DNA of 64,000 nt from Streptantibioticus ferralitis (GTDB taxonomy: Bacteria; Actinomycetota; Actinomycetes; Streptomycetales; Streptomycetaceae): NCBI RefSeq assembly GCF_029223525.1, contig NZ_JARHTQ010000010.1, positions 62,001-126,000 on the forward strand, read 5' to 3'. The notes beneath the pieces were generated by a model. It was not told the DNA's origin. It worked only from the letters and a program-made list of their open reading frames with translations, and did not search any database. This document shows, piece by piece, positions 1 to 64,000 of the stretch; positions within the stretch are counted from its first letter, which is position 1; each line of letters opens with the position of its first letter. Both the position numbers and the translations under genes were made by a program.

Positions 1-442
1 CGCCCTCGTCGACGTAGAGCACGTCGCGATCCACTGACACAGCGGGGAAATCGCGTTCGAACTCATCGACGTACTGCCAGTGGGTGGTGGCGCGCAGGCC
101 GTCCAGCACACCTGCCGCGGCCAGCGCGAACGCTCCCGTGCAGATCGACACCATCCGCTTACCCTGCTCGTGCGCCTCGGCCAGTGCGGCAAGCATGGCT
201 TCCGGCTGCCGACGGGGTGGCTCGGACCCCGGCACGATCACGGTGTCGGCGGCGCGCACCTGTTCCAGGCCTCCGTCGGTGACCACCGCGAAGCCCCCGG
301 TGGTGTGCACCTTCGCGTCGAAGGTGCACACGGTCATCTCGTACGGGGTCTCCGGCCGAGCCGAGAAGATCTGCGCTGGGATCGCCAGATCGAGGGGCAT
401 GACCCCGTCCAGGGCCAGGATCGCGATCCGATGAGTCGTCAT
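1..442 (-). CDS. GlxA-type DJ-1/PfpI-domain regulator (3' end outside window)
   Basis: The visible N-terminal 147 residues form a DJ-1/PfpI (class I amidotransferase-like) domain. It opens with MTTHRIAILALDGVMPLDLA, has the VIVPGSEP strand and a nucleophile-elbow-like SICTGAFALAAAG with Cys. In GlxA-family regulators this domain is followed by a C-terminal AraC-type DNA-binding domain, which would lie beyond base 1 and is inferred only. The start is the ATG whose complement is at 440-442. It is transcribed divergently from the HD/RidA/MFS/OYE genes, so control of that operon is plausible. A stand-alone DJ-1 protein cannot be excluded because the end is missing. Confidence 0.85.
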   Translation of the reverse strand, partial: MTTHRIAILALDGVMPLDLAIPAQIFSARPETPYEMTVCTFDAKVHTTGGFAVVTDGGLEQVRAADTVIVPGSEPPRRQPEAMLAALAEAHEQGKRMVSICTGAFALAAAGVLDGLRATTHWQYVDEFERDFPAVSVDRDVLYVDEG

Positions 443-450
443 GGCAATAT

Positions 451-480
451 CCTATCGAAGTTAGGAAATTTTGCCTATCG
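451..480. promoter_or_regulatory. Direct repeat in divergent promoter
   Basis: CCTATCG occurs at 451-457 and again at 474-480, 23 bp apart (about two helical turns) and on the same face. Between them TTAGG and CCTA form a short inverted pair in an A/T-rich spacer. The site lies between the GlxA-type regulator and the HD-domain gene, where an AraC-type protein binding direct repeats would be expected. Function is inferred. Confidence 0.35.
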
Positions 481-513
481 CGAGGTCAAAGCGGTTGCCA
501 GCAAACTGAGGAC

Positions 514-1200
514 ATGACCGGACCTACCCATGAGGCGACCACTGAGGGGTCGGCCGACCTGATCACGCTGCCCAGTACACCGCTGGCCGAGGCCGTGGTG
601 GAGCTGATCCGCCCGGTGGAGACGCCGTCGGTGTTCAACCACAGCGTCCGCAGTTACCTGTTCGCCCGGCTGGTGGCCGGCCGCCTCGGCCTGTCCGCGG
701 GCAGCGACTACAACGACGACCTGCTGTTCTGCGCGTGCGCGATGCACGACCTCGGTGTCGCGACGGACGGCCCGCACAGTCAGCGATTCGAGGTCGAAGG
801 CGCCGATCGCGCCGCCGAATTCCTCGTCGAACGCGGGGTGCCCACATCGGAGGCCGATCAGGTGTGGCAGGCGATCGCTTTGCACACCTCGCCGGGCATC
901 GCGGAGCGCCGCGGCACGCTGTGCGTGCTCGTCCGCGAAGGCGTCGCTCTCGACTTCGGCGGCCCGCTGGGCACCGATCACCTCGAAGCCGTCACCGACG
1001 AGCAGGCCGACGCGGTGCATGCCGCCTACCCGAGACTGGAGATGATCCGTTCGCTCACCGACGCGATCGTCGCGCAAGCCGCGAAGAACCCGAAGAACGC
1101 ACCCCGCTACGCGATTCCCGGTGAATTCCTCAGAGAACGTGAGACCTTCGGCCGGACCCGGCTGGAGCACGCCTGTCGTTCGTCCCGCTGGGGCAGCTGA
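514..1200 (+). CDS. HD-domain hydrolase, cyanamide-hydratase-like
   Basis: This 228-residue protein has a metal-binding HD domain: FNHSVRSYLF around residue 41 supplies the first His, and CAMHDLG around residue 76 is the HD doublet. A further His is at IALHTSPG near residue 127. The arrangement matches the cyanamide hydratase/HD family, whose members hydrate small nitriles or act on unknown metabolites. The ATG is preceded by GAGG. The stop is 46 bp before the RidA start, so both are probably co-transcribed. The substrate is not determinable from sequence. Confidence 0.82.
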   Translation: MTGPTHEATTEGSADLITLPSTPLAEAVVELIRPVETPSVFNHSVRSYLFARLVAGRLGLSAGSDYNDDLLFCACAMHDLGVATDGPHSQRFEVEGADRAAEFLVERGVPTSEADQVWQAIALHTSPGIAERRGTLCVLVREGVALDFGGPLGTDHLEAVTDEQADAVHAAYPRLEMIRSLTDAIVAQAAKNPKNAPRYAIPGEFLRERETFGRTRLEHACRSSRWGS

Positions 1201-1246
1201 CGTCACGGATCCCACAACCAGTCAACAGAGAGAGGGAAGCACTGCC

Positions 1247-1666
1247 ATGACCATCCACACCGTCGAGATCCCCGAGGACTCCGAAGTCTTCGGAAAATCC
1301 GTCAGCGCTTTCGCGAACTTCGGCTACTCCGCCGCCGTTCGCTCGCACGGGCATCTGTTCATCGCCGGCACGATCGGCCGCCGAGCCGACGGCACCATCC
1401 CCGACGACATCGAGGAACAAACCGAGCTCGCTATCGGGCGCATCGCGGAGATCCTCCGGCTGGAAGGCCTCGATCTGTCCGCGCTCGTCGATGTGACCAG
1501 CTACCACGTCGACATCCACCAGCACCTGCCCGGCTTTTCCAAGGCCAAGGCGCGCCTGATCAACCCTCCCTTCCCGGCCTGGTCACTGATCGGCGTCAGC
1601 GGACTGGCCACCCCCGGGCTGCTCGTCGAAATCCGCGCCACCGCCGCCTACCCCGACGCATCCTGA
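1247..1666 (+). CDS. RidA/YjgF family protein
   Basis: This 139-residue single-domain protein belongs to the RidA (YjgF/YER057c/UK114) family, which hydrolyses reactive enamine/imine intermediates. Family hallmarks seen are FGYSAAVRSHGHLFIAGTIG, the DVTSYHVDI strand and a C-terminal GLLVEIRATAAYP containing the substrate-binding Arg of the family. The reading frame is open from 1121, but the ATG at 1247 is preferred because it has a purine-rich AGAGAGGGAAG upstream and gives the normal family length. It follows the HD-domain gene and precedes an MFS transporter in an apparent detoxification operon. Confidence 0.88.
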   Translation: MTIHTVEIPEDSEVFGKSVSAFANFGYSAAVRSHGHLFIAGTIGRRADGTIPDDIEEQTELAIGRIAEILRLEGLDLSALVDVTSYHVDIHQHLPGFSKAKARLINPPFPAWSLIGVSGLATPGLLVEIRATAAYPDAS

Positions 1667-1673
1667 CCGACCA

Positions 1674-1708
1674 CCGCTCCTGGGCCCGGAACCCGAGTCC
1701 AGGAGCGG
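1674..1708 (+). terminator. Stem-loop between RidA and MFS genes
   Basis: CCGCTCCTGG (1674-1683) and CCAGGAGCGG (1699-1708) are perfect 10-bp arms around a 15-nt loop, placed 7 bp after the RidA stop. No T-run follows, so it may be a weak terminator or an intra-operon mRNA-processing hairpin. Confidence 0.5.
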
Positions 1709-1732
1709 GTCATCACCTACTGGGAATTCCTC

Positions 1733-2974
1733 ATGAAGACTGTCCGGCGTCCGGGCCTTCGCGGCCTCCTGTTGCCGGCCTCGATCATCGTCTCGTTCCT
1801 GGCCTCCTCCAGCGCACCGACGCCGCTCTACGCCATATACGCGGGCCAATGGCACTTCTCGCCGATAACAACCACCACCGTCTTCGGCACGTACGCCATC
1901 GCCGTCCTGACCGCACTGCTTGTGCTCGGCAGGGCATCCGACCATCTCGGTCGCAAACCGGTGCTTCTGGGCGCGCTGGCGTTGCAGACCGTCGCCATGG
2001 TCGTGTTCAGCGAAGCCGACGACATCGGAGCCCTGTTCGCCGGGCGGATCCTGCAGGGGGTCGCGACCGGCAGCGCGTTGGGCACGCTCGGCGCGGCGAT
2101 GCTGGACGTCGACCGCGAACGCGGCACACGCGCCAACGCCGTCGCCCCCGGACTGGGGTCCGGGATCGGCGCCTTGTTCTCCGGGCTGATCGTCCAGTAT
2201 CTGCCGGCACCCACCCGGCTCGTCTACGTCGCGTTCATCGGGGTCTTCGTCGTGCAGGCCCTCGGCGTGGCGCTGCTGCCGCAAACCACCGGCCGCAGGC
2301 CCGGACTGCGTGCCGCTCTCGTACCCGAACTCATGGTGCCCCGGCACCTGCGCCGTACTCTCCTCGGGGTGGCACCGGTGCTGTTCGCCGTGTGGTCACT
2401 CGGTGGTTTCTACGGCTCACTCGCCCCGGCCCTGGCCCGGCAGCTGTCAGGCTCGGGCTCCGTGGTGATCGGTGGTCTCGGACTGTTCGTGCTCACCGTG
2501 GTTTCGTCCGTCACTACCGTCGCGTTCGCGCGCACGCCCGCCAGGACTGTGATGTTCCTGGGAATCGCGCTACTCGTACTCGGCTCGCTCGGGACCTTGG
2601 TGGCTGTCGAAGCGTCTTCGGTCACCGGATTTTTCGCCAGCACTTTCGTCTCCGGGATCGGTTTCGGTGCGGGATTCCAGGGCGGGATGCGCACCGTCGT
2701 GCCACTGGTCGCGGAACACGAGCGCGCAGGCGTTCTTTCCTCGATCTACGTGATCTGCTACCTGGGCATGGGCCTGCCCGCCATCGTCGCCGGGATCCTC
2801 GTCGTCTACGGCGGTGGCCTGCCGGCCGCGACCCGGGACTACTCATTGTTCGTAGTCGCGTTCGCGGTCGCGACACTGATCACTCTCCTGCGCACCAGCA
2901 GTACGAGACGCCCCGCAGACCTGACGTGCGCCGCTCACCAGGACGTCCGCTGTGCACCTTGCACGAACCCCTGA
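1733..2974 (+). CDS. MFS transporter
   Basis: This 413-residue polytopic membrane protein has about 12 hydrophobic segments. The major facilitator motif A loop between helices 2 and 3 is visible as GRASDHLGRKPV near residue 67. Drug/metabolite efflux is the commonest role of such proteins but the substrate is unknown. It is followed immediately by an old-yellow-enzyme gene. The C-terminal tail is hydrophilic with several cysteines (CAAH...CAPC), which is unusual and may reflect a late stop codon. The ATG at 1733 gives a short cytoplasmic N-terminus before helix 1. Confidence 0.85.
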   Translation: MKTVRRPGLRGLLLPASIIVSFLASSSAPTPLYAIYAGQWHFSPITTTTVFGTYAIAVLTALLVLGRASDHLGRKPVLLGALALQTVAMVVFSEADDIGALFAGRILQGVATGSALGTLGAAMLDVDRERGTRANAVAPGLGSGIGALFSGLIVQYLPAPTRLVYVAFIGVFVVQALGVALLPQTTGRRPGLRAALVPELMVPRHLRRTLLGVAPVLFAVWSLGGFYGSLAPALARQLSGSGSVVIGGLGLFVLTVVSSVTTVAFARTPARTVMFLGIALLVLGSLGTLVAVEASSVTGFFASTFVSGIGFGAGFQGGMRTVVPLVAEHERAGVLSSIYVICYLGMGLPAIVAGILVVYGGGLPAATRDYSLFVVAFAVATLITLLRTSSTRRPADLTCAAHQDVRCAPCTNP

Positions 2975-2990
2975 CCGCCACACAAGGATG

Positions 2991-4085
2991 ATGAGATCCG
3001 CCTTGACAAGCATTTTCGAGCCGATCACCCTTCGTGGAACGTCCGCGCGCAACCGCGTCTGGCTTGCTCCCATGTGCCAGTATTCCGTCGACGCCGAGGA
3101 CGGCGTGCCCACCGCCTGGCATCTCGTGCACCTGGGTGCCCGGGCCACGGGCGGATTCGGGCTCGTGATGACCGAGGCCACCGCGGTCACGCCGGAAGGA
3201 CGTATCACACTCCAGGACACGGGGATGTGGAACGAAGACCAAGCGGCCGCGTGGGACGGCATCACCGGTTTCCTCAAATCGCAGGGAGCCGTCCCGGCTG
3301 TCCAGCTGGCACACGCGGGACGCAAGGCCGCGACCACTCAACCTTGGCGAGGCGGGGTTTCGGTGCGTCCGGACGAGGGCGGGTGGACGCCACTCGCGCC
3401 GTCCCCGTTGCCGTACCAGGAACTGACCACCCCGATCGCCATGACCACCGCCGACATCAACGCAACGGTCCGTGCCTTCGCTGATGCCGCTTCTCGTGCG
3501 GTGGCAGCGGGTTTCGACGTCGTTGAAGTGCATTCGGCACACGGGTACCTGCTCCATGAGTTCCTCTCCCCGTTGTCCAACAAGCGGACGGACTCCTACG
3601 GCGACTCGTTCCGGAACCGGGTGCGGTTCCTCATCGAGGTCGTCGACGCGGTCCGGGCGGCCATCCCCGACAGCAAGCCGTTGCTCGTCAGGCTGTCCGC
3701 GACCGACTGGGTCGACGGGGGGTGGACGCTCAAGGAAACGGTCGACCTGTCGGCCTTGCTGGCCGACCGTGGAGTGGACCTCGTCGACCTGAGTTCCGCG
3801 GGCAACGATCCCCGGCAGCGGATTCCCGTGGGCCCTGGCTATCAGGTGCCGTTCGCACGCGCCGTACGGGCCAAGACAGGAGTGCGCACTGCGGCGGTCG
3901 GCTTGATCACTGAACCTCGGCAGGCCCAGGAGATCCTGGACGAGGGCGCCGCCCACGCAGTCTTCCTCGGGCGGGCGGCACTGCGTGAGCCTGCCTGGCC
4001 TGTGCGCGCGGCCCACGAACTGGGAGTAGCGGTGCAGGACGCACCCTATCCCGTGCAGTACCTGCGGGGCGCGTACCGGTCGTGA
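2991..4085 (+). CDS. NADH:flavin oxidoreductase, old yellow enzyme (YqjM class)
   Basis: This FMN-dependent TIM-barrel ene-reductase of 364 residues reduces activated C=C bonds with NAD(P)H. Seen are SIFEPITLRG at the N-terminus, the YqjM-class cysteine in LAPMCQYS, LAHAGRKA, the active-site pair HSAHGYLLHEFLSP, and the C-terminal FMN-phosphate loop region VGLITEP...LGRAAL. The frame is open from a GTG at 2952 inside the MFS gene. ATGs at 2988/2991 fit the family N-terminus better, and TTG 3003 is also possible. It is likely the last gene of the GlxA-facing operon. Confidence 0.9.
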   Translation: MRSALTSIFEPITLRGTSARNRVWLAPMCQYSVDAEDGVPTAWHLVHLGARATGGFGLVMTEATAVTPEGRITLQDTGMWNEDQAAAWDGITGFLKSQGAVPAVQLAHAGRKAATTQPWRGGVSVRPDEGGWTPLAPSPLPYQELTTPIAMTTADINATVRAFADAASRAVAAGFDVVEVHSAHGYLLHEFLSPLSNKRTDSYGDSFRNRVRFLIEVVDAVRAAIPDSKPLLVRLSATDWVDGGWTLKETVDLSALLADRGVDLVDLSSAGNDPRQRIPVGPGYQVPFARAVRAKTGVRTAAVGLITEPRQAQEILDEGAAHAVFLGRAALREPAWPVRAAHELGVAVQDAPYPVQYLRGAYRS

Positions 4086-4194
4086 GTCAGGACTTCCCAC
4101 AGCGGCGCCAGGTCGACGAGCTGCACTTCAAGGTCGGCGAGTTCCCTCCCCCGAGCCGCTGGTCAGGCCATCTCCGCCCGGTCCAGCCCTTTTC

Positions 4195-4340
4195 ACCGGC
4201 AGTGTCAGGGCGTAGGTGAGGGAGCCAGCGCACAGGGCGAAGGCGATCATGCCGGGCAGGTCGATGCGCGCCCCGGTGGGCTGCCGCCCTGCGGCCGGAG
4301 CCTTCGTCGACACGCTCCGCGCGCGGATGGGCCTGCTCGC
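4195..4340 (-). pseudogene. Relic of a DHA2-type MFS transporter
   Basis: In one minus-strand frame, bases 4271-4200 encode ARIDLPGMIAFALCAGSLTY followed by ALTL. This matches the helix-7 entry region of 14-helix DHA2 drug transporters, where D-x-x-G is followed by a small-residue helix and SLTYAL. The surrounding residues in the same frame are Arg-rich and not transporter-like, so only a short fragment of an older gene survives. Confidence 0.5.
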
Positions 4341-4439
4341 CCGCCGCGCTCCCTGCCTGGCCCGAGGGCCGTCCTCTGCCCTCGCCAGCCGCCTTGACGT
4401 CCTGTGGGCTCTCATACGCGACCAGCGAACCTTCACCAC

Positions 4440-4792
4440 CGAGCCGCCCCGACGTGATCTCGCTCCGGCGTAGCACGGTCATCATCAGCTACCAAGTCGC
4501 TTGGCAAACCTGATGGGGAATCACTGTGGTGCAGCGACGCCGAGCGCGTTGCATTGCGTGATTCTCACCGCTGCTGTCACGGGCGAAATTCTTCCCCGCG
4601 TCTTCAGTATCATTCGCGACCGGGAACCATGGATTATATGAAAAGCGTTTTACGCCACGGGTGTACCGACCATCCTACATTCACCTCTTGGTCTGCCCTT
4701 CTCCGGGGGTTCCTATCCAGATAGATTGATTTTGCCCACCGCTCTGCAGCGTCGTTTCACCGTCGGCAAGCGTGATGGGAGAGAACAGCGTC
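4440..4792 (+). other. Leader/promoter region of the polysaccharide operon
   Basis: No convincing gene lies in this stretch. It is clearly A/T-richer than its surroundings, especially 4560-4750, as expected for the promoter of the long downstream operon. A run TGAAAAGCGTTTTAC sits at 4639-4653. I could not assign -35 and -10 boxes with confidence. Confidence 0.45.
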
Positions 4793-6001
4793 GTGACCAA
4801 GCTGATTCGAGAGTGCTCACGGTACCGGACCGCGAGGGTCAGTGCCCCGCAAGCGAAGCGTGGAATGCATGATGCGACAGCTTTCCAGTCTCATCGCGAT
4901 CACTACCACGTCGCCGGGCAGCCCGTGGCAGCGGCCCCGTGTCAACAGCCCATAGCGCGAGGCATGGGACATGGGGGCATGGAGGTCGAATCCCGACGAC
5001 GGAGGCCTTCCAAGGGTGCCAGCGGGTCAAGGAGCACCCGCGGGGATGCCGTTCCCGGGGATAGCCGGAGAACCACCGACGCAAATCCTGTGTCCGGGAA
5101 CAGATCGTCGTGCGCTGTCGTCCTCGAAGGCGGTATATGGCGGGAGGCCGACGACGACTGCCTCGACGATGAACTGACCGTCGTCGCGCGTCTTCCGGTT
5201 CCAGTGGACCTTGCCCAGCTGGATGCAGTGCTGACGGCTCACCGGCCTAGGCTGCTACTGGTCAAGTCGTCCCTGGAATATCTGGACACCAGGCTGTTGA
5301 ACCTGTCCTTGGTCCACCGGGCCGAGGTGTATGTGCTGGCGCGGCCCGCTTACGGGTTGCTCGGTTCGGTGCGACTGCGCCGGCTCGGTGGGCTTCCTTG
5401 GTTGCGGCTGCGTGTGCCAACACATGACCGCGTCGGAGCTCGGGCGATGCGGGTCACCGAACTCCTGCTGATCGTGTTGAGCACACCGTTCGTGCTTCCT
5501 CTGATGCTGCTCATCTGCCTGGTCCTGTGTTGGGACGGCCATCCCTTCTACTTCCAGAACCGGGTAGGCGAAGGCGGTCGCATCATTCGCCTGGTCAAGT
5601 TCCGCACGATGCGCCCCGACGCGGAGCGAGATAGCGGCCCAGTTCTGGCCGAGGCGAACGACCCGCGGGTGACGCCAGTTGGGCATCTGCTCCGTCGGAC
5701 CCGGCTGGATGAGTTACCGCAACTGTGGAACGTCCTTCGCGGCGATATGAGCCTGGTTGGGCCGCGCCCGGAACGGCCCGAGTTTGTCCGGGAGTTCCGC
5801 CGTCTTCCCTACTACGACCTGCGTCATCTCATTCGGCCGGGATTAACGGGCATCGCGCAGCTGACCGATGGCTACCGGTCGACCGTGCAGAAAAAGATCC
5901 GCTGCGACCTGCTGTATGTGAACTGCCGTTCGCTGCACCTGGATTTTCACCTTTTGATGCTGACGCTCCGCGATCTGGTGCGGGGATTTCCTCGTGGCTA
6001 G
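4793..6001 (+). CDS. Polyprenyl-phosphate sugar-1-phosphate transferase (initiating transferase)
   Basis: The C-terminal ~190 residues form a bacterial sugar transferase domain (WbaP/PssY/WcaJ class), which loads the first sugar phosphate on undecaprenyl phosphate at the inner membrane. Seen are a hydrophobic hairpin LLLIVLSTPFVLPLMLLICL, PFYFQNRVGEGG, KFRTM, the RRTRLDELPQLWNVLRGDMS core with catalytic Asp-Glu, GPRPERP and RPGLTG. The N-terminal half lacks the usual four-helix bundle and is Arg-rich with a Rossmann-like VVARLPVPVDLAQL stretch. GTG 4793 is chosen because GGGAGAG lies 9 bp upstream; 4772 and 4775 are alternatives. Its stop overlaps the flippase start by 8 bp. Confidence 0.87.
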   Translation: MTKLIRECSRYRTARVSAPQAKRGMHDATAFQSHRDHYHVAGQPVAAAPCQQPIARGMGHGGMEVESRRRRPSKGASGSRSTRGDAVPGDSRRTTDANPVSGNRSSCAVVLEGGIWREADDDCLDDELTVVARLPVPVDLAQLDAVLTAHRPRLLLVKSSLEYLDTRLLNLSLVHRAEVYVLARPAYGLLGSVRLRRLGGLPWLRLRVPTHDRVGARAMRVTELLLIVLSTPFVLPLMLLICLVLCWDGHPFYFQNRVGEGGRIIRLVKFRTMRPDAERDSGPVLAEANDPRVTPVGHLLRRTRLDELPQLWNVLRGDMSLVGPRPERPEFVREFRRLPYYDLRHLIRPGLTGIAQLTDGYRSTVQKKIRCDLLYVNCRSLHLDFHLLMLTLRDLVRGFPRG

Positions 6002-7568
6002 ATCGACGGAAGGAACCGTTGCCCGGGTGGCCCGTAATGGCATCAGCCTGTGCACGGCGCGGATCGTCACCGGTGCGGCCAGCATGCTGGCACTGCCTGT
6101 GCTGTACGAGCGTCTTGGGGCGCGCCAGTTCGGTGTGTGGGCGGTGCTCACCGGAGCCATGGCCATTGTCGCGCTCATGGACATGGGACTCGGTTCGTCA
6201 CAGGTCCGCGAGGTGGCGAGGTCCCTCGGTGGGGGGTCGGGGCGCCGAGCCCGTGCCGTGTTAGGGCTTGGCGTGGTGTGGGCCGTTGGATTCGGGGTGC
6301 TGCTGGTTGCCGCGACAGTCGTGTGCTGGCCCTGGCTGACCCGCGGGTTCCACCTGGGAGAGCTGGCCGCTCGGGCTCGGAGCGCCGCGTTGTTCCTGCA
6401 GGCGGGCTTCGTCCTGGACAACCTCGCCATGCCGTGGCAAGCGGTCTTGGAAGGCAATCAGCAGTACGCCGCGGTCGCCCGGGTCAGTGGCGGTGCGTCG
6501 GTGTGCGGTGCGGGCTTAGCGGTGATCGTGGTCGCCCGTGGCGGCGGGCTGGTGGCACTGGGCGCCTCTTCGGCAGCCATCAGTGCGGCGCGAGCGCTGT
6601 TGCTGGCGCTTGCCGCCCGCCGCTGTGCTCCTGCGCTCACTCCCAGCCTGCTGAGCATCAAGCGTGAGGACGTGTCAGCTGTCATGGGATACGGAACGCG
6701 GGTCCAGGTATCCAACGCGGCGGCCGCGATCAACAGCGAGACGGACCGGCTGGTGCTCGCGGGGTTCACCTCTCCCGTCACGGTATCCGGCTTTGATCTG
6801 GGAAGTCGCCTAGTGAATGTGGTGCGCCTACCTGCGGAGGCGGTGCTGACCACCTTGTTCCCGGCGGCGGTCACGACCGCCTGCGGTGACTCCAAGGACC
6901 GGTTGGATGGGCTCTACCTGCAGATGACCCGATACCTGTCCGTCTATGCCGCAGCGACTACAGCGGCGCTGGTGGCGTCGGCCGATCCGCTCGTGCGATT
7001 GTGGCTCGGCCACCGCGTGCCGCTGGCCGCCACCACCATCGCCGTTCTGACGCTTGGCTGTGCGGTCAACCTCACCAGTGGTGCGGCGGCGATCGTGACC
7101 CGATCGGAGGGTCGGCCAGGCAGGGAGACGCGGTATGCGCTGGTCGCCGCCTGCCTGAACGTCCTCCTTACGATTCCCCTGCTGAGGCTCTGCGGTCCGG
7201 CGGGGGTGCCGCTATCCACCACGCTGGCAGCGTCTGCCGCCACCGGCTACTTCTTCGTGCACTTCCATCGCAGTTCCCGGCGGCCGATCGCGCCACTGGG
7301 GCGGATCGTAATGCCCCCGGCGGCTGCCAGCCTCATCGCCGGTGCACTCACCTGGATGACCGCCAAGCACCTTCCAGACGGCTCCGGGCGGGTCGATGCC
7401 GCGATCGCCGTGGCGAGCCGCAGCGGCATGGCCGTGGTGATCGTGATCGGGACATTGGCGGCACTGGGATTCTTCGACCGCACCGACTGGGCACGGCTAC
7501 GGACCCTGGTGTGCGGGTTGGTGCCCATTCGCAGCACGGCCGGCCAACCGGATCGGAGGAACCGGTGA
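5994..7568 (+). CDS. Wzx-type polysaccharide flippase (MOP superfamily)
   Basis: This 524-residue membrane protein has about 12-14 hydrophobic segments. The N-terminal pattern typical of the polysaccharide-export branch of the MOP superfamily is visible: LALPVLYERLGARQFGVWAV, then ALMDMGLGSSQVREVAR. Proteins of this family flip undecaprenyl-linked repeat units from the cytoplasmic to the outer leaflet. The GTG start overlaps the upstream transferase (GTGGCTAG) and the stop overlaps the next GTG start (GTGA), so it is translationally coupled inside the operon. Confidence 0.88.
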   Translation: MARSTEGTVARVARNGISLCTARIVTGAASMLALPVLYERLGARQFGVWAVLTGAMAIVALMDMGLGSSQVREVARSLGGGSGRRARAVLGLGVVWAVGFGVLLVAATVVCWPWLTRGFHLGELAARARSAALFLQAGFVLDNLAMPWQAVLEGNQQYAAVARVSGGASVCGAGLAVIVVARGGGLVALGASSAAISAARALLLALAARRCAPALTPSLLSIKREDVSAVMGYGTRVQVSNAAAAINSETDRLVLAGFTSPVTVSGFDLGSRLVNVVRLPAEAVLTTLFPAAVTTACGDSKDRLDGLYLQMTRYLSVYAAATTAALVASADPLVRLWLGHRVPLAATTIAVLTLGCAVNLTSGAAAIVTRSEGRPGRETRYALVAACLNVLLTIPLLRLCGPAGVPLSTTLAASAATGYFFVHFHRSSRRPIAPLGRIVMPPAAASLIAGALTWMTAKHLPDGSGRVDAAIAVASRSGMAVVIVIGTLAALGFFDRTDWARLRTLVCGLVPIRSTAGQPDRRNR

Positions 7569-8428
7569 ACAGGCAAGCGCCAGGAGAGGCATGCCTGGTC
7601 TGTGGCGAGGCGCCGCACGCCCGGTCGGTGTTGGGTGGCTGGCTGCGCCGGTGCCGCGACTGCGGCTTCACCTGGACAGCGGATGCCGCAAACAGCCAGG
7701 AGACTTCCACGCATCTGTACACCGCCGAATACTTCGAGTCCGGCGGCTACCGCGACTATTTCCGCCACACCGCGCAGTGGCGTTACGAGGCCCGTCGCAG
7801 ACTGCGCTGGCTCCTCGCGGCCACCACGCCGGCGACGCTGGTGGAGGCGGGCGCGGCGGGCGGATTCTTCCTTGAGGCCGCTCGCGAGGCGGGCATCGTG
7901 GTAAGAGGGGTCGAGACTTCCGAAACCTGCGCGCGCTTCGCCAAGGACCATCTCGGACTGACGGTTTGGCACGGCACGTTCGAGACCGCGCCGCTGGACG
8001 ACCATGTGGAGGCGGTCTGCGCCTTCCACGTGCTTGAACATGTCGACGACCCACGCGAGTTCCTGGTCACGGCCAGGGCGGCGTTGGCCCCCGGCGGGTG
8101 GCTGGCCATCGAAGTGCCGAACATCGCATCGGCCGCCGCCCAACGGCAGGGGCGCTCCTGGTCATGTCTGCAACCGGAGTACCACCGCTGGCACTTCGAC
8201 CCGCGGACGCTGCAGGCGCTGCTTACCAGGTGCGGCTTCCATGTCCAGACCAGCGAGACGGTGCTGCCTCGCCACTACATGAGGCCCCGTCATTGGTTCC
8301 ACCCCGCTGCCACTTCCGCGCTGGTCGCCGACTGGGCCGCATACGGATCGTTCTGTACCACTCATCCACACCTTGGCGACTACCTGCGTGTTCTGGCCCG
8401 ACGCCCCGTGCAAAGGCGGTGGTCATGA
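7565..8428 (+). CDS. SAM-dependent methyltransferase with N-terminal zinc-ribbon
   Basis: This 287-residue class I methyltransferase (Methyltransf_23 type) has LVEAGAAGGFFLEAA as motif I near residue 95, FHVLEHVDDPREFL as the post-motif region and APGGWLAIEVPN. The N-terminus has CLVCGEA and CRDCGF, two CxxC pairs typical of the small zinc-ribbon found on sugar methyltransferases in polysaccharide clusters. The frame is open upstream to 7001, but GTG 7565 overlaps the flippase stop as GTGA and places the zinc-ribbon at the N-terminus. Probably O-methylates a sugar of the repeat unit (inference). Confidence 0.87.
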   Translation: MNRQAPGEACLVCGEAPHARSVLGGWLRRCRDCGFTWTADAANSQETSTHLYTAEYFESGGYRDYFRHTAQWRYEARRRLRWLLAATTPATLVEAGAAGGFFLEAAREAGIVVRGVETSETCARFAKDHLGLTVWHGTFETAPLDDHVEAVCAFHVLEHVDDPREFLVTARAALAPGGWLAIEVPNIASAAAQRQGRSWSCLQPEYHRWHFDPRTLQALLTRCGFHVQTSETVLPRHYMRPRHWFHPAATSALVADWAAYGSFCTTHPHLGDYLRVLARRPVQRRWS

Positions 8429-10455
8429 TGCGCGTCGAGGTATCCGTACTGGTGGTCAGCTGGAACACCCGTACCGAGACACAGCACTGCCTGGACTCAC
8501 TGCGTGCCACGACCGATGTCGTGCGGTACGAGGTGATCGTCGTCGACAACGGGTCGTTGGACGGCTCCGCCGAGATGCTGGCCGCTCGCGACGATGTGCT
8601 GCTCATCCGCAACGCCGAGAACCGCGGGTTCGCGGCCGCGGTCAACCAGGCGAACGCACGCGCACGCGGTGAGCTGGTCTTGCTACTCAACAGTGACGTG
8701 CGGATGCGGCCGGGGGCGCTTGCGGTACTCGTCCGGTTTCTGCGCGACCGGCCGGAGGCCGCCGGCGTCGCCCCGCTGTACCTCAATCCCGATGGGACGA
8801 TCCAGCAGCACTACATGCGGCTGCCGACCTTCACCAGTGCGCTGGCACTCGCAACTGGCCTGCGGAAAATGCCTGGCTTTCGCCGAGCGATGCGCAGGTA
8901 CCTCATGGCGGAGGAGGACTTCACCGCGCCCCGCCAGGTGGAGCAGCCCTCAGCGAGTTGTCTGCTGCTGCGACGCGGCGTTCTCAACGCGCACCAAGTC
9001 CTCGACGAACGGCTGCCGATCTACTTCAACGACGTCCTGATGGCCCGCGAACTGGCCCTACGCGGCCACCATCTGTGGATGACGCCCGATGCCGCGGTAA
9101 CGCACACTCTGGGGGCGTCCACCCGCCTGCTGGGTCCGGCCGCCAGGTCCCGTCATCACCTCGGCGGACTGGTCCGCTACCTCCAGCTCACCCAGCCGAG
9201 GTGGCGCGTGGCGGTGTTCCGGGGGGTCTCCTTCTGTGATCGTGTGGCACGGCGGCTGTTGCGTGTACGCGGCCACCTCGCCCTGCGGGAGCTGGGTGCA
9301 GCGCTGCGTGGCGATGTCGGTCCGCTCCCCGACGGTGATCAGCGTGACTGGGTCATCATGTTCAGTGGCGTGAATTGGTCCGTCGGTTGCCAGCGCCAGC
9401 ACGCGCTCGCCCGTGAACTCGCCTCGGATCGACGGGTGTTGTTCGTCGATCCGCCACGACGACGTCCCCGTTGGCGGTTCATGGCGCGGCCCGTCGCGCC
9501 TTCCGTGTGGCAGGCCACCTCGCCGAGCGTGCTGCCGTTCGGTCGCCAGCTGCCGCTTGCCAACCGTGTCAACCGCCGGGTAGCCAGCGGAATCATCCGC
9601 CGCTGGTTGGACCAGCGCCCTGCGGACCGGGTGCTGTGGATCGACGAGGATCTCGCGGTCCGGGCGGTCGGCAGGCTCGGTGAAAGCGCTGTGGTGTACG
9701 ACGTGGCCGATCTCGACTGGACGTTCACCCGGCCCTGGAACCGGCGGCACCTACAGCGCGCCGCCCGGGCCGCCTTGCGGGTGGCCGACCTGGTAGTCGC
9801 CTCCTCCCCCGCGCTACCCGAGCGGCTGCCCGGCACTCGGCGCTCGCCCGTGGTCGTGGCGAACGGCTGCGATCCGGCCCTGTTCACCGTCCAAGGCTCG
9901 GTCGCCGACTGGGTGGCTCGGCTGCCTGCTCCGCGGCTCGGATATGTGGGCGCGGTGGACACCCGAGCACTCGACGGAGAACTGCTCGCGGCGGTGGCAC
10001 GGCGCCGTCCGGAGTGGACGTTCGTGGTGGTGGGAGCATCCACCCGGGCTGCTCGCACCGCCCTTGCCGGGTTCCCCAACATCTATCTGCACGATCAAAT
10101 CCGCCTTGAGGAGGTCCCGTCGGTCCTCCGCGGCTGTGACGTGTGCCTGCTGCCCTACCGCGTGGGTGAACTGATCGACTACGTCCAGCCGAAGAAGCTG
10201 TACGAGTACCTGGCCCTGGGCAAACCCGTGGTCGCCACACCTCTCCCGGCCCTGACCGGTTTGGAAGCCGGCCTGATCCACCTCGCCGCCGACGCTGAGA
10301 CGTTCACCACCGCTATCGACCAAGCCCTCCACGATGAGCCGTGCCCTTCCCGCCTATTGGCGCGCAGGGCTGTGGCGGTGGCCAACAGTTGGCCGGTACG
10401 TGGTGAGACCCTGCGCAAGCTGCTCGCGGACTTGGCGGAAGACGGGCTGCGATGA
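8425..10455 (+). CDS. Fused GT2-GT4 bifunctional glycosyltransferase
   Basis: Of 676 residues, roughly 1-300 are a GT2 (GT-A fold) rhamnosyltransferase-like domain: EVSVLVVSWNTR, VIVVDNGSLDGS, ENRGFAAAVNQA, and LLLNSDVRM supplying the metal-binding DxD-like Asp. Residues 310-676 are a GT4-like (GT-B) domain with WVIMFSGVNWSVGCQRQHAL, VYDVADLDW, NGCDPALF, LGYVGAVD and PYRVGELIDYVQPKKLYEYL with the nucleotide-sugar-binding Glu. The ATG at 8425 overlaps the previous stop (ATGATGA). The fusion probably adds two successive sugars. The C-terminal part resembles TuaH-type transferases. Confidence 0.88.
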   Translation: MMRVEVSVLVVSWNTRTETQHCLDSLRATTDVVRYEVIVVDNGSLDGSAEMLAARDDVLLIRNAENRGFAAAVNQANARARGELVLLLNSDVRMRPGALAVLVRFLRDRPEAAGVAPLYLNPDGTIQQHYMRLPTFTSALALATGLRKMPGFRRAMRRYLMAEEDFTAPRQVEQPSASCLLLRRGVLNAHQVLDERLPIYFNDVLMARELALRGHHLWMTPDAAVTHTLGASTRLLGPAARSRHHLGGLVRYLQLTQPRWRVAVFRGVSFCDRVARRLLRVRGHLALRELGAALRGDVGPLPDGDQRDWVIMFSGVNWSVGCQRQHALARELASDRRVLFVDPPRRRPRWRFMARPVAPSVWQATSPSVLPFGRQLPLANRVNRRVASGIIRRWLDQRPADRVLWIDEDLAVRAVGRLGESAVVYDVADLDWTFTRPWNRRHLQRAARAALRVADLVVASSPALPERLPGTRRSPVVVANGCDPALFTVQGSVADWVARLPAPRLGYVGAVDTRALDGELLAAVARRRPEWTFVVVGASTRAARTALAGFPNIYLHDQIRLEEVPSVLRGCDVCLLPYRVGELIDYVQPKKLYEYLALGKPVVATPLPALTGLEAGLIHLAADAETFTTAIDQALHDEPCPSRLLARRAVAVANSWPVRGETLRKLLADLAEDGLR

Positions 10456-11747
10456 AGCCGTATCTCAGTGTGCCGCTCGCCGGTATTGCCGTGGTCGGCC
10501 TCGGCGCCGTTGCCGCCGCCGCCGCAGAACTGCTGCCCGGTCTTCTCGGTATCCTCGCGGTCGGTGCGCAACTATGCCTAGTGGTCTTCGTGTTGTGGCC
10601 GCATGTTGTCCTCCCTGTCGGCATTGTGGGCGGTACAGTCGCTTCCGGCGCGCTCGCCGACGGCCATGTCAGCCTCATCGTCGCGGTGCACGCGGGCATC
10701 CTGGCCACCGGCTGTCTGGCGTTGCTGTTCCGGCGCGCCGTGGTGCGCGAGGATGACCGTTCGGCGCGTACCGCAGCCGATGGGCTCATGCTGGCCGTGG
10801 CCGCGTTCGTGCTGATCGGTGCCGTGTACGGGCTCGCGCGTGGCAACCCTTCCGACCGGGTGGCGGTGGCCGCCTATGAGTTCGCCGTCATTCCCTCTTA
10901 CTTCTTTCTGGCCACCCGCACCCTCGGTGATTCGCGGGCGCTGTCCAAGGCGGCGATGTGCTATCTCGCCGGGGCGACGGGGTTGGCTGCGGCGGAGCTG
11001 ACGGTACCGGGCCGGCACGGTGGGCTGCTGTCCGCACTGGCCTTGCCGCCACTGCTGGTGGCTGTTGGCCGGGCCCGAGGGTGGCAGCGGGCCGGGCTGG
11101 TCGTGGTGGCCGCGGTGGCCGGTGCGGATGTAGTGCTCGCCGCCTACCGGGCGATCTGGCTGGCGGCGGGGCTCGCTCTGCTGATCATGCTCATTCGGTG
11201 CACCGGGCAGGTTCGGCGCACCGTCGTAACGACCGCGGCCTGCGGCGCCGTCCTCCTGCCGCTGGCCGTCGCCGCCGTTCCGGCGTTGCAGGTGCGGGCG
11301 TCACTGGTTGGAAAGGAATTCGGGCAGTCTTCCGGATATCGGCTGCCCGAAGCAGCGATCGGCCTGCATGTCTTCGGCACCCACCCGATCCTCGGCGCCG
11401 GGATCGGACAGGTCACACCCGGCGTGTATCTCCCGAACTTCGCCGTCACCACGGTCGGACCGGTCTACCACGTCTTCTACGTGATGATTCTGGCGAACGC
11501 CGGACTGGTCGGCCTGTTGCTGATCCTGCGGCCACTGCTACGGGCGGTGAGGATCGGCTTGGCCGCATGCGACGACCAAGCCGTGGCGTTCGTCGCGCTC
11601 ACCTGTGGTTTCGTGGCCGCCGCAGTGTTCGCCGGACCTGCGGACGGTCATTGGGAGCTTGGTCTGCTTCCCGCCCTCGCCCTCCTGGCCGGCCGTGGTG
11701 CTGCATCGTCGGCTGGTCCTCGCACCAGTCAAGGGAAGTCGCCATGA
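10452..11747 (+). CDS. O-antigen polymerase/ligase-like membrane protein (Wzy/WaaL type)
   Basis: This 431-residue protein has about 12 hydrophobic segments and a large polar loop near residues 275-335 containing GYRLPEAAIGLHVFGTHPIL and GAGIGQVTPGVYL. That is the layout of the O-antigen ligase/Wzy family periplasmic loop (R-x-x-x-W/G-x-x-A...G-G). Such proteins polymerise undecaprenyl-linked repeat units outside the membrane. The ATG overlaps the upstream stop by four bases, and the stop overlaps the next ATG. Given the Wzx, Wzz-like and initiating transferase genes, polymerase is the likelier role. Confidence 0.8.
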   Translation: MKPYLSVPLAGIAVVGLGAVAAAAAELLPGLLGILAVGAQLCLVVFVLWPHVVLPVGIVGGTVASGALADGHVSLIVAVHAGILATGCLALLFRRAVVREDDRSARTAADGLMLAVAAFVLIGAVYGLARGNPSDRVAVAAYEFAVIPSYFFLATRTLGDSRALSKAAMCYLAGATGLAAAELTVPGRHGGLLSALALPPLLVAVGRARGWQRAGLVVVAAVAGADVVLAAYRAIWLAAGLALLIMLIRCTGQVRRTVVTTAACGAVLLPLAVAAVPALQVRASLVGKEFGQSSGYRLPEAAIGLHVFGTHPILGAGIGQVTPGVYLPNFAVTTVGPVYHVFYVMILANAGLVGLLLILRPLLRAVRIGLAACDDQAVAFVALTCGFVAAAVFAGPADGHWELGLLPALALLAGRGAASSAGPRTSQGKSP

Positions 11748-12712
11748 ACGGGCCGGAGGCCACCGCCATCGTCGTCACCTACAACTCCAGTGCCCACATC
11801 ATCGCGTGCCTGACAGCACTCCGGCAGGCGGACGCAGCGGTGCAAGTCGTCGACAACGCCTCGTGCGACAACACCGCTGACCTGGTAGCCGCTCACTTCC
11901 CCGAGGTGGCGCTCAGGATCAACACGGCGAATGTCGGCTTCGCGGCCGCCGTCAACCAGGCCCTGGCGGGAGTTCGAACGGATGTCGTGATCCTGGTGAA
12001 CCCCGACTGCGTGCTGCCTGCGGCCACCGCTCACGCCCTCCTCTGCACGGTACGCGCCCAACCGCACGTCGGCGTTGCAGGGCCGCGCATCGTGGGCCCG
12101 GACGGCCGGACCGCGATCAGCGCGCATCCCTTCGAGACCTGGTTCAGTGTGCTGGCGAGCCGCTTCGGGGGCAGCCTGCTGCCAACCAAACTGCGTTGGC
12201 TGCTGTGCGGCGGGCAGCGGCGACGTGTCTACGACGCCTGCCTGGAGCCCGGCCACCCGACCGCCGTCGACTGGGTCTCCGGTGCCTGCCTCGCTGCCCG
12301 GACCTCCCTGCTACGACAGCTCGGTGGCCTCGACGAGGGCTACTTCATGTTCTACGAGGACGAGGAGCTGTGTCTGCAGGCGTGGCGCCAGGGAGCACAC
12401 GTAGTCTACGTACCGGCGGTCACAGCCACTCATGTCGGCGGAGCCAGCACCAGCGACGACCCCAGCCGCGTATGGCCGCACCTGTACAGCAGCATGCTGC
12501 GCTTCTTCGCTCGCCACCGCCGCCGCAGCTATCCCCTGGTGCGGGCAATCGTACTGCTGCGCGCCGTCATCGGGATCGGCTGCGCGTTCGCCCGCCTGCC
12601 CGCACACCGCACCACCGCGCTCGCCCGTGTCCGAGCGTGGTCACGCGTGCTGCGTCTCGCGGCCACCGCTCGCATTCCCCTACCCGAAGGACAGCAGTCA
12701 TGCGCATCCTGA
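11744..12712 (+). CDS. GT2 family glycosyltransferase
   Basis: This 322-residue rhamnosyltransferase-like GT-A enzyme has ATAIVVTYNSSAHI, AVQVVDNASCDNTAD, NVGFAAAVNQALAG, VILVNPDC and the acceptor-side WVSGACLAARTSLL...GYFMFYEDEELCLQAW with the catalytic ED pair. The open frame extends to 10958, but the ATG at 11744, overlapping the Wzy stop, starts right before the first beta strand. It probably transfers a deoxysugar to the lipid-linked repeat unit; the exact sugar is unknown. Confidence 0.88.
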   Translation: MNGPEATAIVVTYNSSAHIIACLTALRQADAAVQVVDNASCDNTADLVAAHFPEVALRINTANVGFAAAVNQALAGVRTDVVILVNPDCVLPAATAHALLCTVRAQPHVGVAGPRIVGPDGRTAISAHPFETWFSVLASRFGGSLLPTKLRWLLCGGQRRRVYDACLEPGHPTAVDWVSGACLAARTSLLRQLGGLDEGYFMFYEDEELCLQAWRQGAHVVYVPAVTATHVGGASTSDDPSRVWPHLYSSMLRFFARHRRRSYPLVRAIVLLRAVIGIGCAFARLPAHRTTALARVRAWSRVLRLAATARIPLPEGQQSCAS

Positions 12713-13920
12713 TCACCGCGGTCGGTAAGCGGACCGAACACTGGATGAGCCTGTTCACCGCGCTCACCGACCAGCCAGCCATCGAGGTCACCGCGTTCGC
12801 CGCAGACGTGTCGCGCATTACCGCCCAGGCGTTCACAGACATGGCGAAACGCCAGGAGCGCTTCCGGTACCAGCTCGTCCCGCACCTGCTCGGCGAGGAT
12901 CACAGCGGCCACATGGCGTCCGTCATGTTCCGTCCAGGCAGCGCGAAGCGCGTGCGCGCCGAGCGACCCGACGTCGTGCACATCATCGGTGAAGCCGCCT
13001 ACGTGTCCACCCAGCAGGCGATCCGGATGTGCAACCGCTACTGGCCGGGCGTCCCCATCACCCTGTACGCCGCCCAGAACGTCGTCATGCGCTTCCCGTT
13101 CCCGTTTCCCGTGCTGGAGCGGCGTTCCTACCGGGCGATCGGCCACGCGTTCCCGATCACCCCGTCCGCGCTGCACGTGTTGCGGGCCAAGGGGTACCGC
13201 GGCCCGGCCACCATCGTGCCCCTCGGCGTTGACACCGATCGCTTCCGCCCGAGCACGGAGCCGAAAGCGCATCCCTTCACCGTGGGATTCGTCGGCCGAC
13301 TCGAACCCCACAAAGGCATCGCCGATCTACTGCGTGCCACGGAACTTCTGGACTGCAATCTACTGCTCGTCGGTGACGGAAGCCTGCGCGACATGGTGGA
13401 AAAGGCCGAGGCGAACCGTCCTGGCCAAGTTCAGCTCAAGCGATGGGTCGACCACACGCAGCTTCCCTGGTTGCTGAGCCGCATGCACGCGGTCGCACTC
13501 CCGTCGATGGAGATCGTTCAGCGCAATGTCGTCCCGTGGATCGGCATCCCGCTGCGGGAACAGTTCGGCCGAGTCCTGGTCGAGGCCATGGCCTGCGGCG
13601 TCCCCGTCGTCGGCAGTGACACCGGCGACATCCCACACGTCATCGGACCGAGCGGGCTCGTCTTCCCCACTGGCGACGTCGGCGCGCTGGCCGACTGCCT
13701 CAGGCAGATCCGCGACGATCCCGCTCTTGCCCATCGCCTCACGGTCAGCGGCCGCTCCCGCGCCTGCGAGGAATTCAGTTGGCGTGGCATCGCCGACACA
13801 CTCATCGGCGTCTGGCAGCACCTCACCGCCACCGACCCTGGCCTCCCCTCCTCTTCCTCGCCTCACGCCCGCACCACGCCGTCCGCCATGGACGCAAGCG
13901 TCGAAGGGGGCTCAGAGTGA
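12700..13920 (+). CDS. GT4 family glycosyltransferase
   Basis: This 406-residue GT-B enzyme has an N-terminal acceptor domain (MRILITAVGKRTEHWMSLF, PDVVHIIGEA) and a C-terminal nucleotide-sugar domain with PLGVDTDRF, VGFVGRLEPHKGI, LLLVGDGSLRD and the E-x7-E motif in EQFGRVLVEAMACGVPVVGS. The ATG lies inside the end of the GT2 gene, 13 bp overlap. The last ~30 residues are a Ser/Thr/Pro-rich tail. It belongs to the overlapping polysaccharide operon; the sugar donor is not predictable by eye. Confidence 0.88.
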   Translation: MRILITAVGKRTEHWMSLFTALTDQPAIEVTAFAADVSRITAQAFTDMAKRQERFRYQLVPHLLGEDHSGHMASVMFRPGSAKRVRAERPDVVHIIGEAAYVSTQQAIRMCNRYWPGVPITLYAAQNVVMRFPFPFPVLERRSYRAIGHAFPITPSALHVLRAKGYRGPATIVPLGVDTDRFRPSTEPKAHPFTVGFVGRLEPHKGIADLLRATELLDCNLLLVGDGSLRDMVEKAEANRPGQVQLKRWVDHTQLPWLLSRMHAVALPSMEIVQRNVVPWIGIPLREQFGRVLVEAMACGVPVVGSDTGDIPHVIGPSGLVFPTGDVGALADCLRQIRDDPALAHRLTVSGRSRACEEFSWRGIADTLIGVWQHLTATDPGLPSSSSPHARTTPSAMDASVEGGSE

Positions 13921-15437
13921 AACTGCTCAGCCCCTCCATGACGCTGCGCGAGCTCGGCTTCCGCGCGGGAGTTCCGCTGCTGGCCCTGTGTGCAGGGGTG
14001 GGCGGTGCGAGTGTGGTGACCGCTTTGACTCCACCCACCTACCAAGCCACCGCGTCCGTCCTCGTCACCAGCGACAACGTCGGGTCGCAGAACCACGACC
14101 AGAATCCCGAACCCAACCTCGCACAGAGCCTGATCCCCACCGTGGTCCGCCTGGCCGAATCAGACACCGTCGCCCGCGCCACCGCACTCGAGGCCCACCT
14201 GACGACCAACCTCGTCGCCGGCCACGTCACCGCGAACGCACAGCCGGACGTCCAGATCGTCACCCTGAAAGCCACAGCCGACACCGCCTCCAGGGCAGCC
14301 ACCATCGCGAACGCGATGGCCCACGTGCTCAACGCACAGCTCGGACACCGGCAACTGGGCGCCAACGCGTACTTGCGCGCACAACAGCTGGACCAAGCGA
14401 CACCGACGCAACAGCCCGTGGAGCCAAAGCCTTTACTGAACGCGGCACTTGGCGGGACACTCGGCCTGTTCGCCGGCCTCGGCCTGGTCTCCCTGCGCCG
14501 CAGCCGCGATGACCGGTTGTACTCAGCAGCCGACATCGAGTCCGAACTCGGAACCCTCGTCCTCGCGGGGATTCCGAGGATCTCCCCATGGCTGTCACGC
14601 CGTGGCGTTCACGAAGCCCACCGCCGCACCGACGTCGGCAACTCCATCCGCACCGCAGTGGCCACACTCGCCGCGGTTTCACCCGACTCATCATGTCAAC
14701 GCCTGCTGGTGACCAGCGTCCGCAACGACGACGGCAAGGCAACCCTGACCGCTCTGCTCGCTCTCGGACTCATCGAACAACACGAACACGTCACTCTCGT
14801 CGAGGGACAACTGCACCATCCCGCACTCACTCACCACTTCCCAGAGCCTCACGAACACACCTTGCAGGAATGGCTGGACGCGGCCATCGTTCCCTCCCCT
14901 TCCGCCCTGCTCAGCAAGCCGCAGCTGACTGTCATCCCTGGCGAACGGACCGACCCACAGCACAGCGCCGCACTGTTTCGCGGCGACGCGTTCCCACGCG
15001 TCCTGGACCATCTCGCCAAACACAACGACGTGGTCCTCATGCACGCACCACCTGTACTCGGCAGCGCGGACTTCGCCGCCCTGGCCCGCCATGCCGACGC
15101 GGTCGTGCTGGTCGTCCGAGCCGGCGCAACGCGTGGTCGCGAAGCACGACGCGCCCTGCGGGTGCTCCGGTTGATCGGGGCCCATATCGCAGGCGTTGTC
15201 ATCACCGAAGCCGCCGGAGGAGAGCAGTGGGCGCGCAGGCGCCCATCGCCGGATCTCAGGTCGCCCGACATGGCAAGTGGTCGCCCGGCCACCAACACAC
15301 CACGCCTGCCGACGAGTCCGCCACACCCTGCCCTCGAGGCAGTCGAATCCATGAACAACCACTCCGATTCGACCATCTCCTCTGGCGAAGGCGAAACCCC
15401 CTCCCGCAAGAACCGGAAAGGACCCAGCCATGAATGA
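13917..15437 (+). CDS. Wzz/CapA-like chain-length protein with degenerate tyrosine-kinase domain
   Basis: This 506-residue protein has an N-terminal Wzz arrangement: TM1 at about 17-37 (LLALCAGVGGASVVTAL), an extracytoplasmic region and TM2 near 175-195 (LNAALGGTLGLFAGLGLVSL) with a preceding Pro-rich segment. It is followed by a P-loop-fold domain resembling bacterial tyrosine kinases. The Walker A position reads TSVRNDDGKATL instead of a TSxxPGEGKST-like motif, and the second Walker Asp region is LVEGQLHHP. No C-terminal Tyr cluster is present; the tail is Ser/Pro-rich. It therefore likely regulates chain length without kinase activity (inference). GTG 13917 overlaps the GT4 stop. Confidence 0.8.
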   Translation: MKLLSPSMTLRELGFRAGVPLLALCAGVGGASVVTALTPPTYQATASVLVTSDNVGSQNHDQNPEPNLAQSLIPTVVRLAESDTVARATALEAHLTTNLVAGHVTANAQPDVQIVTLKATADTASRAATIANAMAHVLNAQLGHRQLGANAYLRAQQLDQATPTQQPVEPKPLLNAALGGTLGLFAGLGLVSLRRSRDDRLYSAADIESELGTLVLAGIPRISPWLSRRGVHEAHRRTDVGNSIRTAVATLAAVSPDSSCQRLLVTSVRNDDGKATLTALLALGLIEQHEHVTLVEGQLHHPALTHHFPEPHEHTLQEWLDAAIVPSPSALLSKPQLTVIPGERTDPQHSAALFRGDAFPRVLDHLAKHNDVVLMHAPPVLGSADFAALARHADAVVLVVRAGATRGREARRALRVLRLIGAHIAGVVITEAAGGEQWARRRPSPDLRSPDMASGRPATNTPRLPTSPPHPALEAVESMNNHSDSTISSGEGETPSRKNRKGPSHE

Positions 15438-16041
15438 CCAACAGGTCTTACACAGCGACGCAGCGCACAACACAACCCATCGGGACACGACGACCGACAC
15501 CAAGCGGTCAACGCGGCGTCGCTGGCTGTCCGTCACGGCCGCAACCGGGGCCGCCCTAGGCGCCGTCCTGTCCACTCCTGCACTCGCCGAGTCAGCCGAC
15601 CCTCAGCCCACGGTCCTGGCCGCCGCCTATCCGCCTCCCACATGCGTCGCACAGGTCAGTGCGACCACCGTACCGGCCGGCGGGCAACTCACCGTCTCGG
15701 GAAACTGCTTCAGGCCAGGTTCCCCAGTCACGGTCAGGCTGGACACCACGGTCCTGGCCAGGGTCACCGCCAACGCCAGCGGAGTCGCCACCACAACCGT
15801 GACCATCCCGATCAGCACCAGCATCGGATCACACACGATCAGTCTGAGCGGCGTGCGTCCTACTGGGATCCCGCTGGAGGAATCCGCCCATATCCAGGTC
15901 GTGGCCGGCCCCACTGCCGCCCAACACACCCACTATCAAAACACCGGATCACTCATGCCGGTGGGCGGATCGGCCGCCGCTGCCGTCCTGGTAGGTGGCG
16001 GTAGCGTGATCCTTCGACGCCGACGCAGCCACCGGCACTGA
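15430..16041 (+). CDS. Secreted surface protein with sorting-signal-like C-terminus
   Basis: This 203-residue protein has a long n-region with RRR followed by a signal peptide ending ALAESA near residue 55. A single beta-rich Ig-like domain follows (VSATTVPAGGQLTVSGNCF...GSHTISLSG) with a Cys pair. The C-terminus is NTG, a hydrophobic stretch GGSAAAAVLVGGGSVIL and RRRRSHRH, the layout of a sortase substrate, but LPxTG is replaced by YQNTG. No sortase gene is nearby. It overlaps the Wzz-like gene by 8 bp, so it is a cell-surface companion of the polysaccharide system. Confidence 0.75.
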   Translation: MNDQQVLHSDAAHNTTHRDTTTDTKRSTRRRWLSVTAATGAALGAVLSTPALAESADPQPTVLAAAYPPPTCVAQVSATTVPAGGQLTVSGNCFRPGSPVTVRLDTTVLARVTANASGVATTTVTIPISTSIGSHTISLSGVRPTGIPLEESAHIQVVAGPTAAQHTHYQNTGSLMPVGGSAAAAVLVGGGSVILRRRRSHRH

Positions 16042-16053
16042 GGAAGCCAACGG

Positions 16054-17847
16054 ATGACGGATGAGCGAAAGAGCCAGCCTGATCTCCCCAACCGGCAGCG
16101 CAGGCGCTGGCTGCTGGCCGGGCTGGTCATCAACGGCCTGATCGGCCTTGCCTGCGTCGGCTGGCTCATCACGACCGGACGCGCGGCCCAAACCGACCTG
16201 ACCGCGGCGCGCACTGCAGCCAGCCAACTGCGCGCCGACCTGAGCACAGGCAACATCCAGGAGGCCACCAAGGAACTCGTCCTCATCCAGCGCCGGGCGG
16301 CATCCGCCCGGCGCTCCACATCAGGTTTCATCTGGAACATGGCGGCGCGGATACCATTCGCCGGTCGACCGGTGCGTACCGCGCAGGGCGTGGCCGCCGC
16401 CGCCGACACCCTCGCCCGTACTGTCCTGCCCCTGCTCACCGACGCCGCCCAGGCTCTGCACCCAAACACGCCGCTCGCCTCCAGCGACACGGTGAACATC
16501 GCCGCCGTGCACGCTGCGGCTGGCCCCCTCGCCGACGCCGCATCGCATCTCGCCACCGTAAGTTCCCAGTTGGACACCCTCCCAACGCACACGGGCATCG
16601 CTCGCCTCGATCGAGCCCGAGTTGCACTGACACAACAAACCACCCAACTGGAACGCACCACGAGCACGTCGGCGACCGCCGCCCGCTTGCTGCCACCCAT
16701 GTTGGGAGCCGACGGCCCCCGCCGCTACTTCCTCGCTCTGCAAACCAACGCCGAGGCACGCGGCACCGGCGGCCTCGTCGGAGCCTTCTCCATGCTCGTC
16801 GCCGACCACGGGCACATCGGGCTCCAGCAGTTCACCGCTGACGATGCCATTCCGGAGGCAGCCAAACCAGTCATCAGTCTCGGACCCGACTTCGACCACC
16901 GCTACGGGGAGGCCCAAAGCACACAGCTCCTGGCAGACTCGAACCTGTCACCCCACTACCCATACGCCGCACGCATCTGGACCCGCCTGTGGCAGGACCG
17001 AACGGGCCAGCAACTCGACGGCGCCATCGCCACCGATCCCGTCGGGCTCGCCGACCTGCTCGCCGCCACCGGGCCGATCTCCCTGCCTGCTGGGCCCCTG
17101 CTCACGGCCTCCAACGCCGTCGCCTACACCGAACGCGACCTCTACACCCAGTACCCGGACGCCGCCACCCGCAAGCAAGCTCTCACACAGGTCGCGGATT
17201 CTGTGGCCAACGCATTGGCCCACCAACATCTGAACCCCCTCGCAATACTCAAAGCGTTGTCCACCTCGGCGAGCAACGGTCATCTACGCGTCTGGAGTAG
17301 TCACCCAGAGGAAGAACAGCACCTGGCCGACACCATTCTCGGCGGCGTTCTTCCCGATACCTCCCGGCCCTTCGCAGAACTCGTCATCAACAACGCAGCG
17401 GCCAGCAAGCTCGACTACTATCTGGTCCGGCGGCTGGAATATCAGTTGGGCACCTGTAAGAATGGCAGCCGCCCCAGCACCGTTCGTATCCAACTGACCA
17501 ATACCGCACCGCGCAGCGGGCTACCGGACTACGTCGTCAACCGCAGCGATGACCCGGGGCACCCGCACATCCGCGGCTCCAACTTCTCCTGGGTATCCTT
17601 CTATGCCACTCGTGGCGCGCAACTGGTCGGCGCGTCTCTCGACAGCCAGCCCCAACTGATGTCGGTAGACGAGGAAAGGGACCACACTGTTCTCTCCACC
17701 ACCATGGAGATCCTGCCGGGCCGGACACGTGTTCTCGATCTCCATCTCTTGGAACCGGCCTCTGACGCAGCGCCTCTCATGCCCACGCAACCCCTGGCCC
17801 GGGGCCAAACAACCACGCTCTCCACACAATCGTGCCGGGCAGGCTGA
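16054..17847 (+). CDS. DUF4012 domain membrane protein
   Basis: This 597-residue protein has one N-terminal membrane helix (LLAGLVINGLIGLACVGWLI at about 23-42) after a basic cytoplasmic segment, then a long extracytoplasmic region. Family features are the helical ADLSTGNIQEATKEL region, a GPRRYFLALQTNAEARGTGG segment and later DGAIATDPVGLADLLAATG. This matches DUF4012, widespread in actinobacteria beside exopolysaccharide genes and of unknown function. It lies 12 bp after the surface-protein gene and appears to close the polysaccharide operon. Confidence 0.85.
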   Translation: MTDERKSQPDLPNRQRRRWLLAGLVINGLIGLACVGWLITTGRAAQTDLTAARTAASQLRADLSTGNIQEATKELVLIQRRAASARRSTSGFIWNMAARIPFAGRPVRTAQGVAAAADTLARTVLPLLTDAAQALHPNTPLASSDTVNIAAVHAAAGPLADAASHLATVSSQLDTLPTHTGIARLDRARVALTQQTTQLERTTSTSATAARLLPPMLGADGPRRYFLALQTNAEARGTGGLVGAFSMLVADHGHIGLQQFTADDAIPEAAKPVISLGPDFDHRYGEAQSTQLLADSNLSPHYPYAARIWTRLWQDRTGQQLDGAIATDPVGLADLLAATGPISLPAGPLLTASNAVAYTERDLYTQYPDAATRKQALTQVADSVANALAHQHLNPLAILKALSTSASNGHLRVWSSHPEEEQHLADTILGGVLPDTSRPFAELVINNAAASKLDYYLVRRLEYQLGTCKNGSRPSTVRIQLTNTAPRSGLPDYVVNRSDDPGHPHIRGSNFSWVSFYATRGAQLVGASLDSQPQLMSVDEERDHTVLSTTMEILPGRTRVLDLHLLEPASDAAPLMPTQPLARGQTTTLSTQSCRAG

Positions 17848-17882
17848 ATGCCCAATATGACACCACCCACGAAGTCGAGAAT

Positions 17883-18038
17883 ATGGCTAGCGCCTTTCAA
17901 CTCGTGTTTCGCTGGAAGCATCGGCGGATCAGTGCGGCTGTCGACTTCTATCTCCACCTCGCCACCTTCCGCATGCTGATCCGACGCGCAACCAGTCGCT
18001 ATCGCTGGGACACACGCCCCACCACCCACCGTCTCAAT
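17883..18038 (+). pseudogene. Probable C-terminal transposase relic
   Basis: One plus-strand frame encodes HRRISAAVDFYLHLATFRML then IRRATSRYRWDTRP. It resembles the C-terminal end of IS5-type transposases of actinobacteria, which close with a helix-rich RILIRR segment. No upstream catalytic part is present. The frame continues to 18146 without further similarity. Family assignment is from memory and weak. Confidence 0.35.
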
Positions 18039-18072
18039 CGGGGCTCTGGGACAGTGCAGGTGACCAGCCAGA

Positions 18073-18474
18073 TCAGTGGTGATCGGTGTCGAACTCCTGT
18101 TGTGCGGCCCGGACGTGGTCAATGTGCTCCTCGGCCCAGTCCTTGACCGCAGTCACCACCGGCATGAGGCTCGCGCCGAGCGGGGTCAGGGCGTAGTCGA
18201 CACGCACCGGCACACTGGCGGTCACGGTGCGGGAGACCAGACCCGAGCGCTCCAGCGACCGCAGAGTCTGGGTCAGCATCTTCTGACTTACGCCCGCGAT
18301 CAGCCGCCGCAGTTCGCTGTAGCGCTGAGGCCGCTCGGCCAGCGCCGCGAGGATCAGCGTCACCCATTTGTCGCTGATCACGTCGAGTAGTTGGCGGGTC
18401 GGGCACGTCGCCAGGAATGCGTTATAGACCGTCTTGCTCTCGACGCGACGCTCCGCCGCCGTGCGAGTAGGCAT
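18073..18474 (-). CDS. HxlR-family transcriptional regulator
   Basis: This 133-residue winged-helix protein has CPTRQLLDVISDKWVTLILA, then RYSELRRLIAGVSQKMLTQT and LRSLERSGLVSRTV, the HxlR (MarR-like) DNA-binding core, ending in DYALTPLGASL. HxlR proteins bind as dimers and often respond to aldehydes or redox stress. A conserved Cys near the N-terminus (ATCPTRQ) matches the redox-active position of the HypR/QorR types. It is divergent from the quinone-reductase-like gene, as in QorR/Qor pairs, and likely represses it. Confidence 0.92.
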   Translation of the reverse strand: MPTRTAAERRVESKTVYNAFLATCPTRQLLDVISDKWVTLILAALAERPQRYSELRRLIAGVSQKMLTQTLRSLERSGLVSRTVTASVPVRVDYALTPLGASLMPVVTAVKDWAEEHIDHVRAAQQEFDTDHH

Positions 18475-18612
18475 GAGACCTCCTGCCCAGCGACTCCGCC
18501 CTACGTTCCGGCGGGTGGCCTAGGCACTTCCAGGTGCCTTCTTTCTCTTGGAGGGTAACCCACTTAGCGTTTTGAACGGAACAGCGGATCGAACGAACAG
18601 GAAACCCAACTG
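18475..18612. promoter_or_regulatory. Divergent HxlR/oxidoreductase promoter region
   Basis: The 138-bp region holds both promoters. A short palindrome, AGGCAC (18522-18527) and GTGCCT (18534-18539), and an A/T-richer stretch around 18560-18575 are candidate operator sites for the HxlR protein. No exact match to a known HxlR site was identified. Confidence 0.4.
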
Positions 18613-19524
18613 ATGCTGTCGGTCGTCAATGCCCCCGGCGACGCGAGCCGGATCGCCATCACCCAGACCGAGGCTCCGTCGGCGGCGCCGAACCAGGTCC
18701 TCGTCGACGTGCGCGCCTTCTCCGTCAACCGCGGTGAACTCTCCCTGCTCAAGGCACGCCCCGCCGGGTGGCGTCCCGGGCAGGACGTCGCCGGCACCGT
18801 CGTCGTCGCGGCGTCCGACGGCACCGGGCCCGCAGTGGGAACCAGGGTCGTCGCCAGAGTCGAGGAAGGGGGATGGGCCGAACAAGTCGCCGTCGACGTC
18901 GACGAACTCGCGGTCCTGGCCGAAACCGTCACGTTCACCGACGCCGCGACCCTGCCCATCGCCGGGGTGACCGCAATACGGACCCTGAGGCTCGGCGGTG
19001 ATCTCCTGGGCCGACGCGTGCTCATCGCCGCCGCGAGCGGCGCCGTGGGACGTTTCCAGACCGAACTCGCTGCCGCCCACGGCGCTGCCGTCACCGCGAT
19101 CGCTCGAAAGGAGCATGAGGCCGCGCTCCGTGCCCTGGGGGCGGTCGAGGTGGTGCCCGAGATATCGGCCGCGGACGGCCTCTACTCCCTGATCAGCGAA
19201 TCCGTGGGCGGATCCGCGCTGAACGCCGCAGTCTCGAAGGTAGAGCCCGGCGGCACCATCGTCTTGCTGGGCACCACCAGCGGCGAGCCCGGCACAGTCT
19301 CGATCTACGACTTCATCGGACACGAAGGCGCCCGCCTGCAGTCCTTTCTCTCATACGCCAGCGGCCCCTTCGGCACGGATCTCGAGCGTCTCGTCGCCCT
19401 GCTCCGGGATGGCCGGCTCCATCCCTCGATCGGCTACATCGACGACTGGAACGCCCTGCCTGACGCCCTCACCGCGTTCACCGGGCGCACGTTCACGGGC
19501 AAGGCGGTTCTGACCATCCCGTGA
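18613..19524 (+). CDS. NADP-dependent quinone oxidoreductase-like (zinc-free MDR)
   Basis: This 303-residue medium-chain reductase has a GroES-like N-terminal domain (PNQVLVDVRAFSVNRGELSL, PGQDVAGTVV) and a Rossmann domain with RVLIAAASGAVGRFQTELAA, a variant of the AxxGxxG dinucleotide motif. No catalytic or structural zinc ligands are seen, as in quinone oxidoreductases. Family members reduce quinones or enals with NADPH. It is divergent from, and probably controlled by, the adjacent HxlR regulator. Confidence 0.9.
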   Translation: MLSVVNAPGDASRIAITQTEAPSAAPNQVLVDVRAFSVNRGELSLLKARPAGWRPGQDVAGTVVVAASDGTGPAVGTRVVARVEEGGWAEQVAVDVDELAVLAETVTFTDAATLPIAGVTAIRTLRLGGDLLGRRVLIAAASGAVGRFQTELAAAHGAAVTAIARKEHEAALRALGAVEVVPEISAADGLYSLISESVGGSALNAAVSKVEPGGTIVLLGTTSGEPGTVSIYDFIGHEGARLQSFLSYASGPFGTDLERLVALLRDGRLHPSIGYIDDWNALPDALTAFTGRTFTGKAVLTIP

Positions 19525-19597
19525 CTACTGCGATCTCGAAGTAGGTGGCAGCAGTCTGCCGGCGCCAGCCGGAAGACTGGTGGGTGAGCGGAAGTGT

Positions 19598-20143
19598 TCA
19601 GGTTGAGGCGGCGTTGGGTGCGAGGGCGACCTGATGTCCGAGGGCTTCGAGCCGGCGAACGAGGTCGCGGGTGCGGCGGACGGGGACGGTCAGGCGCTGG
19701 TGCCAGTCCGCTCCGAGGTCTTGGTAGGTAGCGTCGGGGTCGTTGATGAGGTACCAGATGATGACCAGGATCGAGCGGGCGACAGCGACCAGGGCCTTGT
19801 TGTGGCCGCCGCGTTTGACCAGGCGTCGGTAGCGGGCGCCGAGGAAGGTGTCGGTCCTGGCGGCGGCCATCGCAGCCTCGCCGAGCGCGCCTCGCATCCA
19901 TGGGTTGCCACCGTTGTTGGGGCCGCTGGTGTTCTTACCGCCAGACTGCAGGGGGCGCGGGCACAGCTTGGCCCAGGAGACCAAGTGAGCCGCGGTGGGG
20001 AAGATGCTCATGTCCCCACCGATCTCGGCCACGATCACCTGGGCGCTGGTCGGGCCGATCCCGGGGATCGCGTCCAAGCGCTCGGCCAGCGCGGGCAGCC
20101 CGCCCGGCAAGCGAGCAGCGGAACCCTCCACAAGTACCGACAT
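19598..20143 (-). pseudogene. IS110-family transposase, C-terminal fragment
   Basis: The 181 codons encode the Transposase_20 part of an IS110/IS116/IS902 DEDD transposase: LDAIPGIGPTSAQVIVAEIG, FPTAAHLVSWAKLCP, SGGKNTSGPNNGGNPWMRG and RRLVKRGGHNKALVAVARS. Complete transposases of this family are about 400 residues. The N-terminal RuvC-like DEDD half is missing and no similarity is seen upstream of about 20150, so the element is a 5'-truncated, inactive relic. Confidence 0.9.
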
Positions 20144-20237
20144 ACAGCCTGACCAGCGTGGATGTACTTTCCGGCACCCACACCGTTGGTCGGTCGCGGC
20201 CGAGGGCCTCGCCCTGGGTCGTCGCCGTACCGAGAGA

Positions 20238-20870
20238 TCAGGACTGCCAGAGCTGCGTGATGCGGATGATCAGGCCTGCCGAGTTGTAGTCGACGTGGTA
20301 GAAGTTCGGGCCGCAGCTGAAGGGCGGGGCGACCGGGTAGTGCTGCTTGCACTTGTCCAGCACCACCCGCAGCTCGTCGACGGTGGCGGGGACCATCCGA
20401 GACCGGCTGGCGTCTGTGGAGTCGATCAGGGTCACGGCGGCCTGCGGGGAGACGTAATACGGCCCGATCGTCCCCTTCGTGTTGTCGAAATACGGCTGGT
20501 CGCCGTCCGGGTTATGGCAGACCAGGTCGTTCTGGGTTGCGCCCAGGCGGTCGTCGGTGGGCTCGATGCCGGCGATGGTCAGGACGTCTCGCGGTTGGTA
20601 CGGGAGCGGGACCGCAGAGCAGAAGTCCAGCGCCGAGCGCACCTTGGTGTCGGCCACCGCCGATGCCGACGCCGATGGCGAGTAGGAGGAGGATGGCGAT
20701 GCCGACGTCGAGGGAGGCGCCGTGGCGCTCCGTGTGGCCGACGCCGACGCGGTTGGCACCGGGCTGCCAGCGCTCGACTTCGGCGCAGCGTGATCCGGAC
20801 CGCACCCGATGAGGCATACGGCAAGCAGAGCGACCGCGGCCGTCCGCCAACTCCTGTTCCAACCCCGCAT
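20238..20870 (-). CDS. Putative lipoprotein (DUF3558-like)
   Basis: This 210-residue protein has a lipoprotein signal peptide: basic MRGWNRSWR, a hydrophobic core and lipobox LIGC with Cys at about residue 23. A Ser/Ala/Pro/Thr-rich linker to about residue 75 precedes a globular domain with five Cys (DFCSAVPLP, LVCHNPDG, VLDKCKQHYP, FSCGPNF). The layout resembles DUF3558 lipoproteins of actinomycetes, but the match is by eye and uncertain. It would be anchored to the outer face of the membrane. Function unknown. Confidence 0.7.
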   Translation of the reverse strand: MRGWNRSWRTAAVALLAVCLIGCGPDHAAPKSSAGSPVPTASASATRSATAPPSTSASPSSSYSPSASASAVADTKVRSALDFCSAVPLPYQPRDVLTIAGIEPTDDRLGATQNDLVCHNPDGDQPYFDNTKGTIGPYYVSPQAAVTLIDSTDASRSRMVPATVDELRVVLDKCKQHYPVAPPFSCGPNFYHVDYNSAGLIIRITQLWQS

Positions 20871-21098
20871 GACGCCCCCCTGCTTTTCAAGTTGTCCCGA
20901 TCACGGTAGCAGCACTGCGGGCCTTTCGATGGGGCGTGGTCACGCGGCGAATCCTGCGGCCGCCGTCATGGCACGCAAGGTTGGCTCGTAGAAGTCAAAC
21001 CATGGCGGGCATCGTGCCATGTCCGCAGGTTCCAGCGATTCCGTCGTGTACCCCAGCCTGCCGGCCGTGTGCGCGCCGCGCACATGCGGCCGGTCGGT

Positions 21099-22517
21099 TC
21101 AGCGGACGAAGGCGACCTCCGGGTAGTGGTGGGAGGGGCCGTCGAGCAGGGGGCTGTGCTGGTGGCGTAGTTGCTTGTCGAAGAAGGCTGCGAGGTAGAC
21201 GCGTTGGATCTCGATGGCGCGGTCGGGGGCGAGCGTGCCGAGTGTTTGGACGAGTGAGGCGGGAGTTTGCTTGAAGGGGCCGGGCGCTTCGTGGAAGAAA
21301 GCCTCCCAGTCCAGGAAGGAGAGGTGCTCGGCGCCGCGCAGCTGCAGGTCGTACCGCTCGCCGTGCAGGTGCTTCCAGAAGGTCGCCCAGCTTCCATCGT
21401 CGTTGCGGTTGTGGTGCTGGGAACTGAGCAGCAGGAAGGGGCGGTTGAGGTCCCGGGTGATCTCCGGTCCGAAGAATTGTCCGTCCAGGTCCGCACCGGC
21501 GCGGATCCTGGAGTCCGCCTGCATGGCCGCTGGCACCGTTCCCCCGCCGAGGGACGCGCCGAACATCCCGATCCGGTCCATGTCTATCGCGTGGGACAGC
21601 CCTTGGGGGAGACGCGCGTGGTCCACGTCCGGGTTGTGACCGTGGGCGATAGCGGCCAGCTGGTCGATGACGAAGCGGGTGTCGGCGACCCGGACCGCGA
21701 ACACGTGGGTCGCGGGGGTGCCTGGCGGCATGGTACTCGTCTCCACCCGCCCGCCTGGGAACTGCACTTCGCTGTCCTCGTGGGTGTCGTCGATGGTGAC
21801 GACCAGGTAGCCGCGGCTGGCCAGGTCTTCGACGAGCGCGGTGCTCGTCGCGCGGTCCGAGCCCCGCCCGGGCGAGTACAGCACTACCGGCAACTTGCCG
21901 GCCTTGGGATCAACCGGGGCGCCGGTGTGCCCGGCGGTGGTGGGCAGGGTCACCGTGTTCGGCGGCACCTGCATGGCGGCCAGGAGGTGCGCGGCGGCGG
22001 CAGGCTGGATCCAGGGCGCGGCAGGATAACGGGCGGTGTGCGTGGCCGGATACCACATCGAAACCATCAGCTCGCGCGGTCGGCTGCCCGGCAGCCACGG
22101 ATCCGCGCGGTGCGGATCGACCAGGTGGAGGTCGACGGTTCCGACCTGGTAGTACCCGGTCGGGGCGGGGAGCGTCAGCTCACCCGGGGTGTTCGGCTTG
22201 GCCGGGTCGTTCGCTTTGACCTGGGTGTTCGCTTGGGGGTGGGCGTTCGGCTTGGCCTGGGCATTCGCCTTGCCTTGGGCGTTCGCTTGGGGGTGGGCGT
22301 TCGCCTTGGCTGGGCCGTTCGCCTCGGCTTGGGCGTGCGCCTTGGCCGGGTCGTTCACCTCGGCCAAGGGCACCGTCTTGGCCGTGGGTGCCGCAGCGTT
22401 CTTCCCGGCAGCGGTGGCTGATCCGATCCCGGCGGTCAGGACGACGGCCAGTGCTCCCGTGGTGCCGGCGACGCGGGCCCGCATCCGACTGCGGGGTTTT
22501 CTCCGTGCATGTTTCAT
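21099..22517 (-). CDS. Secreted alpha/beta hydrolase (PAF-acetylhydrolase/lipase-like) with Ala-Asn-rich linker
   Basis: This 472-residue protein starts MKHARRKPRSRMRARVAGTT, with a signal peptide ending near ATAAGKN. A low-complexity linker (about residues 52-110) follows, then an alpha/beta hydrolase domain. Catalytic features are a G-A-S-L-G nucleophile elbow near residue 340, an acidic residue in GADLDGQFF and His in LRGAEHLSFLDWE. KLPVVLYSPGRGSDRATST supplies the oxyanion loop, typical of PAF-AH/dienelactone-type lipases. The frame is open to 22676, but ATG 22517 has GAGGG just upstream and begins the signal peptide. Substrate unknown; probably an extracellular esterase. Confidence 0.83.
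   Translation of the reverse strand: MKHARRKPRSRMRARVAGTTGALAVVLTAGIGSATAAGKNAAAPTAKTVPLAEVNDPAKAHAQAEANGPAKANAHPQANAQGKANAQAKPNAHPQANTQVKANDPAKPNTPGELTLPAPTGYYQVGTVDLHLVDPHRADPWLPGSRPRELMVSMWYPATHTARYPAAPWIQPAAAAHLLAAMQVPPNTVTLPTTAGHTGAPVDPKAGKLPVVLYSPGRGSDRATSTALVEDLASRGYLVVTIDDTHEDSEVQFPGGRVETSTMPPGTPATHVFAVRVADTRFVIDQLAAIAHGHNPDVDHARLPQGLSHAIDMDRIGMFGASLGGGTVPAAMQADSRIRAGADLDGQFFGPEITRDLNRPFLLLSSQHHNRNDDGSWATFWKHLHGERYDLQLRGAEHLSFLDWEAFFHEAPGPFKQTPASLVQTLGTLAPDRAIEIQRVYLAAFFDKQLRHQHSPLLDGPSHHYPEVAFVR
22191..22355 (-). repeat. Imperfect Ala-Asn/Lys-Ala-Asn linker repeat in the hydrolase
   Basis: Residues 55-109 of the hydrolase are built of short imperfect units such as AKAN, AHPQAN, AQGKAN, AQAKPN and TQVKAN. 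At DNA level the unit GTTCGCTTGGGGGTGGGC recurs with GTTCGCCTTG-type variants. It separates the signal peptide from the catalytic domain and could span the cell wall. Confidence 0.75.
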
Positions 22518-22835
22518 GAGCAGCCCTCGCTGATGCTGTTTCGCCCCGTGATCAGTATTCGGCGGTACCCGGTGGCGACCGCGGCTGCCGTGGCTGTCGC
22601 TAAGGCTCTCCGCAGTGTGAAGACTCGGGGGAAGCGCATACCTCAACTCTTTCGTGCGGGGGGATATGCAGGGCATGCCATGGGCGCCTTAGCAGGTGAA
22701 TGCCATGCGGGGTGGCGCCGTGCACGTCTATGCCCTGAGGTAGGGAATTAATACAGCACTCGCAGCCCCTACCGCAATGACGCTCTGTCAACAGCCTTGG
22801 TTTACTGAGCAGTAGGGTTGGGGGAGAGACTACGC

Positions 22836-22874
22836 CGCCCTATTGATTACCCACGCTGGGTAATCAATAGGGCG
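22836..22874. repeat. Perfect 18-bp inverted repeat with 3-nt centre
   Basis: CGCCCTATTGATTACCCA (22836-22853) and TGGGTAATCAATAGGGCG (22857-22874) are exact reverse complements around CGC. The arms are A/T-rich for this genome. No T-run follows on either strand. It lies between the ABC exporter-fold genes and the hydrolase, 130 bp from the ISAzo13 relic. It could be a terminator, a mobile-element end or an operator. Confidence 0.9.
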
Positions 22875-23004
22875 ACTTAACAGCCGATTTGGTATTGGTT
22901 ACTGGTGGTAGCGGCGCAAGCTGCGATTCCGTGACGCCTCGTAGGGACTTGCCGGGAATCAAGTCGTGGCTTCCTTCTCCGGGAATCGTTGTCGTGGTAT
23001 GGGG

Positions 23005-23266
<262 letters not shown>

Positions 23267-25039
23267 TCACTCGCATACGGCACGGGCCACACCGCAGTGG
23301 CCCGCGTGCCACTGCCGCGCCGCCAACTGCGCCGCCCACATGCGGGCGTAGCGCCCGTCGCGGTCGGCGAGAAGTTCCGTGTGGGTGCCGCGCTGGGTGA
23401 TGCGGCCGGCGTCGAGGACGAGGATCTGGTCGGCGCCGACAACGGTGGAGAGGCGGTGGGCGATGACGACGACGGTCTTGCCTACCACCAGGCGGTCGAT
23501 GGCCTGCTGCACCAAGACTTCTGACTCGGTGTCCAGGGCGGCGGTCGGTTCGTCGAGCAGGATGACGGGGGCGTCCTTGAGAATGGCCCGGGCGATGGAG
23601 ATCCGCTGGCGTTCGCCTCCGGAGAGGGCGGAGCCGATCTCGCCGACGCGTGTCCGGTAGCCCTCAGGCAGACGGGAGACGAAGTCGTGGGCGTTGGCCG
23701 CGCGGGCGGCGGCCTCGATCTCGTCGTCAGTGGCGTCCGGGCGGCCCATGGCGATGTTGGCCCGGATGGTGTCGTCGAAGAGGTAGACGTCCTGGAACAC
23801 GATGGCGATGTGGCGCAGCAGCTCGTCCGGTTCCAGCGTGCGCAGGTCGGTGCCGCCGAGGCGGATGGTGCCGTGCTGCGGGTCGGCGTAGCGGCTGATG
23901 AGTTTGGTGATGGTGGTCTTGCCGGAGCCGGACGGTCCGACCAGGGCGGTGAGGCTGCGTTCGGACACGGTGAGGTCGATGCCGTCCAGGGTCGGCTGGT
24001 TCTGGCCGTCATAGGCGAAGGTGACGTTGTCGAAGCGGATGTCGAAGGCGCTGGGCCGCTGTCCTCCGGGGGCGACGGGCAGGGGCTGGGTCGCAAGGAC
24101 GTCGTCCACCCTGCGCAGCGCCGCTTCGGACAGCTCGAACAGCTTGGTCATCACGGCTGCCATGCTGAGCGGTTCGGCGAAACGGGCGGCGGTGACGACC
24201 ACGGCGACCAGGACCACCGGGGAGAGCCGCATGTCGAGGGCGAGCGCGGAGCCGATGGCGACCAGTGCCACGAGGGCGAGTTGGACGATGAGTTGGGCGC
24301 CCGCGACGGGCAGTGCGGCGGATCGGTTGGCCTTGACCTGGGCTTGGTGCTGGTGGGCCAGGACGGGGGTCAGGCGCGGGGAGTCGGCACCGGCCTGGCC
24401 AGTTGCCTTGAGCACGGGCAGTCCTTGGACGTACTCCACGATGCGGCTGGAGAAGGCGGCGTCGGCCTCGTCCGTCTCGTGGAAGCCGGAGTTGGAGCGG
24501 CGCTGCACCTGGCGCACCAGTGGGAGAGCGGCCAGCGTGGCTGCGGCCAGCACCAGTCCGAGCCGCCAGTCGACGGCCAGGACGACCACCCCGAGCACGG
24601 TCGGTACGGCGACGAGCTGGATGAAGAGCGTGGAGAGTGAGGAGATGGCGCCGGCCGCGGTGGTGGCGTTGCTGCCGACGACAGAGGTGAGGTCGCCAGC
24701 CGCCCGGCGGGCTAGCTCCTGCTGCTGCATGGACCGAAGTTTGGCGCCGAGCCGGAGCCTGGTGGTCTGGGTGACGAGGTGCCAGTAGTCGTAGGTGAAC
24801 GCCATCTCGCGGACGCGCAGGGCCGCTTCGATGCAGACCAGGGCGGCCAGTACGCCGACCCAGAGCCAGGCCCGGCCGGTGCGGACCGGCTCGTGGATCA
24901 GCGCGGCGAGCAGGGGGATGAACGTGGCGTAGGCGGCGGCCTGGAATAGGGAGGCCGCCGCCGAGATCCGCAGCGTGGCGCGGAACTGCGGGGCGTAGGG
25001 GCCTGCGGCGGTGAGCATCAGGCGAAGGGTCCGCCTCAT
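23267..25039 (-). CDS. ABC transporter half-molecule, YbtQ/IrtB-like
   Basis: This 590-residue exporter-fold half transporter has six membrane helices in residues 1-310 and an ATPase domain from about 335. The ATPase has GPSGSGKTT (Walker A), QDVYLFDDTI (Q-loop), LSGGERQRISIARAIL (signature) and VILLDEPTAALD (Walker B). Homologous heterodimers YbtPQ and IrtAB import the metal-siderophore complex despite the exporter fold. Its start overlaps the partner's stop by 4 bp. The last ~15 residues (HAGHCGVARAVCE) look like a replaced C-terminus at the edge of decayed DNA. Likely the last gene of the NRPS operon. Confidence 0.9.
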   Translation of the reverse strand: MRRTLRLMLTAAGPYAPQFRATLRISAAASLFQAAAYATFIPLLAALIHEPVRTGRAWLWVGVLAALVCIEAALRVREMAFTYDYWHLVTQTTRLRLGAKLRSMQQQELARRAAGDLTSVVGSNATTAAGAISSLSTLFIQLVAVPTVLGVVVLAVDWRLGLVLAAATLAALPLVRQVQRRSNSGFHETDEADAAFSSRIVEYVQGLPVLKATGQAGADSPRLTPVLAHQHQAQVKANRSAALPVAGAQLIVQLALVALVAIGSALALDMRLSPVVLVAVVVTAARFAEPLSMAAVMTKLFELSEAALRRVDDVLATQPLPVAPGGQRPSAFDIRFDNVTFAYDGQNQPTLDGIDLTVSERSLTALVGPSGSGKTTITKLISRYADPQHGTIRLGGTDLRTLEPDELLRHIAIVFQDVYLFDDTIRANIAMGRPDATDDEIEAAARAANAHDFVSRLPEGYRTRVGEIGSALSGGERQRISIARAILKDAPVILLDEPTAALDTESEVLVQQAIDRLVVGKTVVVIAHRLSTVVGADQILVLDAGRITQRGTHTELLADRDGRYARMWAAQLAARQWHAGHCGVARAVCE

Positions 25040-26832
25040 CGGCCGGTCTCCAAGGTTGCGGTCTCCAGGTCAGAGGTGGCCAGCCCCCAGCGGGCGGCCT
25101 GTTCGTGGCGGGTCCACAGCTGCGCGTAACGGTCACCAGCGGCGACGAGTTCGGCGTGTCGGCCGCGTTCGGCGACCCGGCCGCCGTCGAGGACCACGAT
25201 TTGGTCCACGTCGACGATGGTGTTGAGACGGTGGGCGATGATCAGGACGGTCCGGCCTTGGGTGAGCCGGGCGATGGCTTGTTGGATCGCGGCCTCGTTC
25301 TCGGGGTCGGCGAAGGCTGTCGCCTCGTCCAGGATGACGATCGGCGCCTGGGAGAGGATCGCGCGGGCGATGGTGATGCGTTGGCGCTGTCCGCCGGACA
25401 GGAGTGCGCCGCGCTCGCCGACCTGGGTGTCGTAGCCTTCGGGCAATTCGGCGGTGATGAAGTCGTGGGCCGCGGCGGCTTCGGCCGCTGCGTGTACCTC
25501 GTCATCGGTCGCGTCAGGCCGGGCCAGCCGGATGTTCTCGGCAACGGTGCCGGTGACCAGGAACGGCTCCTGGAACACGAGGGCGATGTGCCGGAGGAGG
25601 ACGTCACTGCGGATCTCCCGCACATCGACGCCGCCGATGCGCACGGAGCCGGACTCGACGTCGTGGAACCGTGGGATGAGCCTGGCCACCGTGGACTTAC
25701 CGGAGCCGGATGGTCCGACCAGCGCGCACACCGTGCCCGCCGGGATGTCGAGGTCGATCCCGTCGAGCGCCGGACGGCCTCGGTCGGGGGCATAGCTGAA
25801 GCGGACGCCTGTGAAGGTGATGGCCGAGCCGTTCGGGTCGCGGGGGTGCTCGGGTTCCGGCAGGGCGGGCGCGTCGAGCAGTTCGGTGATCCGGACGGCC
25901 CCGGCCTTGGAATCGTTGATGTAGTTGGTCAGGTGCATCAGCGGTGCGACGGCTTCGATCGGCATCGCGCCGATCAGCAGGCCGAGCAGCAGGTCGGTGT
26001 CCGAGATCCAGCCGACAGCGCGCATCGGCACCGCGGTGGCCGCGACCAGCAAGAGCGTGGGGAGCGGCACGATGAACAGCTTCGTCAGCAGGCCGGAGGC
26101 CCGCGAGGTGGCCAGCCATCCGGCGACGGCTTCGGTGAACTCCCCCACCGCGGTGGAGAACCGCCGGAAGGAGCCCCGTCCGTCGTCGAAGGTCCGCACC
26201 ACCGGCATGCCCTGGACGAACTCGACCACGGCTGCGGTGACGCTCTCGTTCGCCTGGTTGTAGCGTTCGCGCTGCTGGGTGTAGTCGCGGGAGAGCAGGG
26301 ACAGGCAGACCACCGCGATCGGGATGATCAGCAGCACGGCAAGCAGCAGTCGCCACTGCACCGTGCCGAGCGCGATCAGTGCGGCCAGCGGCTGAGCGAC
26401 GCCGGAGCCCGCGAACGGCAGGGAGTCGGCGACCACGTTGTGCAGCGACTTGACGTCGTCCTGCACGATCTTCTTGATCGGGCCGGAGCCCAGTCGCTGC
26501 ACTTCGCCCAAGGGCATCCTGGCCAGGGTGTCCGCGAGTTTGCCGCGCAGCACCACTTCGAGTGCGTAGGAGGCCTCGTGGGCGATGTTCTCTGCCCGCC
26601 ATCTGGCGGCGAAGGCGGTCACCAGCGCCACCAGCGCGCCCGTAGTCCAGGCGGCGATGCCCGATCGGCGGCCGGAGAGCAGCTCGCCGACCGCGAAGGC
26701 CACGCAGAGGTAGCCGACCACCGCCACGACGCCGCCGACCACTGCGAGCAGTGCCGCCCGGCCGAGACGGGCCCGCGTGGCTGGGGCGAGCGCGACCAGG
26801 TCCATTACGCTGCGCAGACCACCCTTGTTCAT
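25036..26832 (-). CDS. ABC transporter half-molecule, YbtP/IrtA-like
   Basis: This 598-residue permease-ATPase half transporter has six membrane helices to about residue 315, then an ATPase with [36 protein letters not shown] and [16 protein letters not shown]-type coupling-helix residues ([14 protein letters not shown]) are typical of the YbtP side. No siderophore-interacting FAD domain, as found in mycobacterial IrtA, is present. The start is the ATG at 26832 with AGGGAG upstream, overlapping the ligase stop (ATGA); an upstream open frame to 27018 is inside the ligase. It is expected to pair with the next gene for uptake of the metal-loaded product. Confidence 0.9.
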
Positions 26833-28433
26833 CGCGTGCTCCCTGCGACGCGTTCGGCGAGCGCCCGCTTGTTGACCTTGCCAAGTCCCGTGCGGGGGAA
26901 GGATTCCATCACTTCGACCCGGTCCGGCAGTTTGAACGCGGCGAGGCCGAGGGCTGTGAGGTGGGCGTTCAGCTGCGCGCGGGTGGGCGGGACGCCACGG
27001 GCGATGACACAGGCGCAACTGCGTTCGCCCAGCGTCAAGTCCGGGATTCCGACGATGGCGACGTCATGTACGGCCGGGTGGCCGAGCAGGTGGTTCTCGA
27101 CCTCCTCGACCGGGATTTTGTCCCCGCCCCGGTTGATGACGTCCTTGATCCGGCCCTCCACCATGAGGTGCCCGCTGGGCAGTTGGCGCACCAGGTCGCC
27201 GCTGCGGTAGTAGCCGTCGGGAGTGAACGCGGTGCGGTTGTGGTCGGCAGCCCGGTAGTAGCCGCGCACCGTGTACGGGCCGCGGACCTGCAACTCGCCG
27301 ACCTCGCCGGGTGCCACCTCGCGGTCGTCGATGTCCACGATCCGCAGCTCGTCATCGGCGGCGAGCGGGCGGCCCTGGGTGTGCAGCAGCAGGTCGTCGG
27401 GGTCGTCGAGGCGGGTGAAGTTGAGCAGTCCCTCGGCCATGCCGAAGACCTGCTGCAGGCGGCAGCCCAGCGCCGGACCGATCCGCGCGGCGGTGTCCGG
27501 CTTGAGCTTGGCCCCGCCGACCTGGAGTAGCCGCAAGCTGCTGAGGTCCGCCTCCGCCCACTCGGCGGCCTCCAGCCAGAGCAGGGCCAGCGGCGGTACG
27601 AGCGCGGTGACGGTGACCCGTTCGCGCTCGATCAGGCGGAAGGCGTCGTCGGGGCTGGGGGTCGGGCTGAGCACGACCGTGCCGCCAACGTGCAAGGTTC
27701 CGAGGACACCGGGGCAGGCCAGCGGGAAGTTGTGGGCTACGGGGAGGGAAGCCAGGTAGCGGGTGGTGGCATCGAGGCCGGTCACCTCGGCGCTGGCCGT
27801 GAGGTTGTAGACGTAGTCGTCGTGTGTCCTCGGGATCAGTTTGGGGACGCCGGTGGTGCCGCCCGACAGAAGGAGGAGAGCGACGTCGGAGGGACGGGGT
27901 GCGGGCAGCGGCCGCGGATCGGCGTCGACCGACGACAGGGCGGTGAACTCCCCCGGGTCGCCTGCCACCAGCACGTGGCGCAAGGTCGGTGTCTTCTCAC
28001 ACACGATCCGGGCGAGGGGGCGGTGGTCGAAGCCGAGGTGGGAGTCGGGGATCACATAGGCGACGGCCTCGGAGAGCCGGGCCAGGTGGGCGATCTCGGT
28101 CTCCCGGTGCGCGGGGAGGGCGAACACGGGGATCGCCCCGAGCCGGAAGAGCGCGAAGGACAGGACGAGGAACTCGGCGACGTTCGGCAAGTGCACCAGC
28201 ACCCTGTCCCCGGGGGCGATCCCCAGGCCGTGGAGACCGGCCGCCAGGCGGTCGGCCCGCTCGTCGAGCTCGCGGTAGGTCCAGCGACGGTCGCCGTCGA
28301 TGACGGCGGTGTGGGCGGGCCGGGCCAGGGCCCGGTCTCTCAGCAGCGAGCCGAGCGTGTGGCCCTGCCAGTAGCCGCGTTCGCGGTAGCGGGTCGCGAA
28401 CTCCTCCGGCCAGCCGGTGAATCCGTCCAGCAT
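26829..28433 (-). CDS. Salicyl-AMP ligase (aryl acid activating enzyme)
   Basis: This 534-residue stand-alone adenylation enzyme of the DhbE/YbtE/MbtA/PchD family activates the aryl acid and loads it on the ArCP of NRPS1. Seen are [20 protein letters not shown] (P-loop), [37 protein letters not shown] and [12 protein letters not shown] with the catalytic Lys. In HNFPLACPG the position equal to Ser240 of DhbE is Cys, the residue associated with salicylate rather than 2,3-dihydroxybenzoate. ATG 28433 has AGAAAGG upstream. It sits 29 bp after the salicylate synthase. Confidence 0.93.
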
Positions 28434-28462
28434 GACAGCCTTTCTTGCAGTGTGACGTTGCA

Positions 28463-29758
28463 TCAGTTCTCGGTCGGCACGACGTACGGAGCGACGCCGG
28501 CGAGCTTCTCGCAGGTCTCCTCGTACTCGCGGGCCGGGCGGGATGCTCCGACCACACCCGCGCCGGCGCGCAGCCAGGCCCGCCCGTCGCGCTGGTAGAC
28601 CGCACGCAGCACCAGGGCGGCGTCCAGCGAGCCGTCGCTGTCGGCCATCAGCACCGTCCCCGAGTAGAGGCCGCGTGGTTCCTCCTCCAACTCCTCGATG
28701 AGCCGGTACGCGGCCGACTTGGGGATGCCGGAGGCCGTGACCGGTGGGAACACCGCGCCGAGTGCGTCCCATGCCGTATGGCCGTCGGCCAGCGTCGTGG
28801 CGACGCGGGAGGCCAGGTGCTGAACGCTGCCGCGCGGTTTGACGGTGAGGAACTCTCCGACCCCGGTGGTACCCGGCCTGCCCACCGAGGCCATCTCCTC
28901 GAAGGCGAGTTTGACGGAGGTGGCGTGCTCGAAGACCTCCTTGGGGTCGCTCAGCAGCTCCGCCCGCAGGGCCTCGTCGGTGTCCGGGTCGCCGGTGAGC
29001 GCTCGAGTGCCGGCCAGCGGCTGGGTCGAGGCCGTACCGGAACCGTCCACCTCCACCACGGTCTCCGGGCTGAATCCGGCCGCCTGCCAGCCGCCGAGGT
29101 CGAGCAGGAAGGAGCGGGCCGGGGTGTTGTGGCGGCGGCCGAGCACGTAGGTGGCGCACAGGTCGACGGCGAAGGGTATGGGCACAGTGCGCGACAGGAT
29201 GACCTTCTGCAGCCGATCGCGTCCGATCTCCGCGACCGCGTGTGCGACGCCGGCACGGTAGGGCCGGGCACCGGTACGGACCGGTACCGGCACGGCGTCG
29301 GCGCGGGACGGTTCGGCAGGTTCACCCAGCAGCTTGCGTGCGGCGTCGATGGTGTCGTCGTCGAGGGCGCGGACCAGGATCTCGTCCTGCGCCACCTGGA
29401 ACTCCAGTCGAGGAATTATCAGGTGAGCCAGCGTCTGGTGCGCCCCTTGGGCACCCTGGCTGGCGAGTTCGAAGCAGGCCCATCCGTAGGCGCGCCAGCC
29501 CGCCAGCGGTACCCGGTCGAGCGCCGCTTGTATCCGCCGCCAGGGGGTCCCGGCCCAGGGCTCGTCACCGCCGAAGGTGCTGCGCACCCGCCGTGCGTCG
29601 ACGCGGATCTCCCCCAGCGGATTGCCCGCGACGTGCCATCGCTGCCCGCGCTCGTACACCACGTGGTCGGTGAGCAGGCCGGAGCCGACCAACTGGGCGA
29701 CGACCGCGAGCGGGTCGAACCGGCCCTCGACGAGCGCCTCCCGGTAGCTGTCCGTCAC
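28463..29758 (-). CDS. Salicylate synthase (Irp9/MbtI family)
   Basis: This 431-residue chorismate-utilising enzyme converts chorismate to salicylate via isochorismate. Key features are RLQKVILSR with the general-base Lys, [21 protein letters not shown] with the family Thr-Arg region, [17 protein letters not shown] and [20 protein letters not shown], the salicylate-synthase signature near the C-terminus. Length equals MbtI/Irp9. It overlaps the NRPS2 stop by 4 bp and lies directly upstream of the salicyl-AMP ligase, fixing the starter unit of the pathway as salicylate. Confidence 0.94.
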
Positions 29759-32700
29759 GATGCCGTCTCCCTCGCGGTGATCGGTGCGGCGATGAGCTCG
29801 GCGACCTGGCGCGCGTTCTGCTCCTCGATGCAGCTGAAGTGGTTGCCTTCAATGTCGGTGACCCGCATGTCCCCGATACAGACCTCGCGCCAGAAGGCGA
29901 GGGTGGTCTCGTCCATCCCCGGCGCGAAGCCGGACGCCCCGTGCGGGCGCAGGAAGCGGAGGTCACCGGCGTACGGCGCTGGGGTGAACCGCGCGGACAG
30001 GAAGCTCTGCCGGAAGACACGGAACATCGCGCCGACCATCTCCGCCGGCATCTCTTGGCCCGTCGCCTCGGAGGCGGCGCGGGCGTACTGGACGAATCGT
30101 TCCTCCCGGGTGTGGGCATCGAGGCTTCGGAAGTAGGCGGCGATCCGATCCAGTTCGGGGTCACCTCCGACCTCGGCCAGGGCTCCCTTGGGCACCCGTC
30201 CGTCGTGGCCCTCGACCACCTTCATGAAGGCACGGACCATGGCGTCGGGGTCGACTTCGCCGAAGCCGGCCTGCTCGAGGGAGATGTGCAGGTTGGGGAT
30301 GAAGAGCATCTCGATCATCACGTCGTCCTCGACGTCGATGACCACGGGGTGGCTGCTCACCAGGATCAAGTCCTCGACCAGCACGCCCCGTTCGTCCAGC
30401 CGCCGGGCCACTTCGGCGGCGAACAGGCCGCCCAGGCAGTAGCCGATCAGCTGGAAGCGGGTGTGTCCCTCGGCCAGCAGTCGCTCGGCGTAGTCGTCGG
30501 CCAGCCGCTCGATCACCTCGGCCGGATCGAGCGAGGTGTAGGCCTCGGTGTCATCGATGACGACGCCGAGGACCGGGCCGAGGCCCTGTGCCACCAGTTC
30601 CTTGGCCAGCGGCCGGAAGCAGTCCATGGTGCCGAGCCCGGCGTGGAACAGCACCCGCACCGGACCGTCTCCGCCGGTGCTGAAAGGCACCAGAACGGCG
30701 TTGCTGGAATCGGCGCGTCGCCCGGCAGGAGCGTCTCCGGACACCTCCGGCCGTGCACGCAGGAATCGGGCCAGCGCCTCCAGGGTCGGGTGGTTGAGCA
30801 GCTGGCGCAGCAGCGTGTCGAACGGTACGTCGGCGGCTTCGGGCAACTCCTCGCGCAGGCGCCCGGCCATCCGGGCCATGATCAGGGAGTCGGCGCCGAG
30901 GTCGTAGAAACTCTCCGTGCGGCCGATCCGGCCGACGGCCAGGGCAGCCGACCACAGCTCGGCGAGCTGGGCCTCGAAGGAGTCGGCGGGTTCGTCGGCG
31001 CGCGCTGCGCGGATGCCACCGACCGGCGCGGGCCGCCAACCCTGCAGCGTACGGCGATCGATCTTGCCGTTGCCGGTGAGCGGGAGCGCGTCGACGATCT
31101 GCAGGTGTGACGGGAGCATGTGCGACGGCAGGCGAGCGGCCAGGTGGTGCAGCAGGTCCGCCTCGGTCACCAGCACCCGGTCGGTCTTCAGACGGACGGC
31201 GAAGAGGTGGACGCCCTGAGGGGCGAGGGTGTGGTCGTCGTCGGGCAGGCAAAGGACGTTCTCGATGCCGGTGGCCTTCGCCAGCAGTTCCAGCCACTGG
31301 TCCCGGTCGAGATACGACGAGCCGGTCGTACGGCGGGTGTCCTCAGGGGCGGTCATCATGAACGCCTGAGAGGCCAGGATCCACGGGTGTTCCCGGGTCG
31401 GCTCGGTCAGCACCAGCCAGCCCCCGGGGGCGACCAGCTCGGCGAGCCGGGCGAGCGCCGCCTCGGTGTCGCGGGCGTTCTCCAGCACGCCTGCGGCCAG
31501 CACCACGTCGAAGGAGTTCGGTGCCAGACCCTGCGCGCGATGGTCCGCGTCGACGTCGAACACCCCGAAACGCACCCACGGATGTGCACCGAAGCGGTTG
31601 CGCGCCTCGGGCAGGAAGAACGGCGAGACGTCGGTGAACAGGTAGTCGGTCTCGAAGCCTTCGGCAAGTGTGGCGAGGACACCCTCGGTGGTGCCGCCGG
31701 TTCCGGCTCCCACTTCGAGGACCCGCAATGGGCGGCCCGCCGGTCGGTGTTCCTCGGCGATGTGGCGGAAGAGCGAGGAGACGGCGCCGTTGAGGTAGCG
31801 GGCCATGCTGTGCTCGCGGTACAGCGCGTGGGCCGTGTCGAACCTCCCCTCGGGGAAGAGCAGTTCCACCGGGTCCTGCTCGCCGGTCAGCAGGGCGGGC
31901 AGCCGTTCGGCGTTGCGTCGCAGATAGGCGAGGAACTCCGGGGAGCCCAGCGCGTCCGTCCAGGCCGCAGAGACCTCCGCCCAGCGTTTGGCCGCCGCCT
32001 CCTCGTCGACGGGGCCGAGGTCGGCTTGCGCCAGCACCGCCCGCCAGCGCCCGACCAGCCACTCGTGGCGCGGGTCGATGGCGGCCCCCGCTGCCTCCAC
32101 CTCGCGCAGCGCATGGGCCATCGAGGAGAGCACGGCCGTATCGAGTCGCTCGATGTACGTCTCGACCTGAGCACGGGTCAGGCCCTCGGCAACCTCGTCC
32201 GCCAAGGCGCTCACCGGGGCGGAGACCTCGCCGCCGCTCCGGGAGGCGCGGGCGCACTCGGCCACCGCCAGCAGGCCGCGTTCGGAGCCGGATCCGTCCA
32301 GGACGACGCCCGCGGCGGCGACGGCCGGGTGCTCCAGCAGCGCGGCCTCGATCTCCCCGAGCTCGATCCGGTGGCCCCGAAGTTTGACCTGGGTGTCCTC
32401 CCGTCCAAGGAACTCGATCTCCCCGCCGGGCAGATAGCGACCGAAGTCGCCGGTGCGGTACAGCCGTTGGCCGTCCTGCGGGTGGGTGATGAAGCGGTAC
32501 GCCGTGGTCTCCTGGTCGCCGAGATAGCCCTCGGCGAGTCCGGCTCCGGAGATGTACAGCTCACCGACCGTCCAGACCGGGCAGTCGCGCAGCGCGCTGT
32601 CCAGTACACGGAAGCCCTGGTTGGCGAGGGGTGTGCCGTACGGGACGCTCCGCCAGCCCGGGTTCAGGCCGCTGTACGGGTGGTGGATCGACCAGATCGA

Positions 32701-35142
32701 CGCCTCGGTGGCGCCGCCCAGGCTGATCACCCGCAGCCCGGGCACGCGCCCGGTGATCTCGTCGGGGAGGGTGATCGGGATCCAGTCTCCGGAGAGCAGG
32801 GCAAGGCGCAGCGTGGGCAGCGCGATCCCGGGCTCGGTCTCCAGGTAGGTGGCGAGCATCTGCATCAGCGCGGGTACCGAGTTCCACACCGTCACGTCGT
32901 GCTCGGCGATCAGCGCGGCCCAGTGTGAGGGGTCGGCGCGCCGCCCGGCGTCCGGGTAGACCAGGGCGCCGCCCACCGCGAGAGGGCCGAAGATGTCGTA
33001 GACGGAGAGGTCGAAGCCGAGGTTGGCCAGGCCCAGGACGCGGTCCTCGCCGGTGACGCCGAGGCGGCGGTTGATGTCGGCGATGGTGTTGCCCGCGGCG
33101 CGGTGGCTGATCACCACGCCCTTGGGGCGTCCGGTGGAGCCGGAGGTGTAGATGACATAGGCGGGTTGGTCCGGGTCGCCGCCGGTCGGCACGGTTGCCG
33201 GTGTGGTGGAGGGCAGTCGGTCCACCGCGATGACGTGCGTGCCCTCGGGCCAGTCGGCGTCCACCCAGGACTGGGTCAGCACGTGGCGTACCTCGGCGTC
33301 CGCGAGGATGGCGGCGCGGCGCAGCGGTGGCTGGACGGTGTCAACCGGCAGGTAGACGGCTTCGGTGAGCAGCGTCCCCAGTACGGCCGCGACTTGTTCG
33401 ACGCCCTTGTCCATGACGATGGCAATGCGCTCCCCCGGTGAACAGCCCACCGAGCGCAGTGCCTCGGCGACAGCGGTGGCCTGGCCCGCTAGTTCGCCGT
33501 AGGTGACGACGCCGTGCGGGCCGTACACCGCGGGCCGTTCCGGGGCACGCACCGCGTGGGCGAACACCGGCTGGTGCAGCAGGGTGTTGGGCAGGGGTGC
33601 CGCGGTATCGTTGACTCGGCGGCGTTCCTGCTCCTGCCAGGCGGGCAGCGGGACGGACTCCCCGGCGTCCCAGGTCTCTTCGCTGGTGGCGAGGGCGCGC
33701 AGCAGCGTTTCGAAGGCGGCGAACATGTCGTCTACGACGCCTTCGGGGAAGACGCCTTCGCGGGCATCCCAGTTGACCTGTAGTCCTTCGGCGTCGTCCA
33801 TCGCCTGGCAGTCGATGAACACCTGCGGGGTCTGGGTGATGCCGAAGCCGCCCAGCCGACCGGAGACATGCCGCCCGCCGTCGCTGAGGCCGATGGCACT
33901 GGTGAACACGATCGGCAGGAGAGCGGCCTCGCGCCCGCGCCGGCGGGCGAGTTCACGCAGCACCTCGACTCCGGAACACAGCCGGTGGTCGAGGTCGTCG
34001 AAGAGCTGACCGCTGACCGCCATGGCGCGCTCGGTGAACGAGGTGCCCGCGCTCCAGTCGACGGCCAGCGGGTTGACGGAGGTGAAGTCGCCGACGATCC
34101 GGTCGACGTTCGGGTGCAGTGGCAGTCGGCCCAGCACCGTGAGGTTGAGGGAGAAGCGGGACGTACGGCTCCACCGCTCGATCACGGCGGCGTAGGCGGC
34201 CAGGACGGCCGAGGACGCGGTGAGTCCGCGCCGCTGGGCACGCTGTTTGAGCTGCTCCCAGGCGGGGCTGTCGAGCTTCAGGAAGCGGCGTCGGAAGCGA
34301 GGCTCCGACTGACCGTCGGCCGTCGGCAGTTCCGGTGCGGGTGGCAGCTCGTCGATCCGGACCCACCAGTAGTCCCTGTCGCGCTGGTAGCGGCTGCTCT
34401 CGCGCAACTGGCGTTCGGCCAGCAGGTAGTCGCGGAACCGGACGTCCAGCTCTGGCAGTTCGCGGGCCGGGGCCGCGTGCAGAGCCTCGAACTCGGCCAG
34501 TAGCAACCGGATGCTGGCCCAGTCCGCTATCAGGAAGTCCAGGGACAGGTGCAGCACGGCGCGGTCGGGACATCGGCTGACCCGCAGGTCGAACAGCGGC
34601 CACTGGGTGGTCTCGTGCACCCGGTGGCCCAGTTCCTCCCGCACGGCCTCCAGCGCGCTCTCGATCCGTTCGCTTTCCGCCTCTCGCAGGTCGGCCGCCG
34701 GAACGGACAGGTGCGGGACGCTTGGCAGGACCCTCTGGGAGCCGTCGGCCTCGATGACGGCCCGCAGCATGTCGTGGCGCTCGATGAGCCGGTTCCATGC
34801 CGCCTCGACGCGCTGCGGGTCGAGGTCGGGGTAGTTCACCTCCAGGTAGACGTGGCAGGCGACCCCGCCATAGCCGAAGGCGTCATTGCGCCCGAGGAGG
34901 TATGCGGCTTGAACGTCGGTGAGCGGGAACGGCTCGTGTGCGGCCTGCGGTGCTGGCGTGATGGCGGTCGGGGTGCTCTCTGCCCGCAGGTGTTCGATGA
35001 CGACGGACTTGGCGCTCCGCAGCGCGTCGCGCTGCTGCGGGGTGAGGGCGCCCTTGGGAGCCCGGTAGCGGAGTTCACCGGACTCCTCCCACAACGTCAC
35101 TCCGCCGCGGCGCAGTTCGGCGATCAGCTCGGCTGGGCTCAT
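29755..35142 (-). CDS. NRPS2: TubC_N-Cy-A(MT)-PCP-TE, terminal cysteine module
   Basis: 1795 residues. A TubC-type N-terminal docking domain (1-50, MSPAELIAELRRGGVTLWEE) is followed by heterocyclisation domain Cy (about 75-500) with D-F-L-I-A-D-W-A-S, the DxxxxDxxS hallmark near 200. The A domain follows (AYVIYTSGSTGRPKGVV near 665), and its code reads D-L-Y-N-L-S-L-I-W, the cysteine code. A methyltransferase (about 980-1325, LEVGAGTGGTT near 1143) is inserted between the A core and the TGNGKIDRRTL motif. Then PCP (DLGADSLIM near 1415) and TE with GYCLGG near 1567, where Cys replaces the usual Ser, and His in EGNHFSCIEE. The ATG at 35142 is chosen at the docking domain; the frame is open to 35331. 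Confidence 0.93.
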   Translation of the reverse strand: MSPAELIAELRRGGVTLWEESGELRYRAPKGALTPQQRDALRSAKSVVIEHLRAESTPTAITPAPQAAHEPFPLTDVQAAYLLGRNDAFGYGGVACHVYLEVNYPDLDPQRVEAAWNRLIERHDMLRAVIEADGSQRVLPSVPHLSVPAADLREAESERIESALEAVREELGHRVHETTQWPLFDLRVSRCPDRAVLHLSLDFLIADWASIRLLLAEFEALHAAPARELPELDVRFRDYLLAERQLRESSRYQRDRDYWWVRIDELPPAPELPTADGQSEPRFRRRFLKLDSPAWEQLKQRAQRRGLTASSAVLAAYAAVIERWSRTSRFSLNLTVLGRLPLHPNVDRIVGDFTSVNPLAVDWSAGTSFTERAMAVSGQLFDDLDHRLCSGVEVLRELARRRGREAALLPIVFTSAIGLSDGGRHVSGRLGGFGITQTPQVFIDCQAMDDAEGLQVNWDAREGVFPEGVVDDMFAAFETLLRALATSEETWDAGESVPLPAWQEQERRRVNDTAAPLPNTLLHQPVFAHAVRAPERPAVYGPHGVVTYGELAGQATAVAEALRSVGCSPGERIAIVMDKGVEQVAAVLGTLLTEAVYLPVDTVQPPLRRAAILADAEVRHVLTQSWVDADWPEGTHVIAVDRLPSTTPATVPTGGDPDQPAYVIYTSGSTGRPKGVVISHRAAGNTIADINRRLGVTGEDRVLGLANLGFDLSVYDIFGPLAVGGALVYPDAGRRADPSHWAALIAEHDVTVWNSVPALMQMLATYLETEPGIALPTLRLALLSGDWIPITLPDEITGRVPGLRVISLGGATEASIWSIHHPYSGLNPGWRSVPYGTPLANQGFRVLDSALRDCPVWTVGELYISGAGLAEGYLGDQETTAYRFITHPQDGQRLYRTGDFGRYLPGGEIEFLGREDTQVKLRGHRIELGEIEAALLEHPAVAAAGVVLDGSGSERGLLAVAECARASRSGGEVSAPVSALADEVAEGLTRAQVETYIERLDTAVLSSMAHALREVEAAGAAIDPRHEWLVGRWRAVLAQADLGPVDEEAAAKRWAEVSAAWTDALGSPEFLAYLRRNAERLPALLTGEQDPVELLFPEGRFDTAHALYREHSMARYLNGAVSSLFRHIAEEHRPAGRPLRVLEVGAGTGGTTEGVLATLAEGFETDYLFTDVSPFFLPEARNRFGAHPWVRFGVFDVDADHRAQGLAPNSFDVVLAAGVLENARDTEAALARLAELVAPGGWLVLTEPTREHPWILASQAFMMTAPEDTRRTTGSSYLDRDQWLELLAKATGIENVLCLPDDDHTLAPQGVHLFAVRLKTDRVLVTEADLLHHLAARLPSHMLPSHLQIVDALPLTGNGKIDRRTLQGWRPAPVGGIRAARADEPADSFEAQLAELWSAALAVGRIGRTESFYDLGADSLIMARMAGRLREELPEAADVPFDTLLRQLLNHPTLEALARFLRARPEVSGDAPAGRRADSSNAVLVPFSTGGDGPVRVLFHAGLGTMDCFRPLAKELVAQGLGPVLGVVIDDTEAYTSLDPAEVIERLADDYAERLLAEGHTRFQLIGYCLGGLFAAEVARRLDERGVLVEDLILVSSHPVVIDVEDDVMIEMLFIPNLHISLEQAGFGEVDPDAMVRAFMKVVEGHDGRVPKGALAEVGGDPELDRIAAYFRSLDAHTREERFVQYARAASEATGQEMPAEMVGAMFRVFRQSFLSARFTPAPYAGDLRFLRPHGASGFAPGMDETTLAFWREVCIGDMRVTDIEGNHFSCIEEQNARQVAELIAAPITARETAS

Positions 35143-35209
35143 GCTTCTTCTCGACCTTCTATTCGGTTGGGTCGCGGCGGAACGTCGGCGGCGGAAGGGG
35201 GTGCCATGG

Positions 35210-35905
35210 TCATCCCTTCGGCACGGCGGCGGTGAAGGCGGCGCCGTGTAGCTTGTCGGGGTCCAGGTCGGCCTTGAGACCGGCCAGTTCCACGCCGAGG
35301 AGCCCGGTCCGCGGTGCGGGCTCGACGGCAAGCCACCGGTCCTCGCCGATCAGCGCGTCGAAGCAGCGCCGGTCGGCATCGGCCACCCCCATCCGGACCC
35401 GGGCGATGCCGTGAGCGCCGTTGGGGTGTACGACGTGTGCGGGGCGCTGCGGCGGGTCGTAGGCGGAGACGACGAAGGGCAGCCGGGACGGGCGCGGGGC
35501 GAGGAACTGGTACCGGACGAGCTGACCGTCCGGTCGGGTGCGCCGTCCCTTGACGACCCGGGAGAGGGGAACCCCCGCCGCGCGCAGCGTCGTCCGGGTC
35601 TGGTGCAGGGCCGACTCGTCCGTCTCCAGGGCGAGGTCGCGCCAACCCTCGCCGGGCCGGGCCCAGCGCGTGAGGCGCTCGCCCGCACCCGGCCCGTAGG
35701 CGGCACCGAGTGGCCATCGCAACAGGCGGAATGCGGTGTGCAGTTGGAAGAACTCGATGAACGGCCCCTCGGCGAACCACAGCAGCGCGTTGTGCGCCCG
35801 CGCGGGGTCGCTGCCGTACTCCACGGTGAAGCCGAGGTCCGTGAAGTCCCTGACGAGGGCCCGGACGTCGTCGACCTTGTAGACGAGATGGCTGGTTCTC
35901 AGCAT
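35210..35905 (-). CDS. VOC (glyoxalase-fold) superfamily protein
   Basis: This 231-residue protein starts MLRTSHLVYKVDDVRALVRD, the first betaalphabetabetabeta motif of the vicinal-oxygen-chelate fold, followed by LGFTVEYGSD and EFFQLHTAF. A second half (HGIARVRMGVADADRRCFDA) likely forms the second motif. VOC proteins include lyases, dioxygenases and metal-ligand or drug-binding resistance proteins. Its start overlaps the stop of the reductase-MT gene by 7 bp, so it is inside the biosynthetic operon. Role unknown; binding or self-protection against the chelator is a possibility. The frame is open to 36298 but that part is antisense-frame noise over the MT. Confidence 0.75.
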   Translation of the reverse strand: MLRTSHLVYKVDDVRALVRDFTDLGFTVEYGSDPARAHNALLWFAEGPFIEFFQLHTAFRLLRWPLGAAYGPGAGERLTRWARPGEGWRDLALETDESALHQTRTTLRAAGVPLSRVVKGRRTRPDGQLVRYQFLAPRPSRLPFVVSAYDPPQRPAHVVHPNGAHGIARVRMGVADADRRCFDALIGEDRWLAVEPAPRTGLLGVELAGLKADLDPDKLHGAAFTAAVPKG

Positions 35906-38145
35906 GGTGAGGTCCTTGCGGCGAAGAGGCGCTGGCCCAGCGGTGCGAGCGGATGGTCCTCGCCGGGCAGCGTGAGGACGTTGTCGATACCGGCGTCGCC
36001 GAGTACGTCCAGCCACTGGCGGCGCGAGAGGAAGGTGGTGCCCGAGTCGAGGCGGGCGTCTTCGGGGGCGGTCATCATGAACGCCTGCGAGATGAGGATC
36101 TCCAGGTGCTCGCGGGCCGGTTCGGTGATCAGCAGCCAGCCGCCGGGGACCAGCAGTTCGACCAGGCCGCGGACGGTCGCGGCGGTGTCCCGCGCGTTGT
36201 TCAGGACACCGGCCGCGATGACGATGTCGGCGGAGCCCGATGCATAGCCCTGGGCGCGGGGGGCCCGGTCGATGTCGAACAGGTCGAAGCGGATCCACGG
36301 GTGCCGCGCGAAACGCTCGCGGGCCGGGGCGAGGAAGAACTTCGAGACGTCCGTGAAGAGGTAGTCGGCCTTCAGGCCGCCCTCGGCCAGCGCCGCGGTC
36401 ACCGCTTCGGTGGTCGCGCCCGTTCCCGCCCCGGCCTCAAGGATGCGCAGCGGGCGCGGTCCCGGATGCACCGCGGCGACCGCGCGTACCGTGGCCGCGA
36501 CCGCGGTGTTGAGGTATCGGGCTGTGACGGTGTCGCGGTAGACGGAGTCGGCCAGTGCCGAGCGGCCTTCGGGGAAGAGGAGGAGCGCGGCCTGCTGCTC
36601 GCCGGTCATCAGCTGGGGCAGACGTTCCGCGTTGCTGCGGAGGTAGTCGATGAGTTCGGGCGGTCCCAGTCGGCCGGTCCACGATTCGGCGGCCAGGTCC
36701 CAGGCTCGACTGGTGGCGGCCTCGCCGACCGTCCTGGTGGAGCGGAACAGCTCGCCCTCGCGCTCGACCGGGCCGCGCTCCACCAGCTCCTGGAGCCAAC
36801 GCTCGATCAGCCAGTGGTGCACAGGTGCCACACGCCCGGCGGTGAGGATCTCCGGTATACTGCGGCCCGACTCGTCCAGGCCCTGGGCTTGCAACGTGAG
36901 CAGCACCGAGGACAGTACGGCTTCGTCAAGGCGCTTTACGAAGGCCTCGACGTGGTCGGCGGTGACTCCGCGCACCTGCGCCTCCGCGCTGGTCACCGCC
37001 TGGGCGACGGCACCGTACAGGCTGGCGGGGGTGTGCTGCCGCCCGGTCAGGCCGCGTTCTTCCCCGACGGCGGCCACGGCGGCGGTCAGGTCGCCGACGG
37101 CCACCGGCTGGTGGACCTGCTGGGGGCGCAGAGCGGGATAGCCCAGCTGCGAGGTGACGTCCTGCCACATGCGGCACAGCGTCAGGTGATACTGGTCGGG
37201 GCGCTCGCCGCCGAGCTCCCCCAGGATGGCCGCACGCAGCGCGAGCAGGTCGCCGCCGATCGCGGCGGGCCACAGCTCGCCCAACGCCTGGCGATATCCG
37301 GGCTGTTGGGACGGACCCAGAACGGTCGTGCTCGGATCCCCCAGATGATCCGTGCCAGGCCCCGTGAAGTCGAAGTGGTTCTTGGCCGCATCGGGGATGT
37401 GCAGGCGTGGGCTCCAGGTGACCGGGCCGTGCGTGTCGCAGAGGGTGAGCCTGCCACCGGCCGTTCCGATGGTCGCCTGGTGCAGAAGGTGCAGATGGTT
37501 GTCGGGGTCGGCGGGATCGACCTGGTTGTGTACGCGCAGGGTGAGTGGCACGCCCCCGATCTGCCCGGTCAGGACGGAGAACGGGCCGTCGGCGCCGTCC
37601 GCCGCGGCCACCCGCCACGGTCGCACCGCGCCCAGCGCGTCGCCGAGGATGTGGAGCAGCGGGAAGGCGACCTGCACCGAACAGGCCGCGTCCACGTGGA
37701 CGGCCGGCTGCCGGGCGAGCAAGGCGCGGGCTGCCGCCGCGAACCTGCGCACGGCAGGCAGCCGGGCGTACAGGTCGCCGACCCGGAAGTGGACACCCTG
37801 GCGGCGTGCCTCGCGCAGGCATGCCACCAAGTCGTCGTGGTGCACGGGCTGTTCCTGCATCACGTAGATGCCCCGGCGCAGCAAGCGCAGCGCCAGGTCG
37901 GTGCCTGCGCCGCCCATCACGCCGGAGCGCAGGACGACACAGGCGAGGTCGATCTGGTCGGGCAGTTCCTCGGGATCGGTGAACAGCGGTACGGCGTAGC
38001 GCTCGGCGCACTCGACCGAGCGCCTGCTGCCCTTGGCGAGCACACCGATGATCTCGAACTCGTCCGGCAGCGCGGCGAGCGCGGACAGGTAGAACTGGCC
38101 GAACGTCGTCCCGCACACGATCACCCGCAGCCTGCGACCGTTCAC
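35899..38145 (-). CDS. Thiazolinyl-imine reductase fused to NRPS-type methyltransferase
   Basis: 748 residues. About 1-360 are a Gfo/Idh/MocA-like thiazolinyl-imine reductase (Irp3/PchG type): RVIVCGTTFGQFYLSALAAL, DLACVVLRSGVMGGAGTDLA, GIYVMQEQPVHHDDLVACL. It would reduce a carrier-bound thiazoline to thiazolidine with NADPH. Residues about 430-748 are a complete copy of the type of methyltransferase usually embedded in A domains: VEAFVKRLDEAVLSS helices, RILEAGAGTGATTEAV, DYLFTDVSKFFL, AGVLNNARDT and ISQAFMMTAPED, closely resembling the MT in NRPS2. GTG 38145 overlaps the upstream stop (GTGA); the open frame to 39156 is a shadow. Fusion of these two activities is unusual. Confidence 0.88.
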   Translation of the reverse strand: MNGRRLRVIVCGTTFGQFYLSALAALPDEFEIIGVLAKGSRRSVECAERYAVPLFTDPEELPDQIDLACVVLRSGVMGGAGTDLALRLLRRGIYVMQEQPVHHDDLVACLREARRQGVHFRVGDLYARLPAVRRFAAAARALLARQPAVHVDAACSVQVAFPLLHILGDALGAVRPWRVAAADGADGPFSVLTGQIGGVPLTLRVHNQVDPADPDNHLHLLHQATIGTAGGRLTLCDTHGPVTWSPRLHIPDAAKNHFDFTGPGTDHLGDPSTTVLGPSQQPGYRQALGELWPAAIGGDLLALRAAILGELGGERPDQYHLTLCRMWQDVTSQLGYPALRPQQVHQPVAVGDLTAAVAAVGEERGLTGRQHTPASLYGAVAQAVTSAEAQVRGVTADHVEAFVKRLDEAVLSSVLLTLQAQGLDESGRSIPEILTAGRVAPVHHWLIERWLQELVERGPVEREGELFRSTRTVGEAATSRAWDLAAESWTGRLGPPELIDYLRSNAERLPQLMTGEQQAALLLFPEGRSALADSVYRDTVTARYLNTAVAATVRAVAAVHPGPRPLRILEAGAGTGATTEAVTAALAEGGLKADYLFTDVSKFFLAPARERFARHPWIRFDLFDIDRAPRAQGYASGSADIVIAAGVLNNARDTAATVRGLVELLVPGGWLLITEPAREHLEILISQAFMMTAPEDARLDSGTTFLSRRQWLDVLGDAGIDNVLTLPGEDHPLAPLGQRLFAARTSPC

Positions 38146-39218
38146 AGGGCTCCCTCCTCGACCACGACCAGCTGATCGATCGTTGTTTCCAGGACCGTCA
38201 GTTCGCATCTGTCGCGCAGCCGCCCGACGGTGGCCGACGGGTCGAGCGCCGTCGCGGCGTGCCGGGCTCCGGCCGGTACTTCGCCGCGCAGCACGGCCAG
38301 CGCGGTGGCGGCGGTCATGGCGCCGGTGAGCTCGGCGATGCCGGGGGCGCGAAGGACCGCCGTGCGGGTGGCCGCCCTGCCCGCTGCCGTGGTGCCGTCG
38401 AGTTGAATCAGCAGGGTCACGTACGGGGTGCGCCCGGCGGCGTCCAGTGCGGTGGCCCGGCACAGGTCGGCCGCCGCCTCGGCTGGTGGCCGCGTACGGG
38501 CGGCGTCCAGCGCGGCGCCCAGGTGCTCGCCGTCCAGCACGGTGTACCAGTGGCCGTGGGTGAGCGAGAGGTCCCGGGCCAGTTGTTCGCCCTCCGCGTC
38601 GAGGTACGGGACCGCGCTGACCTCGCGCGGGAAGAACGGTAGCGTGACCGCCGCCTGCCGGGTCAGGGCGGAGGAGCGGCGGTCGCCGTCCCGCCAGGCG
38701 GCGAGCGGCTCGTTGTCGCCGCCGAGGACGCCGCGCAGATAGTCCTCGGCACCGGTTGGGGTGAACCGGTCGAGGACTCCGGCGTAGCAGGTCAGGGCAT
38801 GCACGGTGGTGAACTCCCGGGCCGCCAGCCAGCGGGGCAGCAGGCCGGACAGGCCGGGCAGGGCGCCTGCGGCGAAGACCGCGCGGCGCTCGCCCACGTA
38901 CTCCGGTACGGTGTCCCCGCCCGCTTCGACGTAGTGTGCTCCGGCCGCCAGCGCCGCACGGGCCACGCGTGCGGCGGTCCGGTGTGATGGGCCAGCGCAA
39001 CCCACGACCACCTCGCAGCCTTGGACGAACGCCGCCAGTGAGGCGTCGTCGTCGACGTCGACCACGGCCGCCTCGACCGTGCCGGGCAGGGCGGCCGCAG
39101 CGCGCTGAGCCGCCGTCAGGTTCCGGCCGCCGATGCGCAGCGGGCCCGCGCCCCACTCGCCCAGCAGACGGGCGGCCTGCGCGCCGACCGCGCCATAGCC
39201 GCCGATGATGCCGATCAC
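38142..39218 (-). CDS. Saccharopine-dehydrogenase-like NAD(P)-binding enzyme
   Basis: This 358-residue protein has an N-terminal Rossmann fold MIGIIGGYGAVGAQAARLLG with GxGxxG-type glycines, then VVGCAGPSHRTAARVARAAL and GAHYVEAGGDT, typical of the saccharopine dehydrogenase/Lys9-like superfamily. No lysine-pathway neighbours are present. It lies between NRPS1 and the imine-reductase gene with 4-bp overlaps on both sides. It may be a second imine/thiazoline redox enzyme or act on an aldehyde/imine intermediate; substrate unknown. Confidence 0.8.
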   Translation of the reverse strand: MIGIIGGYGAVGAQAARLLGEWGAGPLRIGGRNLTAAQRAAAALPGTVEAAVVDVDDDASLAAFVQGCEVVVGCAGPSHRTAARVARAALAAGAHYVEAGGDTVPEYVGERRAVFAAGALPGLSGLLPRWLAAREFTTVHALTCYAGVLDRFTPTGAEDYLRGVLGGDNEPLAAWRDGDRRSSALTRQAAVTLPFFPREVSAVPYLDAEGEQLARDLSLTHGHWYTVLDGEHLGAALDAARTRPPAEAAADLCRATALDAAGRTPYVTLLIQLDGTTAAGRAATRTAVLRAPGIAELTGAMTAATALAVLRGEVPAGARHAATALDPSATVGRLRDRCELTVLETTIDQLVVVEEGAL

Positions 39219-42200
39219 AGGGCGCCCTCTTCCATCTCGTCCGCCGCCGCCAGTTCCTCGGCGAGAGCCGCTGTCACCTGGGCGAGGCTCGGTCCTGCGA
39301 ACAACCGCCGCAGGGGCAGTTCAACGCCGTAGCGCTGCTTCACACGCTCGATGAACCGGGTGGCCAGCAGGCTGTCGCCGCCCAGCTCGAAGAAGCTGCG
39401 CCTTCTGCCGACCGTTGAGCGACCGAGCAACTCGGCCCACATAACCGCGATTTCCTGCTCCAGGCCGCCCTGCGGGGCTTCGTCCAAGTCCTCGGAGCCG
39501 TCTGCTGCGGCGAGCGCGGCGAGAGCCGCGCGGTCCACCTTGCCGTTGGCGCTCAGCGGCAGCCAGGGCAGGACCTCGACGCGCTCGGGCACCATGTGCG
39601 CCGGAAGGCGGGTCGCCACGTGGGCCCGCAGCCCCACCGGGTCCAGGTCGACGGCCGTCTCCGGGCGCCGCGCCCACAGCAACTCGGTGCCGGGTGAACC
39701 CATGGGGCGGTAGCCCGCGTCGCTCAGGCCGGCCCGGGACAGCAGCTCGGCCCAACGTGAGCCGGGCAGCATCGGAGAACCCGCCTTCTGGCGTTCGCGG
39801 TCGAAGCCGGAGTAGCCACGATCGAGGAGGGCCCCTGTCAGCAGGACGATGGGCGTCAGCTCGGCTCGCTCGGCGGCGATCAGCGTGCCGCCGCTTCGGG
39901 CGAGCAGGGCGGCCAGCGCGAGGCCCTGGGCCGGGTCCGGGTAACGGTGCAGGGCGTTCACGGCCACCACCGCATCGAACCGGTGTCGCAAGTCGTCGGA
40001 TATTCGGCGCAGTTGGTGGCAGGCCGTCTGATGTGGCAGCGCTTCCAGACGGCGGCTCGCCTCGGCGACCATGGTCGGGGCGGGGTCGAGCAGGGTGTAG
40101 CGCACCTGCTCCGGGCCGAGGAGGCCCAGCAGGCGGGCCGCGGTCCGGCCGTCTCTGCCGCCGAGCTCGGCGACCTCGATGGGCCTGCCCGCCTTCTCCG
40201 CCAGGTCGGCCAGGCGACGGGCGATCTCTGCGATGACCTGCGCGGTCCCCGGGTCTTGGTCGGCGAGGCTCACCGGGGACAGCGCATCGTCGTCGAGCAG
40301 TACCGCCGGGTCGAGACGGCCGGCGAGGATCTGCCGGTAGTCGTCCAGCCGCTCCAGCAGCCGGGCGTGGACGCGGGCGATGAGGCCGCCGTACTCGTCA
40401 GTGCCTACCTGCGGTTCGGTGCGAGTGAGCGCGGACGCAAGGCCGGGTCCGGCACCGTATGCCCCCGCCTCTTCGACCAGAACCTTCTGTTCGACCAGCC
40501 AGCGCAGCCACAGCCGCAGGGTCGGTAGGTGCTCGTCCGCCACGCTCAACCGCGTGGCGAAGTCGTATGGTTCTCGATCAGCGAGCTCGTCCAGGCGGAG
40601 CAACCTGATGAGGACGGCCTCGACCGCCTCGCCCTCCTGCTGGAGCGCGCGGGCCCGCTCCGCCAGAAGGTCGGCGCTCGGCTCGGTGCCCTCGGCGTCA
40701 ATCGACTGCGACGGCGTGGCCGGGACCACGGCGGCGAGCAGTTGGCGGGCCGCGGCCTCACCGGCGACCGTGACGACGGCGCCACCGACACCGGGATGGT
40801 CCCGCAACGCGGCTTCGATTTCGCCGAGTTCGATCCGGTGGCCGCGTACCTTGACCTGGCGGTCGGCCCGGCCGAGGAACTCCAGCGTCCCGTCCGGCCA
40901 GTACCGGCCCAGGTCCCCGGTGCGGTACCACCGCTCGCCACCGAGCTCTACAAACCGTTGAGCCGTCGCATCGGGCGCGCCACGGTAGCCACGGGCCACC
41001 CCCGCACCGCCGATCCACAGCTCACCGGTCACCCAGTCCGGGCAGTCCCGCCCCAAGGTGTCCACCACCCGGTAACGCTGGTTGCGCAGCGGAAACCCGT
41101 ACGGGATCGACCGCCACCCCGGCTCCACCTCGGCCACCTCGAACGCGTTGGACCAGATCGCCGCCTCGGTGGCACCGCCAAGAGCGACGAACCGGCAGTC
41201 GGACCGCTGCGCCGCGAGCCGCCCCGGCAGATCAAGACCCACCCAGTCACCGGAAACCAACACCATCCGCAAAGGATCAGGAGCCTGCTCCCCCTCCGCG
41301 ACCACCAACAGCATGTCCAGCAACGCAGGCACCGAGTTCCACACCGTCACCCCATGACAGCGAACCAACTCCAGCCAGCGCCGGGCATCACGCCGCGACT
41401 CCTCCTCGACCAACACCACCGCACCACCCACCGACAACGGACCGAACACGTCGAACACCGACAAGTCGAAATCCAGCGCGGACAACGCCAGCGTCCGGTC
41501 CTCGGAGCCGATGGCGAAGCGGGTGTTGATGTCGTCGACGGTGTTCATCGCCGCCGCATGCGTGATCTCCACACCCTTGGGCTCACCGGTCGAGCCCGAA
41601 GTGAAGATCACGTAGGCGAGTGCGTCCGGGTCGGAGTCGACGGGCCTCGGCGCGGGCTCGACCGAGACGAAGTCGTCGATCACCAGGGGCCGAAGCGACT
41701 CCGTCCACCCCGAAGCCGCCTGACCGGCTTCGTCGGTGACGACGAAGTGGACGTCGGCCAGGCGATGGATGCGATCCCGGCGCGCGGCCGGCTGGTCCGG
41801 GCCGACCGGCAGATACGCCGCTCCGGCCGCGAGCACCCCGAGCACCGCGGCGATCTGGTCGGGCCCCTTGGGCAGGGTCACCGCGACCACCTCACCTCGC
41901 TGGACGCCATGTTCGGCGAGGAGCGTTGCCAATCGAAGGGCGCGCTGCGCGAGTTGGCCATAGCTGAGCCGCTCCTGGTCGCCCCACCGCAGCGCGACGC
42001 GGTCGGGGTGCTCGGCGGCACGCTGGAAGAATCCCGCGTGAAGCAGCTGAGCCGGGGCCGTGGTACCAGTCGCGTTGACCCCGGCGCGAGTGTCCTGCTG
42101 GGGCCCGGGGAGCAGGTCCGGTCCGGCCGAGTCCCAGTCGCCCCAGCCAAGCCAGTCGAGCAGCCGAAGGTAGGCGTCGAACATCACGTCGACCAGGCCG

Positions 42201-45200
42201 TCCGGGAAGAGTTCCTCGACGACGTCCCAGTTGAGGTGCACACCGCCGTCGGCGGCGTCCGTGACCTGGTGGTCGAGCCACACCTGCGGGGTCTGCGACA
42301 CCCCCCACACGTAGTCGGTGAACAGCCCCGAGCCGGGTTCACTGCCGACGCCGAGGGCGCTGGTGAACACGACGGGCATGGTCGTCTCGGGTTCGCCGGT
42401 GTGCCGGGCGAGTTCACGCAGCACCCAGACGGCTGAGACCTCCCGGCGGTCGAGCGCCTCCCACAGCTCCTGCTGCACGCGCCGTGCCTTCGCCAGCCAG
42501 CTCTCCCCCGACTGCGGACGGCAGGCGACGAGCATCAGCGAGGTGAAGTCACCCAGGACGTTGGCGATGTCCGGGTGGACGTCCTTGCGGTCGAACAGCG
42601 TGAGGTTGAGTGTCAGGTCGGCCCGGGCGCTCCATCGTCCGAGCACCTCGGCGAAGGCGGCGAGCAGCACTGCGGATGGAGTGAGACCGTGCTCGCGGGC
42701 CCGGTCGGTGATCGGCCGCCAGTGCGCGGCGCTGATCCGGGCCTCGCGCCGGGTGAACCGCGGTCGGTGAACCGTAGCCGGATCCACGGCCAGCGGGAGC
42801 TGCGGCGACGGCGGGAGGTCGGGCAAGCGTTCGTTCCAGTATTCCCGCGCGACGGCGAGGGCGGCGGGTTCCCGGGCGGCGCCCAGCACGTAGTCACGGA
42901 ACGAGACGCCCACCGGGGGCAGTTCGGCGTCCAAGTCCTCGTAGAGGACGCCGAGTTCGGCGTAGAAGGTGAGGATGCTGAGGGCGTCGAGGACGATGTT
43001 GTCCACGCCGATTCCCAGCCGGATGCGGTTGCCATAGCGGACGGCACGGATCGAGAAGAGCGGCCAGCTCGCCGGGTCGAACACCTGGTGCGAGGCGGCG
43101 TTCCGCAGTTCCTCGAAGGCGGCTTCGGGCTCTGATCCGGCCTCGGTGACGGTGACGCGGTAGCGGGGCACGTCGGGCAGAATGCGCTGCCGGCCGCGTT
43201 CGTCAACGACGGCTCGCAGCATCTCGTGCCGCCGCACCAGGCGGTCGACGGCCGCCTCAAGGCGCTCCACGTCGAGGTCCAGCACGTCGTACTCGCGATA
43301 GAAGTGGCAGCCGACCCCGCCGAGGGTGAAGCCCTCACCCCGGCCGAGCCAGTAGGCGCGCTGGACGTCGGTCAGCGGGAACGGCTCCAGCCGGTGCTCC
43401 GGATCGGCGGCCAGGACGGTCCTGGACGGCGTGGTGTCGTCCAGCCGCAGGGTGGCGGCGAAGTCGGCAAGCACGGGGCGCCTGAAGAGCTGGGCGAGGG
43501 TGACGTCGGCGAAGCCGTCCGCCCGCAGCCGTCCGACCAGCCGTGTCGCGAGCAGGGAGTCGCCGCCGAGGGCGAAGAAGTCGTGTTCGCGGCCGACTTC
43601 GGCCACTCCGAGGATCTCGGACCAGGCCGCGGCAGCACGCCGCTCGATCTGGCCGGTCGGCCGGGTGACGGGCACGGCGCCCTGGGCGTCGTGGTGCCCG
43701 AGCGTGCGGCGCAGGGCAGCGCGGTCGACCTTACCGTTTGGCGTCAGTGGCAGCTCGGACAGCAGGGCGATCCGCTCGGGCACCATCGCCGAAGGCAGTC
43801 GCTCCGCCAGGAAGGCCCGGAGCTCGGTGATGTCCGGTGCCTTGCTGTCCTGGTTGCGTGACGCTCCCGCCGCTATGTCGGCCAGCGCCTTCCAGTCCGG
43901 TACAGGCTCGGGTGACGCGTCCGTGACAGCGGCGGCCAGTCCGCCGTCCTCGCAGACGACCGCGATGCCCTGGCCGACACCGGGAAAGTCCCGCAACGCG
44001 GCTTCGACTTCGCCGAGTTCGATCCGGTGACCGCGCACCTTGACCTGACGATCGGCCCGGCCGAGGAACTCCAGCGTTCCATCAGGCCAATAGCGGCCCA
44101 AGTCCCCTGTCCGGTACCAGCGCTCGCCTCCGGCCTCAACGAACCGATCCGCCGTCAGTTCAGGCGCACCCCGATAGCCACGGGCAACCCCCGCGCCACC
44201 GATCCACAACTCACCCGTCACCCAGTTCGGGCAGTCACGCCCCAACGCATCCACCACCCGGTAGCGCTGGTTCCGCAACGGACACCCGTACGGGACGGAA
44301 CGCCACCCCGGATCCACCTCGGCGACCTCGAACGCGTTCGACCAGATCGCCGCCTCCGTCGCCCCACCCAACGCGATGAACCGACACCCCGGCCGCAACA
44401 CCGCAAGCCGCCCCGGCAGGTCAAGCCCCACCCAGTCACCAGAGACCAACACCAACCGCAGCGGCTCAGGAGGCTCTCCGCCCTCCGCCACGATCAGCAA
44501 CATCTCCAGCAGCGCCGGAACGGTGTTCCACACCGTCACCCCGTGACAGCGGACCAGCTCCAGCCAACGTCCCGCGTCACGCCGTGCCTCCTCCTCGATC
44601 AACACCACCGCCCCGCCCACCGACAAAGGTCCGAAGACGTCGAACACCGACAGATCGAAGTCCAGCGCGGACAGCGCAAGGGTGCGATCCTCAGGTCCGA
44701 TGGCGAAGCGCTCGTTGATGTCGTCAACGGTGTTCATCGCCGCCGCATGCGTGATCTCCACGCCCTTGGGCTCGCCGGTCGAGCCCGAGGTGTAGATCAC
44801 GTAGGCGAGGTCAGCGGGAGCCCCGGGCACGGGTCCGACCAGTGGTGTGACGTCCTCCGGTACGGCGAGGTCGTCGAGGACGAGCCGCACTCCGGCAGTG
44901 CGGTGGATGCGTTCGCGCCGCAACTCGGGCTGGTCGGCGCCGAGGGGCAGGTAGGCCGCACCGGCGGCGAGTACACCCAGGACCGCCGTGATCTGTTCCG
45001 GCCCCTTGGGCAGGGTGACCGTGACCAGATCTCCGGGACCGACGCCTTGGGACCTCAGATGGGCGGCGAGGGCGAGCGCCCGTCCGGCCAGCTCTCCGTA
45101 GCTGAGCGAGCGGTCTCGGCCCCAACGCAGTGCCGTGGCCTGGGGGTCGCGGGTGGCGTACGCGAAGAAGCCGTCATGCAGCCGCGTACCCGGGATCGGC

Positions 45201-46864
45201 GCCGCCGTGTCGTTGACGCCTGCCCGCACCGCGAGTTGGGCTTCCGGGAGAAGGGCGGGGGCGGGCTCGCTCCAGGCGTCCTGGTCGGACAGCAGACGGT
45301 CGAGCAGTCGGCTGTAGGCATCAAACATGGCGTCGGGGACGCCGGGGGCGAAGGCGTCCTCGCGGACGTCCCAGTTGACCAGCAGCCCGCCGTTCACCTC
45401 GGTGACCTGTGCGTCCAGCCACACCTGCGGTCCCTGCGAGATGATCCAGGACGGCTCGCCGAACGCGTCGCGGACCTCGGCCGGGAACAGCTCGCCGAGG
45501 CCGAGGGCGCTGGTATAGACGACGGGGGCGAGGATCTGTTCGCCGTGCAGGCGGGACGCGTCGCGCAGAACCTCGACTCCTGAGTATCCGGCGTGCGCGG
45601 CATCAGCGTGGAAGCGCGCCTGGAGCCGGGCCGCGCGTTCGGCGAAGGATCCGGGTGCGGCGCCGTCCCAGGCCAGCAGCACCGATGAGGTGAAGTCACC
45701 CACCAGATCGTTGACTTCGGCATGCAGTGGTTCGCGGTCGAAGAGCGGGAGATTGAGCAGGAAGCGCGGCTGGGCACTGAAAGCGGTCAGCGTCTCAGCG
45801 AAGATGGCGGCCAGTGCCATGGCCAGGGTCAGGCCGTGCCGACGGGACAGCCGGTCGAGACATCGCATCGTCTCCGGATCCAGCCACCGGTGCCGACGCA
45901 CCGCGACGGCCGTGTCCGAGGCTGCGACGAGCGGCAGTTGAGGAGCGGCGGGCAGATCGGGAAGATGCCTGCGCCAGTAGTCGCGGTCGGCGTCGAGCGC
46001 TGCCGCGCGGGGCTGCGCGTTCCGTGCGGCACGCCGCTCGGCGAGATAGCGGGGAAAGCTGTAGTCCAGCGCGGGCAGCGGCGTGCCGGGGTCCGCGTAA
46101 CCGCGGGCGAGATCGGCGAGCAGGACCCTCAGGCTCAGCGCATCGGCCGCGACCATGTCCAGGTTGACGTGGACGCGGGAGCCGCCGGGGCGGATACCGG
46201 GTGGCAGCAATGAGAGTTGGATGTCGAAGACATCACCGGCCGCGATGTCCATACGTCGGTGGGACAGGCGTTGCCGGATGTCGGCCAACTCCCGCTCCGC
46301 GTCGGCCGCGGGCAGCGTGCGGAGGTCGTGGACCCGCAGTCCGGGCCAGTTGCTCCGTGCGGCGATCTGCTGACGGCCGTCGTCGAGGATCCGTACCCGC
46401 AGCATGCCATGGCGCGCGAGCAGCGCCCGCACGGCCGATTCCAGGCGGACCGGATCGACCTGCTCGCCGTCGAACTCGTTGTAGAAGTGCGCCGCCACGC
46501 CGCCGAGTTGCTGGCCCTCGGCGCGACCGACCCAGTACGCGTGCTGCATCAGCGCGAGCTCGAAGGGCTCGGACTCGTCCACGCGCAGGGCGCCGGTCGG
46601 CACCAGGTCGGACGTCCCACCGGCTTGCGAGGCGGCAGCGACCAGCTCGCGCCAGGCTGCCACGGTCGGTTCGGCGGCCAGTTCGGCGAAACCGATGTCC
46701 AGGCCGGACCGCCGCAGTCGGCCCGCCAGCCGCATCATCGCGAGTGAGTCCAGTCCGAGCGCGATGAGGTTCTGGTCCTCACCAACCTCCTGCGTCGGCA
46801 ACCCGAGCAACTCCGCGACCTCGTCTGCCAGGTCAGCTGCGGCCATCTCGCGATCCTGCGACAT
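39215..46864 (-). CDS. NRPS1: ArCP-Cy-A-PCP-Cy-A(degenerate MT/E)-PCP
   Basis: 2549 residues. ArCP at 8-80 (LGLDSLAMM, Ser40) accepts salicylate. Cy1 (about 105-545) has D-M-V-A-A-D-A-L-S near 236. A1 (about 560-1050) has VIYTSGSTGEPKGVE and code D-L-F-N-V-S-L-I-W, a cysteine-type code. PCP1 is FFALGGDSLLATR near 1101. Cy2 (about 1160-1570) has D-N-I-V-L-D-A-L-S. A2 (about 1620-2440) has the same code and an insertion (about 2055-2395) homologous to the MT/epimerase inserts of PchE; its motif I reads ELGGRDGRTAA instead of ExGxGxG. PCP2 is FFELGGDSLLATR near 2493. There is no TE, so the chain passes to NRPS2. ATG 46864 has GGGAGGGGG 6 bp upstream. Confidence 0.94.
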   Translation of the reverse strand: MSQDREMAAADLADEVAELLGLPTQEVGEDQNLIALGLDSLAMMRLAGRLRRSGLDIGFAELAAEPTVAAWRELVAAASQAGGTSDLVPTGALRVDESEPFELALMQHAYWVGRAEGQQLGGVAAHFYNEFDGEQVDPVRLESAVRALLARHGMLRVRILDDGRQQIAARSNWPGLRVHDLRTLPAADAERELADIRQRLSHRRMDIAAGDVFDIQLSLLPPGIRPGGSRVHVNLDMVAADALSLRVLLADLARGYADPGTPLPALDYSFPRYLAERRAARNAQPRAAALDADRDYWRRHLPDLPAAPQLPLVAASDTAVAVRRHRWLDPETMRCLDRLSRRHGLTLAMALAAIFAETLTAFSAQPRFLLNLPLFDREPLHAEVNDLVGDFTSSVLLAWDGAAPGSFAERAARLQARFHADAAHAGYSGVEVLRDASRLHGEQILAPVVYTSALGLGELFPAEVRDAFGEPSWIISQGPQVWLDAQVTEVNGGLLVNWDVREDAFAPGVPDAMFDAYSRLLDRLLSDQDAWSEPAPALLPEAQLAVRAGVNDTAAPIPGTRLHDGFFAYATRDPQATALRWGRDRSLSYGELAGRALALAAHLRSQGVGPGDLVTVTLPKGPEQITAVLGVLAAGAAYLPLGADQPELRRERIHRTAGVRLVLDDLAVPEDVTPLVGPVPGAPADLAYVIYTSGSTGEPKGVEITHAAAMNTVDDINERFAIGPEDRTLALSALDFDLSVFDVFGPLSVGGAVVLIEEEARRDAGRWLELVRCHGVTVWNTVPALLEMLLIVAEGGEPPEPLRLVLVSGDWVGLDLPGRLAVLRPGCRFIALGGATEAAIWSNAFEVAEVDPGWRSVPYGCPLRNQRYRVVDALGRDCPNWVTGELWIGGAGVARGYRGAPELTADRFVEAGGERWYRTGDLGRYWPDGTLEFLGRADRQVKVRGHRIELGEVEAALRDFPGVGQGIAVVCEDGGLAAAVTDASPEPVPDWKALADIAAGASRNQDSKAPDITELRAFLAERLPSAMVPERIALLSELPLTPNGKVDRAALRRTLGHHDAQGAVPVTRPTGQIERRAAAAWSEILGVAEVGREHDFFALGGDSLLATRLVGRLRADGFADVTLAQLFRRPVLADFAATLRLDDTTPSRTVLAADPEHRLEPFPLTDVQRAYWLGRGEGFTLGGVGCHFYREYDVLDLDVERLEAAVDRLVRRHEMLRAVVDERGRQRILPDVPRYRVTVTEAGSEPEAAFEELRNAASHQVFDPASWPLFSIRAVRYGNRIRLGIGVDNIVLDALSILTFYAELGVLYEDLDAELPPVGVSFRDYVLGAAREPAALAVAREYWNERLPDLPPSPQLPLAVDPATVHRPRFTRREARISAAHWRPITDRAREHGLTPSAVLLAAFAEVLGRWSARADLTLNLTLFDRKDVHPDIANVLGDFTSLMLVACRPQSGESWLAKARRVQQELWEALDRREVSAVWVLRELARHTGEPETTMPVVFTSALGVGSEPGSGLFTDYVWGVSQTPQVWLDHQVTDAADGGVHLNWDVVEELFPDGLVDVMFDAYLRLLDWLGWGDWDSAGPDLLPGPQQDTRAGVNATGTTAPAQLLHAGFFQRAAEHPDRVALRWGDQERLSYGQLAQRALRLATLLAEHGVQRGEVVAVTLPKGPDQIAAVLGVLAAGAAYLPVGPDQPAARRDRIHRLADVHFVVTDEAGQAASGWTESLRPLVIDDFVSVEPAPRPVDSDPDALAYVIFTSGSTGEPKGVEITHAAAMNTVDDINTRFAIGSEDRTLALSALDFDLSVFDVFGPLSVGGAVVLVEEESRRDARRWLELVRCHGVTVWNSVPALLDMLLVVAEGEQAPDPLRMVLVSGDWVGLDLPGRLAAQRSDCRFVALGGATEAAIWSNAFEVAEVEPGWRSIPYGFPLRNQRYRVVDTLGRDCPDWVTGELWIGGAGVARGYRGAPDATAQRFVELGGERWYRTGDLGRYWPDGTLEFLGRADRQVKVRGHRIELGEIEAALRDHPGVGGAVVTVAGEAAARQLLAAVVPATPSQSIDAEGTEPSADLLAERARALQQEGEAVEAVLIRLLRLDELADREPYDFATRLSVADEHLPTLRLWLRWLVEQKVLVEEAGAYGAGPGLASALTRTEPQVGTDEYGGLIARVHARLLERLDDYRQILAGRLDPAVLLDDDALSPVSLADQDPGTAQVIAEIARRLADLAEKAGRPIEVAELGGRDGRTAARLLGLLGPEQVRYTLLDPAPTMVAEASRRLEALPHQTACHQLRRISDDLRHRFDAVVAVNALHRYPDPAQGLALAALLARSGGTLIAAERAELTPIVLLTGALLDRGYSGFDRERQKAGSPMLPGSRWAELLSRAGLSDAGYRPMGSPGTELLWARRPETAVDLDPVGLRAHVATRLPAHMVPERVEVLPWLPLSANGKVDRAALAALAAADGSEDLDEAPQGGLEQEIAVMWAELLGRSTVGRRRSFFELGGDSLLATRFIERVKQRYGVELPLRRLFAGPSLAQVTAALAEELAAADEMEEGAL

Positions 46865-46940
46865 GTGGGCCCCCTCCCGTGATGTGGACGTGCGCCCGGT
46901 TCTCGCTCCCGGGTTCGACTATTACGGCCACTTCTCTACT

Positions 46941-46955
46941 TGGAAGTGATTATCA
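46941..46955. promoter_or_regulatory. Zur-like box A between NRPS1 and MFS exporter
   Basis: TGGAAGTGATTATCA lies in the 222-bp divergent region, 77 bp before the NRPS1 start. It matches 12 of 15 positions of TGAAAATGATTTTCA, the actinobacterial Zur-type consensus as I recall it. It is in the most A/T-rich patch of the region, where promoters would lie. No TTAGG-type iron box (IdeR/DmdR) is seen here. Confidence 0.5.
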
Positions 46956-47086
46956 TATGCGTTAAGCCGCTCCGGTAGGCAAGCCCTTGAAGAGTGAACG
47001 TTCGACTCACACGCAAAGGAGCTGTCGAGGCGGCAACTTGAGACCCCGAACACGTCGATGCGCGACGCCATGCAGAGAGGGCGACC

Positions 47087-48685
47087 ATGAGCACTACGGA
47101 AGCGGTCCCGATCGAGGCGGGGGGCCCGCCCGAGGTCCGGAGCAGCAGACGCTGGACAACAGCCGTGACCTCACTCGCGGCGGCGATGATGACCTTGGAC
47201 ATCACCGTGGTCAACGTGGCACTGCCGCGCATCGGTGCGGATCTGGACGCCTCACTGGACAGCCTCCAGTGGATCGTCAACGCCTACACGCTGTCCTTCG
47301 CCGCCCTGCTGCTCACGGCGGGCTCGGTGTCCGACCGGATCGGCCGCCGAAGGGTCTTCCTCGCAGGCGTCGCCGTCTTCACCGCCGCCTCGGCCGTGTG
47401 CGCGCTGGCCCCGAACACGGCGGTCCTCATCGCGGCACGGGCAGCGCAAGGCGTCGGGGGCGCGATGGCGTTCGGCACTGCGCTCGCCCTGATCGCCGGC
47501 GCGTTCGAGGGTGCTCCGGCGCGTTCCCGCACCACTGCCATCGGGCTGTTCACTGCGGGCGGTGCGGTCTCGGCGGCACTCGGTCCCCTGGTCGGCGGCT
47601 CGATCGTGGAGTGGCTCAGCTGGCCCTTCCTGTTCGCGGTCAATGTGCCGATCGGGCTGCTCATCCTGGCCGCCACCGCGCGGAAGGTACCCGAGAGCGT
47701 CGCCACCGACGCCCCCGCGAACGTCGACTATGCCGGAGCGGTGCTGGCCGTACTGGCGCTGTTCGCCCTCAACTACGGTTTGCTGGCTGGATCGGAGAAG
47801 GGCTGGACGACGCCCGACGTGCTCACGGCACTCATCGGGGGCGGGATCCTGGCCGTGGCGTTCGCCGCCGTGCAGTGGCGGCTCGGCCCGACCGCCATGC
47901 TGGATCTGCGGCTGTTCGCCATCCCCAGCTTCAGTGGTGCGGTCCTGCTGAGCTTCGCCGCCCGGGTCTTCAGCTTCGGGCTGCTGCCGTTTCTGACGCT
48001 CTGGCTCGGCGGCATGCTGAGGCTCTCCCCCTTCCAGGTCGGCCTCGTCCTGCTCGCGCAGTCCGTGGCGCTGGTGATAGCGGCGCCGGTGAGCAGCCTG
48101 CTGACCAAGGTGATGTCGGTCTCCAAGGTGCTGGCGCTGGGCTCGGCCGTGGTCGGGGTGGGCATGTTCCTGGCTGTGGGGATCGGCCCACACGACAGCT
48201 GGACGGCCGTCCTGCCCATGCTGGTCCTCCTGGGTGCCGGAGCTGGCCTGACGCTCCCTCACCTACTCGCGCTGGCCGTGGGCGTGGTGCCCGCCTCGCG
48301 GGCGGGAACCGCATCAGGTGCGGCCAACAGTTTCTTCCCCCTCGGCACCGCGACCGGCGTCGCCGCCTTCGGCATAGTGCTGACCAACAAGGTCGACACC
48401 ACCATGAACGCCGCTACGCTCAGCCGGTTCCCTCTGCCCCGTGGTCACGCCGCTCAGCTGCGCCAGCTCGTCACCGCCGGCCAATTCGACGCGCTGGGCG
48501 CCGCCGTCCCGGAGGCAGCCCGCGGTCAGGTACTCGACCTGGCCCGTTCCGCGTATACCGGGGCGCTGTCGACGATCTTCCTCATCGCCGGTATCGCGGG
48601 TCTACTGGCGGCGGTCGCCAGCCTGGTGCTGGTCCGTGAGAAGGACAACTTCGAAGCCACCCAAACGGCTTCGAGCAGCGGCTGA
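47087..48685 (+). CDS. DHA2-family MFS exporter
   Basis: This 532-residue protein has about 14 membrane helices of the EmrB/QacA type. Visible motifs are MMTLDITVVNVALPRIG (motif D1), SVSDRIGRRRVFLAG (motif A), AARAAQGVGGAM (motif B) and GLFTAGGAVSAALGPLVGG (motif C, antiporter-specific). Such drug:H+ antiporters commonly export the finished natural product. It is divergent from NRPS1 and shares the intergenic region with box A, so it is probably the metallophore exporter. The ATG has AGAGAGGG just upstream. Confidence 0.9.
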   Translation: MSTTEAVPIEAGGPPEVRSSRRWTTAVTSLAAAMMTLDITVVNVALPRIGADLDASLDSLQWIVNAYTLSFAALLLTAGSVSDRIGRRRVFLAGVAVFTAASAVCALAPNTAVLIAARAAQGVGGAMAFGTALALIAGAFEGAPARSRTTAIGLFTAGGAVSAALGPLVGGSIVEWLSWPFLFAVNVPIGLLILAATARKVPESVATDAPANVDYAGAVLAVLALFALNYGLLAGSEKGWTTPDVLTALIGGGILAVAFAAVQWRLGPTAMLDLRLFAIPSFSGAVLLSFAARVFSFGLLPFLTLWLGGMLRLSPFQVGLVLLAQSVALVIAAPVSSLLTKVMSVSKVLALGSAVVGVGMFLAVGIGPHDSWTAVLPMLVLLGAGAGLTLPHLLALAVGVVPASRAGTASGAANSFFPLGTATGVAAFGIVLTNKVDTTMNAATLSRFPLPRGHAAQLRQLVTAGQFDALGAAVPEAARGQVLDLARSAYTGALSTIFLIAGIAGLLAAVASLVLVREKDNFEATQTASSSG

Positions 48686-48706
48686 CCAGAGATCGAGGTC
48701 TGCCAG

Positions 48707-48736
48707 AGGTCTGCCACCAGTGGGGGTGGCAGACCT
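48707..48736. terminator. Bidirectional terminator between MFS and thioesterase
   Basis: AGGTCTGCCACC (48707-48718) and GGTGGCAGACCT (48725-48736) are perfect 12-bp arms with a 6-nt loop, 22 bp after the MFS stop and 13 bp past the stop of the convergent thioesterase. Convergent placement fits a two-way terminator. Confidence 0.85.
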
Positions 48737-48748
48737 CATCGGCAAGGG

Positions 48749-49504
48749 TCAGGGCGCTGCGGTGGCATTTCCAGCGAGTTGCCGCCGGATGGTGGCAATC
48801 ACCTCGCGGGGGCGTTCCGAAAGGTAGAAGTGGCCGCCCGAGAAGGTCAGCAGCTCGAAGGGTGCCGAGGTCCAGTCCCGCCAGCCGTCGGCTTCCTCGG
48901 CGGTGAGTTCCGTGTCGTCCGCCCCGATGAGCGCCGTCACGGGGCACGGCAGGAGGCCTTCCAGCTGGGGACGGTAGTTCTCGATCAGCCGGTAGTCGCC
49001 GCGGATGGCCGGCAGGACCAGTTGGCGGAGTTCGGGCATGGCCAGCAGGGCGGCGTCGGTGCCGCCGAGGCGGGCGAGTTCGGCACACAGGGCGTTGTCG
49101 TCGAGCAGATGAGTGGTACCACCGCGATGGTGCTGAGGTGCCTCACGGGCCGAGACGAACAGGTGGACCGGCGCAGGGTGGCCCTGACGGAGGAGATGCA
49201 ACACGAGTTCATGGCCGACTGCCGCGCCCATGCTGTGTCCGAAGACAGCCCATGGCCGGTCCAGTAGCGGTGCCACCGCGGTCGCGAGGCCGGAGACCAG
49301 CCCGGGTAGATCCGCCGGAATGGGGTCGTCGAGGCGGTCCTCGCGGCCCGGCGGGCAGGCGAGCAGAAGCTCCACCCGGGGCGGGAGCAAAGCGGCCCAC
49401 TCCCGGTAAAGACCGGTCGAGCCGCCCGCGTGCGGCAGGCAGACCAGTCGTAGTGCGGCGTTCGGAAGGGGGTGGGGGCGGCGCAGCCAGCGTTCCGCGG
49501 TCAT
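48749..49504 (-). CDS. Type II thioesterase
   Basis: This 251-residue alpha/beta hydrolase of the external NRPS/PKS thioesterase family removes misprimed acyl groups from carrier domains. It has LVCLPHAGGSTGLYREWAAL, WAVFGHSMGAAVGHEL with nucleophile Ser, SAREAPQ, GADDTELT with Asp and FSGGHFYL with the catalytic His. It is the last gene of the importer operon (18 bp after the ABC fusion), tying that operon functionally to the NRPS. Confidence 0.93.
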   Translation of the reverse strand: MTAERWLRRPHPLPNAALRLVCLPHAGGSTGLYREWAALLPPRVELLLACPPGREDRLDDPIPADLPGLVSGLATAVAPLLDRPWAVFGHSMGAAVGHELVLHLLRQGHPAPVHLFVSAREAPQHHRGGTTHLLDDNALCAELARLGGTDAALLAMPELRQLVLPAIRGDYRLIENYRPQLEGLLPCPVTALIGADDTELTAEEADGWRDWTSAPFELLTFSGGHFYLSERPREVIATIRRQLAGNATAAP

Positions 49505-49522
49505 GGCGGGGTGTCCTCAATG

Positions 49523-52000
49523 TCAGGGTTGTTTGGTGATTCCTGCCGGCGCGGGTCGTGCCATCGGCAAGGACGGTACGGCCGCCAGGAGTTCGGCGGT
49601 CACCGGATCGGTCGGTGCGCTGAGCATCCGGTCGGTCGGGCCGCTCTCCCTGATCCGTCCGTCGGCGAGCACCGCGAGCTGTCCGCCGAGCCGCGCGGGC
49701 ACGGTGAGGTCGTGGGTGACAACGACCAGGGCGACGCCCAGTTCGCGCCGCAGTCCAGCCAGCAGGGCGATCACGGTGTCGGCGGTCGGCGCGTCGAGGG
49801 CGCTGGTCACCTCGTCGCACAGCAGCACCGCGGGTTCCACCGCCAACGCCCTTGCCAATGCCACTCGTTGGCGCTGCCCGCCCGACAGGTGCTCCGGGCG
49901 GCGGTCGGCGTGTTCGGCCGCCAGCCCGACCTGCTCCAGTAGCCGGTGAACCTCCCGCCGCAGCGCTTCCGCATCCAGCTCGGGACGATACTGACCGAGC
50001 GGGCGAGCGATGATCCGGCCGACGGTGTGGCGCGGGTTGAGCGAGTCGTGCGGGTCCTGCGGAACGAGTTGCAGCATCCGCAGCCGATCGCGGGACCGTC
50101 CGCGCAGTCCGTGCGGCACCTCGGCACCGGCCAGGCGCAGGTCGCCCGACCAGTCGGGGTGCAGACCGGTGAGGCACCGCAACAAGGTGGTCTTGCCGCC
50201 GCCCGAGGGGCCGACCACGCTGAGGCAACCGCCGGGATCGACGGACAGGTCGATGGCGGTCAGCACGCGCCGGGCACCGCGCCGGGCCTCCAGTCCGCGC
50301 AGGACCAGGGCGGGCGTGTCTGCGTGGTTCGCCACCTCGCGCGGCCCGGGCAATGCGGTCATCCGGGCAGCGTCGACCAGCCGACGGGCGGTGGCGCTCG
50401 CGGGGCGGGCGAGTACCTCCGCCACCGGACCGCGCTCCACCAGGCGCCCCGCGTCGAGGACGGCCACCTCGTCGGCCGCCGAGGCGACCTGGGCCAGGTC
50501 ATGCGCGACCAGCAGGATGGCCGGGCCCCCGTCCTCGCGCAGCCGTTTGATGTCGGCGAGCAGCGCCGCCGCGGTGGCCGGGTCCAGGGCGCTGGTGGGT
50601 TCGTCGAGCACCAGCAGGTCAGGCCTATGAGCGAGCGCCGCGGCCAGCGCGACCCGCTGGCGCTGGCCGCCGGAGAGCTGGTGCGGGAAACGACGCAGAA
50701 AGGCGTCGTCGCACGGGAGTCGGACCGCCCGCAATGCGGACCGGATCCGCTCGGGCCGTTGCGCGCGGGGCACCGAGCGGGCTCTCAGGAACTCCCCGAT
50801 GTGTTCGGCCACCCGCATCGTGGGAGCGAGCGAGGTGCGCGGATCCTGCGGGACGTAACCGGCGTGGCGGCTGCGCAGCCGCCGAAGCGCCCGCTCGGTC
50901 AAGCCGAGAACCGGAAGCCCGGCCAGATGCACCTCGCCTTGCCGCAACGCCAGTCCCGGGCGCAGTTCTCCGAGGGCGGCCAGCGCCAGCGTGGTCTTCC
51001 CGCTCCCCGACGGCCCGACCAGCGCGAGGACTCGGCCCGGGGCGAGTTCGAGGTCGACGCTTTCGACGACGGAACGCGTCCCGGACGGCCCGTCTGCCCC
51101 CACCGTCAGGCCGCGCAGCCGCAGGACCGGGGCATCTGCGACAGCATCCGCCGCCACGACCACCGGCCGCCGTCGGGTCCGTGGCCGGCGAGCGGCGGGG
51201 AAGACCGCGTCCACCAACAGGTTGGCGGCCAGCAGCAGCACGAGGATGCCGACGGCGGGCACGGCCACCGCCAGGGGTTGCAGCGACAGCCCGTCACGGT
51301 TCTCCAGGACCATCAACCCCCAGTCGGCAGCCGGTGGTTGAGCCCCGTAACCGAGGAATCCAGCCGTTGAGACGACGAACACCGCTCCCACGAACCGCAC
51401 GGCGGCGTCGGCCGCGAGCACCGGCGCGAGATTGGGCAGCACCTCACGCAGCAGGACGTACGCTGTGCGCTCACCGCGCGCGACTGCGGCCTCCACGTAG
51501 TCATGCTGCAGGGCCTGCAAGGTGGTGGCTCGTACCACCCGGACGATCTCCGGCAGCAGGACGACGGCGGTGGCGGCTCCGACCCCGGCCACCCCACGGC
51601 CCAGCGCAACCACGGTGAGGCTGAGCAGCAGGAACGCGGGCAGGCTCAACAACACGTCGGCCGCGCGCAGCACCACGGGATCGATCCGGCCGCCGCGCAG
51701 CGCCGCCAGCATCCCCGCCGACGCGCCCAGGACGTACGCGGCGGCGAGCGCCGCCAGCGAGAGCAGCACCAGCGACCGACCGCCGGCAAGGAACCGGCTG
51801 AGCACGTCGGCGCCCAAGTGGTCGGTGCCCAGCGGCGTCGATCCGCCTGCCGGAGCGTACGGCATGTCCAGCACCTCGCCCGTCCCATGCGGCGCGAGCA
51901 GCGGCCCAAGCAGGGCGAGCAGCACGGCTGCCACCAGCACGACTGCGGCCACGACAGCCCGCAACCGACCGCGTCCGCGGGCAGGGGTGGCCTTGTCCAT
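49523..52000 (-). CDS. Tripartite Dpp/Opp-type importer: permease C fused to two ATPases
   Basis: 825 residues. Residues 1-285 are a DppC-like inner-membrane permease with TPLGTDHLGADVLSRFLAGG and the EAA loop EAAVARGERTAYVLLREVLP. Residues about 290-555 are an ATPase ([39 protein letters not shown]). Residues about 565-800 are a second ATPase ([38 protein letters not shown]). In most bacteria these are three genes (dppC, dppD, dppF). The track-wide frame allows a TTG at 52006, but ATG 52000 directly follows the permease-B stop. It imports a peptide- or metal-chelate-type ligand with its two upstream partners. Confidence 0.92.
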   Translation of the reverse strand: MDKATPARGRGRLRAVVAAVVLVAAVLLALLGPLLAPHGTGEVLDMPYAPAGGSTPLGTDHLGADVLSRFLAGGRSLVLLSLAALAAAYVLGASAGMLAALRGGRIDPVVLRAADVLLSLPAFLLLSLTVVALGRGVAGVGAATAVVLLPEIVRVVRATTLQALQHDYVEAAVARGERTAYVLLREVLPNLAPVLAADAAVRFVGAVFVVSTAGFLGYGAQPPAADWGLMVLENRDGLSLQPLAVAVPAVGILVLLLAANLLVDAVFPAARRPRTRRRPVVVAADAVADAPVLRLRGLTVGADGPSGTRSVVESVDLELAPGRVLALVGPSGSGKTTLALAALGELRPGLALRQGEVHLAGLPVLGLTERALRRLRSRHAGYVPQDPRTSLAPTMRVAEHIGEFLRARSVPRAQRPERIRSALRAVRLPCDDAFLRRFPHQLSGGQRQRVALAAALAHRPDLLVLDEPTSALDPATAAALLADIKRLREDGGPAILLVAHDLAQVASAADEVAVLDAGRLVERGPVAEVLARPASATARRLVDAARMTALPGPREVANHADTPALVLRGLEARRGARRVLTAIDLSVDPGGCLSVVGPSGGGKTTLLRCLTGLHPDWSGDLRLAGAEVPHGLRGRSRDRLRMLQLVPQDPHDSLNPRHTVGRIIARPLGQYRPELDAEALRREVHRLLEQVGLAAEHADRRPEHLSGGQRQRVALARALAVEPAVLLCDEVTSALDAPTADTVIALLAGLRRELGVALVVVTHDLTVPARLGGQLAVLADGRIRESGPTDRMLSAPTDPVTAELLAAVPSLPMARPAPAGITKQP

Positions 52001-52002
52001 GG

Positions 52003-52962
52003 TCAACTCAGGCTCCTCGCCGCCGGGTTGAGTGCGGCGGCGAGCAGGTCCGCCAGCAGGTTGAGGGTGACCGTCACAGCGGCGACCAGCAGGGTCACGC
52101 CCTGTACCACGGGCACGTCACGCGCGGCCGTGGCGTCCACCAGGGCCGCGGCCAGCCCGGGGTAACCGAACAGCGTCTCGGCGACCAGGGTTCCGCCGAG
52201 CAGGTAGGCGAGATAGCGGGCCAGCACCGGCACCGCCGGAACCACGGCCGCCGGGAGCACCCAGCGCAGCACGACACGATGCTCCGGCACGCCGCCGAGC
52301 CGGGCCGTGCGCGCCGCGTCCGAGGCATTGGCCGCGATCACTCCGGCGCGCACCAGCCGGACGTTCTGGGCCAGGCTCACCGAGAGCAGCGTGAGCACCG
52401 GAAGCACCAGGATCTGCGGCTGCGTCAGCACGCTGTGCCCGGCCGAGGGCACGGACACCGAGGGCAGCCAGCCCAGCCCGACGGCGAAGAGCAGCACCAG
52501 CAGAGTGCCGATGACGAACTCGGGCATGCTGACCAGGGCGAGCGTCGCGGTCGACACCAGCCGGTCCGCGGCCCGGCCGGCCCGCATCCCCGCCCACAGG
52601 CCGAGGCCGATAGCGAGCGGCACCAGCAGCGCCGCCGCGGTGGCCCCGAGCAGCAGGGAGTTCCCGGCCCGCTCGGCGATCAGCGCGGACACCGGGCGCC
52701 CGCTGGCGTAGGACGTGCCGAGGTCACCGTGGAGGGCGTGCCACAGCCAGTGGCCGTAGCGGACCCACGCGGGCTGGTCCAGGCCGAGGCTGTGGCGCAG
52801 TTGGGCGATCTGCTGCGGCCCGGCCCGCCCACCTAGGCGGGCGGCCGCCGCGTCGCCGGGCGCCAGCGTGGTCGCTGCGAACACCAGCACCGATGCGGCC
52901 AGCAAGGTGCCCGCCGCGGCGCCCAGCCGACGAAGCCACCGTGCGGTCCGGGCGAGTCTCAC
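52003..52962 (-). CDS. Dpp/Opp-type ABC importer permease B
   Basis: This 319-residue binding-protein-dependent transport permease has N-terminal LGAAAGTLLAASVLVFAATT, the DppB-typical region ARLGGRAGPQQIAQLRHSLG and L-D-Q-P-A-W-V-R-Y, then six helices. The EAA-like loop is AARTARLGGVPEHRVVLRWV. GTG 52962 is chosen because it overlaps the substrate-binding protein stop as GTGA; a GTG at 52989 is possible. It forms the channel with the permease domain of the fused downstream protein. Confidence 0.9.
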   Translation of the reverse strand: MRLARTARWLRRLGAAAGTLLAASVLVFAATTLAPGDAAAARLGGRAGPQQIAQLRHSLGLDQPAWVRYGHWLWHALHGDLGTSYASGRPVSALIAERAGNSLLLGATAAALLVPLAIGLGLWAGMRAGRAADRLVSTATLALVSMPEFVIGTLLVLLFAVGLGWLPSVSVPSAGHSVLTQPQILVLPVLTLLSVSLAQNVRLVRAGVIAANASDAARTARLGGVPEHRVVLRWVLPAAVVPAVPVLARYLAYLLGGTLVAETLFGYPGLAAALVDATAARDVPVVQGVTLLVAAVTVTLNLLADLLAAALNPAARSLS

Positions 52963-54548
52963 GAGCTGAGGAAGGCGTCGCGCAGACACGGGTAGTCGAA
53001 GACTCCATGCGGCTGGATGCCGTGGACAGCGGGCGTGGAGGCCGCGATCGGGGGAATCCGGGCGAACACCGCGTCCCCACCGTGGTCGTACAGGTAGTGC
53101 TGGACATCATGCACCGCGCTGGCGCGCTTGGTGTCCCCGACGGCGGCGTGCATGGCGGTCAGCAGGCCGTCCAGGGTGGCGTTGGACGGTCCGGTGAACG
53201 GGTAGGAGGCCTTGGAGCCGTAGTACAGCGAGAGTTGCAGCGGCAGTGGCTGGGCGTGGTAGAGGTTTGTCTGAAGCGGCGTGCGGAGCAGGGTCTTGAT
53301 GTCGGTGTAGTAGTCCGCGGCCGGGATCTTGTCCACCGCCACCGACATGCCTGCCGCGTGGGCCTGTTGGACGAACGCGGTGGCGCTCTCAAGCGTCCCG
53401 TACTCGTAGTCGCTGGTACGCACGGAGAAGTTGGTTCCGCCCAGCCCGGCCGAGGACAGCAACTTGCGGGCCTGCTCGGCATCGTGGGCGCGGGGCGGCA
53501 ACGATGTGTCGTACCAGGTCTGGTGGCGGCCGAGCGCGTCATCGGCGACCTCGCCGTAGCCGAGGGTGACGCTACGCACCATCGCGTCCCGGTCGATAGC
53601 GAGGCGCAACGCCTGTACGGCCTCGGGCTTGCTGAACGGCGCCATGCCGAGGTTCATGGTGAAGGACAGGTCGCTCCACAGTTCCTTGGGTGCGGTCAGG
53701 ATCCGCAGGGCCGGGTTCTTCTCCTCGGCGCGGGCGGTGGCGAGGGTGAGCCCGCCCGCGTAGTCGAACTGGCCTGCCTTCACTCCGTTGAGGCGGGCAC
53801 CGGCGTCGGAGACCGAGTACAACTCGATCTCGTCCAGGTAGGGACCGCCCTTCGCCGATCCCCAGTAGTCCTTGCGGGCGACGAGCAGGCTGCTGCTGCC
53901 ACCGGTCCAGCTCTTGAGGACGAACGGGCCGGAGCCCGGGGCATGCGCGAAGTCCTTGGTGCCGTCGGGGAAGACGAACATCGACTGGGCGAGCACGAGG
54001 TCGAAGAAGCCGTCAGGTCCCTTGAGTTGCAGCTCCAGGGTGTGCGCGTCACGCACCGTCGACTTCGCCGGGTCGAGGCCGCCCAGCACCCCGCTCTGGG
54101 TGGTGGGGTTGGAGGCGAGCGCACGAAGGCTGAACAGCACGTCCTGGGCGGTGAGTTGACGGCCGTTGCTGAAGGTCACGCCGTCGCGCACCCGGACGGT
54201 CCAGCGGGTGGCATCCGCGTTGGGCTCGACGGACTCGGCGAGCCGCCACGTGGTGGAGCTGCCGTCGATCTCGCCGATGGTGTCCCAGATCAGCCTCGCC
54301 CTGACGTAGTCGATGGCGCTCCCGGTCGCCTGGAGCACGTTGGTCGACTCGCCGCTGGAACCGGCGAAGGCTGCACGGAGTCTGCCCCCGCGACTCGGCG
54401 GGACCGATGCCGATGCCGTATTGGCGCCGAGCGGCGAACGGGCCGTCGCGCCGCTGCACGCCGCCAGCAGACCACCGCCGATCACCACTCCGGCTGCCGT
54501 GCCGATGGTGCGCAGCATGGACCTGCGGGATATCTGATGTGCGCTCAC
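52959..54548 (-). CDS. Extracellular solute-binding lipoprotein, family 5 (SBP_bac_5)
   Basis: This 529-residue protein has a twin-arginine-like signal (SRRSMLRTIG) and lipobox LLAAC near residue 29, so it is probably a Tat-exported lipoprotein. The family-5 fold is visible in WTVRVRDGVTFSNGRQLTAQ and DVLFSLRA, GPFVLKSW and QALRLAIDRDAMV. Members bind peptides, nickel or metal-chelate complexes. GTG 54548 has GAGGAC upstream. It is the first gene of the importer operon, with Zur-like box B about 105 bp upstream. The natural ligand may be the metal-loaded product or a related chelate (inference). Confidence 0.92.
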   Translation of the reverse strand: MSAHQISRRSMLRTIGTAAGVVIGGGLLAACSGATARSPLGANTASASVPPSRGGRLRAAFAGSSGESTNVLQATGSAIDYVRARLIWDTIGEIDGSSTTWRLAESVEPNADATRWTVRVRDGVTFSNGRQLTAQDVLFSLRALASNPTTQSGVLGGLDPAKSTVRDAHTLELQLKGPDGFFDLVLAQSMFVFPDGTKDFAHAPGSGPFVLKSWTGGSSSLLVARKDYWGSAKGGPYLDEIELYSVSDAGARLNGVKAGQFDYAGGLTLATARAEEKNPALRILTAPKELWSDLSFTMNLGMAPFSKPEAVQALRLAIDRDAMVRSVTLGYGEVADDALGRHQTWYDTSLPPRAHDAEQARKLLSSAGLGGTNFSVRTSDYEYGTLESATAFVQQAHAAGMSVAVDKIPAADYYTDIKTLLRTPLQTNLYHAQPLPLQLSLYYGSKASYPFTGPSNATLDGLLTAMHAAVGDTKRASAVHDVQHYLYDHGGDAVFARIPPIAASTPAVHGIQPHGVFDYPCLRDAFLSS

Positions 54549-54654
54549 AGTGTCCTCACTCGAAGCGGGCAGGTGGCAGGGGCCGACAGCGCTGACGCAC
54601 CTCATGACTTCAGCCGGGTGCGCCGGACGCTGGCGCCGACATCCTAGAGTAAAA

Positions 54655-54669
54655 CGATAACGCTTTTCA
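54655..54669. promoter_or_regulatory. Zur-like box B upstream of the importer operon
   Basis: CGATAACGCTTTTCA matches 11 of 15 positions of TGAAAATGATTTTCA and lies in an isolated A/T-rich patch (TAAAACGATAACGCTTTTCA at 54650-54669) in otherwise G/C-rich DNA, about 107 bp before the GTG of the substrate-binding protein. Confidence 0.45.
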
Positions 54670-54934
54670 ATAAGCAGAATGGCGGAGACTACGCCTTGCG
54701 CTTGGAGCGGCCATGACGTTTGCCCGTCCACGCGCGGAGGCCAGCGGAGGGTGAAGGAGGAAGGCGGCGGGGTCATCTCGCCGCTACTGGCGGCGAGCCG
54801 AGCACCCCGGTGAGGGGCCACCGCCAAGCCGAAGGGCGCGGGCAAGGCTGGCCAGCGAGCGAGCGCCGCCCGCGCGCCGGACACAACGATGAGCCACGAC
54901 CGGTAGAGCCAATGCAGCCAAGGCAAATGCCTGG

Positions 54935-55128
54935 CCTCCGACGGCGGGCCGGTTCCGGACTTGCCCGAGTGCGCCGCGGGCTTTCCCTGACTGCGACAAC
55001 GGCGACGGCCAGGGCGGCGATCGGTCGGCCCGCACGCAGCCCAACACGGCGTTGGCCAGGGGTCCGGCGAACAGGGCACCGGACAGGTACGGGTACAGCA
55101 GAGGCGAAGTCCGCGACGGCCAACGGGG
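54935..55128 (-). pseudogene. Frameshifted relic of a cation-efflux (CDF-type) transporter
   Basis: On the minus strand one frame encodes LLYPYLSGALFAGPLANAVL then GCVRAD (ending 55024). The next frame, beginning at 55027, continues with RPIAALAVAVVAVRESPRR. Joined, they resemble the membrane helices of actinobacterial heavy-metal cation-efflux proteins (YLSA-LLVGLLANA-FGWWWADPIAAL-IAAVAVREG). The frames meet within a few bases, so a single-base frameshift fits. The N-terminal part is not recognisable. Confidence 0.55.
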
Positions 55129-55274
55129 CCGAGTTCGCATCCGGCACACCGCTGGGCGGTGGACAGCGCCGGTATGACAGCCAGGGAGACGGCGGCGCGT
55201 GCGATGCCGGGGATCTCAACCGCCCCGGATCAAGCGGTACTTGACATCACCCTGGGTCGCATCCGAGGCTGCTT

Positions 55275-55289
55275 CGGAAACGGTTTTCA
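55275..55289. promoter_or_regulatory. Zur-like box C upstream of the CooC-like gene
   Basis: CGGAAACGGTTTTCA matches 11 of 15 positions of TGAAAATGATTTTCA and is itself an imperfect palindrome (10 of 15 positions). It is 23 bp before the ATG of the ATPase gene, in an A/T-rich stretch continuing CATAATCGATTAAGG, so it would overlap the promoter or transcript start. Confidence 0.5.
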
Positions 55290-55312
55290 TAATCGATTAA
55301 GGTTTCAGGCAC

Positions 55313-56287
55313 ATGAAGATTGCCTTCGTGGGCAAGGGCGGCAGCGGCAAGACCACCCTGTCAGCGCTCTTCGCCCGCCATCTGGCGGCCTCCAGCAGCA
55401 CCGTGGTCGCCATCGACGCCGACATCAACCAGCACCTGGGGGTGGCGCTGGGACTGAGCGAGGACGAGGCGGCGCGGCTGCCTGCCATGGGTGGCCGACT
55501 GGCCGAGACAAAGGAGTACCTGCGCGGGAGCAACCCACTGATCGGCTCGGCCGCCTCCATGGTCAAGACGACGCCGCCCGGACGGGGCTCCCGGCTGCTG
55601 CGGGTCGCCGGGGACGATCCGATCCACGGCGACTTGGCGCACGAGGTCGCCGGGGTGAAGCTGCTGGCAGCAGGTGCGTTCACGGAAGAGGACCTCGGGG
55701 TGGCCTGCTACCACTCCAAGGTCGGGGCGGTGGAGCTGTATCTGAACCACCTGGTCGACCTGGACGGCGAGTACGTCGTGGTCGACATGACCGCGGGTGC
55801 GGACTCGTTCGCCTCCGGGTTGTTCACCCGGTTCGACCTGACGTTCATTGTGGCCGAGCCCACCCGAAAGGGTGTCTCCGTCTACCGCCAGTACCGTGAC
55901 TACGCCGCCGAGTACGGCATCGCGCTCGCCGTCGTAGGCAACAAGGTCACCGGCCCCGACGACGTTGCCTTCCTCCAGGACCACGTCGGCGACGACCTGC
56001 TGGCGTGCCTGGAGCACTCCCCGTACGTACGCGCCCAGGAACAGGGCCGCCACGGCACGCTGTCCGAGCTGGAATCGGCCAACCGAGCCGCGTTGGAGCG
56101 ACTGCACGCGGCCGTCGACGCCCGACCGAAGGACTGGGCCACCTTCCAGGCGCACGCCGTCGCCTTCCACCGCAAGAACGCCGCGGCCTGGGCGAACAAC
56201 GCCACCGGCGAGGACCTGGCCGCCCAGATCGACCCCGACTTCGTCCACGGCCCGGACGCCCTGCGGACTCAGACCGCAGCCCACTGA
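55313..56287 (+). CDS. CooC/MinD-like P-loop ATPase
   Basis: This 324-residue SIMIBI-class ATPase has the deviant Walker A GKGGSGKTTLSALF at residue 7, VVAIDADINQHLG (A' Asp), VVVDMTAGADSFASGLF and NKVTGPDD for guanine/adenine contact. It is most like CooC-type maturation ATPases that help insert nickel or other metals; the CxC metal motif of CooC is not seen (single Cys residues only). It is preceded by box C and followed 38 bp later by the small conserved gene. In this setting a metal-homeostasis role is plausible but inferred. Confidence 0.82.
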   Translation: MKIAFVGKGGSGKTTLSALFARHLAASSSTVVAIDADINQHLGVALGLSEDEAARLPAMGGRLAETKEYLRGSNPLIGSAASMVKTTPPGRGSRLLRVAGDDPIHGDLAHEVAGVKLLAAGAFTEEDLGVACYHSKVGAVELYLNHLVDLDGEYVVVDMTAGADSFASGLFTRFDLTFIVAEPTRKGVSVYRQYRDYAAEYGIALAVVGNKVTGPDDVAFLQDHVGDDLLACLEHSPYVRAQEQGRHGTLSELESANRAALERLHAAVDARPKDWATFQAHAVAFHRKNAAAWANNATGEDLAAQIDPDFVHGPDALRTQTAAH

Positions 56288-56325
56288 ACCACCCACAACA
56301 AGCAACCGAACACGATAGGAATCGC

Positions 56326-56715
56326 ATGTCGCTCGACGTATCCCCCGCACTGCTCGCCCAGGCGGAACGGGGTGAGGTCGACGAAGCCGCCTTCGTCGAC
56401 ACCGTCCGCACCTCCCTGCCGTACGCGTACCAGATGATCTCCGGCCTGGCAGGTGAACTGGGGCGCGGGTCTGCCCCGTTCGCGGACAACCCCACGCCGC
56501 CGCCCTCGGAAGCCGAACGCGGCCAGCTGCTGCGCGCCCTGGCCAGCGATGCCATCCGCGGCAGTCTGGAGCGGCACTTCGGGGTGCGGTTGGCCTTCCA
56601 GAACTGCCACCGCGTCGCCGTCTTCCGCCCAGGCGCTGAGCAGGAGGCGTACGAAGCGTTCACCTCCCCGCGCGCCCAGTTGCTCAACCAGTCGCCGCAG
56701 CTGCGCGACTGCTGA
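56326..56715 (+). CDS. Conserved actinobacterial protein (SCO5389-like)
   Basis: This 129-residue soluble protein begins MSLDVSPALLAQAERGEVDE and contains VRTSLPYAYQMISGLAGEL, PPPSEAERGQLLRALASDAI, HFGVRLAFQNCHRVAVF and LLNQSPQLRDC. I recognise it as a small protein family conserved in Streptomyces (SCO5389 family from memory). Function unknown. The ATG at 56326 follows ATAGGA; the frame is open to 56005 inside the ATPase gene. Co-transcription with the ATPase is likely, ending at the hairpin at 56726. Confidence 0.8.
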   Translation: MSLDVSPALLAQAERGEVDEAAFVDTVRTSLPYAYQMISGLAGELGRGSAPFADNPTPPPSEAERGQLLRALASDAIRGSLERHFGVRLAFQNCHRVAVFRPGAEQEAYEAFTSPRAQLLNQSPQLRDC

Positions 56716-56725
56716 GACCTATGCA

Positions 56726-56763
56726 TCAGCCTCCGTCGGCCCGGTGGGGTCGCCGGAGGCTGA
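56726..56763 (+). terminator. Stem-loop terminator
   Basis: TCAGCCTCCG (56726-56735) and CGGAGGCTGA (56754-56763) are perfect 10-bp arms with an 18-nt loop, 11 bp after the stop of the SCO5389-like gene. It can serve the plus-strand pair as a factor-independent terminator without a strong T-run. Confidence 0.7.
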
Positions 56764-56783
56764 ACGGTCTCTGGAGCGTATAG

Positions 56784-56890
56784 CTATCGACCGGCGTAGG
56801 GAGCAGGGCCATCTCTCGGGCGTTCTTTATGGCTTGGGCGAGTCGGCGCTGCGGGGGCGAAAGCTGCACCTGGCGTATGCCGGATTCGAG
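56784..56890 (-). pseudogene. Relic of ribosomal protein S18 paralogue (rpsR-like)
   Basis: Minus-strand frame 56878-56798 encodes SPPQRRLAQAIKNAREMALL, the unmistakable C-terminal end of bacterial S18 (QR-LA-AIKNAREMALLPY). The next frame supplies PYAGR then TAG at 56784, so one missing base separates LLP from YAGR. The N-terminal S18 core (YVDYKD...LRKF) is not recognisable upstream. In Streptomyces a zinc-free S18 paralogue belongs to the zinc-responsive Zur regulon. Confidence 0.7.
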
Positions 56891-57021
56891 AGAGCGGCGG
56901 CCATTGGCGTGATGAGACCGAAGAGACCGAAATGCGGGAGTAATCCCGTTGTGTTTTGCTGCGCTGGGGCGGGCGTTCCGGCCCGCCGCCGTCGGCATGC
57001 CCAGAACTCAAGGAGGAGTTC

Positions 57022-57525
57022 ATGTCCGTGTATACCCAGCCGTTGGGGCAGCAGTCGTTCGGTCAGCCCGGGTACGGTCAGCCGCAGTTCGCACAGCAGG
57101 GGTACACCCAGCCCTTCGGGCAGCAGTTCGGGCAGCAGTTCGGACAGCCAGGGATCGGGCCCCAGATGGGGCAGCAGCCGGGCCAGATGCCGCTGCAGTT
57201 GATCACCGAGGTGGCGCTGCGCTGCGCCGCCTCAGCGGTGGCGACCGTGGTCGAGCAGATGCGTATGGACCCCCAGGCGCTGACGAGCATCCAGATGCAG
57301 GGTCAGCTGACCCCGCAGGCCTGGTCCAACGTGCTGGTCGAATCCGCGCGTCGGATCGCGCCGATCGTCCACACTGCCTGTGCCCAAGTCCAGCAGGTCC
57401 AGCAGCTTCAGCAGATTCCGCAAATGCAGGGCATCCAGCCGTTCCAGACCCCGCAGCCCTACCAGCAGCCGCAGTTCCAACAGGGCATCACGCAGCAGCC
57501 GACCCTGGCAGGCATTGGCCTGTGA
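57022..57525 (+). CDS. Gln/Gly-rich low-complexity protein
   Basis: This 167-residue protein has the perfect ribosome site AGGAGG 6 bp before the ATG at 57022. Residues 1-55 are prion-like (repeats of FGQ, GQQFGQ, GQPG). Residues about 58-110 are a predicted helical, Ala-rich core (LITEVALRCAASAVATVVEQ, VLVESARRIAPIVHTACAQV), and 113-167 are again Gln/Pro-rich with QQLQQI, QPFQ and QPYQQPQFQQ. There is no signal peptide or membrane helix. It is followed 192 bp later by the pseudo-subtilase gene. Function unknown; self-assembly or a scaffold/substrate role would fit the composition. Confidence 0.82.
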   Translation: MSVYTQPLGQQSFGQPGYGQPQFAQQGYTQPFGQQFGQQFGQPGIGPQMGQQPGQMPLQLITEVALRCAASAVATVVEQMRMDPQALTSIQMQGQLTPQAWSNVLVESARRIAPIVHTACAQVQQVQQLQQIPQMQGIQPFQTPQPYQQPQFQQGITQQPTLAGIGL

Positions 57526-57717
57526 CCTGCTGACCGCAGCCACCGGGGCGCCACTCGCTCCCCCGGTATGGGGGCCGGTCGGGCCGAGTGCCGGCCAGCC
57601 GGCCCTCCGCCCGCGTCCGGCTACCGCGTACGGGTGGAGTCGCGGCGTGGGCAAGAACCGATCACTGATGAGCAGATTCCTGATGAGCTATTCGACCGGG
57701 TGAAGGCTGGTGGAGTG

Positions 57718-59463
57718 ATGACTGAGACGGGCGGAGCGGAGCAGCAGGGGTTCGGGGCGAGGATGTCCGCCCCGGACTCGTATCGGGAGGAGACGCCGGG
57801 AGCGACAGTGGGGCGGTACCTGGTGGCCCCCCGCTCGCCGAGCCCGCTGGTGGGCGTGCCGCCGATCGATGCGAGCGCGCTGTTCACCCTGCTGGACGAA
57901 GATCCCAACGTTGAGGTGATCGATCACGTCCGGGCCAGCCGCAGCCGCGGGCTTGGCGCGATCGCCGAACCGCACCCGGCCTGCCCGCCGATCGCGATCG
58001 TGCAGATGCCCCGCGAACGCGCGGCGGCGTTGGCCGCGAACCCCCAGGTCGCGGTCGAGCCCGACCAGCCCCTGACGTTCAACGCCCCCAGTCCGGTCGC
58101 ACCCGCGGTGGCCGCGGTCGATCCCCCGCTGGCGGTGCCGCTGGTCGAGCCCGCCCGGTTCACCGTACGGGTAACCGGCCGCAACGGGGACTCGGTCGCG
58201 GGTGCGCATGTGTGGGCGGTTGGGGCAGGCTGGCCCGTCCATGGCGTCACCGATCCGGAAGGGCGCGCCACGCTGGTGCTGCCCACGGGTACGCCCTCGG
58301 ACATCTGCACCCTCCACGTGCGGCCGCCGAACGGGTACTGGCCCGCCCGGATCGACGATCCGGGCCCGCTGGAGGGTGGGCAGGAGACGCTGGTGGAGCT
58401 GAGACCGCTCAGCGAGACCTTCGAGGGGTTCCCGGAGCGGGCCATCCACGGCTGGGGTCATCAGGCCATGCGGCTACACCAGCTTCCGCCGACCTACCGC
58501 GGCCACGGCATCACCATCGCCCTGCTGGACTCCGGCGTCAGCGCTGCCCACCCCGACCTGAAGGACGCCGTCGGGACGGGGTACGACTTCGCCGCGGGCA
58601 CCACGCACGGGTGGGACGCCGACGCCACCGGGCACGGCACGGCCTGTGCCGGGATCATCGCGGCCGCCGACAACCGGACCGGAATCACCGGGATCGCCGC
58701 CGAGGCGGCGCTACACGCCCTCAAAATCCACCCGGGCGGCCGGGTGAGCCACCTTCTCCAGGCCCTGGACTGGTGCATCACCCACGACGTCGACATCGCC
58801 CAGATCAACCTGATCTGCCCCCGGCCCTCCAACCTGGTGGCGTTGAAGATCCAGGACGTCCGGGCCGCGGGGATCGTCTGCATCGCCCCTGCCGGGGACG
58901 ACGGCACCGTTGTGGCCTTCCCCGCGAGCCTGCCAGGCGTCCTCGCCGTCGGGGCTCTCGGCCACACCGGCACCTACCCTCCAGGCACCCCGTACTCCGC
59001 GTACACGGCCGGGCAGCCCTCCCCGGCGGATCTGTACGCCCCCTTGTTCAGCCCGCTGGGCCCCGGGATCGACCTGACCGCCCCGGGCGTCGCCGTGCTC
59101 ACCACCGCCCCGGGCGGCACCTACACCCCGTACGACGGTACGGCCATCGCCGCCGCTCACATCACCGGGCTGGCCGCCCTGACCCTCGCGCATCACGACA
59201 CGCTGCGCATCCAGCCGCAGCCCCGCAGCGTCGCCCGCGTCGACCACGTGCACGCGATGCTGCGCGGCAGCTGCCGACCCGTCCCCGGCACGGACCCCAA
59301 GCGCGTCGGCGCCGGACTGCCCGACGCTCCGGCCGCCCTGGGCCTGCAACCCACCGCCCCCATGCCGCAACCGGGTGCCCCCGTGGAGACGCTGCTGGCC
59401 ACGCTGCAGGCGGAGATGGAACGGCGCGGGCTCGTCCAACGGTACGCAGGCCGCACCGGCTGA
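57718..59463 (+). CDS. Subtilisin-fold (S8) protein lacking catalytic serine and oxyanion Asn
   Basis: 581 residues, no signal peptide. An N-terminal ~250-residue region holds an inhibitor-like segment (IAIVQMPRERAAALAANPQV) and a beta-sandwich FTVRVTGRNGDSVAGAHVWA with carboxypeptidase-regulatory look. The S8 domain follows: Asp in IALLDSGVSAAHPDL, His in GHGTACAGIIAA. At the serine position the sequence is YDGTAIAAAHITG, where active enzymes have GTSMAxPH, and the oxyanion Asn region reads APAGDDG instead of AAGN. It is therefore probably proteolytically inactive, a binding or scaffold protein. ATG 57718 is used; in-frame GTG 57700 is an alternative. Confidence 0.85.
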   Translation: MTETGGAEQQGFGARMSAPDSYREETPGATVGRYLVAPRSPSPLVGVPPIDASALFTLLDEDPNVEVIDHVRASRSRGLGAIAEPHPACPPIAIVQMPRERAAALAANPQVAVEPDQPLTFNAPSPVAPAVAAVDPPLAVPLVEPARFTVRVTGRNGDSVAGAHVWAVGAGWPVHGVTDPEGRATLVLPTGTPSDICTLHVRPPNGYWPARIDDPGPLEGGQETLVELRPLSETFEGFPERAIHGWGHQAMRLHQLPPTYRGHGITIALLDSGVSAAHPDLKDAVGTGYDFAAGTTHGWDADATGHGTACAGIIAAADNRTGITGIAAEAALHALKIHPGGRVSHLLQALDWCITHDVDIAQINLICPRPSNLVALKIQDVRAAGIVCIAPAGDDGTVVAFPASLPGVLAVGALGHTGTYPPGTPYSAYTAGQPSPADLYAPLFSPLGPGIDLTAPGVAVLTTAPGGTYTPYDGTAIAAAHITGLAALTLAHHDTLRIQPQPRSVARVDHVHAMLRGSCRPVPGTDPKRVGAGLPDAPAALGLQPTAPMPQPGAPVETLLATLQAEMERRGLVQRYAGRTG

Positions 59464-59517
59464 TCTCCCGTCAGCCACGATGAGTCAGCACGCGGCCACC
59501 GCCCCGGTGCCGGTGAG

Positions 59518-59777
59518 TTGTGTGGACTCGTCCTTTGTAGAGCCATTAACACTCACGCCACAGCCCCTGAGCTGGTCCCTGACGATCCTTGGTACAAGTC
59601 GTCGTACAGCGGCGGCACAAGCAATAGCTGCATCGAGATCGCCGATCTAACCGCATCTTGCGGGCAGGTCGCGACTCCAAGGACAAGGGCGGCCCGGCCT
59701 GGCTCGTAAGCGCAGCCGGATGGGCTGCCATCGTGAAGCTGGTTCAGTCCGGAGAGGTCGGCTCCGACGTGGCTTGA
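59518..59777 (+). pseudogene. Frameshifted DUF397 gene
   Basis: Frame one encodes PELVPDDPWYKSSYSGGTSN then SCIEIADLT. Around 59655-59670 the similarity jumps to another frame giving AGRDSKDKGGPAWLVSAAGW and AAIVKLVQSGEV to a TGA at 59775-59777. Joined, this is a normal DUF397 protein (W-KSSYSG...C-E-A...VRDSK...L-F....W-AF). Such genes usually partner XRE-type regulators; none is adjacent. Either a real frameshift or a sequencing error. Confidence 0.8.
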
Positions 59778-59796
59778 CCCTCCTCTGCGCGCCATG

Positions 59797-59841
59797 GCGA
59801 TGGTGGCTCGCCCCAAGTGTGTTGGGTCGAGCCACCATCGC
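59797..59841. terminator. Long bidirectional terminator hairpin
   Basis: GCGATGGTGGCTCG (59797-59810) pairs perfectly with CGAGCCACCATCGC (59828-59841). After one mismatch CCCAA and TTGGG continue the stem around the loop GTGTG. It lies between the plus-strand DUF397 relic and the convergent minus-strand phosphoesterase gene. Confidence 0.88.
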
Positions 59842-60030
59842 GTTGTGACGGTACACGCGGCCGTAGGCGAGGAGCAGAGCGAGCCCTTCAGGGCAAGAAA
59901 GGAGACGTGCTCGGCCGAAGGCGGGCGATGCCGATGTCCTGGACAACCGCCATGCCTTGACCGAGCACGCCGCCCCTCCCCGTGGCTCCAGGAACCCGGG
60001 TCGGTCACTTCACGGTGTTCGGCTTCAGGT
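59842..60030. other. Intergenic remainder after hairpin
   Basis: Nothing gene-like is supported between the hairpin and the phosphoesterase stop; the open frames here lack family similarity. Confidence 0.5.
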
Positions 60031-62238
60031 TCATCCCGAGTGGTGCTCGACGAGCGCGAAGCGCCCGCTGTCGGTGCGTCCGTAGCCGACGGTCCAGAGC
60101 TGGCCGTCCTTGGCGGCGGCGATCCCGCCGAGGACGCTGTCGTTGGTGTCCCGGTAGGGCACGTCGGAGGCCTCCCAGCGGCCGCCCTGGAGCGACGCGA
60201 CCAGCGGCTTCTGGAATTGCGTGGTCGTGTCGAGGTAGCTGCCGACCAGCCACGGCACGCCGTGGGAGACAGCGATACCGGTCACGTTGCTGAAGTCGGA
60301 GCCGATGTTGGTGAGCAGCGTTGCCGTCCAGTGCCCGTTCGCGTCGCGGTGGAGCGCGAGCGGGCGGGCCTGGTGCTGGGCGTCGTCGCTCTGCCCGGCC
60401 GCCCAGACCTGGCCGTCGGCGGTCACGGTGACGGCCTGGAGGAAGGCGGTGGTCGTGCTGGCTGCGGGGACGTTCACTGCGGTCCAGCGGTGGCCGTCGA
60501 AGTGCTCGACCAGCGGCGCGTCGTTCGTGGCGTCGTTGCGCTGGCCGACGGCCCAGATGTCGTGCGGGCTGCGGGCCGTGATACCGAACAGGTGGTTGCC
60601 GGTCGCTCCCGGGTTCGGGGTGGGGACGACGGACCAGCGGTGGCCGTCGAAGTGCTCGACCAGGGTGGTGAAAACGCCGTTCGCGCTCTCGCGGTCGCCG
60701 ACTGCCCACACGTCGTTCGCGGAGGTCGCTGTCGCGGCGTAGAGGGTGTCGTGGATGGAGTTGATCTTCGGCAGCGCGACGGGGTGCCAGGTGTGTCCGT
60801 CCCATTCCTGCATCAGGCTGTGGGACTGGTAGTGGCTGTCGATCGCAACACCCACGGCCCAGGCGCGGCCCGGAACGGCCGCGACGCCGTAGAGGGCGTT
60901 GAAGTTGGTCCCCACGTGGCCGATCGGCGTCGAGGTCCACTTGGTGCCGTCGTAGTGCGCGGCCAGGGACAGCATCGCGTCCTGGTTGCTGTTCGCCGTG
61001 TCCGGCAGCATGGAGCCGACCGCCCACACGTCCTTCGGCGAGACGACCGCCACGGCGCCGTAGTCGTTGTCCGAGGTCCCGAGCTGGGGCTGGGTCTGGA
61101 CGGTCCAGCCAGCTTGGCTGCCGGTGAACGTCGACGTCGTCAGCGGCTCGCTCGGCACCGGCGTCGGGGTCGCGTACTGCGGGACCGGCAGGGGACGGAA
61201 GGCTTGTGCGGCCGAGCCCTCGCCGCTCACCGCGTACATCGGCGACATCGGGTGGGTAGCCGTGTCGCAGGAGTGCTGCAGGCAGGCGACGCCGAAGTTG
61301 TCCTGGAGGGTACGCAGCATCGAGTAGTGGCTGTACGCGGTCGGGTCCTGGAGGTGGCGCGGGCCGTGGCTGGTGACGACCACGTTCACGGTGTGACCAC
61401 CGCCCGCACCGCTGGTGTCGCTGTCGTCGCCCTCGTCGACTACGACGTTGATCGCGTTGTTGCCGTGCGCCCAGAACGAGGCGCCCGTGATCTGGGCGAC
61501 GAGCTGGCCCAGCTGCGCGTCGCCCTGGGCGACCAGGCGCTGGTCCTGCGGGTCCTTGCCGCCGGTGGTGCCGGAGTCGACGCAGTACGGCGGGTCGCCG
61601 TGCATGTCGAGGCACTCGCTGGGGACCACGTATCCGAACTGCGGGACGTGGCCGCTGCGCAGATCCTGCGTCAGCTGGTCCATCGGCACCTGGCGGGCCC
61701 AGTCGGCCTTGTTCCAGGAGGTGGTGAAGTTGGCGATGCCGTTGTGCTTGGCGGCGTACAGCGGGTCCTTGTCGGGGGTGCCGTTGCAGTTCGCCGGGTA
61801 ACAGATGCCCTGGTAGCCCGCGTGCGGGAGGTTCTGGAAGTAGGCCTTCCAGCCGACGTGGGCCTGGTCGAGCTGGGAGATCAGGCTCGGGGCGTTGACC
61901 TTGTTGACGTAGTAGGGGTTGTCGAAGCCCTTCACGTTGAAGGTGCTGCCGCCGAGCATCGCGATGTAGTTGGGCTCGCTCGGGTGCGTGATGGCGGTGT
62001 AGTTCGTCGCCGAGCCGTAGGTCTGAGCCAGGGCGTTGAGGTTGGGCGCGGCGGGGTTGCCTATCAGGTCGCCGTAGCCGTGGTTCTCCTCGACCACCGT
62101 GAAGACGTGGTCGTAGTGCGGAGCTCCGGGGGTATGCGGCGCGGCGGCCTGGCTCTGCGCAAGCGCCTGCGGCGCGAGCAGCAGCCCTGCCACCGCGACT
62201 CCCACGACACCCAAGGCGCGCAGTCTCTTCGCTGACAT
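60031..62238 (-). CDS. Secreted phosphoesterase (acid phosphatase/PLC type) with C-terminal propeller-like repeats
   Basis: 735 residues. The signal peptide is MSAKRLRALG...APQALAQ (about 1-28). The phosphoesterase domain (about 35-330) has VFTVVEENHGYGDLIGNPAA, where the EEN pair matches the metal-ligand/catalytic region of AcpA-type acid phosphatases, then HPSEPNYIAMLGGS, VVVDEGDDSD and SHYSMLRTLQDNFG. From about residue 380 there are seven repeats centred on DVWAVG-like cores (DVWAVGSML, RAWAVGVAI, DVWAVGDRE, DIWAVGQRN, QVWAAGQSD, PWLVGSYLD, QLWTVGYGR), suggesting a seven-bladed propeller. ATG 62238 is used. Likely extracellular. Confidence 0.88.
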   Translation of the reverse strand: MSAKRLRALGVVGVAVAGLLLAPQALAQSQAAAPHTPGAPHYDHVFTVVEENHGYGDLIGNPAAPNLNALAQTYGSATNYTAITHPSEPNYIAMLGGSTFNVKGFDNPYYVNKVNAPSLISQLDQAHVGWKAYFQNLPHAGYQGICYPANCNGTPDKDPLYAAKHNGIANFTTSWNKADWARQVPMDQLTQDLRSGHVPQFGYVVPSECLDMHGDPPYCVDSGTTGGKDPQDQRLVAQGDAQLGQLVAQITGASFWAHGNNAINVVVDEGDDSDTSGAGGGHTVNVVVTSHGPRHLQDPTAYSHYSMLRTLQDNFGVACLQHSCDTATHPMSPMYAVSGEGSAAQAFRPLPVPQYATPTPVPSEPLTTSTFTGSQAGWTVQTQPQLGTSDNDYGAVAVVSPKDVWAVGSMLPDTANSNQDAMLSLAAHYDGTKWTSTPIGHVGTNFNALYGVAAVPGRAWAVGVAIDSHYQSHSLMQEWDGHTWHPVALPKINSIHDTLYAATATSANDVWAVGDRESANGVFTTLVEHFDGHRWSVVPTPNPGATGNHLFGITARSPHDIWAVGQRNDATNDAPLVEHFDGHRWTAVNVPAASTTTAFLQAVTVTADGQVWAAGQSDDAQHQARPLALHRDANGHWTATLLTNIGSDFSNVTGIAVSHGVPWLVGSYLDTTTQFQKPLVASLQGGRWEASDVPYRDTNDSVLGGIAAAKDGQLWTVGYGRTDSGRFALVEHHSG

Positions 62239-62524
62239 GAGGTTCCAATCAGGCTGACAAGTGCCTTGTCAATGGCACCGTCTCGGTCGTGTGGGAGAGG
62301 ATCATGCCGGGATGAAAGCGGCGTTTTGCGCACTCCAAACAGGCCGGGTTGCCAACCCTTGGTGAACAAAAACGAGTCTGACGTGCCATCAGGACGTCCT
62401 GATGTCCCACGGGACAGCGGAGGAGGCCGTCTCCGTCGCCCGGTGCAAACCAGGCACCCGTCGGCCTTGATTCGGCCCGCGTACCCGGCGGCGACCGACT
62501 GGATCACAGTGAACTCCCGGTGGC
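62239..62524. other. Upstream region of the phosphoesterase gene
   Basis: It presumably holds the phosphoesterase promoter. Apart from that I see no supported gene or strong repeat. Confidence 0.4.
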
Positions 62525-62677
62525 CGAACACCGGCGTTCGAAGCCATGCTGGACGCCGAAGACAACCAGGCCATCGGCAGCGAAGGCATGACCCGCGACG
62601 AGTTGGTGGACGCCTGCCGCGAGATCTACCCACCCGAGAAGGAAGCCCTCGGCGTCCTTGCCATCCACCTCCAACTC
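62525..62677 (+). pseudogene. C-terminal relic of an ASCH-domain protein
   Basis: The frame encodes PAFEAMLDAEDNQAIGSEGM then TRDELVDACREIYPPEKEAL and GVLAIHLQL. It matches the C-terminal end of small ASCH-domain (PUA-like, RNA-binding) proteins, which close with IYPPEKEALGVLAI. A TGA lies in frame a few codons upstream and the N-terminal ASCH core is missing. Confidence 0.6.
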
Positions 62678-62825
62678 TCGGCCCGCGCTGGGGTATCCGT
62701 TAAGGCCACCCCGACAGTAGAGGCAGGTGAAAGGGGCCTTCGGGGCCGTCCGGACCCTCCTTCGCATTCGTGGCACCGGGAGGTCCCGGCGGGAAGTCGT
62801 CGGGGCATCGATCGAGAATTTCGAC

Positions 62826-62845
62826 AGCTAACTGTTCAGTTGGCT
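62826..62845. promoter_or_regulatory. MarR operator candidate
   Basis: AGCTAACTG TT CAGTTGGCT is a near-perfect 9-2-9 palindrome (8 of 9 pairs), 23 bp before the MarR ATG. Spacing and size fit a MarR-family autorepression site overlapping the promoter. Confidence 0.65.
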
Positions 62846-62867
62846 GGATAGATGTTAGGGTCGAGGT

Positions 62868-63308
62868 ATGAGTGAGGAGCGGATGGATGTGGCGGGGTTG
62901 GCGGGGGAGCTTCGGGTCGCGCTTGGGCAACTGATGCGTCGGTTGCGTGAGCAGGCCGAGGGGAGCGACCTCACCAAGTCGCAGACGTCTGTGCTACTCC
63001 GGCTTGAGCGGGACGGAGCGGCTACGGCCACTGCCCTGGCGCGAGCCGAGGGGATGCGGCCGCAGTCGATGGCGAAGATCATCTATGCACTGGAGGAGGA
63101 GGGGCTTGTCAGCGGCTCCCCTGACCCAAAGGACGGACGCAAGACGCTGCTGAGCCTGACCGAGGCTGCCCGTGAACAGTTTCGCACCGGACGGCGGGCC
63201 AGGGAGGACTGGCTGGCCAAGGTCATCGAGGCCGGTCTGTCGGACGAGGAGATCAGGCATCTGGCCGCCACCACGGAGCTGTTGAGGCGGCTGGCTCAGT
63301 CTCCCTGA
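62868..63308 (+). CDS. MarR-family transcriptional regulator
   Basis: This 146-residue winged-helix regulator has LTKSQTSVLLRLERDGAATA (helices 2-3), ALARAEGMRPQSMAKIIYAL (recognition helix), EEEGLVSGSPDPKDGRKTLL (wing with the conserved DxRxx Asp-Gly-Arg) and a C-terminal dimer helix. MarR proteins bind palindromes and are released by small ligands. The candidate operator is directly upstream. It precedes the isochorismatase-fold gene by 101 bp on the same strand and probably regulates it and the following gene. Confidence 0.92.
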   Translation: MSEERMDVAGLAGELRVALGQLMRRLREQAEGSDLTKSQTSVLLRLERDGAATATALARAEGMRPQSMAKIIYALEEEGLVSGSPDPKDGRKTLLSLTEAAREQFRTGRRAREDWLAKVIEAGLSDEEIRHLAATTELLRRLAQSP

Positions 63309-63409
63309 CCACTCGGCGTCACCTTACTGTCTGCCTCCGCGACACCGGGGGCAGCGAGCCGCCGTGCTCGCATCTCGCTCGAAACCTTTCACCGCAAAGG
63401 AGATTTGGC

Positions 63410-63970
63410 ATGCCCATCACCACCTTTGACGACAGGACCGCCCTCGTCGTGGTCGACCTCCAGCACGGCATCGTCGGAATCCCCCTCGCGCATCCAGTCG
63501 ACGACATCGTGGAGCGTTCGGCGGCGCTGCTGAAGACGTTCCGAAGCCGCGGTCTGCCGGTCGTACTCGTCAATGTGGCCGGCGCCCCCATCGGCCGCAC
63601 CGACGCCGGCCGGGTCGCCCTCAACTTCCCCGACGGCTGGACCGAGTTGATTCCGGCGCTGGAGCGGCAGCCTGACGACCTCGTAGTCACCAAGTACTCG
63701 CGCAGCGCCTTCACCCAGACCGGTCTAGCGGAGCGGCTGCGCGACCACCAAGTGACCCAGGTGGTCATCACCGGCATCGCCACCAGCAGCGGGGTCGAGT
63801 CGACAGCGAGGGACGCCCACGAACAGGGCTTCCACGTGACCCTGCCCATCGACGCCATGACCGACACCGACCTCGCCAGGCACGAGCACAGCATCCGGGA
63901 GATCTTCCCGCGTATCGCCGAAACAGGCACCACACAGAATGTCCTGGACGCCCTGAGCGACCGGTCATGA
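63410..63970 (+). CDS. Isochorismatase-fold cysteine-hydrolase family protein lacking the Cys
   Basis: This 186-residue alpha/beta-hydrolase-like protein of the isochorismatase/nicotinamidase superfamily has TALVVVDLQHGIVG with the catalytic Asp and VVTKYSRSAFTQTGL with the catalytic Lys. In GIATSSGVESTARDA the position normally occupied by the nucleophilic Cys (T-S-x-C-V-E-x-T) is Gly. Catalysis by the usual thioester route is therefore doubtful. The ribosome site AAAGGAG precedes the ATG. It overlaps the next gene start (ATGA). The family name does not imply a role in the salicylate pathway. Confidence 0.88.
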   Translation: MPITTFDDRTALVVVDLQHGIVGIPLAHPVDDIVERSAALLKTFRSRGLPVVLVNVAGAPIGRTDAGRVALNFPDGWTELIPALERQPDDLVVTKYSRSAFTQTGLAERLRDHQVTQVVITGIATSSGVESTARDAHEQGFHVTLPIDAMTDTDLARHEHSIREIFPRIAETGTTQNVLDALSDRS

Positions 63971-64000
63971 GGACGGCCACCGACACCACTCCAGCCGTCG
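63967..64000 (+). CDS. Start of a downstream gene (truncated by window end)
   Basis: An ATG at 63967 overlaps the stop of the isochorismatase-fold gene (ATGA) and opens a frame MRTATDTTPAV to the last base. Only 11 codons are visible. The overlap implies translational coupling and membership of the MarR-regulated operon. A membrane transporter is a common partner but cannot be shown. Confidence 0.5.
   Translation, partial: MRTATDTTPAV

Follow-up and report, generated by a model that had tools for sequence, protein, structure and literature searches.

The window, which is the whole 64,000-nucleotide stretch of Streptantibioticus ferralitis DNA that was analysed, contains a minus-strand gene encoding a thiazolinyl imine reductase and a methyltransferase (MT) in one protein. 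It lies between genes for a saccharopine-dehydrogenase-like oxidoreductase and a VOC/glyoxalase-like protein, which overlap it by 4 and 7 bases, respectively, and is surrounded by genes for two NRPSs, salicylate supply and transport (Table 1).

Table 1. Features of the fusion gene and of the surrounding cluster (positions in the window).
Feature	Position	Strand	Remarks
Fusion gene, thiazolinyl imine reductase + PchF-type methyltransferase, 748 aa	35899..38145	(-)	
Reductase domain, Gfo/Idh/MocA fold, Irp3-like	37126..38139	(-)	TIGR01761, Irp3 5kvq; bounds from profile match
52 codons separating the reductase and MT profile matches	36970..37125	(-)	
Methyltransferase domain, relocated NRPS insert	35902..36969	(-)	bounds from profile match
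Saccharopine-dehydrogenase-like oxidoreductase, SrbE/MchE-like by family	38142..39218	(-)	PF03435
VOC/glyoxalase-like protein, SrbJ/MchJ-like by family	35210..35905	(-)	PF13468
NRPS2, TubC_N-Cy-A[MT]-T-TE	29755..35142	(-)	
NRPS2 MT insert, located between A8 and A9; in the group sister to the fused MTs	31189..32184	(-)	
NRPS1, T-Cy-A-T-Cy-A[insert]-T	39215..46864	(-)	
Insert in second A domain of NRPS1, perhaps PchE-epimerase-like	39665..40687	(-)	
Salicylate synthase	28463..29758	(-)	TIGR03494, 447.2 bits, cut-off 325.15
Aryl-acid adenylating enzyme, putative salicylate loading	26829..28433	(-)	TIGR02275, 699.8 bits, just below cut-off 723.55
ABC transporter	25036..26805	(-)	relative in Klebsiella cluster
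ABC transporter	23267..25039	(-)	relative in Klebsiella cluster
MFS transporter	47186..48685	(+)	
Type II thioesterase	48749..49504	(-)	
Peptide-type ABC importer: ATPase/permease, permease, binding protein	49523..54338	(-)	relatives in Klebsiella cluster

Judged by gene families, the salicylate genes, the two NRPSs, the E-type saccharopine dehydrogenase, the reductase and the VOC protein identify a coelibactin/sorangibactin-like cryptic siderophore cluster, and no report of its product was found in the literature searched. The sorangibactin (SrbA-K) and mupirochelin (mch) clusters have in common with the window the salicylate start, two NRPSs, a saccharopine-dehydrogenase-like E, a reductase I and a VOC J. 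In the TE motif of NRPS2, GYCLG (GYCLGG), Cys replaces Ser, as described for sorangibactin; a Burkholderia PchF-like TE also has this Cys, which is thus not specific. The A-domain code of NRPS2 was read as DLYNLSLIW, by a regular expression that failed in several rows and was used for the window only. The second A domain of NRPS1 also holds an insert. It was considered as an MT of the same type as the fused one and rejected, as it is 24% identical to the fused MT and its motif I reads ELGGRDG. With its flanks included, this insert can be aligned to the module of PchE in which an epimerase is inserted, whereas the insert alone gave no match to PchE at E 1e-3; it is therefore perhaps epimerase-like, which we treat as a lead.

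The fusion gene starts with a GTG at 38145, with gaggaggg immediately 5' of it, and continues as a single unbroken frame of 748 codons and a stop. The original prediction had given the right coordinates for the gene, to which the strand can now be added. A longer ORF, open 5' of this GTG to 39156 and further, was rejected because its codon-position G+C (0.585/0.881/0.801) is unlike that of local genes. For the fusion gene the values are 0.753/0.502/0.887, and third-position G+C is at least 0.80 in each 60-codon step over the reductase/MT junction, so that no frame change is visible there. No stop or frameshift was found at the junction in the window, and the junction is open in nine relatives.

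A domain search of the 748-residue protein returned a reductase match followed by an MT match. NCBIfam TIGR01761 (thiazolinyl imide reductase) matched residues 7-338 over positions 5-343 of the 350 in the profile, with 312.7 bits against a cut-off of 188.8, and the Pfam families Irp3-like_C and Methyltransf_12 matched residues 149-245 and 569-671. In the AF2 model, the reductase half aligned with Irp3 (5kvq) at Z 35.5 over 329 residues (4.0 A), and for residues 373-747, N-terminal helical part included, the match was the CurJ C-MT (Z 36.2, 366 residues). The pLDDT is below 50 at residues 338-374, the MT fold starts near 373, and with a pTM of 0.49 the orientation of the two domains is not firmly predicted. 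Sequence identity between the MT half and the MT of NRPS2 is 54% in an alignment that spans query residues 355-745, again with the N-terminal helical part, and the DYLFTDVS, AGVL(N/E)NARDT and SQAFMMTAPED blocks are all present. The protein thus has the originally predicted architecture, an Irp3/PchG-type thiazolinyl imine reductase joined to a complete MT that closely resembles the one in NRPS2; this MT is of the PchF "stuffed" type.

From these sequence comparisons, the protein is probably a bifunctional trans-acting enzyme that would reduce and then N-methylate a ring of a salicylate-capped thiazoline-type siderophore of the coelibactin/sorangibactin/mupirochelin kind, with an MT that came from a single duplication of the NRPS2 insert. 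Its reductase half would dock on a carrier domain and reduce the carrier-bound thiazoline to a thiazolidine with NADPH, and the tethered MT half would then transfer the SAM methyl group to the new ring nitrogen. The ring acted on would likely be the one from the second module of NRPS1, because the A domain there carries only a divergent insert and NRPS2 has its own MT for the last ring. The fusion of the duplicated insert with the reductase would date from the ancestor of clusters of this type, and the fused MT would take over the job given to a separate MT gene in related clusters. The atom methylated, the order of the steps, the position of the ring and the docking are what we infer; the sequence of docking, reduction and methylation is consistent with the PchF-like motif, the existence of a second reductase-MT fusion and the absence of a separate MT gene.

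The same fusion was sought in other genomes and was found intact in nine further loci (10 with the window): seven in Streptomycetaceae, one on a Klebsiella plasmid and one in Ruminococcus. In the plasmid search, among the 15 listed of 261 matching records, the Klebsiella plasmid alone aligns over 99% of the query as a single segment. For nine of the 11 fusion loci the stretches span only 14-22 kb, in which outer genes may be missed. Before clusters were counted, L098 was recognized as a repeat of L032, and L041 and L042 as one cluster; the 59 clusters include near-copies or same-genome pairs, such as L147/L149, L164/L165 and L148/L157.

Like Irp3/YbtU and PchG, the reductase half resembles this family over its whole length in score and fold, and it also adjoins Cy-type NRPSs. 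The solved Irp3 is free-standing, whereas the window protein continues through a linker into an MT of about 375 residues and has Gln at the position of Irp3 His101. We take His101 and Tyr128 of Irp3 to be the proposed acid residues. Tyr126 of the reductase is retained in 58 of 58 rows; at the His101-aligned position, Gln occupies all 11 reductases of the fusion described here (type I), His all 13 of a second fusion (type II, below), and 34 standalone reductases are mixed (H 22, Q 6, G 3, L 3; the L161 reductase, which fell into two pieces, was excluded). In the reductase tree, the type-I reductases group weakly (79/57), and the group takes in L112 and L155, two standalone rows on long branches. 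It is unlikely that the reductase half serves mainly to dock and so bring the MT to the carrier domain, with reduction minor or performed elsewhere. The Gln in all type-I rows would suit such a role, as would a divergent clostridial form (L196), in which a conserved, NN-type fused MT is paired with a reductase half that scores only 65.2 bits against the cut-off of 188.8; because of this low score and two other reductases in the same stretch, the L196 reductase half may no longer reduce. In the window, however, the reductase half scores far above the cut-off, keeps Tyr126 and is the sole reductase-profile match in a 41-kb stretch, and it is predicted to reduce the carrier-bound thiazoline with NADPH.

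For the MT half, the best-matching solved structures are PKS carbon-MTs, and the authors of the mupirochelin study predicted C-methylation for the MchB MT domain (PMC10080011). Both points would favour a methyl group placed on carbon (the Cys alpha position) or on another atom, for example the phenol oxygen, rather than on the ring nitrogen. The residues at the signature position make this improbable. The fused MT and CurJ share a fold, but CurJ reads NVLH, and this His, presumably the base of CurJ-type carbon MTs, is replaced by Asn in 11 of 11 fused MTs. The Asn of LNNARDT is common to the fused MTs and a Burkholderia PchF-like MT, whereas carbon-methyltransferase-like rows have His. As seen through this Burkholderia row, the LNNARDT and SQ..MM...P.D.R motifs of the stuffed N-methyltransferase of PchF (pyochelin) also occur in the fused MT, which is predicted to N-methylate the thiazolidine rather than to C- or O-methylate. 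In PchF the MT lies inside the A domain; in the window it stands outside the NRPS, on the reductase, and its sister copy is inserted in NRPS2, between A8 and A9. Since it sits on the reductase and outside any A domain, the fused MT is a relocated copy and not a stuffed domain.

Slightly less probable still is a redundant role for the MT half as a second copy, or a role on the last ring, which the NRPS2 MT serves. Both copies are present, with the SAM motif kept, in the 10 fusion clusters that have an NRPS2 MT, and GxGxG is intact in all 11 fused MTs. However, the signature residue differs within each of these clusters (N in 11/11 fused MTs versus E in 10/10 NRPS2 MTs; 45 NRPS MTs of other clusters have H 37, N 6, D 2), and Ruminococcus (L036) lacks an MT insert in NRPS2, which leaves the fused copy as the one strong MT match of the 22-kb stretch, the NRPS-embedded MT counted there by the script being a 65-bit match on NRPS1. 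An assembly artefact, with two genes read as one, is contradicted by the 10 intact loci and the even codon-position G+C across the window junction and can hardly be entertained, although the frame changes in two more relatives, within the linker in L091 (G394) and within the N-terminal part of the MT in L035, a metagenome assembly whose MT is not in the MT trees.

The original prediction had also proposed that the MT was copied out of an NRPS, and a phylogeny that included the NRPS2 MT bears on this point. In a tree of 80 MTs, the 11 fused MTs group together with five free-standing MTs among them (100/99). The sister group consists of the inserts found in NRPS2 of those fusion clusters (10 rows, 100/100), with support of 100/94 for the two groups together; most other relatives are NRPS-embedded. 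A wider group of 32 rows unites the fused MTs with PchF-like, Nocardia and their own NRPS2 MTs (97/92), although its inner order is open and the Burkholderia row is long-branched. In a tree of 48 rows, 15 NRPS MTs of the NVLH kind split off (100/100), with the PchF-like rows outside yet adjacent. The trees indicate a single origin of the fused MT in the NRPS2-insert lineage, the Klebsiella, Ruminococcus and clostridial forms included. Copying from an NRPS is thus supported, but it was old and shared and did not take place in this genome: the comparisons support one ancient duplication of the NRPS2 insert, with the direction inferred by parsimony. The five free-standing MTs come from L092-L097; a sixth, that of L095, was left out of the trees. 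A tree in which the fused MTs exclude these five was not rejected (p-AU 0.432), and the branching order is thus open. The reading of the L092-L097 proteins as an A-domain fragment plus MT was rejected, as neither blastp nor the A-domain profile had any match N-terminally in five of them; in one of three scanned, Pfam AMP-binding matched below its cut-off.

Sorangibactin contains tandem N-methyl-thiazolidines, its cluster has genes of the E and J kinds, and deletion of its reductase, or of E/F/G, abolished sorangibactin A (PMC10127202). The sorangibactin and mupirochelin clusters encode a P450 (H) as well as two MTs that are separate proteins (F, G), whereas neither kind was present among the genes scanned in the window, which has the fused MT instead; a tandem N-methyl-thiazolidine product is predicted for the window cluster. 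For a free acid with two such rings, the calculated [M+H]+ is 426.0974 if all three residues are Cys, 410.1203 if Ser comes first and 424.1359 if Thr does. A separate MT gene, T2, was found in none of the 11 fusion clusters (a T2 profile search of the 41-kb window stretch gave no match) versus 30 of the 48 other reductase clusters, an absence that counts as one evolutionary event and that, for nine of the 11, applies to the 14-22 kb stretches. In 13 of these 30 clusters T2 itself is fused to the reductase, and these fusions form a lineage of their own. This type-II fusion pairs the same kinds of enzyme in one chain and in the same kind of cluster as the window fusion, but its MT belongs to another class-I family and its reductases form a separate clade.

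No description of a reductase-MT fusion was found in the literature searched, among the matches listed; the chemistry is known and the arrangement is new. The existence of two separate fusions, in which one reductase family is paired with MTs of different families, suggests a benefit of coupling reduction to methylation, perhaps because a free thiazolidine reopens or epimerises. An A-domain-type insert can evidently persist and evolve outside its A domain on a partner enzyme, in three phyla, and what a stuffed domain requires of its A domain becomes directly testable with one 748-residue protein, which is also a candidate two-step enzyme (reduction, then N-methylation) for siderophore work. 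More tentatively, a cis-acting NRPS insert may have been made trans-acting by joining a ring-recognising reductase that supplied both catalysis and targeting, and that decayed to targeting alone in Clostridia. Were this speculative scheme true, it would describe, together with the reductase-T2 fusion, a general evolutionary path by which stuffed domains become portable enzymes for two-step tailoring.

In the reductase tree, the reductase-T2 fusions form one clade of 18 rows, two of which come from the same genome, and each of the 13 type-II clusters examined at width has a second, free T2. T2 is of a different class-I MT family from the PchF-type MT; it should nevertheless not be described as unrelated to the latter, as the stuffed-MT profile reaches up to 16.1 bits (among the 13 T2s listed, of 14 searched) and Pfam classes both as SAM-dependent MTs.

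The fusion gene was read as a single frame that starts at GTG with gaggaggg directly ahead, shares 4 bases with the end of the upstream gene and, at its own end, 7 bases with the downstream VOC gene. A stop or frameshift at the domain junction was looked for, and the frame was found unbroken, with a G+C content at the third codon position of at least 0.80 in all 60-codon steps, including the junction. The reductase and the methyltransferase (MT) are thus joined in one protein, as the original prediction held. In an AF2 model built on 15 rows (mean pLDDT 77.2, pTM 0.49), the linker at residues 338-374 had low confidence. When the Foldseek matches were re-checked, the first part of the model fitted Irp3 (Z 35.5) and the second part fitted the CurJ C-MT (Z 36.2 over 366 residues), confirming that the MT includes its helical N-terminal region.

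Features of the fusion protein, its cluster and the loci compared
Feature	Position	Strand	Basis
Fusion gene, 748 residues, one frame	38145 down to 35899	minus	reading of translated sequence
Thiazolinyl imide reductase	residues 7-338 of fusion protein		above curated cut-off
SAM methyltransferase with helical N-terminal part	residues about 373-747 of fusion protein		domain match and model
Siderophore cluster	about 23-54 kb of window		
NRPS2, TubC_N-Cy-A[MT]-T-TE	29755-35142		domain matches
NRPS1, T-Cy-A-T-Cy-A[insert]-T	39215-46864		domain matches
IS110-family transposase (PF02371)	19598-20110		
PAF-acetylhydrolase/PETase-like hydrolase	21099-22484		
Klebsiella pneumoniae IncFIB plasmid cluster (L029)	CP032834.1 52150-94354		
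Ruminococcus NRPS1 (L036)	332-8962		
Clostridial fusion (G1022)	L196:13397-15625		

The fusion gene lies within a siderophore cluster, which comprises two ABC transporters, an aryl-adenylating enzyme, a salicylate synthase, NRPS2 and a VOC protein, then the fusion, followed by a saccharopine-dehydrogenase-like gene, NRPS1, an MFS protein, a thioesterase and a peptide-type ABC importer. It resembles the published sorangibactin and mupirochelin clusters, whose gene lists name E as a saccharopine dehydrogenase, F and G as methyltransferases, H as a P450, I as a reductase and J as a VOC protein (PMC10127202, PMC10080011); in these letters, the gene order in the window is E, fusion, J. In NRPS2, the thioesterase carries Cys in GYCLG, as told for the sorangibactin thioesterase (PMC10127202), and a Burkholderia PchF-like thioesterase likewise has Cys.

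The same fusion (type I) was sought in other genomes and was found intact, in one frame, at nine loci besides the window (n=10): in Streptomyces sp. RPT161 (91% identity), S. chattanoogensis, Kitasatospora paracochleata and four further Streptomycetaceae (G212, G119, G232 and G320), on a Klebsiella pneumoniae plasmid (50%) and in a Ruminococcus metagenome assembly (37%). Two further relatives have a frame change: in genome G394 it falls in the linker, and in a Ruminococcus flavefaciens metagenome assembly it lies within the N-terminal portion of the MT. Among 394 genomes of the family to which the window belongs, 7 had the fusion in one frame; an order-wide draw of 293 genomes had 2, and G394, in two frames, comes on top of each count. 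A class-wide draw of 296 gave 1, the window's own. The Ruminococcus genome's family gave 1 of 197, and 341 genomes of its class showed that Ruminococcus again, together with two frames of 743 codons (G994 and G1022). In the one whose sequence was read, G1022, the reductase half is divergent, scoring 65.2 bits against TIGR01761 (below cut-off), the MT is of the NN type, and the stretch also holds two standalone reductases. The Klebsiella plasmid carries a cluster of the window's kind; its isolate is named in at least two papers, and in the main text of the 2018 one a word check found neither 'nonribosomal' nor 'salicylate'.

The 11 fused MTs clustered with five free-standing ones (L092-L094, L096 and L097) in a single group (100/99) of an 80-row MT tree, although a tree grouping the fused MTs without these five was not rejected (p-AU 0.432). 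The sister of that single group was the set of ten NRPS2 inserts from these clusters (100/100; 100/94 for the two groups together), so the insert lineage appears to have been duplicated once, with one copy coming to sit on the reductase; the predicted derivation of the MT from an NRPS insert is thereby supported. In a 48-row tree, to be read cautiously because of its long branches, the clostridial fused MT fell within the fusion group (98/100) as the partner of the Ruminococcus one (100/97), and two clostridial NRPS MTs grouped with the NRPS2 inserts (96/87). The reductase tree agreed weakly, grouping type I with two long standalone rows (79/57). The NRPS2 of Ruminococcus L036 has no insert; its NRPS1, judged by eye, has decayed MT-like inserts in both A domains. 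The free-standing Streptomycetaceae proteins (L092-L097) have frames of 584-725 codons, with a C-terminal MT that groups with those of the fusions (five of the six were placed in the tree) and 230-310 N-terminal residues whose sole match was one weak AMP-binding hit. A recurring cluster (L103-L106) combines an ABC importer, a frame of 591-924 codons that bears a stuffed-type MT, and an NRPS with a condensation-type match only; L103, L105 and L106 additionally have a saccharopine-dehydrogenase-like gene.

Reductases of another set of clusters are fused to a different MT, T2 (type II), from which a profile was built and scanned over 59 clusters, some near-copies of one another; most of the stretches spanned some 20 kb, so that the scan may not have reached outer genes. 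Within these stretches, T2 was found in none of the 11 type I clusters. All 13 type II clusters had a second, free T2, as did L199, and the 35 standalone-reductase clusters divided into 17 with T2 and 18 without. T2 and the stuffed MT represent separate families among SAM-dependent MTs: the stuffed-MT profile gave at most 16.1 bits on the 13 T2 sequences listed out of 14. In the reductase tree, the type II reductases formed one clade (98/87) of 18 rows, two from one genome. Type II fusions (L056, L059, L060, L062-L064, L066-L070, L083, L084, L011, L139, L141, L146 and L199) occur in Streptomycetaceae and two other families. One reductase family thus acquired MT partners from two different families, each in its own lineage, T2 having probably been lost from, or never present in, the type I clusters. 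A VOC profile drawn from the window's protein alone, which may miss distant members, hit 10 of the 11 type I clusters and 0 of 48 others; since each fusion has one origin, these cluster counts are not independent trials.

At the signature position (His of NVLH in CurJ), all 11 fused MTs have Asn, in the string LNNARDT with a few rows varying around it, and all ten NRPS2 MTs of type I clusters have Glu; this fixed difference points to the two copies having diverged in function. In 37 of 45 NRPS MTs of type II and standalone clusters, this position carries the His seen in the NVLH motif of carbon methyltransferases, which suggests C-methylation there. Asn also occurs in L157 (Streptomycetaceae), four Nocardia rows and the Burkholderia PchF-like row, whose cluster we take, from gene order and recall, to be pyochelin-like. 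PchF is described as an N-methyltransferase (PMC8807600, PMC3672683). We propose that the reductase half would convert a carrier-bound thiazoline to a thiazolidine with NADPH, and that the MT half would then transfer methyl from SAM onto the ring nitrogen, the tether presumably holding on to the labile ring from one step to the next. The Irp3 His101 position, presumably catalytic, is Gln in all 11 type I reductases, which tempers confidence in this scheme. The insert in the second A domain of NRPS1 proved on sequence comparison to be of another kind; because of this, and because NRPS2 has its own MT, the best candidate for the acting site would be the ring from the second module of NRPS1. Sorangibactin is reported to contain two tandem N-methyl-thiazolidines (PMC10127202).

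Both halves of the protein are known families, and the literature searched, in which few subscription journals were covered, yielded no description of the pairing, its single origin or its spread; we therefore count the fusion as a new arrangement of known enzymes. The transposase lies close to the cluster's outer edge, and the hydrolase is a neighbour of the cluster. The sorangibactin list includes an alpha/beta hydrolase, SrbA, whose deletion gave no obvious effect (PMC10127202).
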